Assembly: GCA_947166275.1 (NCBI GenBank)
Contig: CAMVDP010000015.1
Span: 1 to 48,487, forward strand
Length of the DNA: 48,487 nt
Direction of reading: 5' to 3'
From: an uncultured Clostridia bacterium
Lineage (GTDB): Bacteria; Bacillota; Clostridia; Oscillospirales; Ruminococcaceae
In this document: positions 1 to 48,487 of the stretch, piece after piece
Numbering within the stretch: position 1 is the first letter of the stretch
How the letters are laid out: every line of letters starts with the position of its first letter
Position numbers and translations under genes: made by a program
The notes under the pieces: model-generated
What the model was told of the DNA's origin: nothing
Database searches by the model: none
What the model saw: only the letters and a program-made list of their open reading frames with translations

Positions 1-1
1 T

Positions 2-3000
2 GCCAATGGTAAGGACTGCACAGACAAACTCACGATAACCAACAAGACCACGACCAATGCTGAAACAAGCAAGACTCTGAACGCGTACGCGTACGGCAGT
101 GGCAGCACCTGTGAGGTGCGCGCGGAGTACGCGGGTGCGCTGACGCTTGAGGTATCTGACCCCGATACGTACGATCCTGTAGATGGCGGAGGTTACTTCC
201 CGAGCTTTGAGAAGGCGTTCGCGCATGTTGTCCCCGGCAAGAATAATGTGATCCGTCTGGAGGAGAACATTGACGCGAAGGTATTCACGCTTCCGACAAA
301 CATCGGTAACGGCAGCCTCTTTATATGCGGCACAGGTACAAGCGGTTCAGAGAGACACAAGCTGACACTTCACGGTATAACGAGCCTTGCGCCGAGGTAT
401 GAATTTACATTCGATACGATCGAGCTCATACCGCGCAACAGCAAGGGCGACGCGCAGGTACCGACATTCACGATAACCGGCGCTGCGTCAAAGGATATAG
501 GCTTCTACAAAGTAAAGTGCAGCGACGAAACGACGATCAATCTTACCGCTGCAGCGAATGGTATTATAGGTATCCATGATTTCAACGAGTGCAAGATAGG
601 CACTATTTCGGGTACGAACACATCAACACTGGGTGTTTTGTCGGGTTCCGCCGGAACGATCGACAAGATCACGAATTTCAAGACGGTTGCGTTCGTTCCT
701 TCGGTAACAGTCAACAGCTCGATCACGGGTGTAGGCGAGCTTATGTCAAATGGTGCGCTTGTACTTCCCACTACGGCTACAGCAACGATAACACAGCTTG
801 GCGGATTGGCTGAAGGCGAAGCAGCCTTCGGCGCGAATATCGTGCTCCTTGCGGAGACAGAGGAAGGCAAGATAACAAAGCTCCCGAATCTCACGGTATC
901 GAAGTTAAACGCTGCCGATTCGACGATAACCGTAAAGGACAGCACGGCTCCGAGCGGTGACCCGATAGCAATACCGAGCGGCACGAAGCTGTTCACGTTC
1001 AGCGGCACAGTCAAGGCGTTCGAGACTAAGGATGCCAATGGTAAGGACTGCACAGACAAACTCACGATAACCAACAAGACCACGACCGATGAAGTAACAG
1101 GCAAGACTCTGAACGCGTACGCGTACGGCAGCGGCAGCACCTGTGAGGTGCGCGCGGAGTACACGGGTGCGCTGAAGCTTGTAGCGGGAACTTATACCGA
1201 TTACTTCCCGAGCTTTGAGAAGGCGTTCGCGCATACGGTAGCCGGCATGGATAATATTATCACGCTCAACGAGAACGTTGACGCGAAGGTATTCACGCTT
1301 CCGACAAATCTCGGAACAGAAGGTGCGCTCGTGGTATGTAGTACCAGTGGCAAAACTCTCACGCTGCACGGTATAACGAGTCTTGCGCCGAGGTATGACT
1401 TTACACTCGATACGATCGAGCTCATACCGCTCAACAGCAAGGGCGATGCGCAGGTACCGACATTTGAGATAAAAGGCTCGAAAAGTGTTGATCTTGTTAA
1501 TGTAAAGTGTAACAAGGATAAAACCACCATAAATGCGTCAGCAGGTGCGAGCAGCAAATTGTATGTTTCCACATGCGACAGCAAGCTCGGCACACTGACC
1601 GGTACGGCGACATCTGCACTTCATATTATCAATACCGAGTGCGACAGGATCGCGACGTTCAAGGAAATATATGTCGCAGATGGCACAAATAAAGTCAATA
1701 CCTCGATAACAGGTGTTACAAGTGTTTTCGGAGGAGAAGGCGCAAAACTTGTACTTGCTCCGACCGCGACGGCGACGATAAACACGCTCGGAACAGATGA
1801 TTTTGGCGCGAATATCGTGCTCCTTGCGGAGACAGAGGAAGGCAAGATAACAAAGCTGCCGAATCTCACGGTATCGAAGTTACACGCTGCCGAATCGACG
1901 ATAACCGTCATGGATAAGAACATGAACGTGAACACCGGTATTGCGATGGCTTTAGCAAGCGGCACGAAGCTGTTCACGTTCAGCGGCACAGTCAAGGCGT
2001 TCGATGACGCGAACTACACAGCCCTTATCACGATAGGCAACAAGACCACGACCAATGCTGAAACAGGCAAGACTCTGAACGCGTACGCGTACGGCAGCGG
2101 CAGCACCTGTGAGGTGCGCGCGGAGTACGAGGGTGCGCTGGAGCTCGCGGTACTTGACCCCATTACGCGCAATCTTGTAGAGGGCGGAGGTCCCTTCCCG
2201 AGCTTTGAGAAGGCGTTCGCGCATGTTGTCCCCGGCATGAATAATGGTATCACTCTCAACGAGGACGTTGACGCGAAGGTATTCACGCTTCCGACCAACA
2301 TCGGAAACGGCAGTCTCATTATTTACGGCGGTTTAGAGAAGCACAAGCTGACACTTCACGGTATAACGAGCCTTGCGCCGAAGTATACCTTTGAACTCAA
2401 TAGTGTCGAGCTCACACCGCTCAACAGCAAGGGCGACGCGCAGGTACCGACATTCACGATAAGCGGTTCGAAGGATGTTGAACTTAATAAGGTAACGTGT
2501 GACAAGGATAAGACCACAATCAATCTGACGGTGGGCGCGGGCGGAACACTGCGTATATATGACAACGACAGCAAGTTCGGCACATTGACCGGTACGGCGA
2601 CATCTGCACTTTATATTCGCAGTACCGAGTGCGACAGGATCGCGACGTTCAAGGAAATACATGTCTTAAATGGAACAAATAAAGTCAATACCTCGATAAC
2701 GGGCGTTACGACGGTTTACGGACCTGAAGACGCAACACTTGTACTTGCTCCGACCGCGACGGCGACGATAACACAGCTCGGCGGAAAGTCTAGTGGTGGT
2801 ACTGACATTGGCGCGAATATCGTGCTCCTTGCGGAGACAGAGGACGGCAAGATTACAAAGCTGCCGAACCTTACGGTGACGAAGCTTGCCGACAACGGAC
2901 AGCCGATCAATGTAACCGTCAAGAGCGCAGCCGATAACGCGGTGATAGCGGTACCGAGCGGCACGAAGCTGTTCACGTTCAGCGGTACAGTCAAGGCGTT

Positions 3001-4351
3001 CGAGACCAAGGATGCAAATGACAAGGACTACACAGATCGTATCACGATAGGCAACAAGACCACGACCGATGCTGAAACAGGCAAGACTCTGAACGCATAC
3101 GCGTACGGCAGCGGCAGCACCTGTGAGGTGCGTGCGGAGTACGCGGGTGCGCTGACGCTTTCGGTGAACAACGGTGCCGGAACACCTTTCCCGAGCTTCG
3201 AGAAGGCGTTCGCAAATACTGTAGCTAACAAGATTAATGAGATCAAGCTCAACGAGAACGTTGACGCGAAGGTATTCACGCTTCCGACCAACATCGGAAA
3301 CGAAGGCACGCTCAGCATAAATGGCAATTACACTCTTACACTCCATAACATTACCTCTCTCGCTCCGAGATATGATTTCATTCTCAGTAACGTTGAGCTC
3401 ATACCGCTCAACAGCAAGGGCGACGCGCAGGTGCCGACATTTGAGATAAAAGGCTCGAAACGTGTTGATCTTGTTAAAGTAAAGTGTAACAAGGATAAAA
3501 CCACAATCAATCTGACGGTGGGTGCGGGCGAAACACTGCGTATAAATAACAACGACATCAAGTTCGGCACACTGACCGGTACGGCGACATCTGCACTTAG
3601 TATTCGCAGTACCGAGTGCGACAGGATCGCGATGTTCAAGGAAATATTTGTCGCAGATGGCACAAATAAAGTCAATACCTCGATAACGGGCGTTACGACG
3701 GTTTACGGACTTGAAGACGCAAAACTTGTACTTGCTCCGACCGCGACGGCGACGATAAACACGCTCGGAAAAGATGATTTTGGCGCGGATATCGTGCTCC
3801 TTGCGGAGACAGAGGACGGCAAGATAACAAAGCTGCCGAACCTTACGGTGACGAAGCTTGCCGACAACGGACAGCTGATCAATGTAACCGTCAATAACGC
3901 CGACTACAGGCTCGCAAGCGGCACGAAGGTGCTGACAGCAGGCTCGAACACGGATATCGCGGAAGGTATCACGATAGTGAACAAGGACGCGAACGGCAAC
4001 GATCTCACGGCTGTGACATACGGCAGGGAGATAAGAGCCGAGATACCCGATGTTATCGTGCTTAATGTCAACAACAGCGAAGTAGGCACGTTCACAAGCT
4101 TCGAGAAGATGTTCACGGAGCTCAACAGGCTCGCGAACGCAGACAGACAGAATGCGAACAAGTACGAGATAGTAATGAAGTCGGATATCATGACGAAGGT
4201 ATTCACGCTTCCGACCTATGGCAAGAGCATCACAGTCAAGAGTGATGACAACACCAAACGCCGCAAGCTGATCATCGTCGGAGTAAACCTCAACTACAAG
4301 AACTATCCGGTGAACTTTGAGACTGTCGATGTGACGATAGCAAAGTCATAA
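2..4351 (+). CDS. Giant tandem-repeat protein, probably surface or secreted (5' end outside window)
   Basis: The reading frame is open from base 2 and ends in TAA at 4349-4351. A frame call starting at 116 would begin at a GTG inside a repeat unit, so the true start lies upstream; 1449 residues are visible. The protein is four long repeats of 344, 322, 338 and 301 residues followed by a shorter divergent end. Each unit carries FPSFEKAFA, AKVFTLPTN, a LTLHGITSLAP-type strand, NSKGDAQVPTF, TATATI and GKITKLPNLTV. The alternating short hydrophobic strands with Thr, Asn and Gly turns suggest a beta-solenoid or stacked beta domains; this is inferred from pattern only. The visible C-terminus (VDVTIAKS) has no sortase motif, dockerin or membrane segment, so any anchor must be N-terminal or non-covalent. 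It converges on the dockerin-protein operon, which makes a surface role plausible. I recognise no named family. Confidence 0.8.
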   Translation, partial: ANGKDCTDKLTITNKTTTNAETSKTLNAYAYGSGSTCEVRAEYAGALTLEVSDPDTYDPVDGGGYFPSFEKAFAHVVPGKNNVIRLEENIDAKVFTLPTNIGNGSLFICGTGTSGSERHKLTLHGITSLAPRYEFTFDTIELIPRNSKGDAQVPTFTITGAASKDIGFYKVKCSDETTINLTAAANGIIGIHDFNECKIGTISGTNTSTLGVLSGSAGTIDKITNFKTVAFVPSVTVNSSITGVGELMSNGALVLPTTATATITQLGGLAEGEAAFGANIVLLAETEEGKITKLPNLTVSKLNAADSTITVKDSTAPSGDPIAIPSGTKLFTFSGTVKAFETKDANGKDCTDKLTITNKTTTDEVTGKTLNAYAYGSGSTCEVRAEYTGALKLVAGTYTDYFPSFEKAFAHTVAGMDNIITLNENVDAKVFTLPTNLGTEGALVVCSTSGKTLTLHGITSLAPRYDFTLDTIELIPLNSKGDAQVPTFEIKGSKSVDLVNVKCNKDKTTINASAGASSKLYVSTCDSKLGTLTGTATSALHIINTECDRIATFKEIYVADGTNKVNTSITGVTSVFGGEGAKLVLAPTATATINTLGTDDFGANIVLLAETEEGKITKLPNLTVSKLHAAESTITVMDKNMNVNTGIAMALASGTKLFTFSGTVKAFDDANYTALITIGNKTTTNAETGKTLNAYAYGSGSTCEVRAEYEGALELAVLDPITRNLVEGGGPFPSFEKAFAHVVPGMNNGITLNEDVDAKVFTLPTNIGNGSLIIYGGLEKHKLTLHGITSLAPKYTFELNSVELTPLNSKGDAQVPTFTISGSKDVELNKVTCDKDKTTINLTVGAGGTLRIYDNDSKFGTLTGTATSALYIRSTECDRIATFKEIHVLNGTNKVNTSITGVTTVYGPEDATLVLAPTATATITQLGGKSSGGTDIGANIVLLAETEDGKITKLPNLTVTKLADNGQPINVTVKSAADNAVIAVPSGTKLFTFSGTVKAFETKDANDKDYTDRITIGNKTTTDAETGKTLNAYAYGSGSTCEVRAEYAGALTLSVNNGAGTPFPSFEKAFANTVANKINEIKLNENVDAKVFTLPTNIGNEGTLSINGNYTLTLHNITSLAPRYDFILSNVELIPLNSKGDAQVPTFEIKGSKRVDLVKVKCNKDKTTINLTVGAGETLRINNNDIKFGTLTGTATSALSIRSTECDRIAMFKEIFVADGTNKVNTSITGVTTVYGLEDAKLVLAPTATATINTLGKDDFGADIVLLAETEDGKITKLPNLTVTKLADNGQLINVTVNNADYRLASGTKVLTAGSNTDIAEGITIVNKDANGNDLTAVTYGREIRAEIPDVIVLNVNNSEVGTFTSFEKMFTELNRLANADRQNANKYEIVMKSDIMTKVFTLPTYGKSITVKSDDNTKRRKLIIVGVNLNYKNYPVNFETVDVTIAKS
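116..4030 (+). repeat. Four in-frame tandem repeats of 0.9-1.03 kb
   Basis: Unit boundaries, taken at the Val codon of the CEVRAEY junction (or its equivalent), are 116, 1148, 2114, 3128 and 4031, giving unit lengths of 1032, 966, 1014 and 903 bp. The junction DNA coding for AYAYGSGSTCEVRAEY is almost identical in four copies, and blocks such as the DNA for DAKVFTLPTN recur nearly unchanged. Length differences lie in the loops after NIGN and SGTK, always in multiples of three. The window begins inside an earlier copy, so the array is longer than seen here. High DNA identity suggests recent duplication or gene conversion. Confidence 0.9.
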
Positions 4352-4372
4352 CGGCATGACCGAAAGAAAAGA

Positions 4373-4397
4373 CCGCTGCATCGTATGATGCAGCGGG
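4373..4397 (+). terminator. First terminator hairpin after the repeat gene
   Basis: A 10-bp perfect stem (4373-4382 with 4387-4396) closes a GTAT loop about 20 bases after the stop codon. It is followed by an A-rich rather than T-rich stretch, so on its own it is a weak terminator. It probably acts together with the next hairpin. Confidence 0.5.
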
Positions 4398-4409
4398 AAA
4401 AGAAAAGAT

Positions 4410-4444
4410 CCCCCCTGCCTTGACCGGCAGGGGGGTTCGTTTTG
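4410..4444. terminator. Bidirectional terminator between convergent genes
   Basis: A 10-bp GC-rich stem (4410-4419 with 4426-4435) with loop TTGACC is followed on the + strand by TTCGTTTT. On the - strand it is followed by ATCTTTTCTTTT. It can therefore end both the repeat gene and the minus-strand dockerin gene, whose stop is at 4454. Confidence 0.85.
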
Positions 4445-4453
4445 TATCAGGAT

Positions 4454-7297
4454 CTATGCTATATGATCAAAGATAGTGGGATGCTTGCCGACGCAGTAAC
4501 GCAGTATCTGTGTCGCGTCCTTTGCGGAAAGCTCGGAATTTGGAAGAACATGTGCGACGGATACGCGGTATTCATCTATGACGCCGTTTTTGTCGCGCAT
4601 ACAGCAGGTCCTTCCGACCTCGAAATAGAGTATCTGTGTGGCGTCACGTGCACCGATCACGCCGTCACCGTCCGGGTCGCCGTATCTGAAGACCTCGACG
4701 TTCTGTGTCACTGCGGCAGTCGAGCCTTTGACGCTGTAATCGCGCGGTGCGCATTTCGGCATTGTTACGTGAAGCTTGTAATTCTCGCCGGCGGTGACGT
4801 TGTTGAACGTGTATGTGCCGTCTGTCGAGACTGTGGTCTGCATTACGGTACCGCGGCTGTTGATGAGCTGAATGGTCGCGTCACCCGTGATGCTTGAGAA
4901 ATTCGGGATAGTGCCGGAGATCGTGTTTCCGGTAGTGCCGCCGGATTGAACCGCTATCTGAGCGACATCGGAGAAATCAGTGAGTGTGCCGTCGGCTTTG
5001 ATGACTCTTATCCAGTAGAAGTACGTCTTGCCCTGCTGAACGGTCTTGTCCGCGTAGATGCTGTACGGGTAGGAATTATCGATCAGCTTTCTTTCTCCCG
5101 TGAGGGTCTCGGAGCGGTAGACATTGGTTCCCTGTGCGTTCAGGACATTTTTGTTGAATGAGATGAAGACAACGCCGTTGTTTTGTGAGATAGTGGATAT
5201 CTGCGGCTTGCCCGTCATCGGGTCGGAATTTGCCGGCGTGGTGAAGGAAAACGGCTTTGAGAGGGCGGATTCGGTACCGTCTTCCATTACTGATGATACG
5301 AAGTAGTAATACTTTTTGCCCGGCTCCCATGTCTTATCGGAGTATGGTGATGCGGTCGTACTTCCGATCAGAACAGGGTCGTTCTCGGTCAGTGACCGAT
5401 ATACCTTATAGCTTTTGGCATTGTCGATCGCTTTCCAGTATACTCTGACCTCGCTGCCGCTCTTGGCTATATCGACGATAACGGGAGTGATCGCGCTTGG
5501 CGGCAATTCAACGCTCAGCTCATTTGAGAAGTCCGATTCGCTGCCGTCTTTGAGTACCGTGGTCACGCTGTAATAGTATTTTTTGTTGTAGCTAAAGCTT
5601 GTATCGCTGAACCTGCAAAAACATAAGCCGTCATACGATGATACTTTACCTGTTGCGGTGCCTATATAGACCGGTGTTCCGCCCGATGCAGCGGTACGAT
5701 AGACTTTATATTCGGTGTCGAATGAATCGACTTCGAACACGCCGTTCCATGACAGATCGACGCTGCGATCGTCTGAATTATACTGCGCGCTGCTCAGGAT
5801 CGGGATATATGAAGCCTGACCGTGAGAATGCCAGTTGAAGTTTTTAAGCTCCGCGTAATACTGAGCGTACGAACCGTCATATCCGTGTATGGTCTTCTTT
5901 ATCGGGCAGTCCTCAAAGGTCTTTTTGTAGGGTGAGTAGTCTCCGTTGTCGATGCTGATAACACTTTCGGGGAGCGTAACGTCAGTGAGGCTTGAACAGT
6001 TCATGAATTCAGAGTACAGGATATGCGATACACCGTTCGGTATGCTTATCTTTTCGAGGGAGGTGCAGTTCATGAAATCGGCGGAATGAGTTGGGTTGCC
6101 AAAGGTCTCAATGCCGTCCCAGTCCTTGATGTCCGGTGTGCTCTCGCTGTCGGTCAGGTAGGATATGTTTTTCAGGTTTTCACAGTCTTTGAACGATCTG
6201 CCATAGATCGTTCTGACGTTATTGTGGAAAATAATGGTGACAAGATCATTGCATCCGTTGAATGCGGAATCGCTGACAGTTACGACCGTATCGGGTATAG
6301 TGAAGGTCGTGCCGCTTTTCCTGGGAGAATAGCGTATGAGATGGGTCATATCCTTTGAATAAAGAACGCCGTCAACGGATGTGAAAGCAGGGTTTCCCGA
6401 CGCTACCCGTATATCTTTGAGATCAACGCAGTCGTGGAATTTGGATCTTATGACAGTGACACTGTCGGGGATGACGAGGGTCTCAAGATACGGATTGTTA
6501 TCTAAAGCCTCGTTTCCTATAATCGTTGTTCCCGAGAGAACGGTGTATTCGGTGCTTGTTTTTCCTTCGGGGTAAAACACAAGCTCATTATTTTTACTAT
6601 ACAGAACGCCCTGATCCGATCGGTATACAGTGTTGCTGGTTGCTACGTTTATCGTTGCCAGTCGGGAGCATCCTTTAAACGTGTCGGTATAAATCTTTGA
6701 CACTTTAGCCGGGATATCAACAGCTGTGATACCGGTACAATTACAGAAAGCGCCGGTATACAGTTTTTCAAGATCCGGTGGGAACTGAATGGATGTGAGG
6801 CTTGTGCAATTGTTGAATGCCGAGGACCCTATTGATTTCAGTTCCTGAGAAAGTGTGATGCTTTCAAGATTTGTGCAGTCGGAGAAGGAAAGCATACCGA
6901 TAGAATCAACTGTTGGCGGAAGCACAACATTACGGATGTTTATGTTTCCCGAAAAAGCTTGACCGGATATTTCGGTGACTGTGTAAGTTTTGTCTCCCGA
7001 CTCAATTGTTTGGGGAATAGTAACTGTTGTGCCAAGACCTGTGTATGATTTTAACGACGCGGTGTTGTCGCTGTAAAGCGCGTACTTAATTCCGTTTGTG
7101 TCCGTATACTCACCTACAAGCTCCGGTTTTGAATAATTTGCTGCGTCCGGAGGATCTGATGTGTAGCTGTACGTTACTGTCTCTCCGACATTATCCGAAG
7201 CGGCGGACGAAACGGCTGAAGGCCCATCCGGAGCTGTAAGGGCAGTCATAGCGACGAATGCTGCAAGCGTCCCTGCCAAGATCCTGTTAATTTTCAT
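4454..7297 (-). CDS. Secreted BspA-type LRR / fibronectin III / dockerin protein
   Basis: 947 residues, non-enzymatic by appearance. Residues 1-33 are a signal peptide. About 60-480 are BspA-like leucine-rich repeats (LRR_5), recognisable by recurring NCTSLTSIQFP, DCTNLESITL and GCNDLVTIIF blocks. Three fibronectin III modules follow (about 500-600, 600-690, 695-780; each has KVYRS or NVYRS and a KYYYSV or TYFYWI strand), then a carboxypeptidase-regulatory-like module (785-870). The C-terminus (about 871-947) is a type I dockerin: its first calcium loop, DPDGDGVIGARDATQIL, is intact, but the second keeps only ELSAKDATQIL and has lost the DxDxD part. A GGGAGGGATC ribosome site precedes the ATG. 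It is the last gene of the operon starting at 11639, lying 53 bases after the ligase-like gene. The dockerin should let it dock on a cohesin; the neighbour at 9036-11639 is the obvious candidate. LRR_5 and FN3 content suggests an adhesin or binding module. Confidence 0.9.
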   Translation of the reverse strand: MKINRILAGTLAAFVAMTALTAPDGPSAVSSAASDNVGETVTYSYTSDPPDAANYSKPELVGEYTDTNGIKYALYSDNTASLKSYTGLGTTVTIPQTIESGDKTYTVTEISGQAFSGNINIRNVVLPPTVDSIGMLSFSDCTNLESITLSQELKSIGSSAFNNCTSLTSIQFPPDLEKLYTGAFCNCTGITAVDIPAKVSKIYTDTFKGCSRLATINVATSNTVYRSDQGVLYSKNNELVFYPEGKTSTEYTVLSGTTIIGNEALDNNPYLETLVIPDSVTVIRSKFHDCVDLKDIRVASGNPAFTSVDGVLYSKDMTHLIRYSPRKSGTTFTIPDTVVTVSDSAFNGCNDLVTIIFHNNVRTIYGRSFKDCENLKNISYLTDSESTPDIKDWDGIETFGNPTHSADFMNCTSLEKISIPNGVSHILYSEFMNCSSLTDVTLPESVISIDNGDYSPYKKTFEDCPIKKTIHGYDGSYAQYYAELKNFNWHSHGQASYIPILSSAQYNSDDRSVDLSWNGVFEVDSFDTEYKVYRTAASGGTPVYIGTATGKVSSYDGLCFCRFSDTSFSYNKKYYYSVTTVLKDGSESDFSNELSVELPPSAITPVIVDIAKSGSEVRVYWKAIDNAKSYKVYRSLTENDPVLIGSTTASPYSDKTWEPGKKYYYFVSSVMEDGTESALSKPFSFTTPANSDPMTGKPQISTISQNNGVVFISFNKNVLNAQGTNVYRSETLTGERKLIDNSYPYSIYADKTVQQGKTYFYWIRVIKADGTLTDFSDVAQIAVQSGGTTGNTISGTIPNFSSITGDATIQLINSRGTVMQTTVSTDGTYTFNNVTAGENYKLHVTMPKCAPRDYSVKGSTAAVTQNVEVFRYGDPDGDGVIGARDATQILYFEVGRTCCMRDKNGVIDEYRVSVAHVLPNSELSAKDATQILRYCVGKHPTIFDHIA

Positions 7298-7350
7298 TGT
7301 GCTGATCCCTCCCGATAATAATAACTGCGAAAGCAGCGGTTTACTTTGAT

Positions 7351-9039
7351 TTATGCTATACCTCTTTCATGAAGATATATCAACAGATCTTCGGACAGCT
7401 CGGTTTTCGGCTGGTCGGTTATCATTTTCCCGAACGTGCTGAGTTTGTCGCCGATACTGTAAAACTCCGACAACACCGAGCGTATCTTACCTGCGCATAT
7501 TTCTGCGCTTGATGCGTCCCCTGCCTGAAGGTACATTTCCTCTCCTATCAGCAGGAACCTTATATAGTTCTCATACTCTTCACCGACCAGCGGCGCGTTC
7601 GCGATCGCGATGTCTTTGTATTTTATCACATTCCCGAAATCACCTTTTGAGAAGGCACATGCAGCTTTGGCAGAGTATGCGACGGATACGTGCTTATTCT
7701 GTGCGATGATGGTGTCTGCTTCCTTGTCCCTTTTATCGGTATCGATCTCGTTTGCCATTACGACAGTGCTGACTTCGGTATTCCATGGATAAAGTGACAG
7801 GGATGTATTATAGTTCCCGAATGCCGCGTAAGCGAGCGGGATCGACATATACAGTGACAGGCCTCCAATCAGTGTCAGAGCGGTTCCCGATGAAAACGAC
7901 GGTCTGAATTTATACTCCTTACCGTCGGATATGTCGAGCAGAAGTATGTAGACAATGAATACAGCAATGAATTGCAGATCAACGTCAAAGAAGCTGTGAG
8001 CGGAGATCACAAAAATCAGCAGACGTTTCTTAAGTGATCCGCCTTTCCTGAAAAATGCCTTGGCGACCGCAATTATCAGCAGTACTGTCGGCAGCCAACC
8101 GACATCCAGCGCAAGCTGGAGAAAGTCGTTGTGAACAAATCTGACCGAGTAGATACCGGTCTGGATACTCTGCTGCAGATAGAAGTAGCCGAGATATCCT
8201 GTGCCGAACGGGTGCCGCAGAACAACGGGAAAAGCGTCACCATAGTAGAGCAGTCGGCCGATAAATGTGCTCTCGCTGAATGAAGTTGACAGGAAACGAC
8301 CGATATTGCCAAGATCGCCCGTTGTTATTGCATACAGCAGGGCTGAAATCAGAACGACCACAGCTGTGCAGAAGAGAACGATTTTTGCCGGTTTGTTCCT
8401 GACTGCAAATATCAGTATTATGACCGACAGGACCGTGAGAATGAATACCGTTCTGCTTCCCGACAGTATGATGCCTGCCATAAATATCGGAATATAAACA
8501 TGATCAAGCTTTGACAGCTTTTCTTTTGTTACGGTTATTATCACCGAAACAAGCAGTATCAGTGCGAAGGTGTTCGAATATTGCAGAAAGCCCGACAATC
8601 TCCCCGCCGGCGCGAAAAACTCATTCCTCGGGGAGAATATCATTACAATTCCCGATATTGCCGTCATTGCGCACGATGTCGGCGGCAGTATGTCAAGGAA
8701 CGTTTCTGCGGGAGTATCCGACTGCATCATCACGAGTGAGAACAGCGGTACAGGCAGGAATCTTACGGCTCCTATGAATGCCATGCCCGCGTCTGCGGCC
8801 CAGAAACAGCTCAACAGGTAAAATGCCTCAACGGACAGTATCGCTATGCCTGCAGTGCTTGCTCTGAAAATGATCTGTCTGTTCCTGTGGATCGTGTATA
8901 TCAGGTATCCGCACAGGAATGCGGCTGCCGCACATGAAAGATACTCGTTGAACAGACCCGCTGCTAACAGTGAAACTGCTATGAAACCGTGCGGTACAGT
9001 GGGCAGGGAAGGTGAGCGGTTTACAGTCTGTGTTTTCAT
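7351..9039 (-). CDS. O-antigen ligase-like (Wzy/WaaL superfamily) membrane protein with C-terminal helical domain
   Basis: 562 residues with about ten to twelve hydrophobic segments through residue ~400. Features fit the O-antigen ligase/polymerase family: FLQYSNTFALIL, the SGSRTVFIL turn, and the large-loop motif FVHNDFLQLALDVGW, in which the His is the family's conserved catalytic-loop residue. The remaining C-terminal 150 residues are soluble and helical (AKAACAFSKGDFGNVIKYKDIAIANAP), resembling TPR helices, as often seen in Firmicute members. The start overlaps the stop of the scaffold gene by four bases (ATGA), so the two are translationally coupled. In Gram-positives such proteins polymerise or transfer an undecaprenyl-linked glycan; here the product could decorate the adjacent surface proteins or the wall, which is inference. 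No other capsule gene is in view. Confidence 0.75.
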   Translation of the reverse strand: MKTQTVNRSPSLPTVPHGFIAVSLLAAGLFNEYLSCAAAAFLCGYLIYTIHRNRQIIFRASTAGIAILSVEAFYLLSCFWAADAGMAFIGAVRFLPVPLFSLVMMQSDTPAETFLDILPPTSCAMTAISGIVMIFSPRNEFFAPAGRLSGFLQYSNTFALILLVSVIITVTKEKLSKLDHVYIPIFMAGIILSGSRTVFILTVLSVIILIFAVRNKPAKIVLFCTAVVVLISALLYAITTGDLGNIGRFLSTSFSESTFIGRLLYYGDAFPVVLRHPFGTGYLGYFYLQQSIQTGIYSVRFVHNDFLQLALDVGWLPTVLLIIAVAKAFFRKGGSLKKRLLIFVISAHSFFDVDLQFIAVFIVYILLLDISDGKEYKFRPSFSSGTALTLIGGLSLYMSIPLAYAAFGNYNTSLSLYPWNTEVSTVVMANEIDTDKRDKEADTIIAQNKHVSVAYSAKAACAFSKGDFGNVIKYKDIAIANAPLVGEEYENYIRFLLIGEEMYLQAGDASSAEICAGKIRSVLSEFYSIGDKLSTFGKMITDQPKTELSEDLLIYLHERGIA

Positions 9040-11639
9040 TCTATCTTTGTTTTCGTGCGTTTTCTGTGGTGTTTATTTTTTCTTCCGAGAAGGAGACAGC
9101 CTGTCAATGCCGCGGGAATGATGACAGCAGCCGCTACTCCGGTGCCCGGATTTGAATAACCGTTGGAACTGCCGCTGCCACCGCCGCCGCCGTAACTGTT
9201 GTTGTTATCCGGTAAGGTGTGATCGTCTGTATCCGTTATTGTTGCGTCTTTTCCATTTATGGTATCGACAAACATATATGGCGAGAACGAATATGCTTTG
9301 AAGCAGATGAATTCCTGTCCGTTTTCAACGATTATGCTGCTGTCGACGTATTCGGGGATGCCGTTCTCGATATGATATACACCTATGGCACTCGATACCG
9401 GGTGGAGTTTTTTCGGGAGCGGCAGCGTGAATTTCACATAACCGTTGTTTTTGAGTGAGCGGAGATACTGTCCCGTGGCGGTATCATATAAGCTGATATC
9501 GAACACATAGTATTCGTGTCCCGACATACCGAGCGCACGCAGCGCCTTGACTGCCATTTTATCAGCTTCATCGGTATTCTGCAGAATAATGAACGTGTCG
9601 TTGTAAAAGAATCTGCGTTTTGTTGATGTCCTTACTGAGCCGCTGTCAAGATCTGACAGCCTCGATTCAAGCGTTATCTTGTTCGCGGACTTTGTGGTAT
9701 CATCGTCGATATCATCGTTGTCTGTGTCATCTTCATCGATCGGGTCATCGAAATAGACATTTGTATTCTGGTTCGCAGCATCAGATGTTGTTATGGCGGG
9801 AGAATTGTTGTTGTTGCTGCTGTTGGTCACGGCGGGGTTATAGTATATTACCCGCAGATATGCGGTAGTGTTTGTGGGCTGCCAGAGCTCCTGCCGCTCA
9901 CGATTATTGTCTTTGATATATGTCAGACTGCTGTATGTGATGTCAAAGCGGTAGCTTCCCGTATTCAGCCCGTATCGCGAGCGGAGTGTCGCTGCGAATG
10001 TAAGACCTCTGCCGACATCGATGATATTACGGTTGTTGGATGCGGATAAGCTGAAATAGCCGGGACCGTATGAAGACGTTCCTCCGGTTATTGTCGGAGA
10101 CCACGAGACCAGTTCAAACGAATTCCTGTCATATTCACATCTGACCGATAAAATATCGGCATATTTATCTATGGCAGGAATGTTTATGTAAACGACAAAC
10201 GAGTCTCCCGAGTATATCTCTGAACGCGACAGGCTCAATCCGCCGCCCGTTACGGGATAACTGCTGCTTGAAGATACGCTTACGGACGCGCTCTTGCTGC
10301 TCGGAGCCCACAACTGGATATATGTATATCCGTCGCTCTCGTCCACATAAGAGATGCTGCTTTTGGTCAGACTGAAATAGTAGTTACCTACAGCTGCGTT
10401 TGATTTTACTTTCAGCTTTGCCGTCAGTGTTTTCCCGCTGTCAAGGCTGATAGATCTTTCGGCGTTTGACGCTGAAAGAGCGAAATAACCGCTGCCTTTA
10501 TCCGAAACCCCGCCCGGGACATTCGGAGCCCATTCGGTGACTTCAAATATGCTGCTGTTGAATTCGACCTTTATCGTCATTGTATCGGCACTCACCATTT
10601 TGGGTATCACGACCGAGACCGTGAACTCTTCGTTCGGTCTGAACGATGATCCCGAAACAGTGATGCCGCCGCCTGTTGCAGGGACAACGGGTGTGGGCGT
10701 GGGTGTGGTGCCGATAGCTTTGATATTGGCTGTTGTACGGGTGGGCGCCCACATCTCAACGCTTGTGATGCCGTCGGTGCCAACGAATGAGATGCTTGAC
10801 TTTGTAAGTGTGAACGGGGAATCTCCCGTGGAAACACTGGATTTGGCCTTCATTTCCGCGGACAGCGTAAGTCCTCTGGTAAGATCTATCGCCGGTGTGT
10901 CGTTGGAAGCCGAGACACTGAAAAAGCCTTCTCCGGAATGATACTCTCCACCCGCGATCACAGGGGCCCATGATGTAACTTCAAAGGCGGTGCGGTCAAA
11001 CTCGACCTTCAGGGTCGCGGTGTCGGCATAATCGGAAAAGACGGGTATATTAATGGTCGCTGTGAAAGTCTCACCTGCTCTGACTTCTTTTTTTGACAGG
11101 TCTATCCCTCCGTAAGTTCTGGGATATGTATCTGCTGCGCGCACTTTAACGGTCACTGCTGTGGCGGTGGGGGTCCACAGTTCTGTGGAATTGGCTCCGT
11201 CGGTGACAGAGAGAGAGCTCTTCTCGAGTATGATATCGTGATCTCCGATCACAGCGGTGCTTTTGACGCGAAGAGAAGCGGACAGGGTCAGTCCGCGCGA
11301 AAGATCTATCACGCTTGAGTCGTTTGCGGCAGAGAGAGCTATGACTCCTGCGTCGCTTACCGCGATGCAGTTACCGAACGATGACTGCCACGAAGTGACG
11401 TCGGATGTCACCTCAAATGTATCCGGGTCAAATCCTATCTTCAGCGTCGCTGTGTCCGCATTTGCAAGAGCGGGGATATTAATTGATAAGCTGAAAACTT
11501 CATCGGGCTCAAGGTCTTTGTCCGAAACACTGATACCGTTGACGGACGCTGCATGAGCGGGAACGGACAATCGGCCCGGGTAACCGAAAAACACAAAAAG
11601 TGCGAATACCAGACATACTGTTATACGACGGATGTTCAT
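9036..11639 (-). CDS. Wall-anchored protein with four cohesin-like modules and NPGTG sorting signal
   Basis: 867 residues. A signal peptide ends near residue 31 (VPAHAAS). Four homologous beta-sandwich modules of about 130 residues follow (about 33-160, 165-310, 322-455, 460-600). Each has a GExFTVxINIP-type first strand, a YADTATLKVEFD-like strand, a GYFSLSASN block, RGLTLSA, and a closing ELWxPT strand. This order resembles cohesin modules of scaffoldins (GDxVxIPV, YDPxxLEI, GxxATIxxK), though sequence similarity is distant and another CBM/cohesin-like fold is possible. After an Asp-rich linker (DDPIDEDDTDNDDIDDD) comes a C-terminal domain with KAYSFSPYMFVD, then a Gly/Ser spacer. NPGTG at residues 830-834, a hydrophobic stretch and a basic tail form a sortase-type anchor. 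First gene of the surface operon; the start has GGAGAGAG upstream. Confidence 0.8.
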   Translation of the reverse strand: MNIRRITVCLVFALFVFFGYPGRLSVPAHAASVNGISVSDKDLEPDEVFSLSINIPALANADTATLKIGFDPDTFEVTSDVTSWQSSFGNCIAVSDAGVIALSAANDSSVIDLSRGLTLSASLRVKSTAVIGDHDIILEKSSLSVTDGANSTELWTPTATAVTVKVRAADTYPRTYGGIDLSKKEVRAGETFTATINIPVFSDYADTATLKVEFDRTAFEVTSWAPVIAGGEYHSGEGFFSVSASNDTPAIDLTRGLTLSAEMKAKSSVSTGDSPFTLTKSSISFVGTDGITSVEMWAPTRTTANIKAIGTTPTPTPVVPATGGGITVSGSSFRPNEEFTVSVVIPKMVSADTMTIKVEFNSSIFEVTEWAPNVPGGVSDKGSGYFALSASNAERSISLDSGKTLTAKLKVKSNAAVGNYYFSLTKSSISYVDESDGYTYIQLWAPSSKSASVSVSSSSSYPVTGGGLSLSRSEIYSGDSFVVYINIPAIDKYADILSVRCEYDRNSFELVSWSPTITGGTSSYGPGYFSLSASNNRNIIDVGRGLTFAATLRSRYGLNTGSYRFDITYSSLTYIKDNNRERQELWQPTNTTAYLRVIYYNPAVTNSSNNNNSPAITTSDAANQNTNVYFDDPIDEDDTDNDDIDDDTTKSANKITLESRLSDLDSGSVRTSTKRRFFYNDTFIILQNTDEADKMAVKALRALGMSGHEYYVFDISLYDTATGQYLRSLKNNGYVKFTLPLPKKLHPVSSAIGVYHIENGIPEYVDSSIIVENGQEFICFKAYSFSPYMFVDTINGKDATITDTDDHTLPDNNNSYGGGGGSGSSNGYSNPGTGVAAAVIIPAALTGCLLLGRKNKHHRKRTKTKIE

Positions 11640-11798
11640 TTATCTCTCTCCTGACAGTATAATTATAACGGATCACGGGAACGGTGCTGAGGATCCGGCG
11701 GACAGCGCTTCGGCAATATAGCCGTGGCATTGTGTGACGGGACATCCCGATACGCTGTACGGTCAGATTTGTTTCCGGATGGATAAAATTTCTCGATT

Positions 11799-11834
11799 TA
11801 TACTATTATAGTATAACACTAAATATACATTTAG
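11799..11834. promoter_or_regulatory. Two AT-rich palindromes overlapping the surface-operon promoter
   Basis: 11799-11815 is a perfect 8+1+8 palindrome (TATACTAT-T-ATAGTATA). 11819-11834 is a second inverted repeat (CTAAAT-ATAC-ATTTAG). The first covers the -10 box and the second fills the spacer of the minus-strand promoter, the expected position for repressor operators. No regulator gene for it is identified. Confidence 0.5.
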
Positions 11835-11838
11835 TCAA
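11810..11838 (-). promoter_or_regulatory. Promoter of the scaffold-ligase-dockerin operon
   Basis: Reading the minus strand, TTGACT (11833-11838), a 17-base spacer and TATACT (11810-11815) with TGT directly before it. Transcription would start near 11803, leaving a leader of about 165 bases before the ATG at 11639. A second TATAAT lies nearer the gene (about 11660) but has no good -35. Confidence 0.7.
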
Positions 11839-12002
11839 CTGAATAACCAGATGATTTGAAAAATCGTCGTATTGCACATACAAATTTGTGCAAACGCACA
11901 GACACTCGACGGGCAGTGAACGGAAAAAACGAGGATGCTCCATTGACAAATATGCCCGGTCTGACCTCATGGCAGGTATCTCTGCGGTATTGATGACGGG
12001 AA

Positions 12003-12031
12003 TTGACATACGCCGTGAAAAATGGTATAAT
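12003..12031 (+). promoter_or_regulatory. Promoter of the EAL-solenoid gene
   Basis: Consensus TTGACA (12003-12008), 17-base spacer, TATAAT (12026-12031) with extended TGG. Transcription would start near 12038. The leader contains a small GC hairpin (GCGCG/CGCGC type, about 12067-12082). Confidence 0.85.
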
Positions 12032-12135
12032 TAAACAGTATATGTGAATCGGAGTTTTTTCCTTATGCGCGTATCGTGCGCGCTTCGGGAATACTTTTTT
12101 TACCACATCCTTGCGGAACGAAAGGTGGGCGCACA

Positions 12136-14214
12136 ATGGACGAGAGAATGGCGAAGCTGCTCGACGAATACATGGATAAGATAGCGGATGTGAGCAGCCG
12201 TGAGGAGTTCAGAACGCTTGATTCGCTGAAAAATGATATCCTCGCGGAAAACGCGTGCGACGCGGAGCTTTCATTCAAGCACAAGCTGCTCTCGGCTCTC
12301 GGGGAGCTCGTCTATCGTCGTGAGCACTCGACGGAGAATGGCGGCATGAGCCTGTCCGGCACCGAGAAAGAGGAGCTTGAGAAGGTGAAGGAGCTTATCG
12401 ACAGCAACCTGTTCACCTACCATTTTCAGCCTATTGTGCGTGCCGATACGGGAGAGATATACTCGTACGAGGCGCTGATGCGCGCGAAGGACTGCCGCGG
12501 GGTGACGCCGTTCCACATACTCAAATACGCGGAGCTCACCGGACGTCTCAATGAGATCGAGCAATATACGTTCCTCAACATACTCGATTTTGTGTCGGAG
12601 CATCGTGAAGAGCTCGGAGACAGGCTCGTGTTTATAAACAGTATGCCGAGCGTGAAGGTGGCACCGGAGAAGTCCGAGGAAATAGATCGGCGGCTCTCGG
12701 AGCTGGCGGACGCGGTGGTGGTGGAGATGACCGAGCAGTCGGAGTTCACCGATCACGACCTTGATGAGGTCAAGGAGCGCTTTCACAGGCTCGGAGTCCG
12801 TATCGCGGTCGATGACTATGGTACCGGGTACTCAAACGTGAGCAATCTGCTGCGGTACACGCCGAACTACGTGAAGATAGACCGTATGCTGCTCAGCGGC
12901 ATTGAGTCCAACCCGAACAAGAAGCACTTTGTCAGGGAGATAATCGATTTCTGCCATGATAATGACATACTCGCGCTCGCGGAGGGAGTGGAGACCTTTG
13001 AGGAGCTCCATACCGTGATATTGCTGGGTGCGGATCTGATACAGGGCTACTACACGGCAAGACCCGCGCCCGAGATTACGGCGGCGGTGCCGTATGATAT
13101 CCGTGCGGAGATACGCATGTGTGCCGCAGAGCGCGAGACAGGGCGTCTCACAAGGACATACGCCGCCGACGCGGGCGAACATGTGTCGCTTGAGCGCCTT
13201 ACAAGCGATGAATACAACTGCATCGTGGTTGGGAGCGGCTATTCCGATGCTATGATAACGGTGTCGGGGTCGGCTTTCCGCGACTCGGAGATACATATTG
13301 AGACCGTTGATGGCTTCAAGGGCAGGATAGTGCTGGATTACGCGCACCTGTCGAATGAAGTGGGGCAGCCGTGCATCGATATCGGTGAGCACAACGATGT
13401 GACCATAGTGATAAACGGCGAAAACCGGCTGAAAAACGGTGGTATACGCGTTCCCGAGACCTCGCGAGCAGTGTTCGAGGGCGAGGGGGAGATATACATC
13501 GAGCCCGGCAACGGTGATTACTACGGTATCGGCAATGACCTTGCCTCTGCGCACGGAGAGCTCGTGTTCGACCTTGACGCGTCGGTGCGGATAAAGGCTA
13601 CGAGCCATTCGGGCGTATGTATCGGTTCGGGCCTCGGCGGAGTCATAAACATACTCAGAGGCGTGTACATGCTTGAAGCTCACGGGAGCAAGGGAGTATG
13701 CGTGGGTTCGTTCGACGGGGCTACGGAGATCAACATCTGCAACTGCGACCTCGAAGCCAAAGCCGCGGGTGCGATGAACACAGTCATAGGCTCGCTTGAC
13801 GCGGGTGCCGCGGTCAATGTGAGGGGTTCGAGCCTGCGCTGCAGCGGCTACAGTCGTACCGTGACGGGCATCGGTTCGGTGAACGGAGGAAGCGCCCGCC
13901 TGAATATCGAGAATTCGAGCGTGAAGATAGATCTCGGCGGCGAGGAGATCACCGCGTGCGGCACGATGAACGGAAGTTCCGATGTGAAGGTGAGAGGGTG
14001 TACATTCCGCGCAAGCTGTGAAGGCGTGAACGCGCTGTTGTTCGGCGGCAGCGATGGTGACACGCGGCTCTCGATATTTGAAGCGGACGCGGCGATGAAG
14101 CTTTCTACGGCTCTCGGACGCTGCATAACCGCTCCCGATGAGAACATAGATGTCAGGAACTGTATGTGCAGCGTGACTATGGATGACGCAGTATATGACA
14201 GGATAGTGAACTGA
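12136..14214 (+). CDS. EAL-domain c-di-GMP phosphodiesterase fused to a C-terminal beta-solenoid domain
   Basis: 692 residues from the ATG at 12136, chosen because AAAGGTGGG lies just before it; an in-frame ATG at 12076 has no ribosome site. Residues 1-90 are helical. Residues 95-330 are an EAL domain with catalytic residues in place: E112 in YEALMR, the FINSMPS Asn, the Glu of VVEMTEQ, D226-D227 in DDYGTGYS, K247 in VKIDR, E283 and E286 in AEGVE, and QGYY. It should hydrolyse c-di-GMP to pGpG; there is no GGDEF domain. From about residue 360 to the end the protein switches to repeating short strands with Ile/Val and Asn/Gly turns (ITVSGSAF, VTIVINGENRL, INILRGVYMLEA, INICNCDLEAKA, LNIENSSVKI), typical of a right-handed beta-helix. 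That domain has no signal peptide, so it is cytoplasmic here, which is odd. Its own promoter lies upstream; the kinase gene follows on the same strand. Confidence 0.9.
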   Translation: MDERMAKLLDEYMDKIADVSSREEFRTLDSLKNDILAENACDAELSFKHKLLSALGELVYRREHSTENGGMSLSGTEKEELEKVKELIDSNLFTYHFQPIVRADTGEIYSYEALMRAKDCRGVTPFHILKYAELTGRLNEIEQYTFLNILDFVSEHREELGDRLVFINSMPSVKVAPEKSEEIDRRLSELADAVVVEMTEQSEFTDHDLDEVKERFHRLGVRIAVDDYGTGYSNVSNLLRYTPNYVKIDRMLLSGIESNPNKKHFVREIIDFCHDNDILALAEGVETFEELHTVILLGADLIQGYYTARPAPEITAAVPYDIRAEIRMCAAERETGRLTRTYAADAGEHVSLERLTSDEYNCIVVGSGYSDAMITVSGSAFRDSEIHIETVDGFKGRIVLDYAHLSNEVGQPCIDIGEHNDVTIVINGENRLKNGGIRVPETSRAVFEGEGEIYIEPGNGDYYGIGNDLASAHGELVFDLDASVRIKATSHSGVCIGSGLGGVINILRGVYMLEAHGSKGVCVGSFDGATEINICNCDLEAKAAGAMNTVIGSLDAGAAVNVRGSSLRCSGYSRTVTGIGSVNGGSARLNIENSSVKIDLGGEEITACGTMNGSSDVKVRGCTFRASCEGVNALLFGGSDGDTRLSIFEADAAMKLSTALGRCITAPDENIDVRNCMCSVTMDDAVYDRIVN

Positions 14215-14227
14215 CGCGGGGCGCGGT

Positions 14228-14243
14228 CGGGTTGACAAACCCG
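14228..14243. promoter_or_regulatory. Perfect inverted repeat over the kinase promoter -35
   Basis: CGGGTT (14228-14233), GACA, AACCCG (14238-14243). It overlaps the -35 box (14232-14237), and there is no T-tract after it. It is thus more likely an operator than a terminator for the EAL gene, though a weak terminator role cannot be excluded. Confidence 0.4.
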
Positions 14244-14261
14244 CTGATGCTGTGATATAAT
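14232..14261 (+). promoter_or_regulatory. Promoter of the kinase-receiver operon
   Basis: TTGACA (14232-14237), 18-base spacer, TATAAT (14256-14261) preceded by TGA (extended -10). It lies 42 bases before the ATG at 14304. Confidence 0.8.
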
Positions 14262-14303
14262 TACCTGTAATATGCTTCAGGAGACGATAACGGAGTAGGA
14301 AAA

Positions 14304-17129
14304 ATGTATGAACTGATGAACGCCACGAAGAATATGTATGACGTATTGATACCGGTTCAGTATGCCTGTCTGGTAGTAATGTGCGTCGAGGGCTGGATAG
14401 TATTCAGAAAGAGCACCTCGAGGGTGCATATGTGCCTTTTTTTCAATATCGTTGTGAATTTCGTGAACAGCGCCGGATATCTGTTCGAGCTGAAAGCCCA
14501 CTCTTCCGAGGGCTATCTTACTGCGCTCAAGCTTTCGTATATCGGGCGCGTATGGGTGGCGTTCTCGCTGTTCCTTTTTATTACGGAGCTGTGCAGGATA
14601 AAGATACCGATGCCGGTAAAGATCGGACTTGCGCTGTTCCACATAGGTTCCTACATTGCTGTTCTCACAATAAGGAAAAACGATCTTTTTTACAAGGACA
14701 TCGATTTCATCTATATCGACGGGTATATCCGTATGAATCGCTCGTCGGGCATTGTGCATAAACTTCAGTCGATCTCGATAATAGCGTATATTCTGTTTAT
14801 CCTGACTGTTCTGCTCATCACGATGCACAGGGAGACCAACAAACGAACGAAGAAGTGCCTGATCACGGTTACGATCGCGATGATAGTCGAAGCGATATTC
14901 ACCATTATTCAGGTGTTCGTGCCGACTCCGATCACGTATATCTACGATCTTACGATGCCTGGGTTTGTTATCGGCACTGTTATCATGCTCATCGCGATAT
15001 TCCGCTTTGACCTGCTCGGTGCAGAGCAGTTGGCTAAAGATTACATGATAGACAGGCTGTCTGAGAGCATTATTGCCGTTGACAACCGTTCCAAAGTCCG
15101 TTATTTCAACGACCACGCAAAGGAACTGTATCCCGGACTCAAGTTGTCATCCGATACTGTTCCGAAGGAGATAACGGACGCGCTTGAGGTATGCGGTACG
15201 ATAACGAAGAACGACAGGATCTACAAGCCCGAGCAGACAGAGCTCATGCACGGCGGTGAGCGCGTAGGCACTCTGTACTCGCTGGTGGACGAGACGGAGC
15301 ATTTCCGATATATGGAGGTGCTTGAAGAGCAGAAAATGCTCGCCGACAGCGCAAATAAGGCAAAATCCGCGTTTCTCGCAAATATGTCGCATGATATCCG
15401 CACTCCGATAAACGCCGTACTCGGTATGAATGAGATGATACTTCGCGAGTGCGAGGATGGGCAGATACTTGACTACTCCGGCAAGATAAGGAGCGCGGGA
15501 AATACGCTTCTCGGGCTGATCAACGATATACTTGACTTCTCGAAGATAGAGGCAGGAAAGCTTGATATCATTCCCGTTGACTACGACCTCATGTCGATGC
15601 TCAACGACCTTGTGAACATGATACAGCCGCGCGCTGATGCGAAGGGACTTAAATTCACTACCGAAATAGACGAAAACACTCCGAGCCTGCTGCATGGCGA
15701 CGAGATACGCCTTAAGCAGATAATCACGAATATACTTACGAACGCGGTCAAGTATACCGAGAAGGGCGCGGTGACATTTACCGTCAGGTCGGAAAAGCAT
15801 GGAGAGAACGGTGTCATACTGAATATCGCCGTTTCCGATACGGGTATCGGTATTAAGCAGGAGGACATTCCGAGGCTCTTCTCGGAGTTCGACCGTATCG
15901 AGGAAGAACGCAACCGCGCTATCGAAGGCACCGGGCTTGGTATGAGCATCACAAGACGGCTGCTGGCGCTGATGAACAGCAAGCTCGAAGTGCAGAGCGA
16001 GTACGGCAGAGGCTCGGTATTCTCATTTGCGGTGGAACAGGGGGTCGTTAAGTGGGATCCTGTGGGCAGCCTTGATGAGGCGCTTCGCCGTACGCTCGAC
16101 AGCAGAAGAAAGTACCATGAAAAATTCACGGCTCCGGACGCGCAGATACTTGTGGTGGACGATACACCGATGAACCTTGAGGTGTTCGTGAGCCTGCTCA
16201 AGAGGACGCTTATTCGCATAGACACTGCTGACGGCTGTGACAAGTGCATTGAGCTTGCCGTGAAAAAAAAGTACGATGTTATATTCCTTGATCATATGAT
16301 GCCGGGCAAGGACGGCTTAGAGACGCTGAAGGAGCTCAAGGCGCTCAACGACTCGCCGAACGCCGACACACCGGTGATATGCCTTACCGCAAACGCGGTG
16401 TCGGGTTCACGCGACAAGTACATCAACGCAGGCTTCGACGATTATCTGTCAAAGCCCATTGACCCGGACAGGATAGAGGAGCTGCTTATAAGCTGGCTGC
16501 CGAAGGATAAGGTTAAGACTGCCGCGGCGGATGATACGCCTGACGGACCGGAAGTGAAGATACCGGAGTTCGTGCGGGAGATAAGCGAGATCGACGCGGA
16601 CGAGGGGATAAGGCACTGCGGCGGCACGGAAACATATATGCTGTCGATAACCACCTACGCCGGCACGGTGAGCGCTGCGGCCGATGAGGCGGAGAATCTG
16701 CTGAAAAGCGGAGATATACACGGCGCGACCGTGAAGATACATGCGCTCAAGAGCACATCGCGCGTTATCGGAGCTATGGAGCTGGGGGCGCTTGCGGAAG
16801 AACTCGAAGCCGCAGGTAACGCGAACGATACCGAGAAGCTGAACGCGCGGGCGGATGAGCTCTTCACACGGTGCAGGGCGCTGGGTGAACAGCTTTCACC
16901 GCTGCTGAAAAACGATGACCTTCAGATGATATCGGACGATGAGCTGAATGAAGCGTATACGCTGATACGTGAGTTCCTCTCGGTTGATGACCTTGAGAGC
17001 GTGATGCAGATAATCGGCGGACTTGACGGATACAGCTTCCCGGACAGCGAAAAACAGCGCTGTGAGGCGCTGAAAAAAGCTGCGAGGGAGTTTGACTATG
17101 ACGCTATGAAGAACATAATGGGGGATTGA
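14304..17129 (+). CDS. Hybrid sensor histidine kinase (7TM sensor, PAS, HisKA, HATPase, REC, HPt)
   Basis: 941 residues. Residues 1-235 hold about seven membrane helices and match the N-terminal 7TM sensor region of Firmicute histidine kinases. A PAS-like segment follows (ESIIAVDNRSKVRYFNDHA). The HisKA motif ANMSHDIRTPINAVLGMNEM gives phospho-acceptor H363. The ATPase has an N-box (ILTNAVKYTEKGAV), G1 (DTGIGI) and G2 (GTGLGMSI). The receiver (ILVVDDTPMN) has D663 in IFLDHMMPG and the conserved Lys in LSKPID. An HPt domain carries H813 in KIHALKSTSR. A final 80-residue helical tail is unassigned. It is thus a complete intramolecular His-Asp-His phosphorelay. The ATG has GGAGTAGG upstream. The stop at 17129 is three bases before the next gene, so that protein is the likely partner. 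The sensed ligand cannot be told. Confidence 0.93.
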   Translation: MYELMNATKNMYDVLIPVQYACLVVMCVEGWIVFRKSTSRVHMCLFFNIVVNFVNSAGYLFELKAHSSEGYLTALKLSYIGRVWVAFSLFLFITELCRIKIPMPVKIGLALFHIGSYIAVLTIRKNDLFYKDIDFIYIDGYIRMNRSSGIVHKLQSISIIAYILFILTVLLITMHRETNKRTKKCLITVTIAMIVEAIFTIIQVFVPTPITYIYDLTMPGFVIGTVIMLIAIFRFDLLGAEQLAKDYMIDRLSESIIAVDNRSKVRYFNDHAKELYPGLKLSSDTVPKEITDALEVCGTITKNDRIYKPEQTELMHGGERVGTLYSLVDETEHFRYMEVLEEQKMLADSANKAKSAFLANMSHDIRTPINAVLGMNEMILRECEDGQILDYSGKIRSAGNTLLGLINDILDFSKIEAGKLDIIPVDYDLMSMLNDLVNMIQPRADAKGLKFTTEIDENTPSLLHGDEIRLKQIITNILTNAVKYTEKGAVTFTVRSEKHGENGVILNIAVSDTGIGIKQEDIPRLFSEFDRIEEERNRAIEGTGLGMSITRRLLALMNSKLEVQSEYGRGSVFSFAVEQGVVKWDPVGSLDEALRRTLDSRRKYHEKFTAPDAQILVVDDTPMNLEVFVSLLKRTLIRIDTADGCDKCIELAVKKKYDVIFLDHMMPGKDGLETLKELKALNDSPNADTPVICLTANAVSGSRDKYINAGFDDYLSKPIDPDRIEELLISWLPKDKVKTAAADDTPDGPEVKIPEFVREISEIDADEGIRHCGGTETYMLSITTYAGTVSAAADEAENLLKSGDIHGATVKIHALKSTSRVIGAMELGALAEELEAAGNANDTEKLNARADELFTRCRALGEQLSPLLKNDDLQMISDDELNEAYTLIREFLSVDDLESVMQIIGGLDGYSFPDSEKQRCEALKKAAREFDYDAMKNIMGD

Positions 17130-17132
17130 ACA

Positions 17133-17903
17133 ATGGCAAGCAATATTCTGATAATAAGCCACGGCGCGGCATTCATGACCAATGCGCTTGTAAACAGTCT
17201 GCATAAGGCGGGGTTTGTCGCAGGCGTGTCCGAGCCTGATATAAAGGTTATCGGGCAGAAGCGCAAGGAGACGGATATTTACCTGCTTTACGCCGGAGAC
17301 TTCGTGTTTGACTCGGCTGATATCCTTGTGTACCTTAAGGATGTCTGCGCGGAGGACGAGAAGCCTTTCTGCATCGTCGGCTATGACAAGGAGCTGACGG
17401 AGATAAAGGATACCATTCCCGCCAAGTTCATCTCACGCGAGTTCAAGCGTCCTTTCGACATGAAAGACCTCACAGCGGCACTCTCCGTTCTTGCGGAGGC
17501 TGACGAGGAGCGCAGAAAGGGCAGGCACATACTGCTCGTCGATGATGACCCGACATTCCTGAAGATGATGCAGGACTGGCTTTCGATGAAGTACAACATA
17601 ACCTCCGTACGCTCGGGCATGCAGGCGATAACATACATAGCAACGCATAAGCCCGACCTGATACTGCTGGATTACGATATGCCCATAACTCCCGGACCGC
17701 AGGTCATGGAGATGATACGAAGCGAGCATAACGCTACGGAGATACCGATAATCTTCCTGACGGGCAAATCCGACAAGGAGAGCGTAATGACAGTCATGGC
17801 TCTGAAGCCGCAGGGATATCTGCTCAAGACCATGAGCAAGGAAGAGATAGTCGAGGCAGTGGATCACTTCTTCGAGACAAAGAAGTGGAAGTCGGCAAAT
17901 TGA
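17133..17903 (+). CDS. Pseudoreceiver-receiver response regulator without output domain
   Basis: 256 residues. The C-terminal half (about 130-250) is a full receiver: ILLVDDDPTF with D137-D139, phospho-acceptor D180 in ILLDYDMP, Thr in IIFLTGKS, and Lys in YLLKTMS. The N-terminal half (1-120) has the same strand-helix rhythm (NILIISHGAAF, DIYLLYAGDF, FISREFKRPFDMKDL) but lacks the acidic pocket and phospho-Asp, so it looks like a degenerate receiver. There is no DNA-binding or enzymatic output domain, so it probably acts by protein contact, as CheY-type or phosphorelay intermediates do. Start follows the kinase stop by three bases; expected to accept phosphate from the kinase HPt. Family assignment is firm, target unknown. 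Confidence 0.88.
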   Translation: MASNILIISHGAAFMTNALVNSLHKAGFVAGVSEPDIKVIGQKRKETDIYLLYAGDFVFDSADILVYLKDVCAEDEKPFCIVGYDKELTEIKDTIPAKFISREFKRPFDMKDLTAALSVLAEADEERRKGRHILLVDDDPTFLKMMQDWLSMKYNITSVRSGMQAITYIATHKPDLILLDYDMPITPGPQVMEMIRSEHNATEIPIIFLTGKSDKESVMTVMALKPQGYLLKTMSKEEIVEAVDHFFETKKWKSAN

Positions 17904-17905
17904 AG

Positions 17906-18922
17906 ATGAAAATGCGCAGATCAATGGCAGCATTGCTGGCGGGGCTGCTGATGATATCGGAGCCCGCGGTAAGCGCAGGTGTGGGCGTCAGCGTTAATGC
18001 GGAAGCCGCGTCGAAGCTCGGTGCTCCGAAGAATGTGAAGGCTGAAGCCGACGGAAATGACATAACGCTCACGTGGAAGAAGGTAAAGGGCGCTGACGCG
18101 TACCGGGTATACGTCAGGGAGCCCGGTGCGGCGAGCTACCGTACCCTCACCACAACGAAGAAAACGTCAGTGGCGTTTAAAGCGGATGCCGCAGGGACAT
18201 ACAGGTTCCGTACGGCGGCACTGGTAAGAACGAACGGCAGCTACAAGACCCAGACGAAGTCCTCCGCAGTGAGCGTGAGGATCAAGGAGGAGAACATGAC
18301 AGACCGCATTACAGTTAATACGCAGAGCAGTATCCGTATAGACGCGGACGGGCTTATTATCCGGATCGACCCTTACGGGATAACCGGTGAGCCGCATGAT
18401 GCGGATATCGTGCTTATCACCCATGCTCACTACGATCACTTCTCGCCCGATGACATAAGCAAGGTGTCGAAGGACGGTACAGTCTTTGCGGCTCCGGCCG
18501 GAATGAAGAAGGAGCTCGTAAAAGAGGGGATAGCATCCCCGGTGCTGCTATCGCCCGGAGACACTGTCGAGATAGCAGGCATAAAGGTGGAGACCGTGTG
18601 CGCGTACAACAGCGGAAAGATGTTTCATCCGAGGTCGAACGGCTGGCTCGGTTACATCGTGACAGTAAACGGCAAGCGGATCTATGCTGCCGGAGATACC
18701 GACGCTCTGAAGGAGCTTGAGAGCGTGAAGTGCGATGTCGCGCTTGTGCCGATAGGCGGAACGTACACCATGGATTACAAGGAAGCCGCTTCGCTTGTGA
18801 ACACTATCAGACCGGAAGCTGTGATACCGATACACTACGGTTCGATAGTAGGAAAAAGAAGCTGCGGTGACAGTTTTGCAAAGCTTGTGGACAAGGACAT
18901 CAAAGTTGTGCTGAAGCTGTGA
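17906..18922 (+). CDS. Secreted FN3 / metallo-beta-lactamase-fold hydrolase
   Basis: 338 residues from ATG 17906; GTG 17885 and ATG 17912 are alternatives. A signal peptide covers about residues 1-36 (MAALLAGLLMISEPAVSAG). Residues ~38-128 are a fibronectin III module (APKNVKAEADGNDITLTWKK). The rest is a metallo-beta-lactamase-fold domain of the UlaG-like class. HAHYDH supplies H173, H175, D177 and H178; AAGDTD gives the bridging Asp, and IPIHYGS the late His. Substrate unknown. It starts two bases after the receiver stop, so it is in the kinase operon. Notably, an in-frame ATG at 18296 sits six bases after a perfect AAGGAGG (18284-18290) and begins exactly where stand-alone cytosolic relatives begin (MTDRITVNTQSSIRI), so a 208-residue cytosolic form may also be made. 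Confidence 0.85.
   Translation: MKMRRSMAALLAGLLMISEPAVSAGVGVSVNAEAASKLGAPKNVKAEADGNDITLTWKKVKGADAYRVYVREPGAASYRTLTTTKKTSVAFKADAAGTYRFRTAALVRTNGSYKTQTKSSAVSVRIKEENMTDRITVNTQSSIRIDADGLIIRIDPYGITGEPHDADIVLITHAHYDHFSPDDISKVSKDGTVFAAPAGMKKELVKEGIASPVLLSPGDTVEIAGIKVETVCAYNSGKMFHPRSNGWLGYIVTVNGKRIYAAGDTDALKELESVKCDVALVPIGGTYTMDYKEAASLVNTIRPEAVIPIHYGSIVGKRSCGDSFAKLVDKDIKVVLKL
18284..18298 (+). promoter_or_regulatory. Strong internal ribosome site and start codon
   Basis: AAGGAGG followed by AGAAC and ATG (18296-18298), in frame within the FN3-hydrolase gene. It is stronger than the site at the annotated start. It falls exactly at the border between the FN3 module and the hydrolase domain. Confidence 0.55.
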
Positions 18923-18930
18923 TATCACAG

Positions 18931-18966
18931 AGCATCCCACTGCCGGCGGCGGAGGGATGCTTTTTT
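18931..18966 (+). terminator. Terminator of the kinase operon
   Basis: Stem AGCATCCC (18931-18938) with GGGATGCT (18954-18961), a GC-rich 15-base loop region, then a run of T. It lies just after the hydrolase stop codon. Confidence 0.9.
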
Positions 18967-19060
18967 ATCCGCAGAATGTATCGTCATGCACATATCTTTC
19001 CACCTGATCTGACAAAAAATATGAAAATATACGAATTTCTTGCACGACGTAAAAATCTTC

Positions 19061-19089
19061 TTGATTATGAGTGCGTATAGTAGTATAAT
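19061..19089 (+). promoter_or_regulatory. Promoter of the SulP transporter
   Basis: TTGATT (19061-19066), 17-base spacer, TATAAT (19084-19089). Transcription starts near 19096, about 35 bases before the ATG, which has AAAGGAG upstream. Confidence 0.8.
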
Positions 19090-19130
19090 ATGAAACGCAT
19101 TGACCAGTGTAGAATAAAGGAGATATAAAA

Positions 19131-20807
19131 ATGGAAACAGCCGTAAAACGACCGACAGAGGAGAAGCTCAAGCCAAAGCTTTTTTCCGTCATTAAGAATT
19201 ATTCGGGAGCACAGCTTGCCAAGGACATCATGGCGGGTATAATCGTAGCGATAATCGCAATACCGCTCTCTATCGCGCTTGCTCTCGCGTCGGGGGTCAA
19301 CCCCGAACAGGGTCTGTATACCGCGATAATCGCGGGCTTCATTGTGGCATTCATGGGTGGCAGCCGCGTACAGATCGCAGGACCTACCGCTGCTTTCGCA
19401 ACGATAGTCGCGGGTATTGTCGCAAGACAGGGTATGAACGGGCTTATCATAGCCACTGTACTGGCAGGTATCATCATGGTGGTCATGGGCTTGTGCAGAT
19501 TCGGAGCGCTGATAAAGTACATACCCGGTACGATAACCACAGGCTTCACGTTCGGTATCGCGGTGACTATCGCGATAGGACAGCTGAAGGACTTCCTCGG
19601 GCTCACCTTTACCAACTCGCCCATCGAGACCGTGGACAAGGTGAAGGAAGTGATCTCCTGCATCGGTACGTTCAACTGGCAGGCGCTTGCTGTTGGACTG
19701 CTCTCGCTGGCGATACTGATATTCTGGCCGAAGAAGCTTGACAAGATCCCCGCGTCGCTTGTGGCAGTCATCGTGTGCTCGGCGCTGGTAGCGCTTACCG
19801 GTATAAACGTCAATACGATCGACGACCTCTATACCATAACCTCGGAACCGCCCACGCTTACGCTTCCCGAAGTGACTTTCGAAAAGGTGCGCGAGCTTAT
19901 CCCCGACGCGTTCACGATAGCGCTTCTTGCGGCGGTGGAGTCACTGCTCTCCTGCGTTGTGTCTGACGGTATGATAGGCTCAAAGCACCGTCCGAACATG
20001 GAGCTCGTTGCGCAGGGCTGCGCTAACATCGGTTCGGCGCTGTTCGGCGGTATCCCTGCCACAGGCGCGATAGCGCGTACCGCGGCGAACGTCAGAAACG
20101 GCGGCAGAACGCCGATTGCAGGTATGGTACATTCGATCGTGGTACTTGTTATTCTGCTTGTGCTGATGCCTTACGCGTCGCTTATTCCGATGCCGACGAT
20201 GGCCGCGATTTTGTTCGTGGTAGCGTATAATATGTGTGGCTGGCGCAACATACGCAATATGTTTAAGACCGCGCCGAAGAGTGATATATTCGTGCTCGTG
20301 GTCACGATAGTGCTCACCGTGGTGTTCGACCTCGTGGTAGCGATAGGCGTGGGAATGGTGCTCGCGGCAATACTGTTCATGAAGCGCATGGCAGATGTTA
20401 CCGAGGCACATGCGTGGGTCGATTACGATGACGAAGATACCGATGCGGACAACATCCTGCGCAAGAAGATACCTGCTCGCACCCGTGTATATGAGATCAA
20501 CGGTCCGATGTTCTTCGCGGCGTCCGAGCGTTATAAATACATGCTTGACGATACGGACATCAGCGTGCTCATCATCAGGATGAGGAACGTTCCCGCGATA
20601 GACGCAGCAGGTGTTGAGGCGCTTTCACGCATTGTGAAGCGTTGTGAGCGTGAGAACGTCAAGGTAGTGTTCTCGCATGTCAACGAACAGCCGATGCACG
20701 CGATGCGCAAGGCGGGACTTACGGAAAGGATAGGGGAAGAAAACTTCTGCTCGCATATAGATACGGCTCTTGTCCGTGCCGCGGAGATAGCCTGTGTGAG
20801 TGCATGA
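19131..20807 (+). CDS. SulP/SLC26-family anion transporter with STAS domain
   Basis: 558 residues. The N-terminal 400 residues form the transport domain of about 14 helices with the SulP signature around GLYTAIIAGFIVAFMGGSR and QIAGPTAAFATIV, plus TTGFTFGIAVTIAIGQLKD. A cytoplasmic STAS domain follows (about 450-550: YEINGPMFFAASERY, VLIIRMRNVPAIDAAGVEAL). Family members carry sulfate, bicarbonate or dicarboxylates; the substrate cannot be told from sequence, and no cysteine or sulfate assimilation gene is nearby. Monocistronic between its own promoter and a shared terminator. Confidence 0.93.
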   Translation: METAVKRPTEEKLKPKLFSVIKNYSGAQLAKDIMAGIIVAIIAIPLSIALALASGVNPEQGLYTAIIAGFIVAFMGGSRVQIAGPTAAFATIVAGIVARQGMNGLIIATVLAGIIMVVMGLCRFGALIKYIPGTITTGFTFGIAVTIAIGQLKDFLGLTFTNSPIETVDKVKEVISCIGTFNWQALAVGLLSLAILIFWPKKLDKIPASLVAVIVCSALVALTGINVNTIDDLYTITSEPPTLTLPEVTFEKVRELIPDAFTIALLAAVESLLSCVVSDGMIGSKHRPNMELVAQGCANIGSALFGGIPATGAIARTAANVRNGGRTPIAGMVHSIVVLVILLVLMPYASLIPMPTMAAILFVVAYNMCGWRNIRNMFKTAPKSDIFVLVVTIVLTVVFDLVVAIGVGMVLAAILFMKRMADVTEAHAWVDYDDEDTDADNILRKKIPARTRVYEINGPMFFAASERYKYMLDDTDISVLIIRMRNVPAIDAAGVEALSRIVKRCERENVKVVFSHVNEQPMHAMRKAGLTERIGEENFCSHIDTALVRAAEIACVSA

Positions 20808-20812
20808 TATAT

Positions 20813-20846
20813 AAAAAAACGACCTCAGATTAGAGGTCGTTTTTAT
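20813..20846. terminator. Bidirectional terminator between SulP and the NPATG protein
   Basis: Stem ACGACCTC (20819-20826), loop AGATTA, GAGGTCGT (20833-20840), flanked by an A-run before and a T-run after. It serves both convergent genes. Confidence 0.92.
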
Positions 20847-20860
20847 TATGCTTTCTCTGA

Positions 20861-21496
20861 TCAAGCGCGATGCTTGCGGGAGAGTACTGCAACACCGGCG
20901 GATACGAGAGCTGCCATTGTGAGACCTGCGAGGTCATCAACGCCGGTAGCGGGGTTGTCAGTCTTTGTTTCGGTCGCTGCGGCAACATCGGAAGCTGTTG
21001 TATCTTCAACTGCTGCGACAGTCTCTGTTTCAGCGGGAGCGGGGAGTGTCTCGTCGTTGGAGTATGTGAGCGAACCGAGTGTCACGCCGTGACCCATGAA
21101 TGCCATGCCGGCAGTCTGGAGATGCTCGAGCTCTTCAGCGGGGATAGTGAACTTGATCTCGGTCGTACCGGGTGCGCATACGTAGGTGTCCTTATTCTCG
21201 GAGAGTGTGGGGCCTACGAGTGTGCTGATGAACGGCCAGCCTGTGTCATTGATCATGGGTTTTACGCACCAGTAGTTGTGACCGTCCTTTTCGGCGAGTG
21301 AATCGTCGATAGTGTAGGTGAGTGTCCACACGGTATCTGTGGTCGTGTCCTCGAACTCGTCAGCGGGAACGGTAGTGCTTACGCTCCAGCCGGTCTTGAG
21401 ATCCTTGTTGAGGTCGTAAGCTGCGGTGCTTACTGCGAACATGGATACTGCAACTGCTGCTGCTGCGGATGCTGCTAAAATCTTTGTCATTTTCAT
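20861..21496 (-). CDS. Small wall-anchored protein with NPATG sorting signal
   Basis: 211 residues. Signal peptide at 1-26 (AVSMFAVSTAAYD). Residues about 30-150 form one compact domain rich in Trp, Thr and Asp (GWSVSTTVPADEFEDTT, VWTLTYTIDDS, NYWCVKPMI, EIKFTIPAEELEHL), beta-sandwich-like and reminiscent of carbohydrate- or ligand-binding modules, but I cannot name the family. A Glu/Thr/Ala linker leads to NPATG at residues 181-185, a hydrophobic stretch (LTMAALVSAGVAVL) and the tail SRKHRA: a sortase substrate. The ATG has AAAGGA upstream. The same NPxTG type appears in the scaffold protein at 9036-11639, so both may use one sortase, which lies outside the window. Monocistronic. Confidence 0.8.
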   Translation of the reverse strand: MKMTKILAASAAAAVAVSMFAVSTAAYDLNKDLKTGWSVSTTVPADEFEDTTTDTVWTLTYTIDDSLAEKDGHNYWCVKPMINDTGWPFISTLVGPTLSENKDTYVCAPGTTEIKFTIPAEELEHLQTAGMAFMGHGVTLGSLTYSNDETLPAPAETETVAAVEDTTASDVAAATETKTDNPATGVDDLAGLTMAALVSAGVAVLSRKHRA

Positions 21497-21580
21497 GGTA
21501 GATCGATCCTTTCATGTATAAATGTTTTATGGGTTTTTGCTCCCTTTCGGTAATTATAATGTACCACAAACGGGCTTTTT

Positions 21581-21609
21581 ATTATATCAAAAATTTAACT
21601 TTTATACGA
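21581..21609 (-). promoter_or_regulatory. Possible promoter of the NPATG protein
   Basis: On the minus strand TATAAT (21581-21586) with TGA before it (extended -10). The -35 position (TCGTAT) is poor. A second TATAAT lies at 21555-21560, nearer the gene, also without a good -35. Confidence 0.4.
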
Positions 21610-21642
21610 CTGTTTTGCTATAAATTAATACCGCTCCAAGTA

Positions 21643-22407
21643 TCATTTTTTATCGCTGCGGTCGCCCCAGCGTGTGCGGAAGAACCGTTCACGGTACTCC
21701 TTCGGCGTGGTCTTGGTGCAGTTCTTGAATACCGATATGAAGTGGCTTTCCGTACCGAAGCCGAGATACTGTGATATCGAGGAGCACGGATAATCGGAAA
21801 ATTTCAGCAGGTTTTCCGCGGCTTCCACCTTCTTGCGGAGGATATACTGCTTTATAGTGATGCCCATTTCGCGGTGGAAAAGCTTCGAGAGGTATGGTGC
21901 GCTGAGGCTCGTGATATCAGCGAGGTCGTCGAGCGTGATCTTCGAGTGCAGGTTGTCATAGATATAGTCGATGCAGGTAACAATAGGCTTTGGCAGCAGC
22001 CTGTCGTTATGGAGGCGGTTCATGGTATGCACGTACTCGTCCACAACCTCGCGGTGTATTGATTCGACATCCTTCTGTGAGCTGCACTTGTCGACGCGCT
22101 GGATGTACAGGTCGCTCAGATTGTACGCCTGCTCCATAGGAAGCCCGCCCTCGATGCAGTAGCGCGTAACGAAAGCTATTGTTATGATAAGGTGGTATTT
22201 CATATTGCGGAGAGGGTCTTCGCTCAAGGTACCGAGACCTTCGCTTGTGAGTGGCTTGAAAAGGCGCATGGTCTCCTCGATATTGCCCATCTTCACGCTC
22301 TGGTAGAACTCCATTTCGCGGTCATAGGAAAGGTGGGTTATCATGTACTCGCGGTTGCGGAACTCCATCTCCGACAGCATCTTTTTCATATCATTGTTAT
22401 CCGGCAT
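21643..22407 (-). CDS. AraC-family transcriptional regulator
   Basis: 254 residues from the ATG at 22407, chosen because GGAGGTG lies just before it; an ATG 45 bases upstream has no such site. The N-terminal 150 residues are helical with no recognisable cupin pattern and probably sense a ligand or partner. The C-terminal 100 residues are the double helix-turn-helix: ITLDDLADITSLSAPYLSKL, then CSSISQYLGFGTESHFISVF and the closing TPKEYRERFF. It is divergent from the solute-binding lipoprotein gene, with 200 bases between the starts, so regulation of that gene and of itself is the natural guess. Confidence 0.9.
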   Translation of the reverse strand: MPDNNDMKKMLSEMEFRNREYMITHLSYDREMEFYQSVKMGNIEETMRLFKPLTSEGLGTLSEDPLRNMKYHLIITIAFVTRYCIEGGLPMEQAYNLSDLYIQRVDKCSSQKDVESIHREVVDEYVHTMNRLHNDRLLPKPIVTCIDYIYDNLHSKITLDDLADITSLSAPYLSKLFHREMGITIKQYILRKKVEAAENLLKFSDYPCSSISQYLGFGTESHFISVFKNCTKTTPKEYRERFFRTRWGDRSDKK

Positions 22408-22454
22408 GATCGTTACACCTCCGTTTTTTTCGGGCAGAAGCTCCCGATACACTT

Positions 22455-22483
22455 ATTATAACATAATTCCGTTGGATTTGCAA
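22455..22483 (-). promoter_or_regulatory. Promoter of the AraC-family gene
   Basis: On the minus strand TTGCAA (22478-22483), 17-base spacer, TATAAT (22455-22460) with TGT before it. Confidence 0.75.
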
Positions 22484-22532
22484 TAAAAAAACGTGATTAA
22501 AGTTAAAAATACGATATTAATTTTTGGTCAAC

Positions 22533-22543
22533 GGTGTTATAAT
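22533..22543 (+). promoter_or_regulatory. Extended -10 promoter of the solute-binding protein gene
   Basis: TGTTATAAT, with TATAAT at 22538-22543. The -35 position (TATTAA, 22515-22520) is weak, as expected for a promoter that needs an activator such as the divergent AraC protein. Confidence 0.55.
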
Positions 22544-22607
22544 GACAGTACGAAGAGCAAGAGAATGCCGCGTTATCGCGGTTACTGAAACAGAAAGGAT
22601 AATTGCC

Positions 22608-24032
22608 ATGAAAAAGAAGATACTTACATCTGCGCTTGCACTTGCATGTGTACTTACGGCTGGTTCATGCGGCGGCGGCGGAAGACCCGAGACTTCCACA
22701 GCGCAGGATGCCACCACTACGGCGGCGGAAACTACCACTACCACCCCTCCCGCAACTCTTAAGGAAGAGGATAAGGCTGCTATCGAAGAGATAGAGACTG
22801 ATTTCAAGGAGCTTGAGAACAAGACCGTAAGACTTCTCGCAAACTTTGACCTCAACCCTGCGGCAGGCAAGCCTAAAGGCGTTGCTCTCGAAATGTTCGA
22901 GACAAAGTGCGGCGGCAAGATAGAGGCTATACTCTGCTCGTGGGATGACCGTTATGACAAGCTTTCCACTATGGTGCTCGCGGGTGACTCGCCCGATATG
23001 TTCAGTGCCGAGGATCTTGATATCGTTCCCGGTAAGATAATTGAGGGCAAGTTCCAGGCAATGGACGATTATATCGACTATGATTCCGACCTCTGGGCTC
23101 CCACCAAGGCGATAAATGATCAGTTCAGTCTCGGCGGAAAGCACTATCTCGGTGTTACATCCACAGACGCGGGCGTTGTGGTCATCTACAACAAGAAGAC
23201 GATCGAAGAGAATGGTCTTACAGATCCCGCAAAGCTCCTTGAAGAGGGCAATTGGACATGGGATACATTCTATGATATGATGGCGAGGTTCTGCAGCAGA
23301 CCCGACGAGAAGTTCGGTATCGACGGCTGGGAGTTCGAGAACGCATTCGCTGTAACATCCGGCGTGCCTTATGTTGGTCTTGAGAATGACAAGCTCGTAA
23401 GCAACCTTGAGAACAAGATGATCGTATCGGTACAGGAGTACATGCTCAACCTCAAGAGAAATGACATTCCCGTTCCGAAGAGCGAGTATTCATGGTCCGT
23501 TCACCCCGAGAAGATAGCTTCCGGTAAGACACTGTTCTATCCTCAGGGCGCGTATGTACTGTTTGAACCTGACAATGTTGCTGCGTTCGGCGATATGGAA
23601 GACGTAATGTTCGTTCCGATGCCTAAATGCCCCGAAGCAGACAACTACTACCTGCCTGCGGTTATCAAGGGCTTTGCGATACCTACGGGTGCCAAGAACC
23701 CCGAGGGTACGGCAGCTTACCTCAACTGCGTAATGACCTGCCGTGACAGCGAGAAGGTCAAGGAGATCGAACAGAATCAGATCTTCGAGGACTATCACTG
23801 GACACAGGAAATGTATGATATGCTTCTCAAGACAAGAGAGCTTACCGAAGCGAATCCCGTATTTGAGTACTACAAGGCAGTAAACGATAACGTATACGAT
23901 ATCATCCTCAATCCGTCGAAGGAATCCTACAACCAGGGTACACCGTGGTCACAGACAGTTGAGGAGATCAAGTACTCGGTCCAGTCCGAGCTTGATGACG
24001 CGAACGAAAAGCTCGCAAATATCATTAAATAA
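22608..24032 (+). CDS. ABC-transporter solute-binding lipoprotein (family 1), orphan
   Basis: 474 residues from ATG 22608, preceded by AAAGGA. Signal peptide with a lipobox (LTAGSC, Cys at 21), then a Gly and Thr/Pro-rich tether. The mature part has the pattern of family 1 extracellular sugar-binding proteins: KLSTMVLAGDSPDMFSAED, VVVIYNKKTIEENGL, GNWTWDTFYDMMARF, and a late ALPTGAKNP-like block (FAIPTGAKNPEGTAAYLN). It should bind an oligosaccharide or similar solute at the cell surface and hand it to a permease, but no permease or ATPase gene is adjacent, so it borrows a distant transporter or acts as a sensor. It is divergent from the AraC regulator and ends at a strong terminator. Confidence 0.88.
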   Translation: MKKKILTSALALACVLTAGSCGGGGRPETSTAQDATTTAAETTTTTPPATLKEEDKAAIEEIETDFKELENKTVRLLANFDLNPAAGKPKGVALEMFETKCGGKIEAILCSWDDRYDKLSTMVLAGDSPDMFSAEDLDIVPGKIIEGKFQAMDDYIDYDSDLWAPTKAINDQFSLGGKHYLGVTSTDAGVVVIYNKKTIEENGLTDPAKLLEEGNWTWDTFYDMMARFCSRPDEKFGIDGWEFENAFAVTSGVPYVGLENDKLVSNLENKMIVSVQEYMLNLKRNDIPVPKSEYSWSVHPEKIASGKTLFYPQGAYVLFEPDNVAAFGDMEDVMFVPMPKCPEADNYYLPAVIKGFAIPTGAKNPEGTAAYLNCVMTCRDSEKVKEIEQNQIFEDYHWTQEMYDMLLKTRELTEANPVFEYYKAVNDNVYDIILNPSKESYNQGTPWSQTVEEIKYSVQSELDDANEKLANIIK

Positions 24033-24070
24033 CGCAGTTACCAGTTTTATATGTTTTGCTCCTCGGAGAA

Positions 24071-24106
24071 GTCGCAGTCCGCGAATACGGACTGCGGCTT
24101 TTCCTT
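24071..24106 (+). terminator. Terminator of the solute-binding protein gene
   Basis: An 11-bp stem with one G-U pair (24071-24081 with 24088-24098), loop CGAATA, then CTTTTCCTTTG. Confidence 0.88.
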
Positions 24107-24114
24107 TGTTTATG

Positions 24115-24148
24115 ATAAAAAAGCAACTCCCCCGTATTGCGGGGGAGT
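24115..24148 (-). terminator. Terminator of the SH3 membrane protein gene
   Basis: Stem ACTCCCCC (24126-24133) with GGGGGAGT (24141-24148). On the minus strand it is followed by TTGCTTTTTTATC. It lies a few bases after the stop at 24155. Confidence 0.85.
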
Positions 24149-24154
24149 GTCTTA

Positions 24155-25024
24155 TCAGTACTGGTAAAGCTTGTTGTGGTGGATGCGGTGGATCATCACG
24201 GGAACTACTCCGATGATGATGAATGTTCCGACTGCACAGCCGAGCGCTATAAGTATGCTCATAAGTCCGCTCGGTTTATTGTTGTTATCGTTGTCTGATG
24301 TTCCTGCGCCGGTGGGTTCGGTCTCTTCGCTCGTGGTCACTATGTTGGAGATCTCTTCGGCTGCGGTGGTCGTTTCGACGGGTTCGATATATTCTGTGAC
24401 AGGAGGTTCTGTCTCGGGGGGGAAGTCATCGATATGGGCATCCTGCGGCTGGGTCTCCGCAGCTTCCTGGGGAGTTGTCTGTGCCGCCGTGGTGGTTGTG
24501 GTCTCGGGAGCCTTGTCAGAGAAGAAGCCTGACGATACGAATCCGATGGAGTTGTTATACTTTATGGCGTACCAACCGCCGCTGTAGCCCACCACAGTGA
24601 CGGGCGAGTTCGCGTATACCGTTCCCGCCTTGCTGTAGCTCGTGTCGGGTCCGTAGCGCACGTTCACGACTTCGGTCGCGTACATTGTCGATTCACCGGT
24701 AGCTGTGTACGGCGGTATCTCGTTGTTGGTGCCGCCTGTGGTATCTTCGGGAGTTATAAGGTCCTCATCGGGAAGTCCCTGTGTAGTTTCCGCGGGAGTA
24801 TCATCCGTCTCGTCGTCCGGGCCTGTCGTTTCTCCGACAAACTCTATCTCGCCGGGAGATGAATCCGGGTCGTCGGCATCGGGCTCGGAGTCTTCCTCAT
24901 CATCCTCCTCCTCGATCGGGATTATCTCCTCCGGATCCTCCTCCGCGTATGCCGGAAGAGCAGTGTAAGCTCCGAGCATCAGGACGGCCATCAGCACGGA
25001 CAGATATTTTTTTAGCCTTTTCAT
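24155..25024 (-). CDS. Exported SH3b-domain protein with C-terminal membrane anchor
   Basis: 289 residues from the ATG at 25024, preceded by AAAGGA; an upstream in-frame start would run through the promoter. Signal peptide at 1-26 (ALPAYAEE). A very acidic stretch of about 75 residues (EEIIPIEEEDDEEDSEPD) and Thr/Glu-rich linkers surround one bacterial SH3 domain (about 112-168: TEVVNVRYGPDTSYSKAGTV, GWYAIKYNNSIGFV). Such domains bind wall peptides or polymers. A second linker leads to a single membrane helix near residue 255-280 (ILIALGCAVGTFIIIGVVPV) and a short basic inside tail, so the SH3 domain faces the wall. No sortase motif. Monocistronic. Confidence 0.85.
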   Translation of the reverse strand: MKRLKKYLSVLMAVLMLGAYTALPAYAEEDPEEIIPIEEEDDEEDSEPDADDPDSSPGEIEFVGETTGPDDETDDTPAETTQGLPDEDLITPEDTTGGTNNEIPPYTATGESTMYATEVVNVRYGPDTSYSKAGTVYANSPVTVVGYSGGWYAIKYNNSIGFVSSGFFSDKAPETTTTTAAQTTPQEAAETQPQDAHIDDFPPETEPPVTEYIEPVETTTAAEEISNIVTTSEETEPTGAGTSDNDNNNKPSGLMSILIALGCAVGTFIIIGVVPVMIHRIHHNKLYQY

Positions 25025-25070
25025 GCTATCAGTTCCTTTCAGTCCTATATATAGTATCGCACTATATAAC

Positions 25071-25099
25071 ATTATACAACATTTTCTGCGATTTGTAAA
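25071..25099 (-). promoter_or_regulatory. Promoter of the SH3 protein gene
   Basis: On the minus strand TTTACA (25094-25099), 17-base spacer, TATAAT (25071-25076). Confidence 0.8.
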
Positions 25100-25119
25100 C
25101 ACTTTTTCGCAAATTTTTC

Positions 25120-25152
25120 CGGGGAAAATATTACCCCCGCCGAAGGCGGGGG
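25120..25152 (-). terminator. Terminator of the ior operon
   Basis: Stem CCCCCGCC (25134-25141), loop GAA, GGCGGGGG (25145-25152). On the minus strand it is followed by TAATATTTT. It lies directly after the stop of the DUF3810 gene at 25159. Confidence 0.8.
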
Positions 25153-25158
25153 CAGGAA

Positions 25159-26253
25159 TCACTCTTTGTAATAATCGGCGATCACAAGGTCGACGACCCT
25201 GCCGTAGCTCTTGGTGCCGTCAGACTGGTCATTTATCTTCAGGTAAATATCGTTCATCGTTTCCGCAGCCTCACCGAAATCGGTCTCGTACTTGCCCCAG
25301 AATTCGCTCTGCATCACCAACTGCTTCTGCGCTGCTTCGGGTATCATGTAGTACACCTCGGCGTACTCGCTTCCCGTCGCGTCGGGGTAGTAGGCGTTGA
25401 GCAGATATATCACGATGTCGTACCACCCGCAGTATGTCAGATACGGATCGCCGCTGTCACGGCAAGCGAGGAACGCTATGTAGTTCGCTTCGTCCTCACG
25501 CATGAACCCGGTCATGTGCGAAAGCTCGTGACACGCTGCGTGACCGAGCTCTTCCGGCGTGTTCAGAGTGTTGATGTTGGCTTCCATGGAATAGAACGTG
25601 AAAATGCCGGTGATATGACCGTAGCACATAAGCTCCGAGAGCATCACGGGCTTTACTCCGGCATAGTACGAATCCAGCGAGTCATAGTTTTCGCCGAGCT
25701 TCTTCATTGCCGCGACTGCGCGCGCCGAATAGTCATCCGGAACTGTGACGTTTCCGTTTGAGTCAAGTGTGACGGCTTCCCCGGCTTTCGTGAGCTGCGA
25801 TATCGAGTATTCGAGGACCTCGCGCACCTGCTGTTTGGTGTACTTGCCGGTGGTAAGCCCCGCGATCTGTGAAAACGGCTTGCGGCTGTAGTTTATCCCC
25901 ATGCCGTACGCAAACTCGAACAGCAGTATACCGCCGACCAGCAGTACGCTGGACAGGGATGACAGCAGGAACTTTCTTCGCCTGCCCTTACGGCGTATCA
26001 TCCCGACGATGAAATACACTATCGCGAACAGTGCCAGCAGCACTCCTGCAATGACCATTAATTCCGCGACAGAAAACGGGAATACCCCGCTTATGCGAGC
26101 AAAAATGTTCACGACAGCAGGGTAGATGTTAAATCCGTAAAAGTCCGCAAAGCCGTCGATAAGGCGCGCAGCGGCAATGCCCGCGCCGCCGAGCAGCAGC
26201 AGCGAGCCGCCGATGACGAGCCGCTTTGCCGGGATATCCGACTTATTTGTCAT
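25159..26253 (-). CDS. DUF3810 membrane protein, predicted zinc metallopeptidase
   Basis: 364 residues. Three membrane helices in the first 125 residues (FPFSVAELMVIAGVLLALFA; LLSSLSSVLLVGGILLFEFA), then a soluble domain with HELSHMTGFMREDEANY near residue 241: an HExxH zinc motif plus a downstream Glu, as in gluzincin-like peptidases. The DUF3810 family shares this layout; activity and substrate are not known to me. Its ATG overlaps the stop of the ligase gene (ATGA), so it is translationally coupled as the last gene of the ior operon. A functional link to aryl-acid metabolism is not obvious and may be positional only. Confidence 0.85.
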   Translation of the reverse strand: MTNKSDIPAKRLVIGGSLLLLGGAGIAAARLIDGFADFYGFNIYPAVVNIFARISGVFPFSVAELMVIAGVLLALFAIVYFIVGMIRRKGRRRKFLLSSLSSVLLVGGILLFEFAYGMGINYSRKPFSQIAGLTTGKYTKQQVREVLEYSISQLTKAGEAVTLDSNGNVTVPDDYSARAVAAMKKLGENYDSLDSYYAGVKPVMLSELMCYGHITGIFTFYSMEANINTLNTPEELGHAACHELSHMTGFMREDEANYIAFLACRDSGDPYLTYCGWYDIVIYLLNAYYPDATGSEYAEVYYMIPEAAQKQLVMQSEFWGKYETDFGEAAETMNDIYLKINDQSDGTKSYGRVVDLVIADYYKE

Positions 26254-27491
26254 TCCTCATTGTACCTTTCATCGATGACACGGGCGGTCTTTTTCATGCT
26301 TCTCGGCAGAACACCGACTTCCACAGCCTTAACTATAGGTGTGAAGCCTATGCGGCTCTTCACTTTCTCGGCAAGGCGCTTCGACAGGTCGTTGAAGTCA
26401 ACGTTGCCGGTAGTTTCTACGTAAATGCGCATTGTGTCCTTGCCGTCGAGGTGTGATATGCGTATCTGGTACTCACTGGATATCTCGGGGAATGAAGCGA
26501 GTATCTCTTCTATCTGGCTTGGGAAAACGTTGACGCCTTTGATCTTCATCATGTCGTCCGTTCTGCCCATTATCATGTCGAGACGCGGGAACTTGCTGCC
26601 GCAGCTGCAGGGCTCGGGAATGATACGCGAGAGGTCGTGCGTGCGGTAGCGGATAAGCGGTGCGCCCTCCTTGACGAGCGTTGTTATGACTATCTCGCCC
26701 ATTTCGCCGTCCGGCACGGGCTCGCCGGTCTTGGGGTCGATTATCTCAAGATACAGGAAGTCGTCCCAGTAGTGCATTCCCGATTCTTTCGTGCAGTTGA
26801 TGCCGATGCCGGGGCCGTATATCTCAGTAAGTCCGTAGATGTCGTACAGCTCGATGCCAAGCTCATTGGATATCCTGTCACGCATCTTCTTGCTCCAGCG
26901 CTCGGAGCCTATGACTCCTTTTTTCAGCTTTATCTTGTCACGTATTCCGCGCTTCTGTATCTCCTCCGCAAGCAGCAGCGCATACGATGAGGTGGCGCAG
27001 ATGACTGTGGTCTCAAGAGCTATCATCATCTCGATCTGTTTGTCGGTGTTGCCGGGCCCCATAGGTACCGCCATCGCGCCGAGCTTCTCACAGCCTGCCT
27101 GGAAGCCTATCCCTGCCGTCCACAGACCGTAACCGGGAGTGATCTGTATGCGGTCTTTGTTTGTGATCCCCGCGAACTCGTAGCAGCGTGCGAACATCGT
27201 TGCCCAGTCGTCAACGTCCTTTGCGGTGTAGGGAATGATAACGGGTGTGCCGGTAGTTCCCGATGACGAGTGTATGCGAACTATCTTGTCCTCCGGCGCT
27301 GTCATCAGTCCCAGCGGGTATGCTTCACGGAGATCCTTCTTCTCCGAGAACGGGAGTTTCAGAAAGTCCTCGGCGGACTTCACCTCGGTGATGCCGGCTT
27401 CTTTCAGCTTTTTGCCGTAGAAACTTCCCGCGTTTACCAGTGCCTTGATCCGGTTGTTGACCTGTTCGAGCTGCTTTTCCGTGATTTTCAT
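26250..27491 (-). CDS. Phenylacetate-CoA ligase family protein (413 residues)
   Basis: Adenylate-forming enzyme of the PaaK family, which joins an aryl-acetate to CoA using ATP. Motifs: the P-loop IHSSSGTTGTPV, the AMP-site motif YDIYGLTEIYGPG, YRTHDLSRI, a metal-site-like CSCGSKFPR, and the C-terminal KGVNVFPSQIEEI hinge with a late Lys-rich tail (SMKKTARVID). Family length is about 430. It is fourth in the operon iorA-iorB-GNAT-ligase, a common pairing in anaerobes. IorAB makes aryl-acetyl-CoA from aryl-pyruvates; the ligase either activates free aryl-acetate for reductive carboxylation to the amino acid, or runs towards free acid. The direction is inference. A second paralogue is at 36828-38138. 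The start has AAAGGAC upstream. Confidence 0.93.
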   Translation of the reverse strand: MKITEKQLEQVNNRIKALVNAGSFYGKKLKEAGITEVKSAEDFLKLPFSEKKDLREAYPLGLMTAPEDKIVRIHSSSGTTGTPVIIPYTAKDVDDWATMFARCYEFAGITNKDRIQITPGYGLWTAGIGFQAGCEKLGAMAVPMGPGNTDKQIEMMIALETTVICATSSYALLLAEEIQKRGIRDKIKLKKGVIGSERWSKKMRDRISNELGIELYDIYGLTEIYGPGIGINCTKESGMHYWDDFLYLEIIDPKTGEPVPDGEMGEIVITTLVKEGAPLIRYRTHDLSRIIPEPCSCGSKFPRLDMIMGRTDDMMKIKGVNVFPSQIEEILASFPEISSEYQIRISHLDGKDTMRIYVETTGNVDFNDLSKRLAEKVKSRIGFTPIVKAVEVGVLPRSMKKTARVIDERYNEE

Positions 27492-27495
27492 TGTT

Positions 27496-27960
27496 TTATG
27501 TCCTTTCGTTTTTTATTTCTTTTGTCATGTATTCGTCCGATGCGCCGAAGCCGAGAGCTTCGTACAGCGGCCGTCCCGAGTCGGTGGCATTGAGTCCGAT
27601 CTCGGTCACGCCGCGCTTTCTCGCTTCGTCGATCAGCATGGTCACGAGCTTTCTGGCGATGCCGCGTCTGCGATATTCGTCCTTCGTATAGACGTTCATA
27701 ATGAATGCGCGCTTTCCCGTTGGGTGTGAGAATGTCGGCATGATATCAATGTACGAGATGCTCGCGCAGGCAACGGCTATGCCGTTATCCAGCGCTATAC
27801 AGGTGGTCTGGTCGCCGTTCAGAAAGTACTCGCGGCTGTGCGTGATAAGCTCGTCAGTAAAGCTGTGCTCATCCGGGAGAGAGTTTACCTTCCGGAGCAT
27901 CTCTGTGCGAAGCTCCATGAGTATTCCGATATCCGCGCTGTCCGCTTTTCTGTATTTCAT
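27496..27960 (-). CDS. GNAT-family N-acetyltransferase
   Basis: 154 residues from ATG 27960; an ATG 45 bases upstream lies inside iorB. The fold pattern is clear: KYRKADSADIGILMELRTEM (first strand and helix), AFIMNVYTKDEYRRRGIARK with the acetyl-CoA P-loop RRRGIARK, and GLNATDSGRPLYEALGFG in the last strands. The substrate is unknown. It sits between iorB (five-base gap) and the ligase (four-base gap), so it is co-transcribed with them and could act on an aryl amine or amino acid, but this is a guess. Confidence 0.88.
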   Translation of the reverse strand: MKYRKADSADIGILMELRTEMLRKVNSLPDEHSFTDELITHSREYFLNGDQTTCIALDNGIAVACASISYIDIMPTFSHPTGKRAFIMNVYTKDEYRRRGIARKLVTMLIDEARKRGVTEIGLNATDSGRPLYEALGFGASDEYMTKEIKNERT

Positions 27961-27964
27961 GGCT

Positions 27965-28537
27965 TCACCCCGCATAACGCAGAGCCTTGCTGTTGAGCTC
28001 AACAAACTGCGGCTTTACTGTGGATTTCATGGTCTCCTCGATCTCACCGAGCGTGAACGGCAGCAGTCCGGTTGCCACAGCCGCGCCGAGCATCACCATA
28101 TTCAGCACTTTCGGTGAGCCTATATCGGATATTGCCTTGTCGCCGTTTACAAAAACCGGCAAGTCGGTATTGCGCCTGATGTAATCGAGCATATCCGCGC
28201 CGTCGTAGTCTGACCCGGTCAGCGCCGCGGTAACAGGCATTATCGGGTGAGTGTTGACTATCGCTTTGCCGCCCTTTTTCAGATACGGGAACATTCTCAC
28301 AGCCTCGGAAGGCTCAAAACCTATCAGGATATCCGCGCTGCCTTCAGGGAACATCGGGCTCGCTATGCCATCACCGAGCCGCAGAAAGCTGAATACGCTG
28401 CCGCCCTTCTGCGCCATGCCGATAGTCTCGGCGCTCATGACGGGGACATTGTGCGAGACCGCTGTTGCAGCTATCAGCTTTGATGTGAGCACGATGCCTT
28501 GTCCGCCGACACCGCAGATCATTATGTTCGTCTGCAT
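27965..28537 (-). CDS. iorB: Indolepyruvate:ferredoxin oxidoreductase beta subunit
   Basis: 190 residues, the usual length. It is the gamma-type domain of 2-oxoacid:ferredoxin oxidoreductases, starting NIMICGVGGQGIVLTSKL (glycine-rich motif), with AETIGMAQKGGSV and GFEPSEAVRMF. With IorA it decarboxylates indolepyruvate, phenylpyruvate and hydroxyphenylpyruvate to the aryl-acetyl-CoA, reducing ferredoxin. The ATG lies one base after the iorA stop, so translation is coupled. Confidence 0.95.
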   Translation of the reverse strand: MQTNIMICGVGGQGIVLTSKLIAATAVSHNVPVMSAETIGMAQKGGSVFSFLRLGDGIASPMFPEGSADILIGFEPSEAVRMFPYLKKGGKAIVNTHPIMPVTAALTGSDYDGADMLDYIRRNTDLPVFVNGDKAISDIGSPKVLNMVMLGAAVATGLLPFTLGEIEETMKSTVKPQFVELNSKALRYAG

Positions 28538-28538
28538 A

Positions 28539-30356
28539 TCACTTGCCCCCTTTCACGCTTATCGCGCCGAATCTGCACACCTGCGAGCATAAGCCGCAGC
28601 CGGTGCAGAGCGAGCTTTCGATAGCAGCTCTGCCGTCGCGGAGCACTATCCCGGGGCAGCCCAGCGCCTTTATGCAGCGCTTGCAGTTCGTGCACTTCTC
28701 CGGGTCAATGACTGCCGGAGCTTCAGGCTTTATTATCACTGCACAGGGTGACCTGAATATTATCGCTTTTACGCCCTTTTCTGCGGCTACCCGTTTCACG
28801 GTCTCGACTGATGCGTTAAGGTCGAGCGGGTCGACAGTTTCCACTGTCTTTACTCCCACGCCGTGCAGAACTGCGGTAATGTCTATCTTTTCGACGACTT
28901 CGCCCATCATGGTGTGACCGGTGCCGGGGTGAGGCTGATGTCCGGTCATGGCGGTGGTGGAGTTGTCGAGTATCACGAGCGTCATGTCAGCCTGATTGTA
29001 CACCGCGTTCACAGCTCCCGTTATCGCTGAAGCAAAGAACGTCGAGTCTCCCACGAATGCAAAGCATTTCGTGTCGGGCTCGGTGTGCCAGATACCCTGC
29101 GTTATGTTCACGCCGGCTCCCATGCAAAGACAAGTATCCACCATGTCAAGCGGCATTGCGTTGCCGAGGGTGTAGCAGCCGATGTCGCCGCAGAATACGG
29201 CCTTCTGACCCTTCATGGCTTCCTTTACTGCGAAGAACGAAGCACGGTGAGGGCAGCCCGCGCACAGCACCGGCGGTCTCACCGGCAGCTCCGGTGCCAG
29301 CTCCGGCTTTTCGGCGGCGGGAAGCTCCAGCCCAATAAATGACGCTATGTTCGCGGCTACGGAGCCGCAGGTATTCTCTCCGGCGTTCTTGACATCATTG
29401 GTGAGCTTGCCTCGTATCTTCACAGGCAGGTGATACTTGCCGCAGATGTATGTGAGCTCGCGCTCGATGACCGGGTCGAGTTCCTCGATGCACAGTACCT
29501 CGTCCAGCCCGTCAAGGAATTTCAGCGCCAGCTTCTCCGGGAACGGGAACGGCGTTGTGACTTTCATCACACGCGGAGCCTGTTTTCCCGCAAGAGCTTC
29601 GGTAACATAAGTATAGCTTATGCCGTGTGAGACCACACCTTTCCGGCATGTTTTGTCAGTCTCCGGGACTATAAGATTGCGGCTGTAATCGGAGAACTCG
29701 TCCGAGAGCTTCACGTTCCGGTCTTCGATGCGTATGTGAGCGTTGTACGAAAGGCGGGGGAAGATGACCCACCTTGACGGGTCACGCCTGAAGCCTTCCG
29801 GAGTGTTGTGCGCGTACTCGCTTTCGTCCCTGACATCTATCGAAGCGTAGCCGTGACAGACTCTCGTCGTCGGTCTGAACAGCACGGGAGTTTCGAGTCT
29901 CTGTGAGAGCTCGAATGCCTCACCTATCATGTCGTATGCCTCCTGCACTGATGACGGGTCGAAGCACGGAAGCTTTGAATATGCCGCAAATGTTCGGGTA
30001 TCCTGCTCGGTCTGTGATGATATGGGGCCCGGGTCGTCCGCGACCAGCACTACCATTCCGCCTTTCACTCCGATGTACGCAAGGCTCATGAGCGGGTCGG
30101 AAGCTACATTCAGTCCCACCTGTTTCATCGTGACCATAGTCCGCGCTCCGCAGTATGCCGCGCCCGCTGCGAGCTCAAGAGCTGCTTTCTCGTTTACCGA
30201 CCACTCGACGTACAGCGAGCCGTCCTTATTGCATTTTGCCGAGGTCTCAAGTACCTCGGTGGAGGGCGTTCCGGGATAGCCGGCTATGACGTTGAGTCCG
30301 GCGGCTATCGCTCCGCGAGCTATCGCGGCGTTGCCCATAAGAAATTCCTTGTGCAT
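28539..30356 (-). CDS. iorA: Indolepyruvate:ferredoxin oxidoreductase alpha subunit
   Basis: 605 residues from the ATG at 30356 (AAGGACGG upstream; an in-frame codon farther up lies in the leader hairpin). Order of parts: pyrimidine-binding domain (AGYPGTPSTEVLE), transketolase-C-like domain, and the TPP pyrophosphate domain with PPVLCAGCPHR and the diphosphate motif GDSTFFASAITGAVNAVYNQ. The C-terminus is a two-cluster ferredoxin with CTNCKRCIKALGCPG and CTGCGLCSQVC, giving eight cysteines for two [4Fe-4S] clusters. This enzyme is strictly anaerobic and links aromatic amino acid breakdown, or in reverse synthesis, to ferredoxin. First gene of a five-gene operon; the leader carries a long hairpin (30383-30414). 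Confidence 0.96.
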   Translation of the reverse strand: MHKEFLMGNAAIARGAIAAGLNVIAGYPGTPSTEVLETSAKCNKDGSLYVEWSVNEKAALELAAGAAYCGARTMVTMKQVGLNVASDPLMSLAYIGVKGGMVVLVADDPGPISSQTEQDTRTFAAYSKLPCFDPSSVQEAYDMIGEAFELSQRLETPVLFRPTTRVCHGYASIDVRDESEYAHNTPEGFRRDPSRWVIFPRLSYNAHIRIEDRNVKLSDEFSDYSRNLIVPETDKTCRKGVVSHGISYTYVTEALAGKQAPRVMKVTTPFPFPEKLALKFLDGLDEVLCIEELDPVIERELTYICGKYHLPVKIRGKLTNDVKNAGENTCGSVAANIASFIGLELPAAEKPELAPELPVRPPVLCAGCPHRASFFAVKEAMKGQKAVFCGDIGCYTLGNAMPLDMVDTCLCMGAGVNITQGIWHTEPDTKCFAFVGDSTFFASAITGAVNAVYNQADMTLVILDNSTTAMTGHQPHPGTGHTMMGEVVEKIDITAVLHGVGVKTVETVDPLDLNASVETVKRVAAEKGVKAIIFRSPCAVIIKPEAPAVIDPEKCTNCKRCIKALGCPGIVLRDGRAAIESSLCTGCGLCSQVCRFGAISVKGGK

Positions 30357-30382
30357 TTTATTACCGTCCTTACGCTGTATTA

Positions 30383-30414
30383 ACTGCCGTATCCCATTTC
30401 CGGGAAACGGCAGT
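30383..30414 (-). promoter_or_regulatory. Long hairpin in the iorA leader
   Basis: ACTGCCGT (30383-30390) pairs with ACGGCAGT (30407-30414), and an inner TCCC/GGGA pair extends it. It lies between the promoter and the ribosome site and has no T-tract, so it could be an RNA-level control or stability element. Confidence 0.45.
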
Positions 30415-30430
30415 ACATTCACACTTATTT

Positions 30431-30459
30431 ATTATATCACTGTCACATCGTATTGTCAA
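30431..30459 (-). promoter_or_regulatory. Promoter of the ior operon
   Basis: On the minus strand consensus TTGACA (30454-30459), 17-base spacer, TATAAT (30431-30436) with TGA before it. It lies only 20 bases beyond the stop of the CDF gene, whose own terminator is not apparent. Confidence 0.88.
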
Positions 30460-30478
30460 CGCTGTGTGGCGGTGGAAA

Positions 30479-31417
30479 TCATTGGATGTCCGTTTTGCAG
30501 TGGCCGACGGGATCCATGTGCACTGTTACCACGGCTCCGAACTTCTCCGAAAGCTCATGTTCAAGCGCGTCAGCCATTTCGTGCGCCTCAACGAAGCTCA
30601 CAGTGTCGGGTATCTCCGCGTGAAGCGACACCACGTTCATTCCTACGCCGTAGTTGTGCACGTAGAGGTCGTGTATGCCGAGTATGCCCCCGAAGCCGCG
30701 CGCGGTCTCATGGATGCCCTCGATGTATGCGTCATCGGGCTTGCTTCCGAGAAGCATGGTAAGGCTCTCTTTGGCGGCATTGATGCCTGCGCGTGCGATT
30801 ATCAGCGTTATCATCAGTCCGACCCAGCCGTCGATATTCAGTCCGAACAATGCGAATACCGTGAGTGATGCTGCTGCGGCAAGCGTGGAAACGCAGTCGG
30901 AAAGGCTGTCGACTGCCACTGCCTTCATCGGCGCGGAGTTTATCAGCTTGCTCAGACCGTGGTTGTAGGCGAAGATGTACAGCTTGACGAGTATCGACGC
31001 ACCGAGTACAACAAATGTGAGGAGATCCGCAGTTGGTTCCTCCGGCGTTATAAGCTTTGCTATCGATTCGCGCCCTATCTCGAACGCCATGAAAACTATC
31101 GAGCAGGATACCACGAGACCGGCGATGTATTCGGCTCTGCCGTGACCGAACGGGTGTTCGTTGTCCGCGGGTGATGCCGCGATACGGCAGCCGACTATGG
31201 ATATCACCGAGCTTCCCGCATCTGACAGGTTATTGAACGCGTCGGCGACTACCGACACAGAAGAGGATATCAGTCCCGCGAACAGCTTACCTGCGAACAG
31301 GAGGACGTTGAGCACAATACCGAGCGTTCCGGCGAGTATGCCGTAGCTCGCTCTGACAGCGGGATCATCGGTATTCTTGCGATCCTTTATGAACAGCCTT
31401 GCAAGCAGTCTGACCAT
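30479..31417 (-). CDS. Cation diffusion facilitator family metal exporter
   Basis: 312 residues with six membrane helices and a C-terminal cytosolic domain. Metal-site motifs are SVVADAFNNLSDAGSSV (helix 2 Asp pair) and AVDSLSDCVST (helix 5), with the HPFGHGR loop between. The C-terminal domain has VVSLHAEIP and VTVHMDPVGH, the dimer-domain metal ligands. CDF proteins expel Zn2+, Mn2+, Fe2+ or Co2+ in exchange for protons; the specificity is not readable here. The ATG is six bases after the glpK stop, so it is in the glpK transcript. Confidence 0.93.
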   Translation of the reverse strand: MVRLLARLFIKDRKNTDDPAVRASYGILAGTLGIVLNVLLFAGKLFAGLISSSVSVVADAFNNLSDAGSSVISIVGCRIAASPADNEHPFGHGRAEYIAGLVVSCSIVFMAFEIGRESIAKLITPEEPTADLLTFVVLGASILVKLYIFAYNHGLSKLINSAPMKAVAVDSLSDCVSTLAAAASLTVFALFGLNIDGWVGLMITLIIARAGINAAKESLTMLLGSKPDDAYIEGIHETARGFGGILGIHDLYVHNYGVGMNVVSLHAEIPDTVSFVEAHEMADALEHELSEKFGAVVTVHMDPVGHCKTDIQ

Positions 31418-31423
31418 TTATCA

Positions 31424-32911
31424 TCACTCTCCCGTTACAGAAAACGCGCGTCTGACCGCGTCATGCCAGCCGTTCAGCAGCGCGATGCGCTCTTCGTCTG
31501 GCATCTGCGGTGTGAATGTCTCCGGTGTGCCGCCGAGCCGTCCGAGCTCTGCTATATCACTGAAAAATCCGCTTCCAAGTCCTGCGAGCAGACATGCGCC
31601 GAGTGCGGTGGACTCAACATTTCGCGGGCGCACTACTGTTCTCGCGGCCACGTCAGCCTGGAACTGCATCAGGAAGTTGTTCGCGCTCGCGCCGCCGTCA
31701 GCTCTGACTGTACCGAGCTGTCCGGCATCCTTTTCCATAGCCGTGAGCATGTCGCAGGTCTGGTATGCTATCGATTCGAGTGCCGCGCGGACAATATGCT
31801 TACGTCCGGCACCGCGTGTAAGACCGGTTATCGTGCCTCTCGCTCCGCTGTCCCAGTATGGCGCGCCAAGCCCCACGAACGCCGGCACGAGGTATACTCC
31901 GCCGTTGTCGGGAACGCTTTTCGCGAGCCATTCGGTATCTGCGGCAGTCTCGACAAGTTCCATTTCATCGCGGAGCCACTTGACTACCGCGCCAGCGATA
32001 AATACCGAACCTTCAAGCGCGTATGTGGTCCTGTCGCCTATTCTCCACGCCACGGTAGTGAGCAGTCCGCTTTCCGACTTTGCAGGCTCGCTGCCTGTGT
32101 TCATCAGCAGAAATGCGCCGGTGCCGTAGGTGTTCTTCACATCGCCTTTTTCAAAGCAGCGCTGACCGAACAGTGCAGACTGCTGGTCACCCGCACAGCC
32201 TGCGACAGGTATGCTCCTGCCGAATATCACAGGGTCGGTCTCGCAGATCACTCCGGAGCAGTCTGCCACCTCCGGCAGCATACAGCGCGGTATGTCCAGC
32301 AGTTTGAGTATATCGTCGTCCCAGTCGAGGGTGTGTATGTTGAACAGCATAGTACGCGAGGCGTTGGAAGCGTCCGTGACATGACGCCGTCCGCCGGAGA
32401 GCCTCCACATAAGCCAGCAGTCTACCGTGCCGAAGAGAAGCTCACCTCGCTCTGCGCGCTCTCTTGCTCCGCTCACGTTGTCGAGGATCCATTTTATCTT
32501 GCCCGCGCTGAAATACGGGTCTATCAACAATCCCGTCTTATCACGTATCATGTCGCCCAGACCGCGTTCGGTGAGCTCGCGGCACAGAGGAGCCGTGCGG
32601 CGGCACTGCCACACGATGGCGTTATATACAGGGCGTCCGGTCTGTTTGTCCCATACTATCGTGGTCTCGCGCTGGTTGGTAATACCTATCGCGGCGATGT
32701 CAGACGCATCTGCGCCTGCTTTCTGCATGGCATCGCGGCAGACTTCGAGCTGGGTGGAGAATATCTCGTCTGGGTCGTGCTCGACAAAGCCCGGCTCGGG
32801 GTATATCTGCGTGAATTCGCGCTGGGAGACTGCGACGACCTCGGCGCTGCGGTCGAATATCACCGCACGTGACGATGTGGTGCCCTGGTCGACAGACATG
32901 ATGTATTTCAT
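31424..32911 (-). CDS. glpK: Glycerol kinase
   Basis: 495 residues, the family length. FGGY-kinase motifs are all present: [15 protein letters not shown] at the start (phosphate loop), [25 protein letters not shown], the ATP-site block [11 protein letters not shown], and [17 protein letters not shown] near the C-terminus. It phosphorylates glycerol to sn-glycerol-3-phosphate. No glycerol facilitator or glycerol-3-phosphate dehydrogenase is adjacent. The His that is phosphorylated by PTS in many Firmicute enzymes cannot be confirmed by eye. Promoter at 32966-32994; a small hairpin (32936-32951) lies in the leader. Confidence 0.95.
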
Positions 32912-32935
32912 AAGCTCACCCTTTCGTGAATGTTT

Positions 32936-32951
32936 CCGACGGGAGCGTCGG
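32936..32951 (-). promoter_or_regulatory. Small hairpin in the glpK leader
   Basis: CCGACG (32936-32941), loop GGAG, CGTCGG (32946-32951). It lies about 15 bases before the ribosome site and has no T-tract. Role unknown; it may stabilise the mRNA end. Confidence 0.35.
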
Positions 32952-32965
32952 TCGCGTATAACATT

Positions 32966-32994
32966 ATAGTATCATTTTTGCCGCGATATGTCAA
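32966..32994 (-). promoter_or_regulatory. Promoter of glpK-CDF
   Basis: On the minus strand TTGACA (32989-32994), 17-base spacer, TACTAT (32966-32971); an alternative TATAAT lies three bases further on. Confidence 0.75.
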
Positions 32995-33014
32995 GCGGAT
33001 AGTGCGTTAGCGTA

Positions 33015-33052
33015 TGGTAATAAAACAGCGGGCCGCGATACGGGTCCGCTGT
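33015..33052 (-). terminator. Terminator of the FNT-CopA operon
   Basis: Stem CAGCGGGCC (33026-33034) with GGGTCCGCTG (33043-33051, one G-U). On the minus strand it is followed by TTTTATTA. It lies ten bases after the CopA-like stop. Confidence 0.75.
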
Positions 33053-33061
33053 CGTTATCTG

Positions 33062-35578
33062 TCAGTCCTCTGTGACCTCGTATCCTTTATCGGTCACGGC
33101 TTTTATCATCTCGTTGAGGTGCGAGAGCTCCGAGTTCAGGTGAAGCACTGCCGTACCCGCTTCGAAGCTTGCTTCCGCCGAGTCGACTTCGGGGAAGCTT
33201 TCAAGTACCTTCTTTACAGTGGCTTCACAGTGCGGGCACATCATGCCGCTTATCTTTATGGCGTGTGTGCGTTGTGCTGGGACTGCGACTTCCAGCTTCA
33301 TATCAGCCGGCAGCGCGTCCCGGGGCGGTTTGTCATGACTGCCGTCGTGGGGTCTGAACAGGTTCAGACGCAGTGCGTTCATTACTACGCAGAAGCTTGA
33401 CAGGCTCATCGCAGCAGCGCCGAACATCGGCTGCAGCTCCCAGCCGAACAGCGGAATATACACTCCCGCTGCGAGGGGAATACCGATCACGTTATAGAAG
33501 AACGCCCAGAACAGGTTCTGCTTGATGTTCCGCAGTGTTGCGCGACTGAGCCGTACAGCCGCCGCGGCATCCGCGAGTGTGCTTCGCATCAGCACCACAT
33601 CAGCTGCGTCTATGGCGATGTCCGTGCCGGCGCCTATCGCAATTCCCGTATCAGCGCGGGTGAGCGCGGGAGCGTCATTGATGCCGTCGCCGGTCATGGC
33701 TGTTCTGCCGTACTTTCGCAGCTCGCGTATCACTGCGTCCTTGCCGTCCGGGAGTACGCCGGCTATCACATCGTCGATCCCTGCGAGCCTGCCGACTGCG
33801 TTTGCTGTGCGCTCGTTGTCGCCGGTCAGCATGACCGTTCGAAGTCCCATTCTGCGCAGCGCCTTTACAGCTTCGGCACTGTCGGGGCGTATCGAGTCGG
33901 CTGCGGCTATGATGCCGAGCAGTACTCCCTCGCGTGCGAAAAACAGCGGTGTCTTGCCTTGCTCCGCGAGGAGATCGGCAGCGCTGCGCGCTTCATCGGT
34001 CATGGCTGCCTTGCCGGAGATGAAGCTCATGCTGCCGCCGAATATCCGCGTGCCATCGAGTGAGGCAGTAAGACCGCTGCCGGACAGTGCGCGGAATCCG
34101 GTGACATCGGCGGGAGCTATGCTGTGAGCTTCGCCGTATCGCATCACTGCCTTTGCGAGAGGATGCTCGCTCAACCGTTCCAAAGAGACCGCTGCGTTCA
34201 GCAGCTCGCTTTCTGTGGCTCCCAGCGGCAGGATATCGGTAACTTCGGGTTCTCCCGAGGTTATCGTGCCGGTCTTGTCCAGGGCGGCGATCTGCGCTTT
34301 TCCGGTCTCTTCAAGAGAAACGGCAGTCTTGAACAGTATACCGTTTTTAGCGCCCACGCCGCTTCCCACCATTATTGCCACGGGAGTAGCCAGTCCGAGT
34401 GCGCACGGACAGCTTATCACAAGCACCGAGACCGCTCGCGCCAGTGCGTAGTCCACGGGCTTCCCGACTGCGGACCAAACTGCGAACGTCACGGCAGCTA
34501 TAACGATAACGGCAGGCACGAAGATGCCGGAGATCCTGTCGGCTATGCGAGCCGCGGGAGCTTTTTCAGCTGAAGCGTCAGTCACCGTGCGGATTATCCT
34601 TGAAAGCGCGGTATCGCTGCCGACCCGCATGGCTTTGCAGCGCAGCGCGCCTACGGTATTCACTGTGGCAGCGGAGACGGTGCTGCCGGGGATTTTTTCG
34701 GTGGGTATGCTCTCGCCGGTGAGTGCGGACTCGTCCACAGCGCTGCTGCCGTCGGTGACGATGCCGTCAACGGGTATACTCTCGCCGGGCTTCACGATAA
34801 ATATGTCGCCGACCTGTACCTGCTCTGCGGGGACAGTCAGCTCCGTACCGTCACGCTCAACAGTAGCGGTGGCGGGCGCGAGCTTCATCAGGCTTTTTAC
34901 GGCATCGGTGGTGCGTCCTTTTGAGTACGCTTCGAGGGTCTTGCCAATGGTTATCAGCGTGAGTATCATTGCCGCAGACTCGAACCACAGCCCGTCCATG
35001 TCTTTCGCGGCGCGGTCATGGTCGCCGTGCGTCACTGCGTCGGTGATATCGAACAGCACAAAAAGGCTCCACAGGAATGATACTCCCGAACCCATGGCAA
35101 CCAGCGTATCCATGTTCGGAGCGCGGTGTATCACACCTCTGAAGCCGCTTATGAAGAATTTCCTGTTTATGACCATTACCGCGGCGGAAAGTATCATCTG
35201 CACCATGCCTACCGCGGTGTGATTGCCGTCGAACCACGCCGGAAGCGGCAGTCCGAGCATGTGATGCCCCATGGTCACGTATATCAGCGGCAGCAGCAGG
35301 CACAGCGATGCTATGAGCCGCTTTATAAGCTTCGGGGTCTCGGCGTCTTCGGGAAGGCGCTGTCCCGAGGACTGTTGTGCGCCCTTTACAGACGCGCCGT
35401 AGCCTGCTTCCTCGACGGCTCTGATTATCTCTGTGCTTGCCGCGGTACCGTTTACCGCCATGGAGCCCGTGAGCAGGTTCACCGAGCATGACGACACGCC
35501 CGGCACCGAGCTCACTGCTTTCTCCACTCTCGCGCTGCATGCGGCGCAGCTCATTCCCGTTACATTGTACTGTTCCAT
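33062..35578 (-). CDS. copA: Copper-type P1B ATPase with N- and C-terminal metal-binding domains
   Basis: 838 residues from the ATG at 35578. N-terminal HMA domain with C11 and C14 ([15 protein letters not shown]). Membrane core with the transmembrane CPC motif ([15 protein letters not shown], near residue 390), which is typical of Cu+ exporters. [11 protein letters not shown] gives the phosphorylated Asp near 433, then [25 protein letters not shown] and [10 protein letters not shown]. Unusually, a second HMA domain is at the C-terminus (about 770-838: [16 protein letters not shown], Cys near 779 and 782), a layout known from a minority of Firmicute enzymes. The final membrane helices carry [12 protein letters not shown] and [15 protein letters not shown], as in CopA. 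It follows the FNT-like gene by 20 bases. Silver transport is also possible; no CsoR or CopY gene is in view. Confidence 0.93.
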
Positions 35579-35598
35579 TGAGATCTGCACTTTCCGTA

Positions 35599-36234
35599 TT
35601 ATGCGGCTTTTTCTTTTATGAAGCCCTTTCTGAACAGCGGTATAAGTATTCCTCCCGCGCTGTTGCCGGCGGTCATGACGAGCATGTATAAAAGTCCGTT
35701 CAGGCTCCAGCCGTCGCCCGCCGTGAAATAGAACATATTTGCTACACAGTGCTCGAAGCCGCTTAAAATGAACACCATGACGGGGAGAAATATCGCAAGC
35801 GCCTGTGAGACGGGGTTGGTGAGTGTCTTGTAGCCGTCAGCCGCGATGAACATGAGCATCCCGCAGAAGCATGCGAGGATGAAAATGCTCAGCAGGTCAT
35901 CGGAGAACTTTACCTCGCATAATGCCGCAGCCTTTTCAGCGATAGCCGCTCCTGCACGGGTGAGGCGTATCGCTGCGCCCGCGGCTGCTGTACCGATGAG
36001 GTTGCCGATCCAGATGATGAGCAGCTTCAGCAGGTACGGTGCTTTGTTCTCCACCGCGTAGCCGACCTTGCCCGTGTACAGGTCGAGCTTGAAGGAAAGT
36101 ATCGTGAACAGTCCCGTGCCGAACAGGAACGCGCCGACGTACTTGTTGTCGCAGGAGAGATATACTATCCCGCCTATGCCTATCAGTATGCCTGTGACGA
36201 TGGCTCGTAAAAGTGTGTCGAAATGTTGTTTCAT
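35599..36234 (-). CDS. Formate/nitrite transporter (FNT) family channel
   Basis: 211 residues, slightly shorter than the usual 250-280, with six hydrophobic segments. Family signatures: [28 protein letters not shown], the [15 protein letters not shown] helix and the FNT motif [17 protein letters not shown] with the central pore His. Members conduct formate, nitrite or hydrosulfide. The specificity is open; an anaerobe fermenting via pyruvate formate-lyase would favour formate, and pairing with a copper ATPase might instead suggest hydrosulfide. Both are inference. Start has AAGGATG upstream. Confidence 0.88.
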
Positions 36235-36275
36235 AGCTTGTCATCCTTTATTATGTATTGGTTTTTACAGGAATG

Positions 36276-36304
36276 ATTATACCATATATCCGGCAAAATG
36301 TCCA
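36276..36304 (-). promoter_or_regulatory. Promoter of the FNT-CopA operon
   Basis: On the minus strand TGGACA (36299-36304), 17-base spacer, TATAAT (36276-36281) with TGG before it. Confidence 0.75.
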
Positions 36305-36309
36305 TAGTT

Positions 36310-36350
36310 TTTGCAAAAACAACGGCAGACCCTTTATCCCGGGCCTGCCG
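36310..36350 (-). terminator. Terminator of the ligase-ACT operon
   Basis: Stem CGGCAG (36323-36328) with CTGCCG (36345-36350), one A-C mismatch, then CCC/GGG. On the minus strand it is followed by TTGTTTTTGC. It lies 27 bases after the ACT gene stop. Confidence 0.82.
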
Positions 36351-36376
36351 TAATGTGATCTTTCGCGGAGGTTCCG

Positions 36377-36811
36377 TTAGATCTCGGAGATCTCTTTTTC
36401 GGAGATGAGCTTTACGCCCGCCTCGGTAAGCGCGGTCACTGCCGCGTCGTTGTTGTCCACGCGGAGTATCAGGCATGCCATGCCCTTGTCGCGGTTGATG
36501 AACGCTGCGTACATATACTCGACGCTGATATTGTCGTTGTAAAGGATCTTCATGATAGAAGCCATGCTTCCGGGTTTGTCATCTGCTATAACAGCTATGA
36601 CATTGGCCGCGGATGCGAGGAAGCCGCTCTCCTTGAGCGCTGCGATAGCCTTGTCGGTATCGTTTACGATGATACGCATAATGCCGAAGTCCTTGGTATC
36701 AGCGATAGACACAGCGCGGATATTGATGCCTGCACCTGCGAGAGCCTCTGTTACTGCGGAAAGTCTTCCGGGTCTGTTTTCTACGAATACTGATAACTGT
36801 TTTACTGTCAT
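36377..36811 (-). CDS. Tandem ACT-domain protein
   Basis: 144 residues from the ATG at 36811 (GGAGG upstream). Two ACT domains in tandem: QLSVFVENRPGRLSAVTEAL (residues about 4-70) and VIAVIADDKPGSMASIMKIL (about 70-140), each with the N/D-x-PG turn that lines the effector site. ACT domains bind amino acids. This gene directly follows a phenylacetate-CoA ligase (17-base gap), a pairing seen in many anaerobes. An aromatic amino acid sensor that controls the ligase is the likely role. Confidence 0.9.
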   Translation of the reverse strand: MTVKQLSVFVENRPGRLSAVTEALAGAGINIRAVSIADTKDFGIMRIIVNDTDKAIAALKESGFLASAANVIAVIADDKPGSMASIMKILYNDNISVEYMYAAFINRDKGMACLILRVDNNDAAVTALTEAGVKLISEKEISEI

Positions 36812-36827
36812 GGTGATTTCCTCCCTT

Positions 36828-38138
36828 TTATACAAGTCTGCGCTTGTCGATAACACGTACTGCCTTGCCTTCCGAACGCGGGATGCTCTTGGGCTCGACG
36901 AGCGTGATCTTTGCCTTGATGCCGAGTATCTGCTGGATGTCAGCGCTGAGCTTCTTTTCGAGTGTTACAACATCCTTGATTGTATCGCTGAACATATCGT
37001 CGGAGAGCTCTACCTTTATCTCGAAGGTGTCCGTTGTGCCTATGCGATCAACAATGATCTGATAGTTCGGAGCAGCCTTGAAGTCCTTGATGAGCACGGT
37101 CTCGATCTGTGACGGGAATACGTTGACGCCCTTGATGATGAGCATATCGTCGCTTCTGCCCATGGGCTTCGACATTTTTACAAGTGTTCTGCCGCAGGAG
37201 CACTTCTCTCTCGACAGCACGCAGATATCGCGGGTGCGGTATCTGATGAGCGGGAAGGCTTCCTTGGTGATGCTGGTGAACACGAGCTCACCCTTTGTGC
37301 CGTCGGGAAGCGGTTCGCCGGTCTCGGGGTCGATGATCTCGGCGATGAAGTTATCCTCGTTGATGTGCATACCCTTCTGTTCGCAGCACTCGAATGCCAC
37401 GCCGGGACCGCTGGTCTCGGTGAGACCGTAGATATCGAAAGCTTTGATGCCGAGTGACTTTTCGATCTGCTGGCGCATTTCTTCTGTCCACGGTTCGGCG
37501 CCGAAGATGCCGGCCTTGAGCTTGATATCATCGGGAGTGTAGCCCATTTCCGCGAGAGTTTCACCGATATATGCGGCGTATGAAGGTGTACAGCAGAGGA
37601 TAGTGGAACCGAGGTCTATCATGAATTGTATCTGTCTTTCGGTATTGCCCGAGGACATAGGGAGAGTCAGACAGCCTACCTTGTGCGAGCCGCCGTGAAG
37701 TCCGGAACCGCCTGTGAAAAGACCATAGCCGTATGCTACCTGTACAACATCGTCCTTTGTGCCGCCTGCTGCGGTTATGGCTCTCGCAACACAGTCCTCC
37801 CACATATCAACGTCATTCTGGGTATAGAACGCGACCACGCGCTTGCCGGTAGTGCCGCTTGTGGACTGAATGCGCACGCAATCGCTGAGCGGTACTGCGA
37901 GAAGTCCGTAAGGGTATCCGTCACGCAGGTCGGTCTTGCTTAAAAAAGGGAGCTTGTGAAGATCCTCGATGCCATGTATATCATCGGGTGACACACCTTT
38001 TTCTTCCATTTTCTTCCGATAGTACGGAACGTTGTCCCACACATGTTTTATCTGCTTCACAAGACGTTCGCTCTGGAGCTTTATCATTTCATCGCGCGGC
38101 ATCGTCTCGATCTGCTCGTTCCAATATCTTTCTGCCAT
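36828..38138 (-). CDS. Phenylacetate-CoA ligase family protein (436 residues)
   Basis: Second PaaK-family enzyme, full length. It starts RYWNEQIETMPRDEMIKLQ, typical of the family's N-terminus, and has IQSTSGTTGKRVV (P-loop), FDIYGLTETSGPGVAFEC, YRTRDICVL, a CSCGRTL metal-site motif, and KGVNVFPSQIETVLI. The paralogue at 26250 is shorter at the N-terminus and differs in most residues outside motifs, so the two are old paralogues, probably with different aryl or acyl substrates. First gene of a two-gene unit with the ACT protein. AGGAGGA precedes the ATG; promoter at 38213-38241. It is divergent from the ExbB-like operon. Confidence 0.94.
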   Translation of the reverse strand: MAERYWNEQIETMPRDEMIKLQSERLVKQIKHVWDNVPYYRKKMEEKGVSPDDIHGIEDLHKLPFLSKTDLRDGYPYGLLAVPLSDCVRIQSTSGTTGKRVVAFYTQNDVDMWEDCVARAITAAGGTKDDVVQVAYGYGLFTGGSGLHGGSHKVGCLTLPMSSGNTERQIQFMIDLGSTILCCTPSYAAYIGETLAEMGYTPDDIKLKAGIFGAEPWTEEMRQQIEKSLGIKAFDIYGLTETSGPGVAFECCEQKGMHINEDNFIAEIIDPETGEPLPDGTKGELVFTSITKEAFPLIRYRTRDICVLSREKCSCGRTLVKMSKPMGRSDDMLIIKGVNVFPSQIETVLIKDFKAAPNYQIIVDRIGTTDTFEIKVELSDDMFSDTIKDVVTLEKKLSADIQQILGIKAKITLVEPKSIPRSEGKAVRVIDKRRLV

Positions 38139-38212
38139 CTAATGTTCCTCCTTAATGTGCCTCCGATCAAATTATATGGTGATAAACGGAAAGCAATCGA
38201 ATCAGCACTAAT

Positions 38213-38241
38213 ATTATACCACAGTTTTTGTAAATAGTCAA
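38213..38241 (-). promoter_or_regulatory. Promoter of the ligase-ACT unit
   Basis: On the minus strand TTGACT (38236-38241), 17-base spacer, TATAAT (38213-38218) with TGG before it. Confidence 0.85.
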
Positions 38242-38275
38242 TAAAAATCGTAGGATAAGCAGGCGAAAAAATGTG

Positions 38276-38304
38276 TTGATTTTTGAAACGAATTATGGTA
38301 GAAT
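38276..38304 (+). promoter_or_regulatory. Promoter of the ExbB/ExbD-like operon
   Basis: TTGATT (38276-38281), 17-base spacer, TAGAAT (38299-38304) with TGG before it. The ATG is 21 bases downstream of the -10, so the leader is very short. Confidence 0.78.
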
Positions 38305-38324
38305 AGTAATGCGGGGGTGATACG

Positions 38325-38855
38325 ATGAACATTTTTTCCGTCATCTTCATGAATTTCCTGGGGTTTGACATATTCATTTTTTTAGCCGCGGTATTCAACG
38401 GTTTTCTGTTTTATATGGTCAAGCTCACATCGGACAGGCTGAAGGCGAAGATGAGCCATACCGTGTATGTGCCGCACTTCGAGGCTTCACGCCGTGAAGC
38501 GGACGAACAGGTGTCGGAGCTGCGCGAGGAGGAAGTGCTCACGCTTCGTTCTGCGTCTGACAGGGCATATTCGCTGTTCGTAAATATCACCGGCATTTTC
38601 CCGCTGTTGGGCATACTCGGTACGGTAGTATCGCTGCTCGGATTGGTATCAGATATGGAGAACGTCACCGGAAACTTCTATGCCGCGCTCACCTCAACAT
38701 TCTGGGGGCTCATTTTCGCGATCGTGTTCAAGTTTCTCGATGGGCTTATCGCTCCGCAGATCGAACAGAACGAGAAGAGCGTCAAGCTCTACCTTGACAG
38801 CATAACCAACAGCACTTCTGAAGCTGCGGCAGAGGACGGCGGCAATGAGGAATAG
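38325..38855 (+). CDS. MotA/TolQ/ExbB-type proton-channel subunit
   Basis: 176 residues with three membrane helices: about 8-33 (FDIFIFLAAVFNGFLFYMV), 82-110 (ITGIFPLLGILGTVVSLLGL) and 118-145 (ALTSTFWGLIFAIVFKFLDG). The second and third match the ExbB/TolQ/MotA core, with the G-I-L-G-T-V turn and a Thr in the third helix where ExbB has its pore Thr. The loop between helices 1 and 2 is charged and cytoplasmic (READEQVSELREEEVL). These proteins form pentamers that, with ExbD-like dimers, use the proton motive force to do mechanical work. It overlaps the next gene by 11 bases, so the pair is translationally coupled. Flagellar or TonB genes are absent here. Confidence 0.78.
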   Translation: MNIFSVIFMNFLGFDIFIFLAAVFNGFLFYMVKLTSDRLKAKMSHTVYVPHFEASRREADEQVSELREEEVLTLRSASDRAYSLFVNITGIFPLLGILGTVVSLLGLVSDMENVTGNFYAALTSTFWGLIFAIVFKFLDGLIAPQIEQNEKSVKLYLDSITNSTSEAAAEDGGNEE

Positions 38856-39414
38856 GGGCATAGCGATAGAGCTCACTGCGCTGCTCGATGTCATACTTAT
38901 CATGCTTTTCTGGGTGATGATGAGCATGGAGCGAGAGGCCGAACAGGCAAAGGCAGACGCGGCGGCGACAGTGGCGGAGAAGCAGGCGGAGTTCGAACTT
39001 AAGACTGAGGAACTCACAGCTGAACTTGACAGCGTGAAAGAGCAGTATCAGCGGTTCTTAGACGAAAACGCGGAGGATGTCGCAGTAGCCAACCAGAAAG
39101 CGCTGGATGAGTTCGCGGAGGGGCGTATGCTCACGCTGAATTTAAGCTACGACGCGGTGGGTAAGCTGTTCGTGCTTGACGAGGACGGCGAGATAGCACA
39201 TACTATCCTGTACTCCGAGGAAGACATAGAGAGCTGCATCAGGCGGGCGCTCGACGACTCTGGGCTGGACAGGGACGATGTTATACTCTGCGCGCTCGTA
39301 TATGACGGCGACAGGGCGCTGTACAGGGACGTAAAGATGGTGAAGTCTGCGGCGGAGAATGTAGGCAGGGAATACAATAAGTTTTATTGTACATATATCA
39401 ACATTTCACGTTAA
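38845..39414 (+). CDS. ExbD/TolR/MotB-type partner subunit
   Basis: 189 residues. A short basic N-terminus (MRNRG) and one helix (IELTALLDVILIMLFWVMM) carry D15 in LTALLDV, exactly where ExbD and TolR have their essential proton-carrying Asp. A charged coiled coil follows (residues 29-75, rich in Glu, Ala and Lys), then a soluble alpha/beta domain (LTLNLSYDAVGKLFVLDEDG, ESCIRRALDDSGL, VILCALVYDG) outside the membrane. It is longer than ExbD because of the coiled coil, and lacks the OmpA-like peptidoglycan motif of MotB. Its ATG lies inside the end of the ExbB-like gene. Confidence 0.72.
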   Translation: MRNRGIAIELTALLDVILIMLFWVMMSMEREAEQAKADAAATVAEKQAEFELKTEELTAELDSVKEQYQRFLDENAEDVAVANQKALDEFAEGRMLTLNLSYDAVGKLFVLDEDGEIAHTILYSEEDIESCIRRALDDSGLDRDDVILCALVYDGDRALYRDVKMVKSAAENVGREYNKFYCTYINISR

Positions 39415-39429
39415 AAAGGAGAAAACAAA

Positions 39430-39903
39430 ATGGCAAAAGACATTGAACAGGAAAATGAAAAGCTTGAAAAGCAGAACAGGAAGCTGAAAAAGAAGAACAG
39501 GGCAGGAGTGAAGATAATACTGTTCCTTCTGCTGATCATAGTGATACTTGCGGCGCTGCTGTTCTTCCTTGATCCGTTCGGCTGGGGCATCGGACCCAAC
39601 GCGAAGGGCGGCGCAGGTACTGCGGGAACAGCTCCCGCACAGGGTGAAGCGGCTGTAACGACTGCCGCGGCGGAAGCAGAGACTACAACCGAAGAGCCCA
39701 AGGCTTATACGGACATTGATGTGATCGGAAGCACGTATATGTTCGGCACGGAAGAGACCACTCTCGATGATTTCGTGAAGGTCATAAAAGACTACGGTGA
39801 AGAAGTGATAGTGAACATCACCGACCGTGACTCAACGCAGAACGCTATGAACGATCTCATAAAGCGTCTTGATGAGGAAGGTATTAAGTATATCATGAAA
39901 TAA
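39430..39903 (+). CDS. Bitopic membrane protein, ExbD-like C-terminal fold suspected
   Basis: 157 residues. A basic coiled cytoplasmic segment (EQENEKLEKQNRKLKKKNR), one helix at about 27-46 (IILFLLLIIVILAALLFFL), a Gly/Ala/Thr linker, and a 65-residue outside domain (TDIDVIGSTYMFGTEETTLD, VIVNITDRDSTQNAMNDLIK, ending GIKYIMK). The strand-helix-strand order, with a residue run like the ExbD or TolR outer domain, suggests a second ExbD-like partner without the membrane Asp. That is inference. AAGGAGA precedes the ATG. Third and last gene of the operon, followed by a strong terminator. Confidence 0.65.
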   Translation: MAKDIEQENEKLEKQNRKLKKKNRAGVKIILFLLLIIVILAALLFFLDPFGWGIGPNAKGGAGTAGTAPAQGEAAVTTAAAEAETTTEEPKAYTDIDVIGSTYMFGTEETTLDDFVKVIKDYGEEVIVNITDRDSTQNAMNDLIKRLDEEGIKYIMK

Positions 39904-39904
39904 A

Positions 39905-39946
39905 ACGATACCCCGCAGCTGATGACAGCTGTGGGGTCGTTTTTAT
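39905..39946. terminator. Bidirectional terminator between the ExbD-like operon and the GH13 gene
   Basis: ACCCCGCAGCTG (39910-39921), loop ATGA, CAGCTGTGGGGT (39926-39937), with ACG/CGT outside. It is flanked by A-run and T-run. The minus-strand GH13 stop at 39943 is inside the T-run. Confidence 0.9.
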
Positions 39947-41610
39947 AAGAATCTGTAAACACGTGCTTCATACGGCTCGAAGCACATATTATCCTTGCGC
40001 TCACCGCTGTAGTTGCACAGCATCAGCTCGTTCGGTCTGCCCTCGAATTCCTTCGGGAGCTGCACGTTCACGATATGCTTCGAGAATGAGCAGATGATAA
40101 GCCAGCGGTGTCCCCAGTATGAACGCTCGTACATGTATATCTCGTGAGAGTCCGGATAGTACTCGCGGTAGCTGCCGTAGGTCAGCACACGGCTGCGCTT
40201 TTTCAGCCGCACGCACTTGCGGTAGAAATTGAGTATGCTGTCCGGGTCGCTTTCCTCCGCGGCGACATTGACGCGCTTGTAGTTCGGATTGACCGTGAAC
40301 CACGGCTTGACTTTCGAGAAGCCCGCGTACTTCGCGGAGCTCCACTGCATCGGCGTGCGGGAGGAATCACGGCTTGAGCGGTGTATGCGGCGCATACGGT
40401 CTTCAAGCGTGTCTTTGAGGTGGTACTTCCAGAAATTTGTCTTGCTCGATATATCCTTGTAGTCGTTTATGTCGCGCAGTCGGATGTTCGTCATGCCTAT
40501 TTCCTGCCCTTGATAGATGAACACCGAGCCCTGTTGGAACATGTAGCACACGGCAAGCATGGTGCCGCTCTCACGGCGGAGCTTCTCGCTTCCGTAGCGG
40601 CTGATTATCCTCGGGTGGTCGTGGTTTTCGAGATACAGCGTGTTCCATGCTCTTCCGTTGAGCGAATACTGCCACTTCGAGAACGCTTTTTTCAGCTTCA
40701 CGAGATTGAACGGAAGGTGTATGTACTCGGTGAACAGGCAGTCCGCCATCATGTGGTCGAAAGAGAACATCATATCGAGGGAGCGGTTCTTTCCCGTGAG
40801 ATACATTAGCGCTGTTTTCACCGTGGTCATGGGGCCTTCGCCTATCTGTATGCAGTCATACTTATCGCAGACCTTGCGGAACTCCGACAGGTACTCATGG
40901 ATATGCGGACCGTCCTTGTACGCGAACATTCCGTTGACCGCGGGAATAAACGGCAGTCCGTCGGGAAGTCCCTCTTTCTTGGATATGAAGTTTATCACAT
41001 CCTCGCGGAAGCCGTCCACACCCATGTCCAGCCAGAAGCGCATGATGCTCTTGACTTCCTCGCGCACCTTCGGATTATCCATGTTCAGGTCAGGCTGCTT
41101 CTTCGAGAAGATGTGCAGGTAGTACTGCCCGCGCATTTCATCGTACTCCCACGCCTTGCCCTCGAACAGAGAGTCCCAGTTGTTCGGCGTGTCGCGCCAG
41201 ATATAGTAGTCGCTGTACGGATTATCCTTACCCTTCCGGCTCTCCTTGAACCATGGGTGTTCATCGGAGGTGTGGTTCACAACGAGATCCATTATGAGCT
41301 TCATTCCGAGCTGATGCGTGCGTTTGAGCACCTTTCTGAACTGCTCCATAGTTCCGAAGTCGGGGTGTATGCTTTTATAATCCGAAATGTCGTAGCCGTA
41401 ATCGGCGTTCGGCGACGGATAAACCGGGCAAAGCCATATCGCGTCCACGCCGAGCGAGCGTATGTATTCAAGCTTATCGTAAACTCCGTACAGGTCGCCG
41501 ATACCGTCGCCGTTGCCGTCACAGAAGCTGCGCACCCATATCTGATAGAATGTCATGCGGCGGTAGTTATCTCTTATGCTGTATTCTCTCAATGGTTTCT
41601 GCTGTTCCAT
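39943..41610 (-). CDS. GH13 alpha-glucosidase / oligo-1,6-glucosidase type
   Basis: 555 residues, no signal peptide, so cytoplasmic. Full GH13 catalytic barrel: region I DLVVNHTS, nucleophile D204 in GFREDVINF, general acid E258 in IQIGEGPMTT, and transition-state D331 in ENHDHPR. The block FCDGNGDGIGDLYGVYDKL and PVYPSPNADYGYDI are typical of the GH13_31 alpha-1,4 and alpha-1,6 glucosidases. It should cleave short malto- or isomalto-oligosaccharides to glucose. The start overlaps the end of the glycosyltransferase gene by 22 bases, so the two are co-translated; that pairing may mean that it trims or recycles a glucosyl product, though this is inference. Confidence 0.92.
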   Translation of the reverse strand: MEQQKPLREYSIRDNYRRMTFYQIWVRSFCDGNGDGIGDLYGVYDKLEYIRSLGVDAIWLCPVYPSPNADYGYDISDYKSIHPDFGTMEQFRKVLKRTHQLGMKLIMDLVVNHTSDEHPWFKESRKGKDNPYSDYYIWRDTPNNWDSLFEGKAWEYDEMRGQYYLHIFSKKQPDLNMDNPKVREEVKSIMRFWLDMGVDGFREDVINFISKKEGLPDGLPFIPAVNGMFAYKDGPHIHEYLSEFRKVCDKYDCIQIGEGPMTTVKTALMYLTGKNRSLDMMFSFDHMMADCLFTEYIHLPFNLVKLKKAFSKWQYSLNGRAWNTLYLENHDHPRIISRYGSEKLRRESGTMLAVCYMFQQGSVFIYQGQEIGMTNIRLRDINDYKDISSKTNFWKYHLKDTLEDRMRRIHRSSRDSSRTPMQWSSAKYAGFSKVKPWFTVNPNYKRVNVAAEESDPDSILNFYRKCVRLKKRSRVLTYGSYREYYPDSHEIYMYERSYWGHRWLIICSFSKHIVNVQLPKEFEGRPNELMLCNYSGERKDNMCFEPYEARVYRFL

Positions 41611-43070
41611 AGCCTTTTAAGCTCCTCTCTGACGTTATCCGAAAACCCCTGCATGGCGTTTTTCATGTTCTCCGCCTTTTCGGAGAATTTCTGCTCGGCT
41701 TCCGAGAAGTTCTCCCTCATACCGTACATGTTTTCGCGGAAGCTTTGATACAGTTCCCGCGGAGCGTTCACAGCGTGGCTGAAGCCGTTCATAAGCCCCG
41801 CAGTCATGTCGAGCAGCCTGTCGGAGGCGCTCTTTCTGCGTTCAGCAAGCTCGCCGGAAGCTTTCATTCGCAGTACCTCGCCGTAGCGTTCATACGCGGT
41901 GTTCACGCTGTCCTCCCATGAGATGTATATCTCGTCCATGGCGTTCTGACCAACTCTTGCGGCATCCTGTATATTGCCTGAGATCTCGGACAGCAGCCGG
42001 TGCATATCCTCGGGTGTCTCCTTTATGATGTATCCGTTTCGACGGTCGGTGATGCCTTCGGCGGCGCAGGAGCCCTCGATAAGCACGCTTGCAAGTCCGC
42101 AGGCGGCAGCCTCACGCACCACGATCCCGTTGGTGTCGTAGGTGGACGGGAACAGGAACAGATCAGCCCGGGTATTCCATGCACGCAGAGTGCCGCGGTC
42201 ATAAACGGGTCCGGTGAATATCACCGCGCCGTTATCGCGTGAGCCGGATGTCTTTGATATACCGTCATCGGTGCGCTCGTACAGAGTGATACCGCAGTCT
42301 CTCACTGTGGCTTTCAGTTCGTCGGCATCTCTGCCGGAGCCGACAAATATCATGCGGAAATCGGTGCCGTCCTCCGCGAGCTGTTTCAGCGCGTCGAGTA
42401 TCAGCGGCAATCCCTTGTACTTCATGATGCGCCCCACAAACAGGAATACCGGCACATCCCGCGGCAGGTCGTACTCTCCGGTGGCAGCTCTCACAGCGTC
42501 ATCGTCGGCTCTGCCTTTTGCAAAGTCAACGCCGTTGTTCATTACTATGAAATCACCTTCATAGCCCAGCGAGCGCAGATTTTCACCTGCTCCGCGGCTC
42601 ACCGTCCACACCTCGTCGCAGGCGCTTATGTTCGATACGAGCGCGTGTATGCTCTCACGCTGCAGAAGCTTCGACTTTGTTGCCGCAGCGATATCCACAT
42701 CGAACTTCGTGTGGTAGGTGAATATCACCGGTGCGCCGGTCTCCCTGCGGAGTATTCTTGCCATCACGGTCGAAGACACCGGACAGTGGGAATGTATGAT
42801 GTCCGGCGCAAGCTCTTTCAGCGCGTTCACCGCTTTCATCTCAAACGGGTCGCCTGCGCGGTAGCCGCTTATTATCGCCGTGGTATCATAGCTGTGATAC
42901 GGTATCACAGTGTACGGGTACGAGCTGTAATCCGCGTCAGGGTACTCGGGTGTTCCAACCGCGACGCTTGCTCCCTCGGTGCGGGTAAGTATATCTGCAT
43001 AGTTGAGCACAGCGTTCGCGACTCCGTCTATGACAGGCGGAAACGAATCATTAAGAAGACAAACATTCAT
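41589..43070 (-). CDS. GT4-family glycosyltransferase with helical C-terminal tail
   Basis: 493 residues. The GT-B fold is readable: NDSFPPVIDGVANAVLNYA (N-terminal donor-acceptor loop), IIHSHCPVSSTVMAR, then VPVFLFVGRIMKYKGLPLIL and the E-x7-E motif region FPSTYDTNGIVVREAAACG. It resembles the diacylglycerol glucosyltransferases of Firmicutes, which use UDP-glucose to build membrane glycolipids and lipoteichoic acid anchors; the acceptor is inference. The last 90 residues are an amphipathic helical stretch (SDRLLDMTAGLMNGFSH, EAEQKFSEKAENMKNAMQGF) absent from ordinary members, possibly a membrane-contact tail. Divergent from cardiolipin synthase. Confidence 0.88.
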   Translation of the reverse strand: MNVCLLNDSFPPVIDGVANAVLNYADILTRTEGASVAVGTPEYPDADYSSYPYTVIPYHSYDTTAIISGYRAGDPFEMKAVNALKELAPDIIHSHCPVSSTVMARILRRETGAPVIFTYHTKFDVDIAAATKSKLLQRESIHALVSNISACDEVWTVSRGAGENLRSLGYEGDFIVMNNGVDFAKGRADDDAVRAATGEYDLPRDVPVFLFVGRIMKYKGLPLILDALKQLAEDGTDFRMIFVGSGRDADELKATVRDCGITLYERTDDGISKTSGSRDNGAVIFTGPVYDRGTLRAWNTRADLFLFPSTYDTNGIVVREAAACGLASVLIEGSCAAEGITDRRNGYIIKETPEDMHRLLSEISGNIQDAARVGQNAMDEIYISWEDSVNTAYERYGEVLRMKASGELAERRKSASDRLLDMTAGLMNGFSHAVNAPRELYQSFRENMYGMRENFSEAEQKFSEKAENMKNAMQGFSDNVREELKRLWNSRNH

Positions 43071-43100
43071 GCTGTTATCCTCTCCCTTGGTTTTAACATC

Positions 43101-43129
43101 ATTATATCACAGCGCCGCTCATTTTTCAA
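43101..43129 (-). promoter_or_regulatory. Promoter of the GT4-GH13 operon
   Basis: On the minus strand TTGAAA (43124-43129), 17-base spacer, TATAAT (43101-43106) with TGA before it. Confidence 0.82.
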
Positions 43130-43138
43130 GTGCCGTGC

Positions 43139-43167
43139 TTGTATTTTCGCACATGTTGTGGTATAAT
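43139..43167 (+). promoter_or_regulatory. Promoter of the cardiolipin synthase gene
   Basis: TTGTAT (43139-43144), 17-base spacer, TATAAT (43162-43167) with TGG before it. Its -35 is nine bases from the -35 of the opposing GT4 promoter, so the two promoters may share control. Confidence 0.82.
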
Positions 43168-43199
43168 CATATCAAGATCGGAAATACAGGAGAAGAGAA

Positions 43200-44765
43200 A
43201 TGCAGGACAACGAAGAAATACTGCGGCTGTGCAAGCGCCGCAAAAAGGGCGTGCTGCGCGTCGTGTTCGGACGTACGGGTGTCATACTGCTGCTTGTGGC
43301 GATCCAGATTGCTATGCTGTTTGTTGTTTTCAGGTGGTTCGAGAAATACTTCGGTTGGTTCTCGGCGGCGCAGGCGGTATTTTCGGTAGCGATGATACTG
43401 TACCTGTTCAACTGCGGGATGGACAATTCGGCGAAGCTGACATGGCTGATACTTATGATGCTGTTTCCCGTACCTTCGACGGTGTTTTTCATGTTCACCA
43501 AGGCGGACATCGGGCATAAGGCACTAAAAGACCGCGTGGAGCAGCTGATATCGGAGACTATGACTGCGCTTCCGCAGGACGAGAGCGTTCTTGACGAGCG
43601 CAACGTCAAGGATCCCTGCACCGACGCGCTGTGCAGATATATAAATCGAAGCGGGTGCTTTCCGATCTACCGGAACACATCGGCAGTATATTTCCCGCTT
43701 GGCGAGAAAAAGTATGCGGCGCTCATCGAGGAGCTGAAGAAAGCTGAAAAGTTCATCTTTCTCGAATACTTCATCATCGACGAGGGTCAGATGTGGGGCA
43801 GAGTGCTCGCGATACTTGCGGAGAAGGCAAAGCAGGGCGTGGAGGTGCGGCTGATGTACGACGGTATGTGTGAGATAGCGCTGCTGCCGCATGATTACCC
43901 GAAGCGGCTGGAGAGGCTCGGGATAAAGTGCCGGGTGTTCGCGCCTATAGCACCGTTCCTGTCAACGCACTACAACTATCGCGACCACCGCAAGATACTC
44001 GTCATCGATGGAAACGTTGCGTTCACCGGCGGAGTGAACCTTGCTGATGAATACATCAACCGCGGGTCACGCTTCGGACACTGGAAGGACACCGCAATAA
44101 TGCTGAAAGGCGAGGCGGTGACGAGCTTCACGCTGATGTTCCTGCAGATGTGGAACATCAACGAAAAAACTCCCGACTGGAGCAGGTATCTTACTCCGGC
44201 GAAGCCTGTGAACGCTGTGGGATATGTCATGCCTTTCGGAGATATACCGCTGGACAACGAGAAGGTGGGCGAGTGCGTGTACATGGATATCCTCGGAAGG
44301 GCGTCACGGTATGTGCACATAATGACGCCGTATCTGATACTTGACGGCGAGCTTGAAGCGGCACTGAAATACGCTGCCGAGCGTGGAGTGGATGTGAAGC
44401 TGATACTTCCCGGGATACCTGATAAAAAGGCAGCGTATGCGCTCGCGAAGACTCACTACAAGTCGCTGATATCCTCGGGTGTGAAGATATATGAATACAC
44501 TCCGGGCTTCGTACACGCGAAGGTGTTCGTCAGTGATGATATCAAGGCGGTGGTCGGCACGATAAACCTCGACTACCGCAGCCTGTACCATCATTTTGAG
44601 TGCGCCGCGTATATGTACGGCACAGACTGCATACCCGATATCGAGCGTGATTTCAACGAGACACTCGCGAAATGCCGCGCTGTCACGCACGAGACGATAA
44701 AGCACGAAAAGCTCGGATACAAGGTCGCGGGAGCATTCATGAAGATCATCGCGCCGCTGATGTGA
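43200..44765 (+). CDS. cls: Cardiolipin synthase (phospholipase D superfamily)
   Basis: 521 residues. Two membrane helices at the N-terminus (GVILLLVAIQIAMLFVVF; LTWLILMMLFPVPSTVFFMF), followed by two phospholipase D domains with HKD motifs: HRKILVIDGNVAFTGG and HAKVFVSDDIKAVVGT, each with the conserved His, Lys and Asp and followed by the Gly/Asn block (GGVNLADEY; GTINLDYRS). It joins two phosphatidylglycerol molecules to cardiolipin at the membrane. Monocistronic, with its own promoter. GAGAAGAG precedes the ATG. Together with the divergent GT4 it forms a lipid-modifying gene pair. Confidence 0.93.
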   Translation: MQDNEEILRLCKRRKKGVLRVVFGRTGVILLLVAIQIAMLFVVFRWFEKYFGWFSAAQAVFSVAMILYLFNCGMDNSAKLTWLILMMLFPVPSTVFFMFTKADIGHKALKDRVEQLISETMTALPQDESVLDERNVKDPCTDALCRYINRSGCFPIYRNTSAVYFPLGEKKYAALIEELKKAEKFIFLEYFIIDEGQMWGRVLAILAEKAKQGVEVRLMYDGMCEIALLPHDYPKRLERLGIKCRVFAPIAPFLSTHYNYRDHRKILVIDGNVAFTGGVNLADEYINRGSRFGHWKDTAIMLKGEAVTSFTLMFLQMWNINEKTPDWSRYLTPAKPVNAVGYVMPFGDIPLDNEKVGECVYMDILGRASRYVHIMTPYLILDGELEAALKYAAERGVDVKLILPGIPDKKAAYALAKTHYKSLISSGVKIYEYTPGFVHAKVFVSDDIKAVVGTINLDYRSLYHHFECAAYMYGTDCIPDIERDFNETLAKCRAVTHETIKHEKLGYKVAGAFMKIIAPLM

Positions 44766-44819
44766 CGGAGTTTAGCTAATATTACTAAAAAACACCGCGA
44801 AAATTCATTATTGTGCCGT

Positions 44820-44848
44820 TTGACATAGGTACCGCAGCATGTTATAAT
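44820..44848 (+). promoter_or_regulatory. Consensus promoter of the vWA-like gene
   Basis: Perfect TTGACA (44820-44825), 17-base spacer, perfect TATAAT (44843-44848), preceded by TGT. It is one of the strongest promoters in the window, so this small protein may be abundant. Confidence 0.9.
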
Positions 44849-44892
44849 TAAAAAGCATAAAGGAAAAGAGCCGACACGAGGAGGGATATAGT

Positions 44893-45477
44893 ATGAATGA
44901 CAAGCTTACATTACAGATATTCGCGTTCGACTGCAATGCGATCTCGGACGAACAGCACGATAACGCCGTAAAGGCTATCAAGAAATTTGGTGCGTCATTG
45001 AGAGCGACCGGACGTATGCAGCACGTTTCGGGCGTACGCTTCACGCGTGATGAGGAGGTCATCATCAGGAATACGCCGCTTGAGAAGTTCAAGATAACCA
45101 AGATGCTGGTGAATGACGGCACAGGTGCCTGCCAGCTGCTCGACAGGACTGCCGAGGTCATGGAGAAGGTAGGTAAGCGGCTCTCGGATACTCCGGAGGA
45201 GGAGCGCCCTTCGCAGGTCATCATGACCATCATAGTTTCGGGACGCGACAACGCGAGCGTGCATTACACTTATGACCGTCTGCGTGAGATGATATCGGTG
45301 CAGCGCGATGTTTACAAGTGGAAGTTCTTCCTCTTGACCGACTATACGATAAATATGGAAAAGCTCGGGATCGCGGAGGACGATACGATCCTGATAAAGC
45401 GCAGCGAGAAAGATATGTTTGAGCGGCCTTTTGCTGAACTTACAGAGAAGATCATTAATGTGTTCCCGAAGGAATAA
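44893..45477 (+). CDS. Degenerate von Willebrand factor A-like protein, function unknown
   Basis: 194 residues, no signal or membrane segment. The order of elements matches Firmicute vWA proteins: a central VSGVRFTRDEEVIIRN strand, then a helix (CQLLDRTAEVMEKVGKRL) where family members have a STALLDA-type helix, IMTIIVSGRDNASVHYTYDR where they have a TDGEENAS-type strand, and WKFFLLTDYTINMEKLGI where they have FLGANIDA-type ends. The metal-site residues (DxSxS, the Thr and the Asp of TDG) are replaced, so the metal site is lost. It would be a protein-binding scaffold, perhaps a partner of another protein. The assignment is by pattern only. Strong promoter, AGGAGGGATA site, strong terminator. 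Confidence 0.6.
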   Translation: MNDKLTLQIFAFDCNAISDEQHDNAVKAIKKFGASLRATGRMQHVSGVRFTRDEEVIIRNTPLEKFKITKMLVNDGTGACQLLDRTAEVMEKVGKRLSDTPEEERPSQVIMTIIVSGRDNASVHYTYDRLREMISVQRDVYKWKFFLLTDYTINMEKLGIAEDDTILIKRSEKDMFERPFAELTEKIINVFPKE

Positions 45478-45516
45478 CAAGAAAAGCTCACCGGAAAAGG
45501 TGAGCTTTTTTTATGT
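45478..45516. terminator. Bidirectional terminator between the vWA-like gene and topoisomerase A subunit
   Basis: Stem AAAGCTCACC (45483-45492), loop GGAAAA, GGTGAGCTTT (45499-45508), then a T-run, with A-runs before. It serves both the + and the - gene. Confidence 0.92.
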
Positions 45517-45534
45517 CTGTTTGTGTCCGGAGCG

Positions 45535-47763
45535 TCAGAATTTGAGCTGGTCAATACCGATCTTCGCCATAAGTCCTGCCGATGGTACGGTCTTTGAGCG
45601 GTACTTGTCCGCGTCATCTATGAGACCTTCCTCATAAATACGCACTGACTGCAGTTCGGTCTTGGTAAGTCTCATCACCTGTACGCCCTGCGTATCACGG
45701 GCAGCTTTTGGCAGCACGAGAGCCGAGTTGAATATCAGCACCTTGCCTGCGGCGGACTGGAGTATGAACTCCGTATCCTCGGGAAGCTCGAACATCGCCA
45801 CGAGCTCCGAACCGTCGTTGTACGCGTTGGCGAGCTTTCTGCGGCGGGTCTTGGTCTCGAAGGACGCGAGCGGTACCTTCGCGCACTTGCCGTTCCTGAA
45901 GAACAGTATGATGTGTCCCGAATAGTCTTCGGTAGGTATCATCTTCACTATCTTTTCGCCGGCATCCATTTCGAGCTTCGCCGGGATATAGTCTCCCATG
46001 AGCGAGGCTTTCGTGTCCGCAAAATCGTTCACCGAGGTCTTGTACACCTGGTACTTGTCCGTGAAGAACAACAGGTCGGTCTTGCCGGTGAGCTCACGCT
46101 CGAATATCATCTCGTCGCCCTCTTTGAGCTTCTGCTCGCCGCTCATGCGCAGAGACTGCGACGTTATGCGCTTGAAGTAGCCCTCGGCTGTCAGGAAGCA
46201 GTTGACGGTGTAGTCGGGTATCTGCTCTTCCTCGTCATCATCGTCATCGAATGCCTGTGCAAACAGCGTGCGGCGGGGCTGACCGTATTTGTCGGCTATC
46301 TCTTCGAGCTGCTCTATGATTATCTTCTTTATTTTTCTCGGGCTTTCGAGAGTTTCTTCCATGTCCGCGATATCGGCTTTCAGCGAGTTTATCTCCTCGG
46401 TGCGCTTGAGGATATATTCGCGGTTGATGTGGCGCAGCTTTATCTCCGCGACGTAGTCCGCCTGTATCTCGTCGATGCCGAAGCCTATCATCAGGTTCGG
46501 TACGACCTCGGCTTCCTCGTCTGTTTCGCGGATTATCCTTATCGCCTTGTCGATGTCGAGCAGTATCTTTGCCAGACCCTGCAGCAGGTGCAGCTTTTCG
46601 CGCTTCTTGCCGAGCTCGAAGAATATCATGCGTTTCACGCAGTCGGTGCGGAAGGCTATCCACTCATTGAGTATCTCGTACACACCCATGACGCGAGGGT
46701 TGCCTGCTATCAGCACGTTGAAGTTGCAGGAGAACACATCCTGCAGCGGGGTCAGCCTGAACAGCTTGCGCATGAATTCATCGGGATCCTTGCCTTTTTT
46801 GAGGTCGAATGTGAGCTTGAGTCCCGACAGGTCGGTCTCGTCACGGATATCGGATATCTCGGTTATCTTGCCGAGCTTGACCAGCTCCAGCACCTTGTCG
46901 ATTATCGCTTCCACTGTGGTCGTGGGCGGTATCTCCGTGACCTCGATGCAGCGGCTTTCCTTGTCAAAGGTGTACTTGCCGCGCACGGTAACGCTTCCGC
47001 GGCCGGTCTTGTATATCTTCTGAAGCTCTTCCTCGTCCGCGACGATGAAACCGCCGCCGGGGAAGTCCGGACCCTGCAGCGTGGCAGACACATCATGCTC
47101 GGGATCCTTCATCATGGCGATCGTGGTCTCGCAGACCTCACGCAGGTTGAAGGAGCAGATGTTGCTCGCCATCGATACAGCGATACCGATGTTGTTGTTC
47201 ACAAGCACTGACGGGAACCGCACCGGGAACAGCACGGGCTCGGTGAGCGTGTTGTCATAGTTCGGTACGAAGTCCACGGTGTCTTTGTCTATCTCTCCGA
47301 ACAGCTCGGCGCATATCGGGTCAAGCTTTGCTTCGGTGTATCGCGAAGCAGCGCAGGACATATCGCGTGAGTACGCCTTGCCGAAGTTGCCCTTGCTGTC
47401 GATGTACGGGTGCAGCAGGGCGCCGTTGCCGCGGGCGAGACGCACCATGGTGGCATATATCGCCTGGTCGCCGTGAGGGTTGAGCTTCATGGTCTGTCCG
47501 ACGATGTTGGCGGACTTTGTTCTGCCCTCATCATCGCCGCCGCGCAGAAGTCCCATGGTGTACATTGTGTACAGGAGCTTCCTGTGTGAAGGCTTGAAGC
47601 CGTCGATCTCCGGCAGAGCACGGGAGACGATGACGCTCATGGCGTAGGGCATGTAGTTTTCTTCGAGGGTGTCGGTTATATTCCTCTGCTCGACTATTCC
47701 TGCGCCCTCGATGTACGCGTCGAGCTTCTTTATCGGCTTTGAGCCGGCTTTTTTCTTTGTCAT
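45535..47763 (-). CDS. Type II topoisomerase subunit A, ParC-like
   Basis: 742 residues. The breakage-reunion domain has the catalytic Tyr at Y142 (AASRYTEAKL) and the quinolone-site helix KLNPHGDQAIYATMVRLAR. The tower and coiled-coil region follow, and the C-terminus holds a short beta-pinwheel (AEGYFKRITSQSL, YQVYKTSVNDF, GKCAKVPLASFET). I do not see a GyrA box (QRRGGKG), so it fits topoisomerase IV or the second clostridial enzyme rather than gyrase, as does the close B-subunit gene 14 bases upstream. In the quinolone helix the Ser of HGDS is Gln (Q100). It is the last gene of the pair. Confidence 0.92.
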   Translation of the reverse strand: MTKKKAGSKPIKKLDAYIEGAGIVEQRNITDTLEENYMPYAMSVIVSRALPEIDGFKPSHRKLLYTMYTMGLLRGGDDEGRTKSANIVGQTMKLNPHGDQAIYATMVRLARGNGALLHPYIDSKGNFGKAYSRDMSCAASRYTEAKLDPICAELFGEIDKDTVDFVPNYDNTLTEPVLFPVRFPSVLVNNNIGIAVSMASNICSFNLREVCETTIAMMKDPEHDVSATLQGPDFPGGGFIVADEEELQKIYKTGRGSVTVRGKYTFDKESRCIEVTEIPPTTTVEAIIDKVLELVKLGKITEISDIRDETDLSGLKLTFDLKKGKDPDEFMRKLFRLTPLQDVFSCNFNVLIAGNPRVMGVYEILNEWIAFRTDCVKRMIFFELGKKREKLHLLQGLAKILLDIDKAIRIIRETDEEAEVVPNLMIGFGIDEIQADYVAEIKLRHINREYILKRTEEINSLKADIADMEETLESPRKIKKIIIEQLEEIADKYGQPRRTLFAQAFDDDDDEEEQIPDYTVNCFLTAEGYFKRITSQSLRMSGEQKLKEGDEMIFERELTGKTDLLFFTDKYQVYKTSVNDFADTKASLMGDYIPAKLEMDAGEKIVKMIPTEDYSGHIILFFRNGKCAKVPLASFETKTRRRKLANAYNDGSELVAMFELPEDTEFILQSAAGKVLIFNSALVLPKAARDTQGVQVMRLTKTELQSVRIYEEGLIDDADKYRSKTVPSAGLMAKIGIDQLKF

Positions 47764-47777
47764 TTCTTATCTCCCGT

Positions 47778-48487
47778 TTAACTCAGGTCCAGCTCGTCAA
47801 GGTACTTGCTGCCGAACTCCGCGATGTAGTCCTTACGCCCCTGCAGATTGTCGCCGAGCAGCAGATCGAACATCTCCTGCGTCGCCTGCTCGTCCGAAGG
47901 CGTGACTTTTATCAGTCTGCGGGTCTCGGGGTTCATGGTAGTCAGCGACATCATCTCGGGTTCGTTCTCACCGAGACCTTTAGAGCGCTGCAGAGTGTAC
48001 TTCTTATCGCCTATCTCCGCGATAATGCGAGCTTTCTCGGCTTCGGTGTACGCGAAGTACGTCCTTTGCTTCGTGTTTATTTCGTACAGCGGGGACTCCG
48101 CTATATATACGAGCCCCTCGCGTATCAGCGTGGGTGTGAGGCGGTACAGCATCGTCAGCACAAGTGTGCGTATCTGGAAGCCGTCCACATCGGCATCGGT
48201 ACATATCACGACCTTGCTCCAGCGGAGGTTGTTTATATCAAAGCTTGAAATATCCTTGTTCGCTTTGGTGGAGACCTCGACTCCGCAGCCCAGCACGCGT
48301 ATCAGATCGGTAATGATATCCGATTTGAAGATCTTGTCGTAGCCGGCTTTGAGACAGTTGAGTATCTTTCCGCGTATCGGCATGACAGCCTGATACTCCG
48401 AGTCGCGGGCGAGCTTTACGGAGCCCAGTGCCGAGTCGCCCTCCACGATGTATATCTCGCGCTTGCTGACGTCCTTGCTGCGGCAGT
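47778..48487 (-). CDS. Type II topoisomerase subunit B, ParE/GyrB-like (N-terminal part outside window)
   Basis: Open to the window end; 235 codons visible, of a family length of about 640. It covers the TOPRIM and C-terminal domains: VEGDSALGSVKLARD with the EGDSA catalytic Glu, ICTDADVDGFQIRTL with the DxDxDG metal site, then LIREGLVYIAESPLYEI and the closing QRSKGLGENEPEMM. An upstream ORF start inside the window would be false, as the frame reads CRSKDVSKREIYI before EGDSA. It forms the ATP-driven partner of the ParC-like subunit that follows 14 bases downstream. Confidence 0.95.
   Translation of the reverse strand, partial: CRSKDVSKREIYIVEGDSALGSVKLARDSEYQAVMPIRGKILNCLKAGYDKIFKSDIITDLIRVLGCGVEVSTKANKDISSFDINNLRWSKVVICTDADVDGFQIRTLVLTMLYRLTPTLIREGLVYIAESPLYEINTKQRTYFAYTEAEKARIIAEIGDKKYTLQRSKGLGENEPEMMSLTTMNPETRRLIKVTPSDEQATQEMFDLLLGDNLQGRKDYIAEFGSKYLDELDLS

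Follow-up and report, generated by a model that had tools for sequence, protein, structure and literature searches.

Cohesin–dockerin pairs are known above all for coupling enzymes. In cellulosomes, amylosomes and mucinolysomes, tandem-cohesin scaffolds are combined with dockerin-bearing cargo, as they are in the lineage of the operon described here. The scaffoldins of Limousia are, in the available part of their description, also devoid of glycoside hydrolase (GH) domains (PMC12997984). The nearest known system, likened to the operon by architecture rather than by comparison with FD-1 sequences, would be the group-4 dockerin subsystem of Ruminococcus flavefaciens FD-1, which by the available excerpts comprises the anchor ScaE, the cohesin–dockerin proteins ScaF and ScaH, the leucine-rich repeat (LRR)-cohesin-dockerin protein ScaI and LRR-dockerin proteins, and whose pairs, the authors proposed, might help to structure the cell surface (PMC2930009, PMC5301203). 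On the FD-1 microarray, as excerpted, most dockerins of LRR proteins showed no interaction, with six LRR-bearing entries in the interaction table (PMC5301203).

Two further systems bear on the membrane protein of the operon. The Wzy_C family includes ligases and the O-oligosaccharyltransferase PglL, for which the accessible text names a residue set shared with WaaL as well as the PglL-only residues Q178, N180, G316, G318, H400, E404 and P406, and reports that the PglL-type gene often lies beside that of its substrate (21/31 with pilin genes) (PMC3643930). WsaB of Geobacillus stearothermophilus and WsfB of Paenibacillus alvei are predicted S-layer O-transferases in the available part of their description (PMC2943079).

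Organization of the probable operon

The window, that is, the whole stretch of DNA that was analysed (48,487 nt), is contig CAMVDP010000015.1 of assembly GCA_947166275.1, from an uncultured Clostridia bacterium (Ruminococcaceae) with a genome 81% complete. This genome is Ruminiclostridium-like. One scan of genome contigs gave only two weak Pyramidobacter matches. The three minus-strand genes of the original prediction were confirmed at their coordinates and likely form the single operon that it had assumed, with an ATGA overlap between the first two, a gap of 53 nt before the third, which has its own ribosome-binding-site-like sequence, and promoter-like and terminator-like sites at the two ends. 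The features are as follows.

11810..11838, minus strand: promoter-like site upstream of the operon (10/12 matches, consensus scan only)
11639-4454, minus strand: likely operon of three genes, scaffold, then Wzy_C protein, then LRR/FN3-like/dockerin protein
9036..11639, minus strand: scaffold gene, 867 aa, with signal-peptide-like start, four cohesins, acidic/Asn-rich linker, conserved C-terminal domain and NPGTG sorting signal
11136..11540, minus strand: cohesin module 1, residues 34-168
10713..11114, minus strand: cohesin module 2, residues 176-309 (PF00963, 19.1 bits)
10266..10676, minus strand: cohesin module 3, residues 322-458
9846..10250, minus strand: cohesin module 4, residues 464-598
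9270..9689, minus strand: C-terminal domain, residues 651-790, common to scaffolds and without a Pfam name
9138..9152, minus strand: NPGTG motif of sortase type, then a hydrophobic stretch and a basic tail
9039-7351, minus strand: Wzy_C (PF04932, E 3.7e-15) membrane protein gene, 562 aa, its start overlapping the scaffold stop as ATGA
8074..8484, minus strand: Wzy_C domain, residues 186-322, with R196, R262 and H303
7354..7767, minus strand: C-terminal TPR-like tail, residues 425-562 (tail profile)
4454..7297, minus strand: LRR/FN3-like/dockerin protein gene, 947 aa
5858..7000, minus strand: BspA-type leucine-rich repeats, about residues 100-480 (LRR_5, PF13306, E 6.1e-53)
4928..5830, minus strand: about residues 490-790, in which three FN3-like beta-sandwich repeats can be counted by eye
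4724..4921, minus strand: CarboxypepD_reg-like domain, residues 793-858 (PF13620, E 3e-6, 27.9 bits, cut-off 32.3)
4457..4684, minus strand: dockerin, first calcium loop intact, second degenerate
4373..4435, no strand assigned: a pair of terminator-like stems behind the operon, in the gap between convergent genes

One domain is repeated four times in the scaffold, identity to module 1 being 45%, 39% and 31% in modules 2, 3 and 4, respectively. Single-sequence Pfam, NCBIfam and PDB searches with the scaffold returned nothing useful, the Pfam scan giving no cohesin match, and a PF00963 search of the source genome reached one window module, at E 0.0016 and below the cut-off of 24.1 bits. By contrast, PF00963 is matched by seven of 14 aligned scaffold-family members (best E 1.4e-25), the window protein lying outside those seven, and by six of the 12 modules scanned among the 14 of the source genome (E up to 0.1, best 2.7e-8). 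Thus, the four cohesin-like modules of the original prediction are borne out, while the profile check suggested with it succeeds with relatives and falls short with the window module alone. The predicted wall-anchoring motif likewise holds, its N, P, T and G columns being invariant in a 14-row alignment, and the source genome contains four sortase matches. As for a carbohydrate-binding module on the scaffold, Pfam gave only a CBM_48 match at E 0.13, its 13.1 bits falling short of the 22.4-bit cut-off.

The LRR protein presents a similar picture. Its dockerin matches PF00404 on its own at E 0.21, the best of the three copies in the genome at 0.0034, whereas a profile built from all three finds dockerins of solved structure at E 1e-7; by profile, the C-terminal tail is a dockerin. 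Cohesins and dockerins alike are therefore missed or barely seen by single-sequence Pfam and are identified here through profiles and relatives. In the FN3-like part, Ig/FN3-type models, including the non-catalytic C-terminal domain of GH85 enzymes, were matched below their cut-offs and PF00041 gave no match in the Pfam scan; PF00041 is present in most listed homologues of this part, in a search with the second half of the protein that was swamped by FN3 proteins. The predicted LRR and dockerin thus stand, and the FN3 assignment stays below cut-off. No catalytic GH domain was found by Pfam in the three operon proteins, again as predicted.

We consider it an even call whether, as a whole, the operon encodes a non-catalytic cohesin–dockerin surface assembly with an LRR adhesin and a Wzy_C protein acting as a likely O-oligosaccharyltransferase. 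The scaffold would be exported and fixed to the cell wall by its NPGTG signal, and its four cohesins, perhaps together with those of a second cluster on contig C2, would capture the LRR/FN3 protein through its C-terminal dockerin, the domain families being established and the binding putative. The LRR part, judged by its family, may be the outward-facing adhesin, and the Wzy_C protein, most likely of the PglL/WsfB kind, would transfer a lipid-carried glycan to scaffold or adhesin, or to the two of them, as its residues, TPR-like tail and gene neighbourhood suggest.

The Wzy_C protein

Wzy_C proteins span polymerases, ligases and protein O-transferases, and the original prediction of a Wzy/O-antigen-ligase-like protein coupled to the scaffold gene is borne out by the PF04932 match and the start/stop overlap. 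R262 and H303 are invariant in an alignment (6/6) and R196 is present in five of six relatives; by order and motif, rather than by alignment to PglL, the three fit the WaaL/PglL residues named in the available text of PMC3643930. In addition, Q153, N156, G279, G281, H348 and D352, also invariant (6/6), can be matched to PglL-only residues by position and motif only, with slightly different spacing and with D354 in place of P406. The protein also differs from PglL in that the hits of that study, as excerpted, are Gram-negative, whereas the host of the operon has sortases and is therefore probably Gram-positive, and in that the Pfam scan gave no PglL-specific match (PglL_A, PF15864), the presence of this model in the Pfam copy being unconfirmed.

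The C-terminal tail gave no single-sequence Pfam match to TPR in the window copy, and a 10-sequence tail profile matches TPR chains at E 1.6e-11. A Wzy_C domain in a Gram-positive host and a C-terminal TPR motif are likewise described for WsaB/WsfB and WsfB, respectively (PMC2943079, available part), a likeness by description rather than by sequence. WsaB and WsfB sit in S-layer glycan clusters or loci, whereas no such locus was noticed among the window proteins scanned. Our best guess from these features is that the Wzy_C protein is a protein O-glycosyltransferase.

Gene neighbourhoods point in the same direction. The Wzy_C gene occurs in six of 71 genus genomes, more rarely than the cohesins, and in all six it abuts a gene for a large secreted-looking repeat protein; in G004, LRR-dockerin, Wzy_C and cohesin genes lie in a row. 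Among 18 Wzy_C homologues, 12 abut a surface-type protein (LRR, WG, SLH or dockerin) and six have an LRR_5 gene next door, where no more than 0.38 would be expected (P 8e-7 assuming independence, in a test chosen after the neighbours had been seen). Five have no surface-protein neighbour and one more has it only two genes away. Dockerin-like ends were recognized with profile support in G006 (9.5e-7) and G003 (8e-5, both for an assumed database of 1000) and by eye in G046 and G177, with no Pfam dockerin match in any of the four; in G357, from another family, a recurrence of the cohesin/Wzy/dockerin order is no more than a possibility, its dockerin being clear and its upstream protein giving no significant cohesin match (E 0.083).

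A different reading, possible though on the doubtful side, is that the Wzy_C protein polymerizes or ligates wall or capsular polysaccharide as a mere passenger beside a genuine cohesin–dockerin assembly. The breadth of the family and the missing PglL-specific match would suit such a role, as would the homologues in G085, G108 and G111, which by eye lie beside housekeeping or lipoprotein genes. Indeed, the gene is not a core part of the system, a role we rejected because it was found in only two of 18 cohesin-bearing genomes and not found in the other 16. The repeat proteins abutted by all six genus homologues argue against a passenger, as does the scan of the ten other window proteins covered, which revealed no gene for polysaccharide biosynthesis. 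Returning to protein glycosylation, we tentatively suggest, as a generalization with somewhat less than even support, that, within the taxonomic order sampled, Wzy_C proteins with a TPR-like tail are protein O-oligosaccharyltransferases dedicated to adjoining surface repeat proteins, in this lineage decorating an enzyme-free adhesion assembly of cohesins and one-calcium-loop dockerins.

Possible pairing of cohesins and dockerins

Ten further cohesins are encoded on contig C2 of the source genome, and the operon dockerin might bind these rather than the operon's own. In the corresponding alternative, which we regard as unlikely without being negligible, the LRR-dockerin protein docks on the C2 scaffolds, the operon scaffold binds cohesin–dockerin adaptors, and the neighbours are not partners. 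Both clusters share one genome, its three class dockerins are alike (46-48% identity), and window modules 1-3 fall loosely together with single anchoring cohesins. The tree behind this last point is a quick, poorly resolved one, built from 142 modules no shorter than 90 residues, and 71 of its 139 inner branches are open. Against this alternative, the scaffold gene adjoins the LRR-dockerin gene in three relatives (G063, G059 and G024), and only the Wzy_C gene stands between them in the source genome, an arrangement that fits a partnership within the operon.

Comparison with cellulosomes

Operon-type cohesins are present in 18 of the 71 genus genomes (five of the 18 with completeness of 90% or more and contamination of 5% or less). 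These contain 141 cohesins, whereas the cognate-looking dockerin class has 29 strong matches in the genus, a ratio of about five to one. Cohesins exceed class dockerins in 18/18 genomes and all PF00404 matches in 16/18, the latter numbering one to six per genome and 50 in total (E up to 0.1). Matches of the class profile extend to 13 genus genomes that lack operon-type cohesins, and four of the 18 have cohesins without a class dockerin. A dockerin match on contig C18 (E 0.007) was dropped, the protein being a solute-binding transporter.

The 29 class dockerins are carried by 14 cohesin adaptors, five LRR proteins, seven LRR-plus-cohesin proteins and three others. Repeated cohesins on a scaffold are accompanied by cargo in which no dockerin-borne plant-wall enzyme was found, a catalytic GH being absent from all eight class proteins scanned by Pfam; the other 21 include the 14 adaptors, of 336-549 aa. 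Cellulosomes, amylosomes and mucinolysomes, in contrast, carry many of their dockerins on enzymes. Positions 1, 3 and 5 are all D/N/S in calcium loop 1 of 25/29 class dockerins and in loop 2 of only 1/29 (31 gathered, less the two conventional G034 dockerins L154 and L162), so that the class departs from the two-loop dockerin.

By the available descriptions, FD-1 group 4 and the operon lineage have in common cohesin–dockerin adaptors, LRR-dockerin and LRR-cohesin-dockerin proteins and a wall-anchored cohesin. FD-1, however, possesses a complete cellulosome and about 200 dockerins, and its anchor ScaE has one cohesin and LPXTG. The operon lineage includes multi-cohesin NPxTG scaffolds, and its class dockerins have a degenerate second loop and are outnumbered by cohesins.

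That the operon is instead a remnant or periphery of an ordinary cellulosome, with enzyme dockerins lost to incomplete assembly or of an unrecognized class, seems to us improbable. The incompleteness of the source genome would allow it, a GH5 cellulase of relative G034 carries a conventional dockerin, and the PF00404 matches equal the cohesins in G034 (6 and 6) and G038 (2 and 2). The cohesin excess in the remaining genomes speaks against it. Moreover, none of the three class dockerins of the source genome is on an enzyme, and its one conventional dockerin belongs to a protein with CHB_HEX_C_1 repeats and no catalytic match; conventional dockerins lie mostly in a 781-862 aa frame, found in 16/18 genomes, and the repeats and missing catalytic match refer to the source-genome copy of this frame. 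The Pfam scans covered PF00404 proteins other than, among others, G034:C8, the second G034:C15 frame, G057:C34 and G038:C99. GH48 was matched in 0/22 genomes, a count to be read with the fact that no control genome gave a match either. That the modules are cohesin-fold beta-sandwiches with a ligand other than dockerins is very improbable: window modules fall below the Pfam cut-off and four genomes have cohesins without class dockerins, yet PF00963 is matched by family members with E as low as 1.4e-25, and many of the fetched loci encode dockerins next to cohesin genes.

Implications

The comparative genomics thus strengthens the original idea of a non-catalytic cell-surface assembly, its adhesion part remaining a suggestion. 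A set of species in which cohesins exceed matching dockerins about fivefold and the cargo is adhesion-like would be a case of the same lock serving to build the cell surface. The operon offers a concrete candidate pair for LRR-dockerins, which by the available text were mostly non-interacting with the cohesins on the R. flavefaciens microarray (PMC5301203), and its Wzy_C protein is a candidate enzyme for glycosylating proteins of the LRR-dockerin type.

Operon organization

Contig C15 (48,487 bases) carries the three genes on its minus strand (11639-4454) and belongs to a genome that is 81% complete (1.88 Mb, 49 contigs). The genes encode a scaffold with four cohesins, a Wzy_C membrane protein and an LRR protein with a C-terminal dockerin. 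A single transcript is likely, because the operon is flanked by a promoter-like site before the scaffold gene and by terminator-like stems beyond the LRR gene:

11838-11810, minus strand: promoter-like site upstream of the scaffold gene (consensus scan)
4373-4435: terminator-like stems after the LRR gene (consensus scan)

These are consensus matches only, the whole stretch containing 17 promoter-like and 15 terminator-like sites versus 10.1 and 7.4 in shuffled sequences. As originally noted, the start of the Wzy_C gene overlaps the stop codon of the scaffold gene (ATGA). By eye, no clear ribosome-binding site lies before the Wzy_C gene, in keeping with its translation being coupled to that of the scaffold; the LRR gene has a ribosome-binding site of its own (by eye). 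Convergent with the operon, near the contig start, lies a 1411-aa open frame (116-4351, plus strand). It contains approximately four long repeats (by eye) and resembles a repetitive surface protein; a Pfam scan of it returned zero matches above cut-off. The divergent genes (12076-17129, plus strand) encode an EAL protein and, after it, a hybrid histidine kinase that carries receiver and Hpt domains; about 380 aa of the EAL protein, its C-terminal half, are without a Pfam match.

Scaffold cohesins and a distinct dockerin class

The later scaffold repeats are 31–45% identical to the first and, taken singly, are unmatched in a Pfam scan. The predicted cohesin identity gains support from PF00963, which matches 7 of 14 scaffold-family members (best E 1.4e-25) and 6 of 12 scanned modules of the same genome (E up to 0.1), and finds the scaffold locus itself at 19.1 bits, below cut-off. 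A profile of the modules gives weak matches to solved cohesins from scaffoldins (best E 0.00046). Of 15 scaffold relatives from a protein search, four carry a source name, in each case Ruminiclostridium sp. The N, P, T and G columns of the NPxTG motif are without variation in a 14-row alignment. Four sortase matches occur in the genome, three of them clustered on one contig. Three tandem sortase genes at 3838-7453 of locus L160 (contig C7) may encode the enzymes that anchor NPxTG proteins.

Two further loci of the operon's own genome carry cohesins or dockerins:

L010 3947-12386, contig C2: second cohesin cluster, with a six-cohesin NPNTG scaffold, two single-cohesin proteins and two cohesin-dockerin adaptors
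L011 5571-7958, contig C19: 795-aa conventional-dockerin protein, its dockerin flanked by CHB_HEX_C_1/Fn3_assoc repeats

Adjoining the C2 cluster is a 721-aa protein that resembles a clostripain-type peptidase by motif. No catalytic domain was found in the 795-aa protein. A quick tree of 142 cohesin modules groups the same architectural types (21 label changes versus 69 when shuffled), so that the cohesin parts look old and differentiated, with 71 of 139 inner branches unresolved.

The genome has three dockerins of the operon type, namely the operon copy and those of the two C2 adaptors, and their profile reaches solved dockerins at E 1e-7, in agreement with the original assignment. Among 29 such dockerins (31 from the fetched loci of relatives, minus two conventional), all three ligand positions are D, N or S in loop 1 of 25 and in loop 2 of one, and both DAT-type helices are kept. 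These sequence features set them apart as a class of their own, in which one calcium loop is recognisable.

Distribution across the genus

Cohesins of this type are present in 18 of 71 genus genomes (141 profile matches). The class dockerin profile gives 32 matches in these 18 genomes, 29 of them strong, and none in four of the 18; it also matches, mostly weakly, 13 genus genomes without such cohesins. G003, G053, G065 and G067, with 10, 13, 21 and 12 dockerin-profile matches, respectively, have no cohesin of the operon type and may use another cohesin class. Of the 29 carriers of class dockerins, 14 are cohesin adaptors, 5 are LRR proteins and 7 are LRR-cohesin proteins; InlB-type repeats and a Cthe_2159 carbohydrate-binding protein are among the other 3. 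None of the eight carriers scanned with Pfam has a catalytic glycoside hydrolase domain.

Conventional dockerins are present as well, with 50 PF00404 matches (E up to 0.1) in the same 18 genomes, 1–6 per genome, their number equalling that of the cohesins in G034 and G038. A conventional-dockerin frame of 781–862 aa recurs in 16 of the 18, the 795-aa protein being the copy in the operon's genome; a 523-aa dockerin protein of G057 likewise has CHB_HEX_C_1 repeats and lacks a catalytic domain. G034 has the one GH5-dockerin found; GH48 was absent from the 22 genomes searched, in a search whose control genomes gave no match either.

In G063, G059 and G024, an LRR-dockerin gene has a multi-cohesin NPxTG scaffold as its immediate neighbour. 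In the operon the Wzy_C gene alone separates the two, and G004 has an LRR-dockerin, Wzy_C and a single cohesin in succession.

The Wzy_C protein and its neighbours

The Wzy_C family profile matches 6 of 71 genus genomes (E up to 1e-6) and 13 of 295 in an order-wide sample (E up to 1e-20), two of these being genus members; with G085, from an earlier single-sequence search, 18 homologues result. Next to the Wzy_C gene, each of the six genus genomes encodes a large repeat protein that looks secreted: an LRR-dockerin in the operon, G004 and G048, a WG-repeat protein with a dockerin-like end in G003 and G006, and in G046 the following:

L169 8466-11999: 1177-aa LRR protein, its gene overlapping that of Wzy_C, with a long Thr-rich TATETATT tract

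The Thr-rich protein is a natural candidate for an O-glycosylation substrate. Outside the genus, 6 of 12 homologues have a surface-type neighbour (WG in G167, SLH in G220, LRR in G231 and G336, dockerin in G357, LRR and SLH in G368), in G177 an LRR protein is encoded two genes away, and the other five lack such a neighbour. Six of the 18 homologues have an adjacent LRR_5 gene, versus at most 0.38 expected, counting each LRR_5 match as one gene at one gene per kb; the P value of 8e-7 assumes independent genomes, of which three share one genus, in a test chosen post hoc with the neighbours already seen.

Among six aligned relatives, R262 and H303 do not vary and R196 is present in five; by order and motif, the three correspond to residues named for WaaL and PglL. 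Positions specific to PglL have a conserved counterpart in six of seven cases, one being E to D (by order and motif), and a profile of the C-terminal tail reaches TPR proteins. The Wzy_C protein is thus probably an O-glycosyltransferase.

Comparison with known systems

The gene pglL lies beside its substrate in 21 of 31 cases (PMC3643930), a precedent for a Wzy_C gene beside its candidate substrate, and WsfB, a predicted S-layer O-transferase, combines Wzy_C with TPR as does the operon protein (PMC2943079). The nearest known parts in the literature surveyed are the LRR-Coh-Doc ScaI and the Coh-Doc ScaF and ScaH of Ruminococcus flavefaciens (PMC2930009, PMC5301203). These two papers suggest that group-4 dockerins possibly structure the cell surface, and report LRR-protein dockerins as mostly non-interacting on a microarray and six LRR-bearing entries in the table of interacting modules. 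Strain FD-1 is described there as having a few dozen cohesins versus two hundred dockerins (PMC2930009), whereas cohesins exceed class dockerins in the 18 genus genomes. Among the papers listed in literature searches, titles and abstract openings mentioned neither an enzyme-free cohesin-dockerin system of this kind nor a Wzy_C protein tied to dockerins.

The best explanation of the operon is a wall-anchored, non-catalytic cohesin-dockerin assembly displaying LRR adhesins, with a probable O-glycosyltransferase. What the sequences show is the families, the anatomy, the distribution and the linkage. Beyond this, the scaffold would hold the adhesins through cohesin-dockerin pairs, with partners and a role in adhesion that we infer, and the Wzy_C protein would O-glycosylate the assembly.
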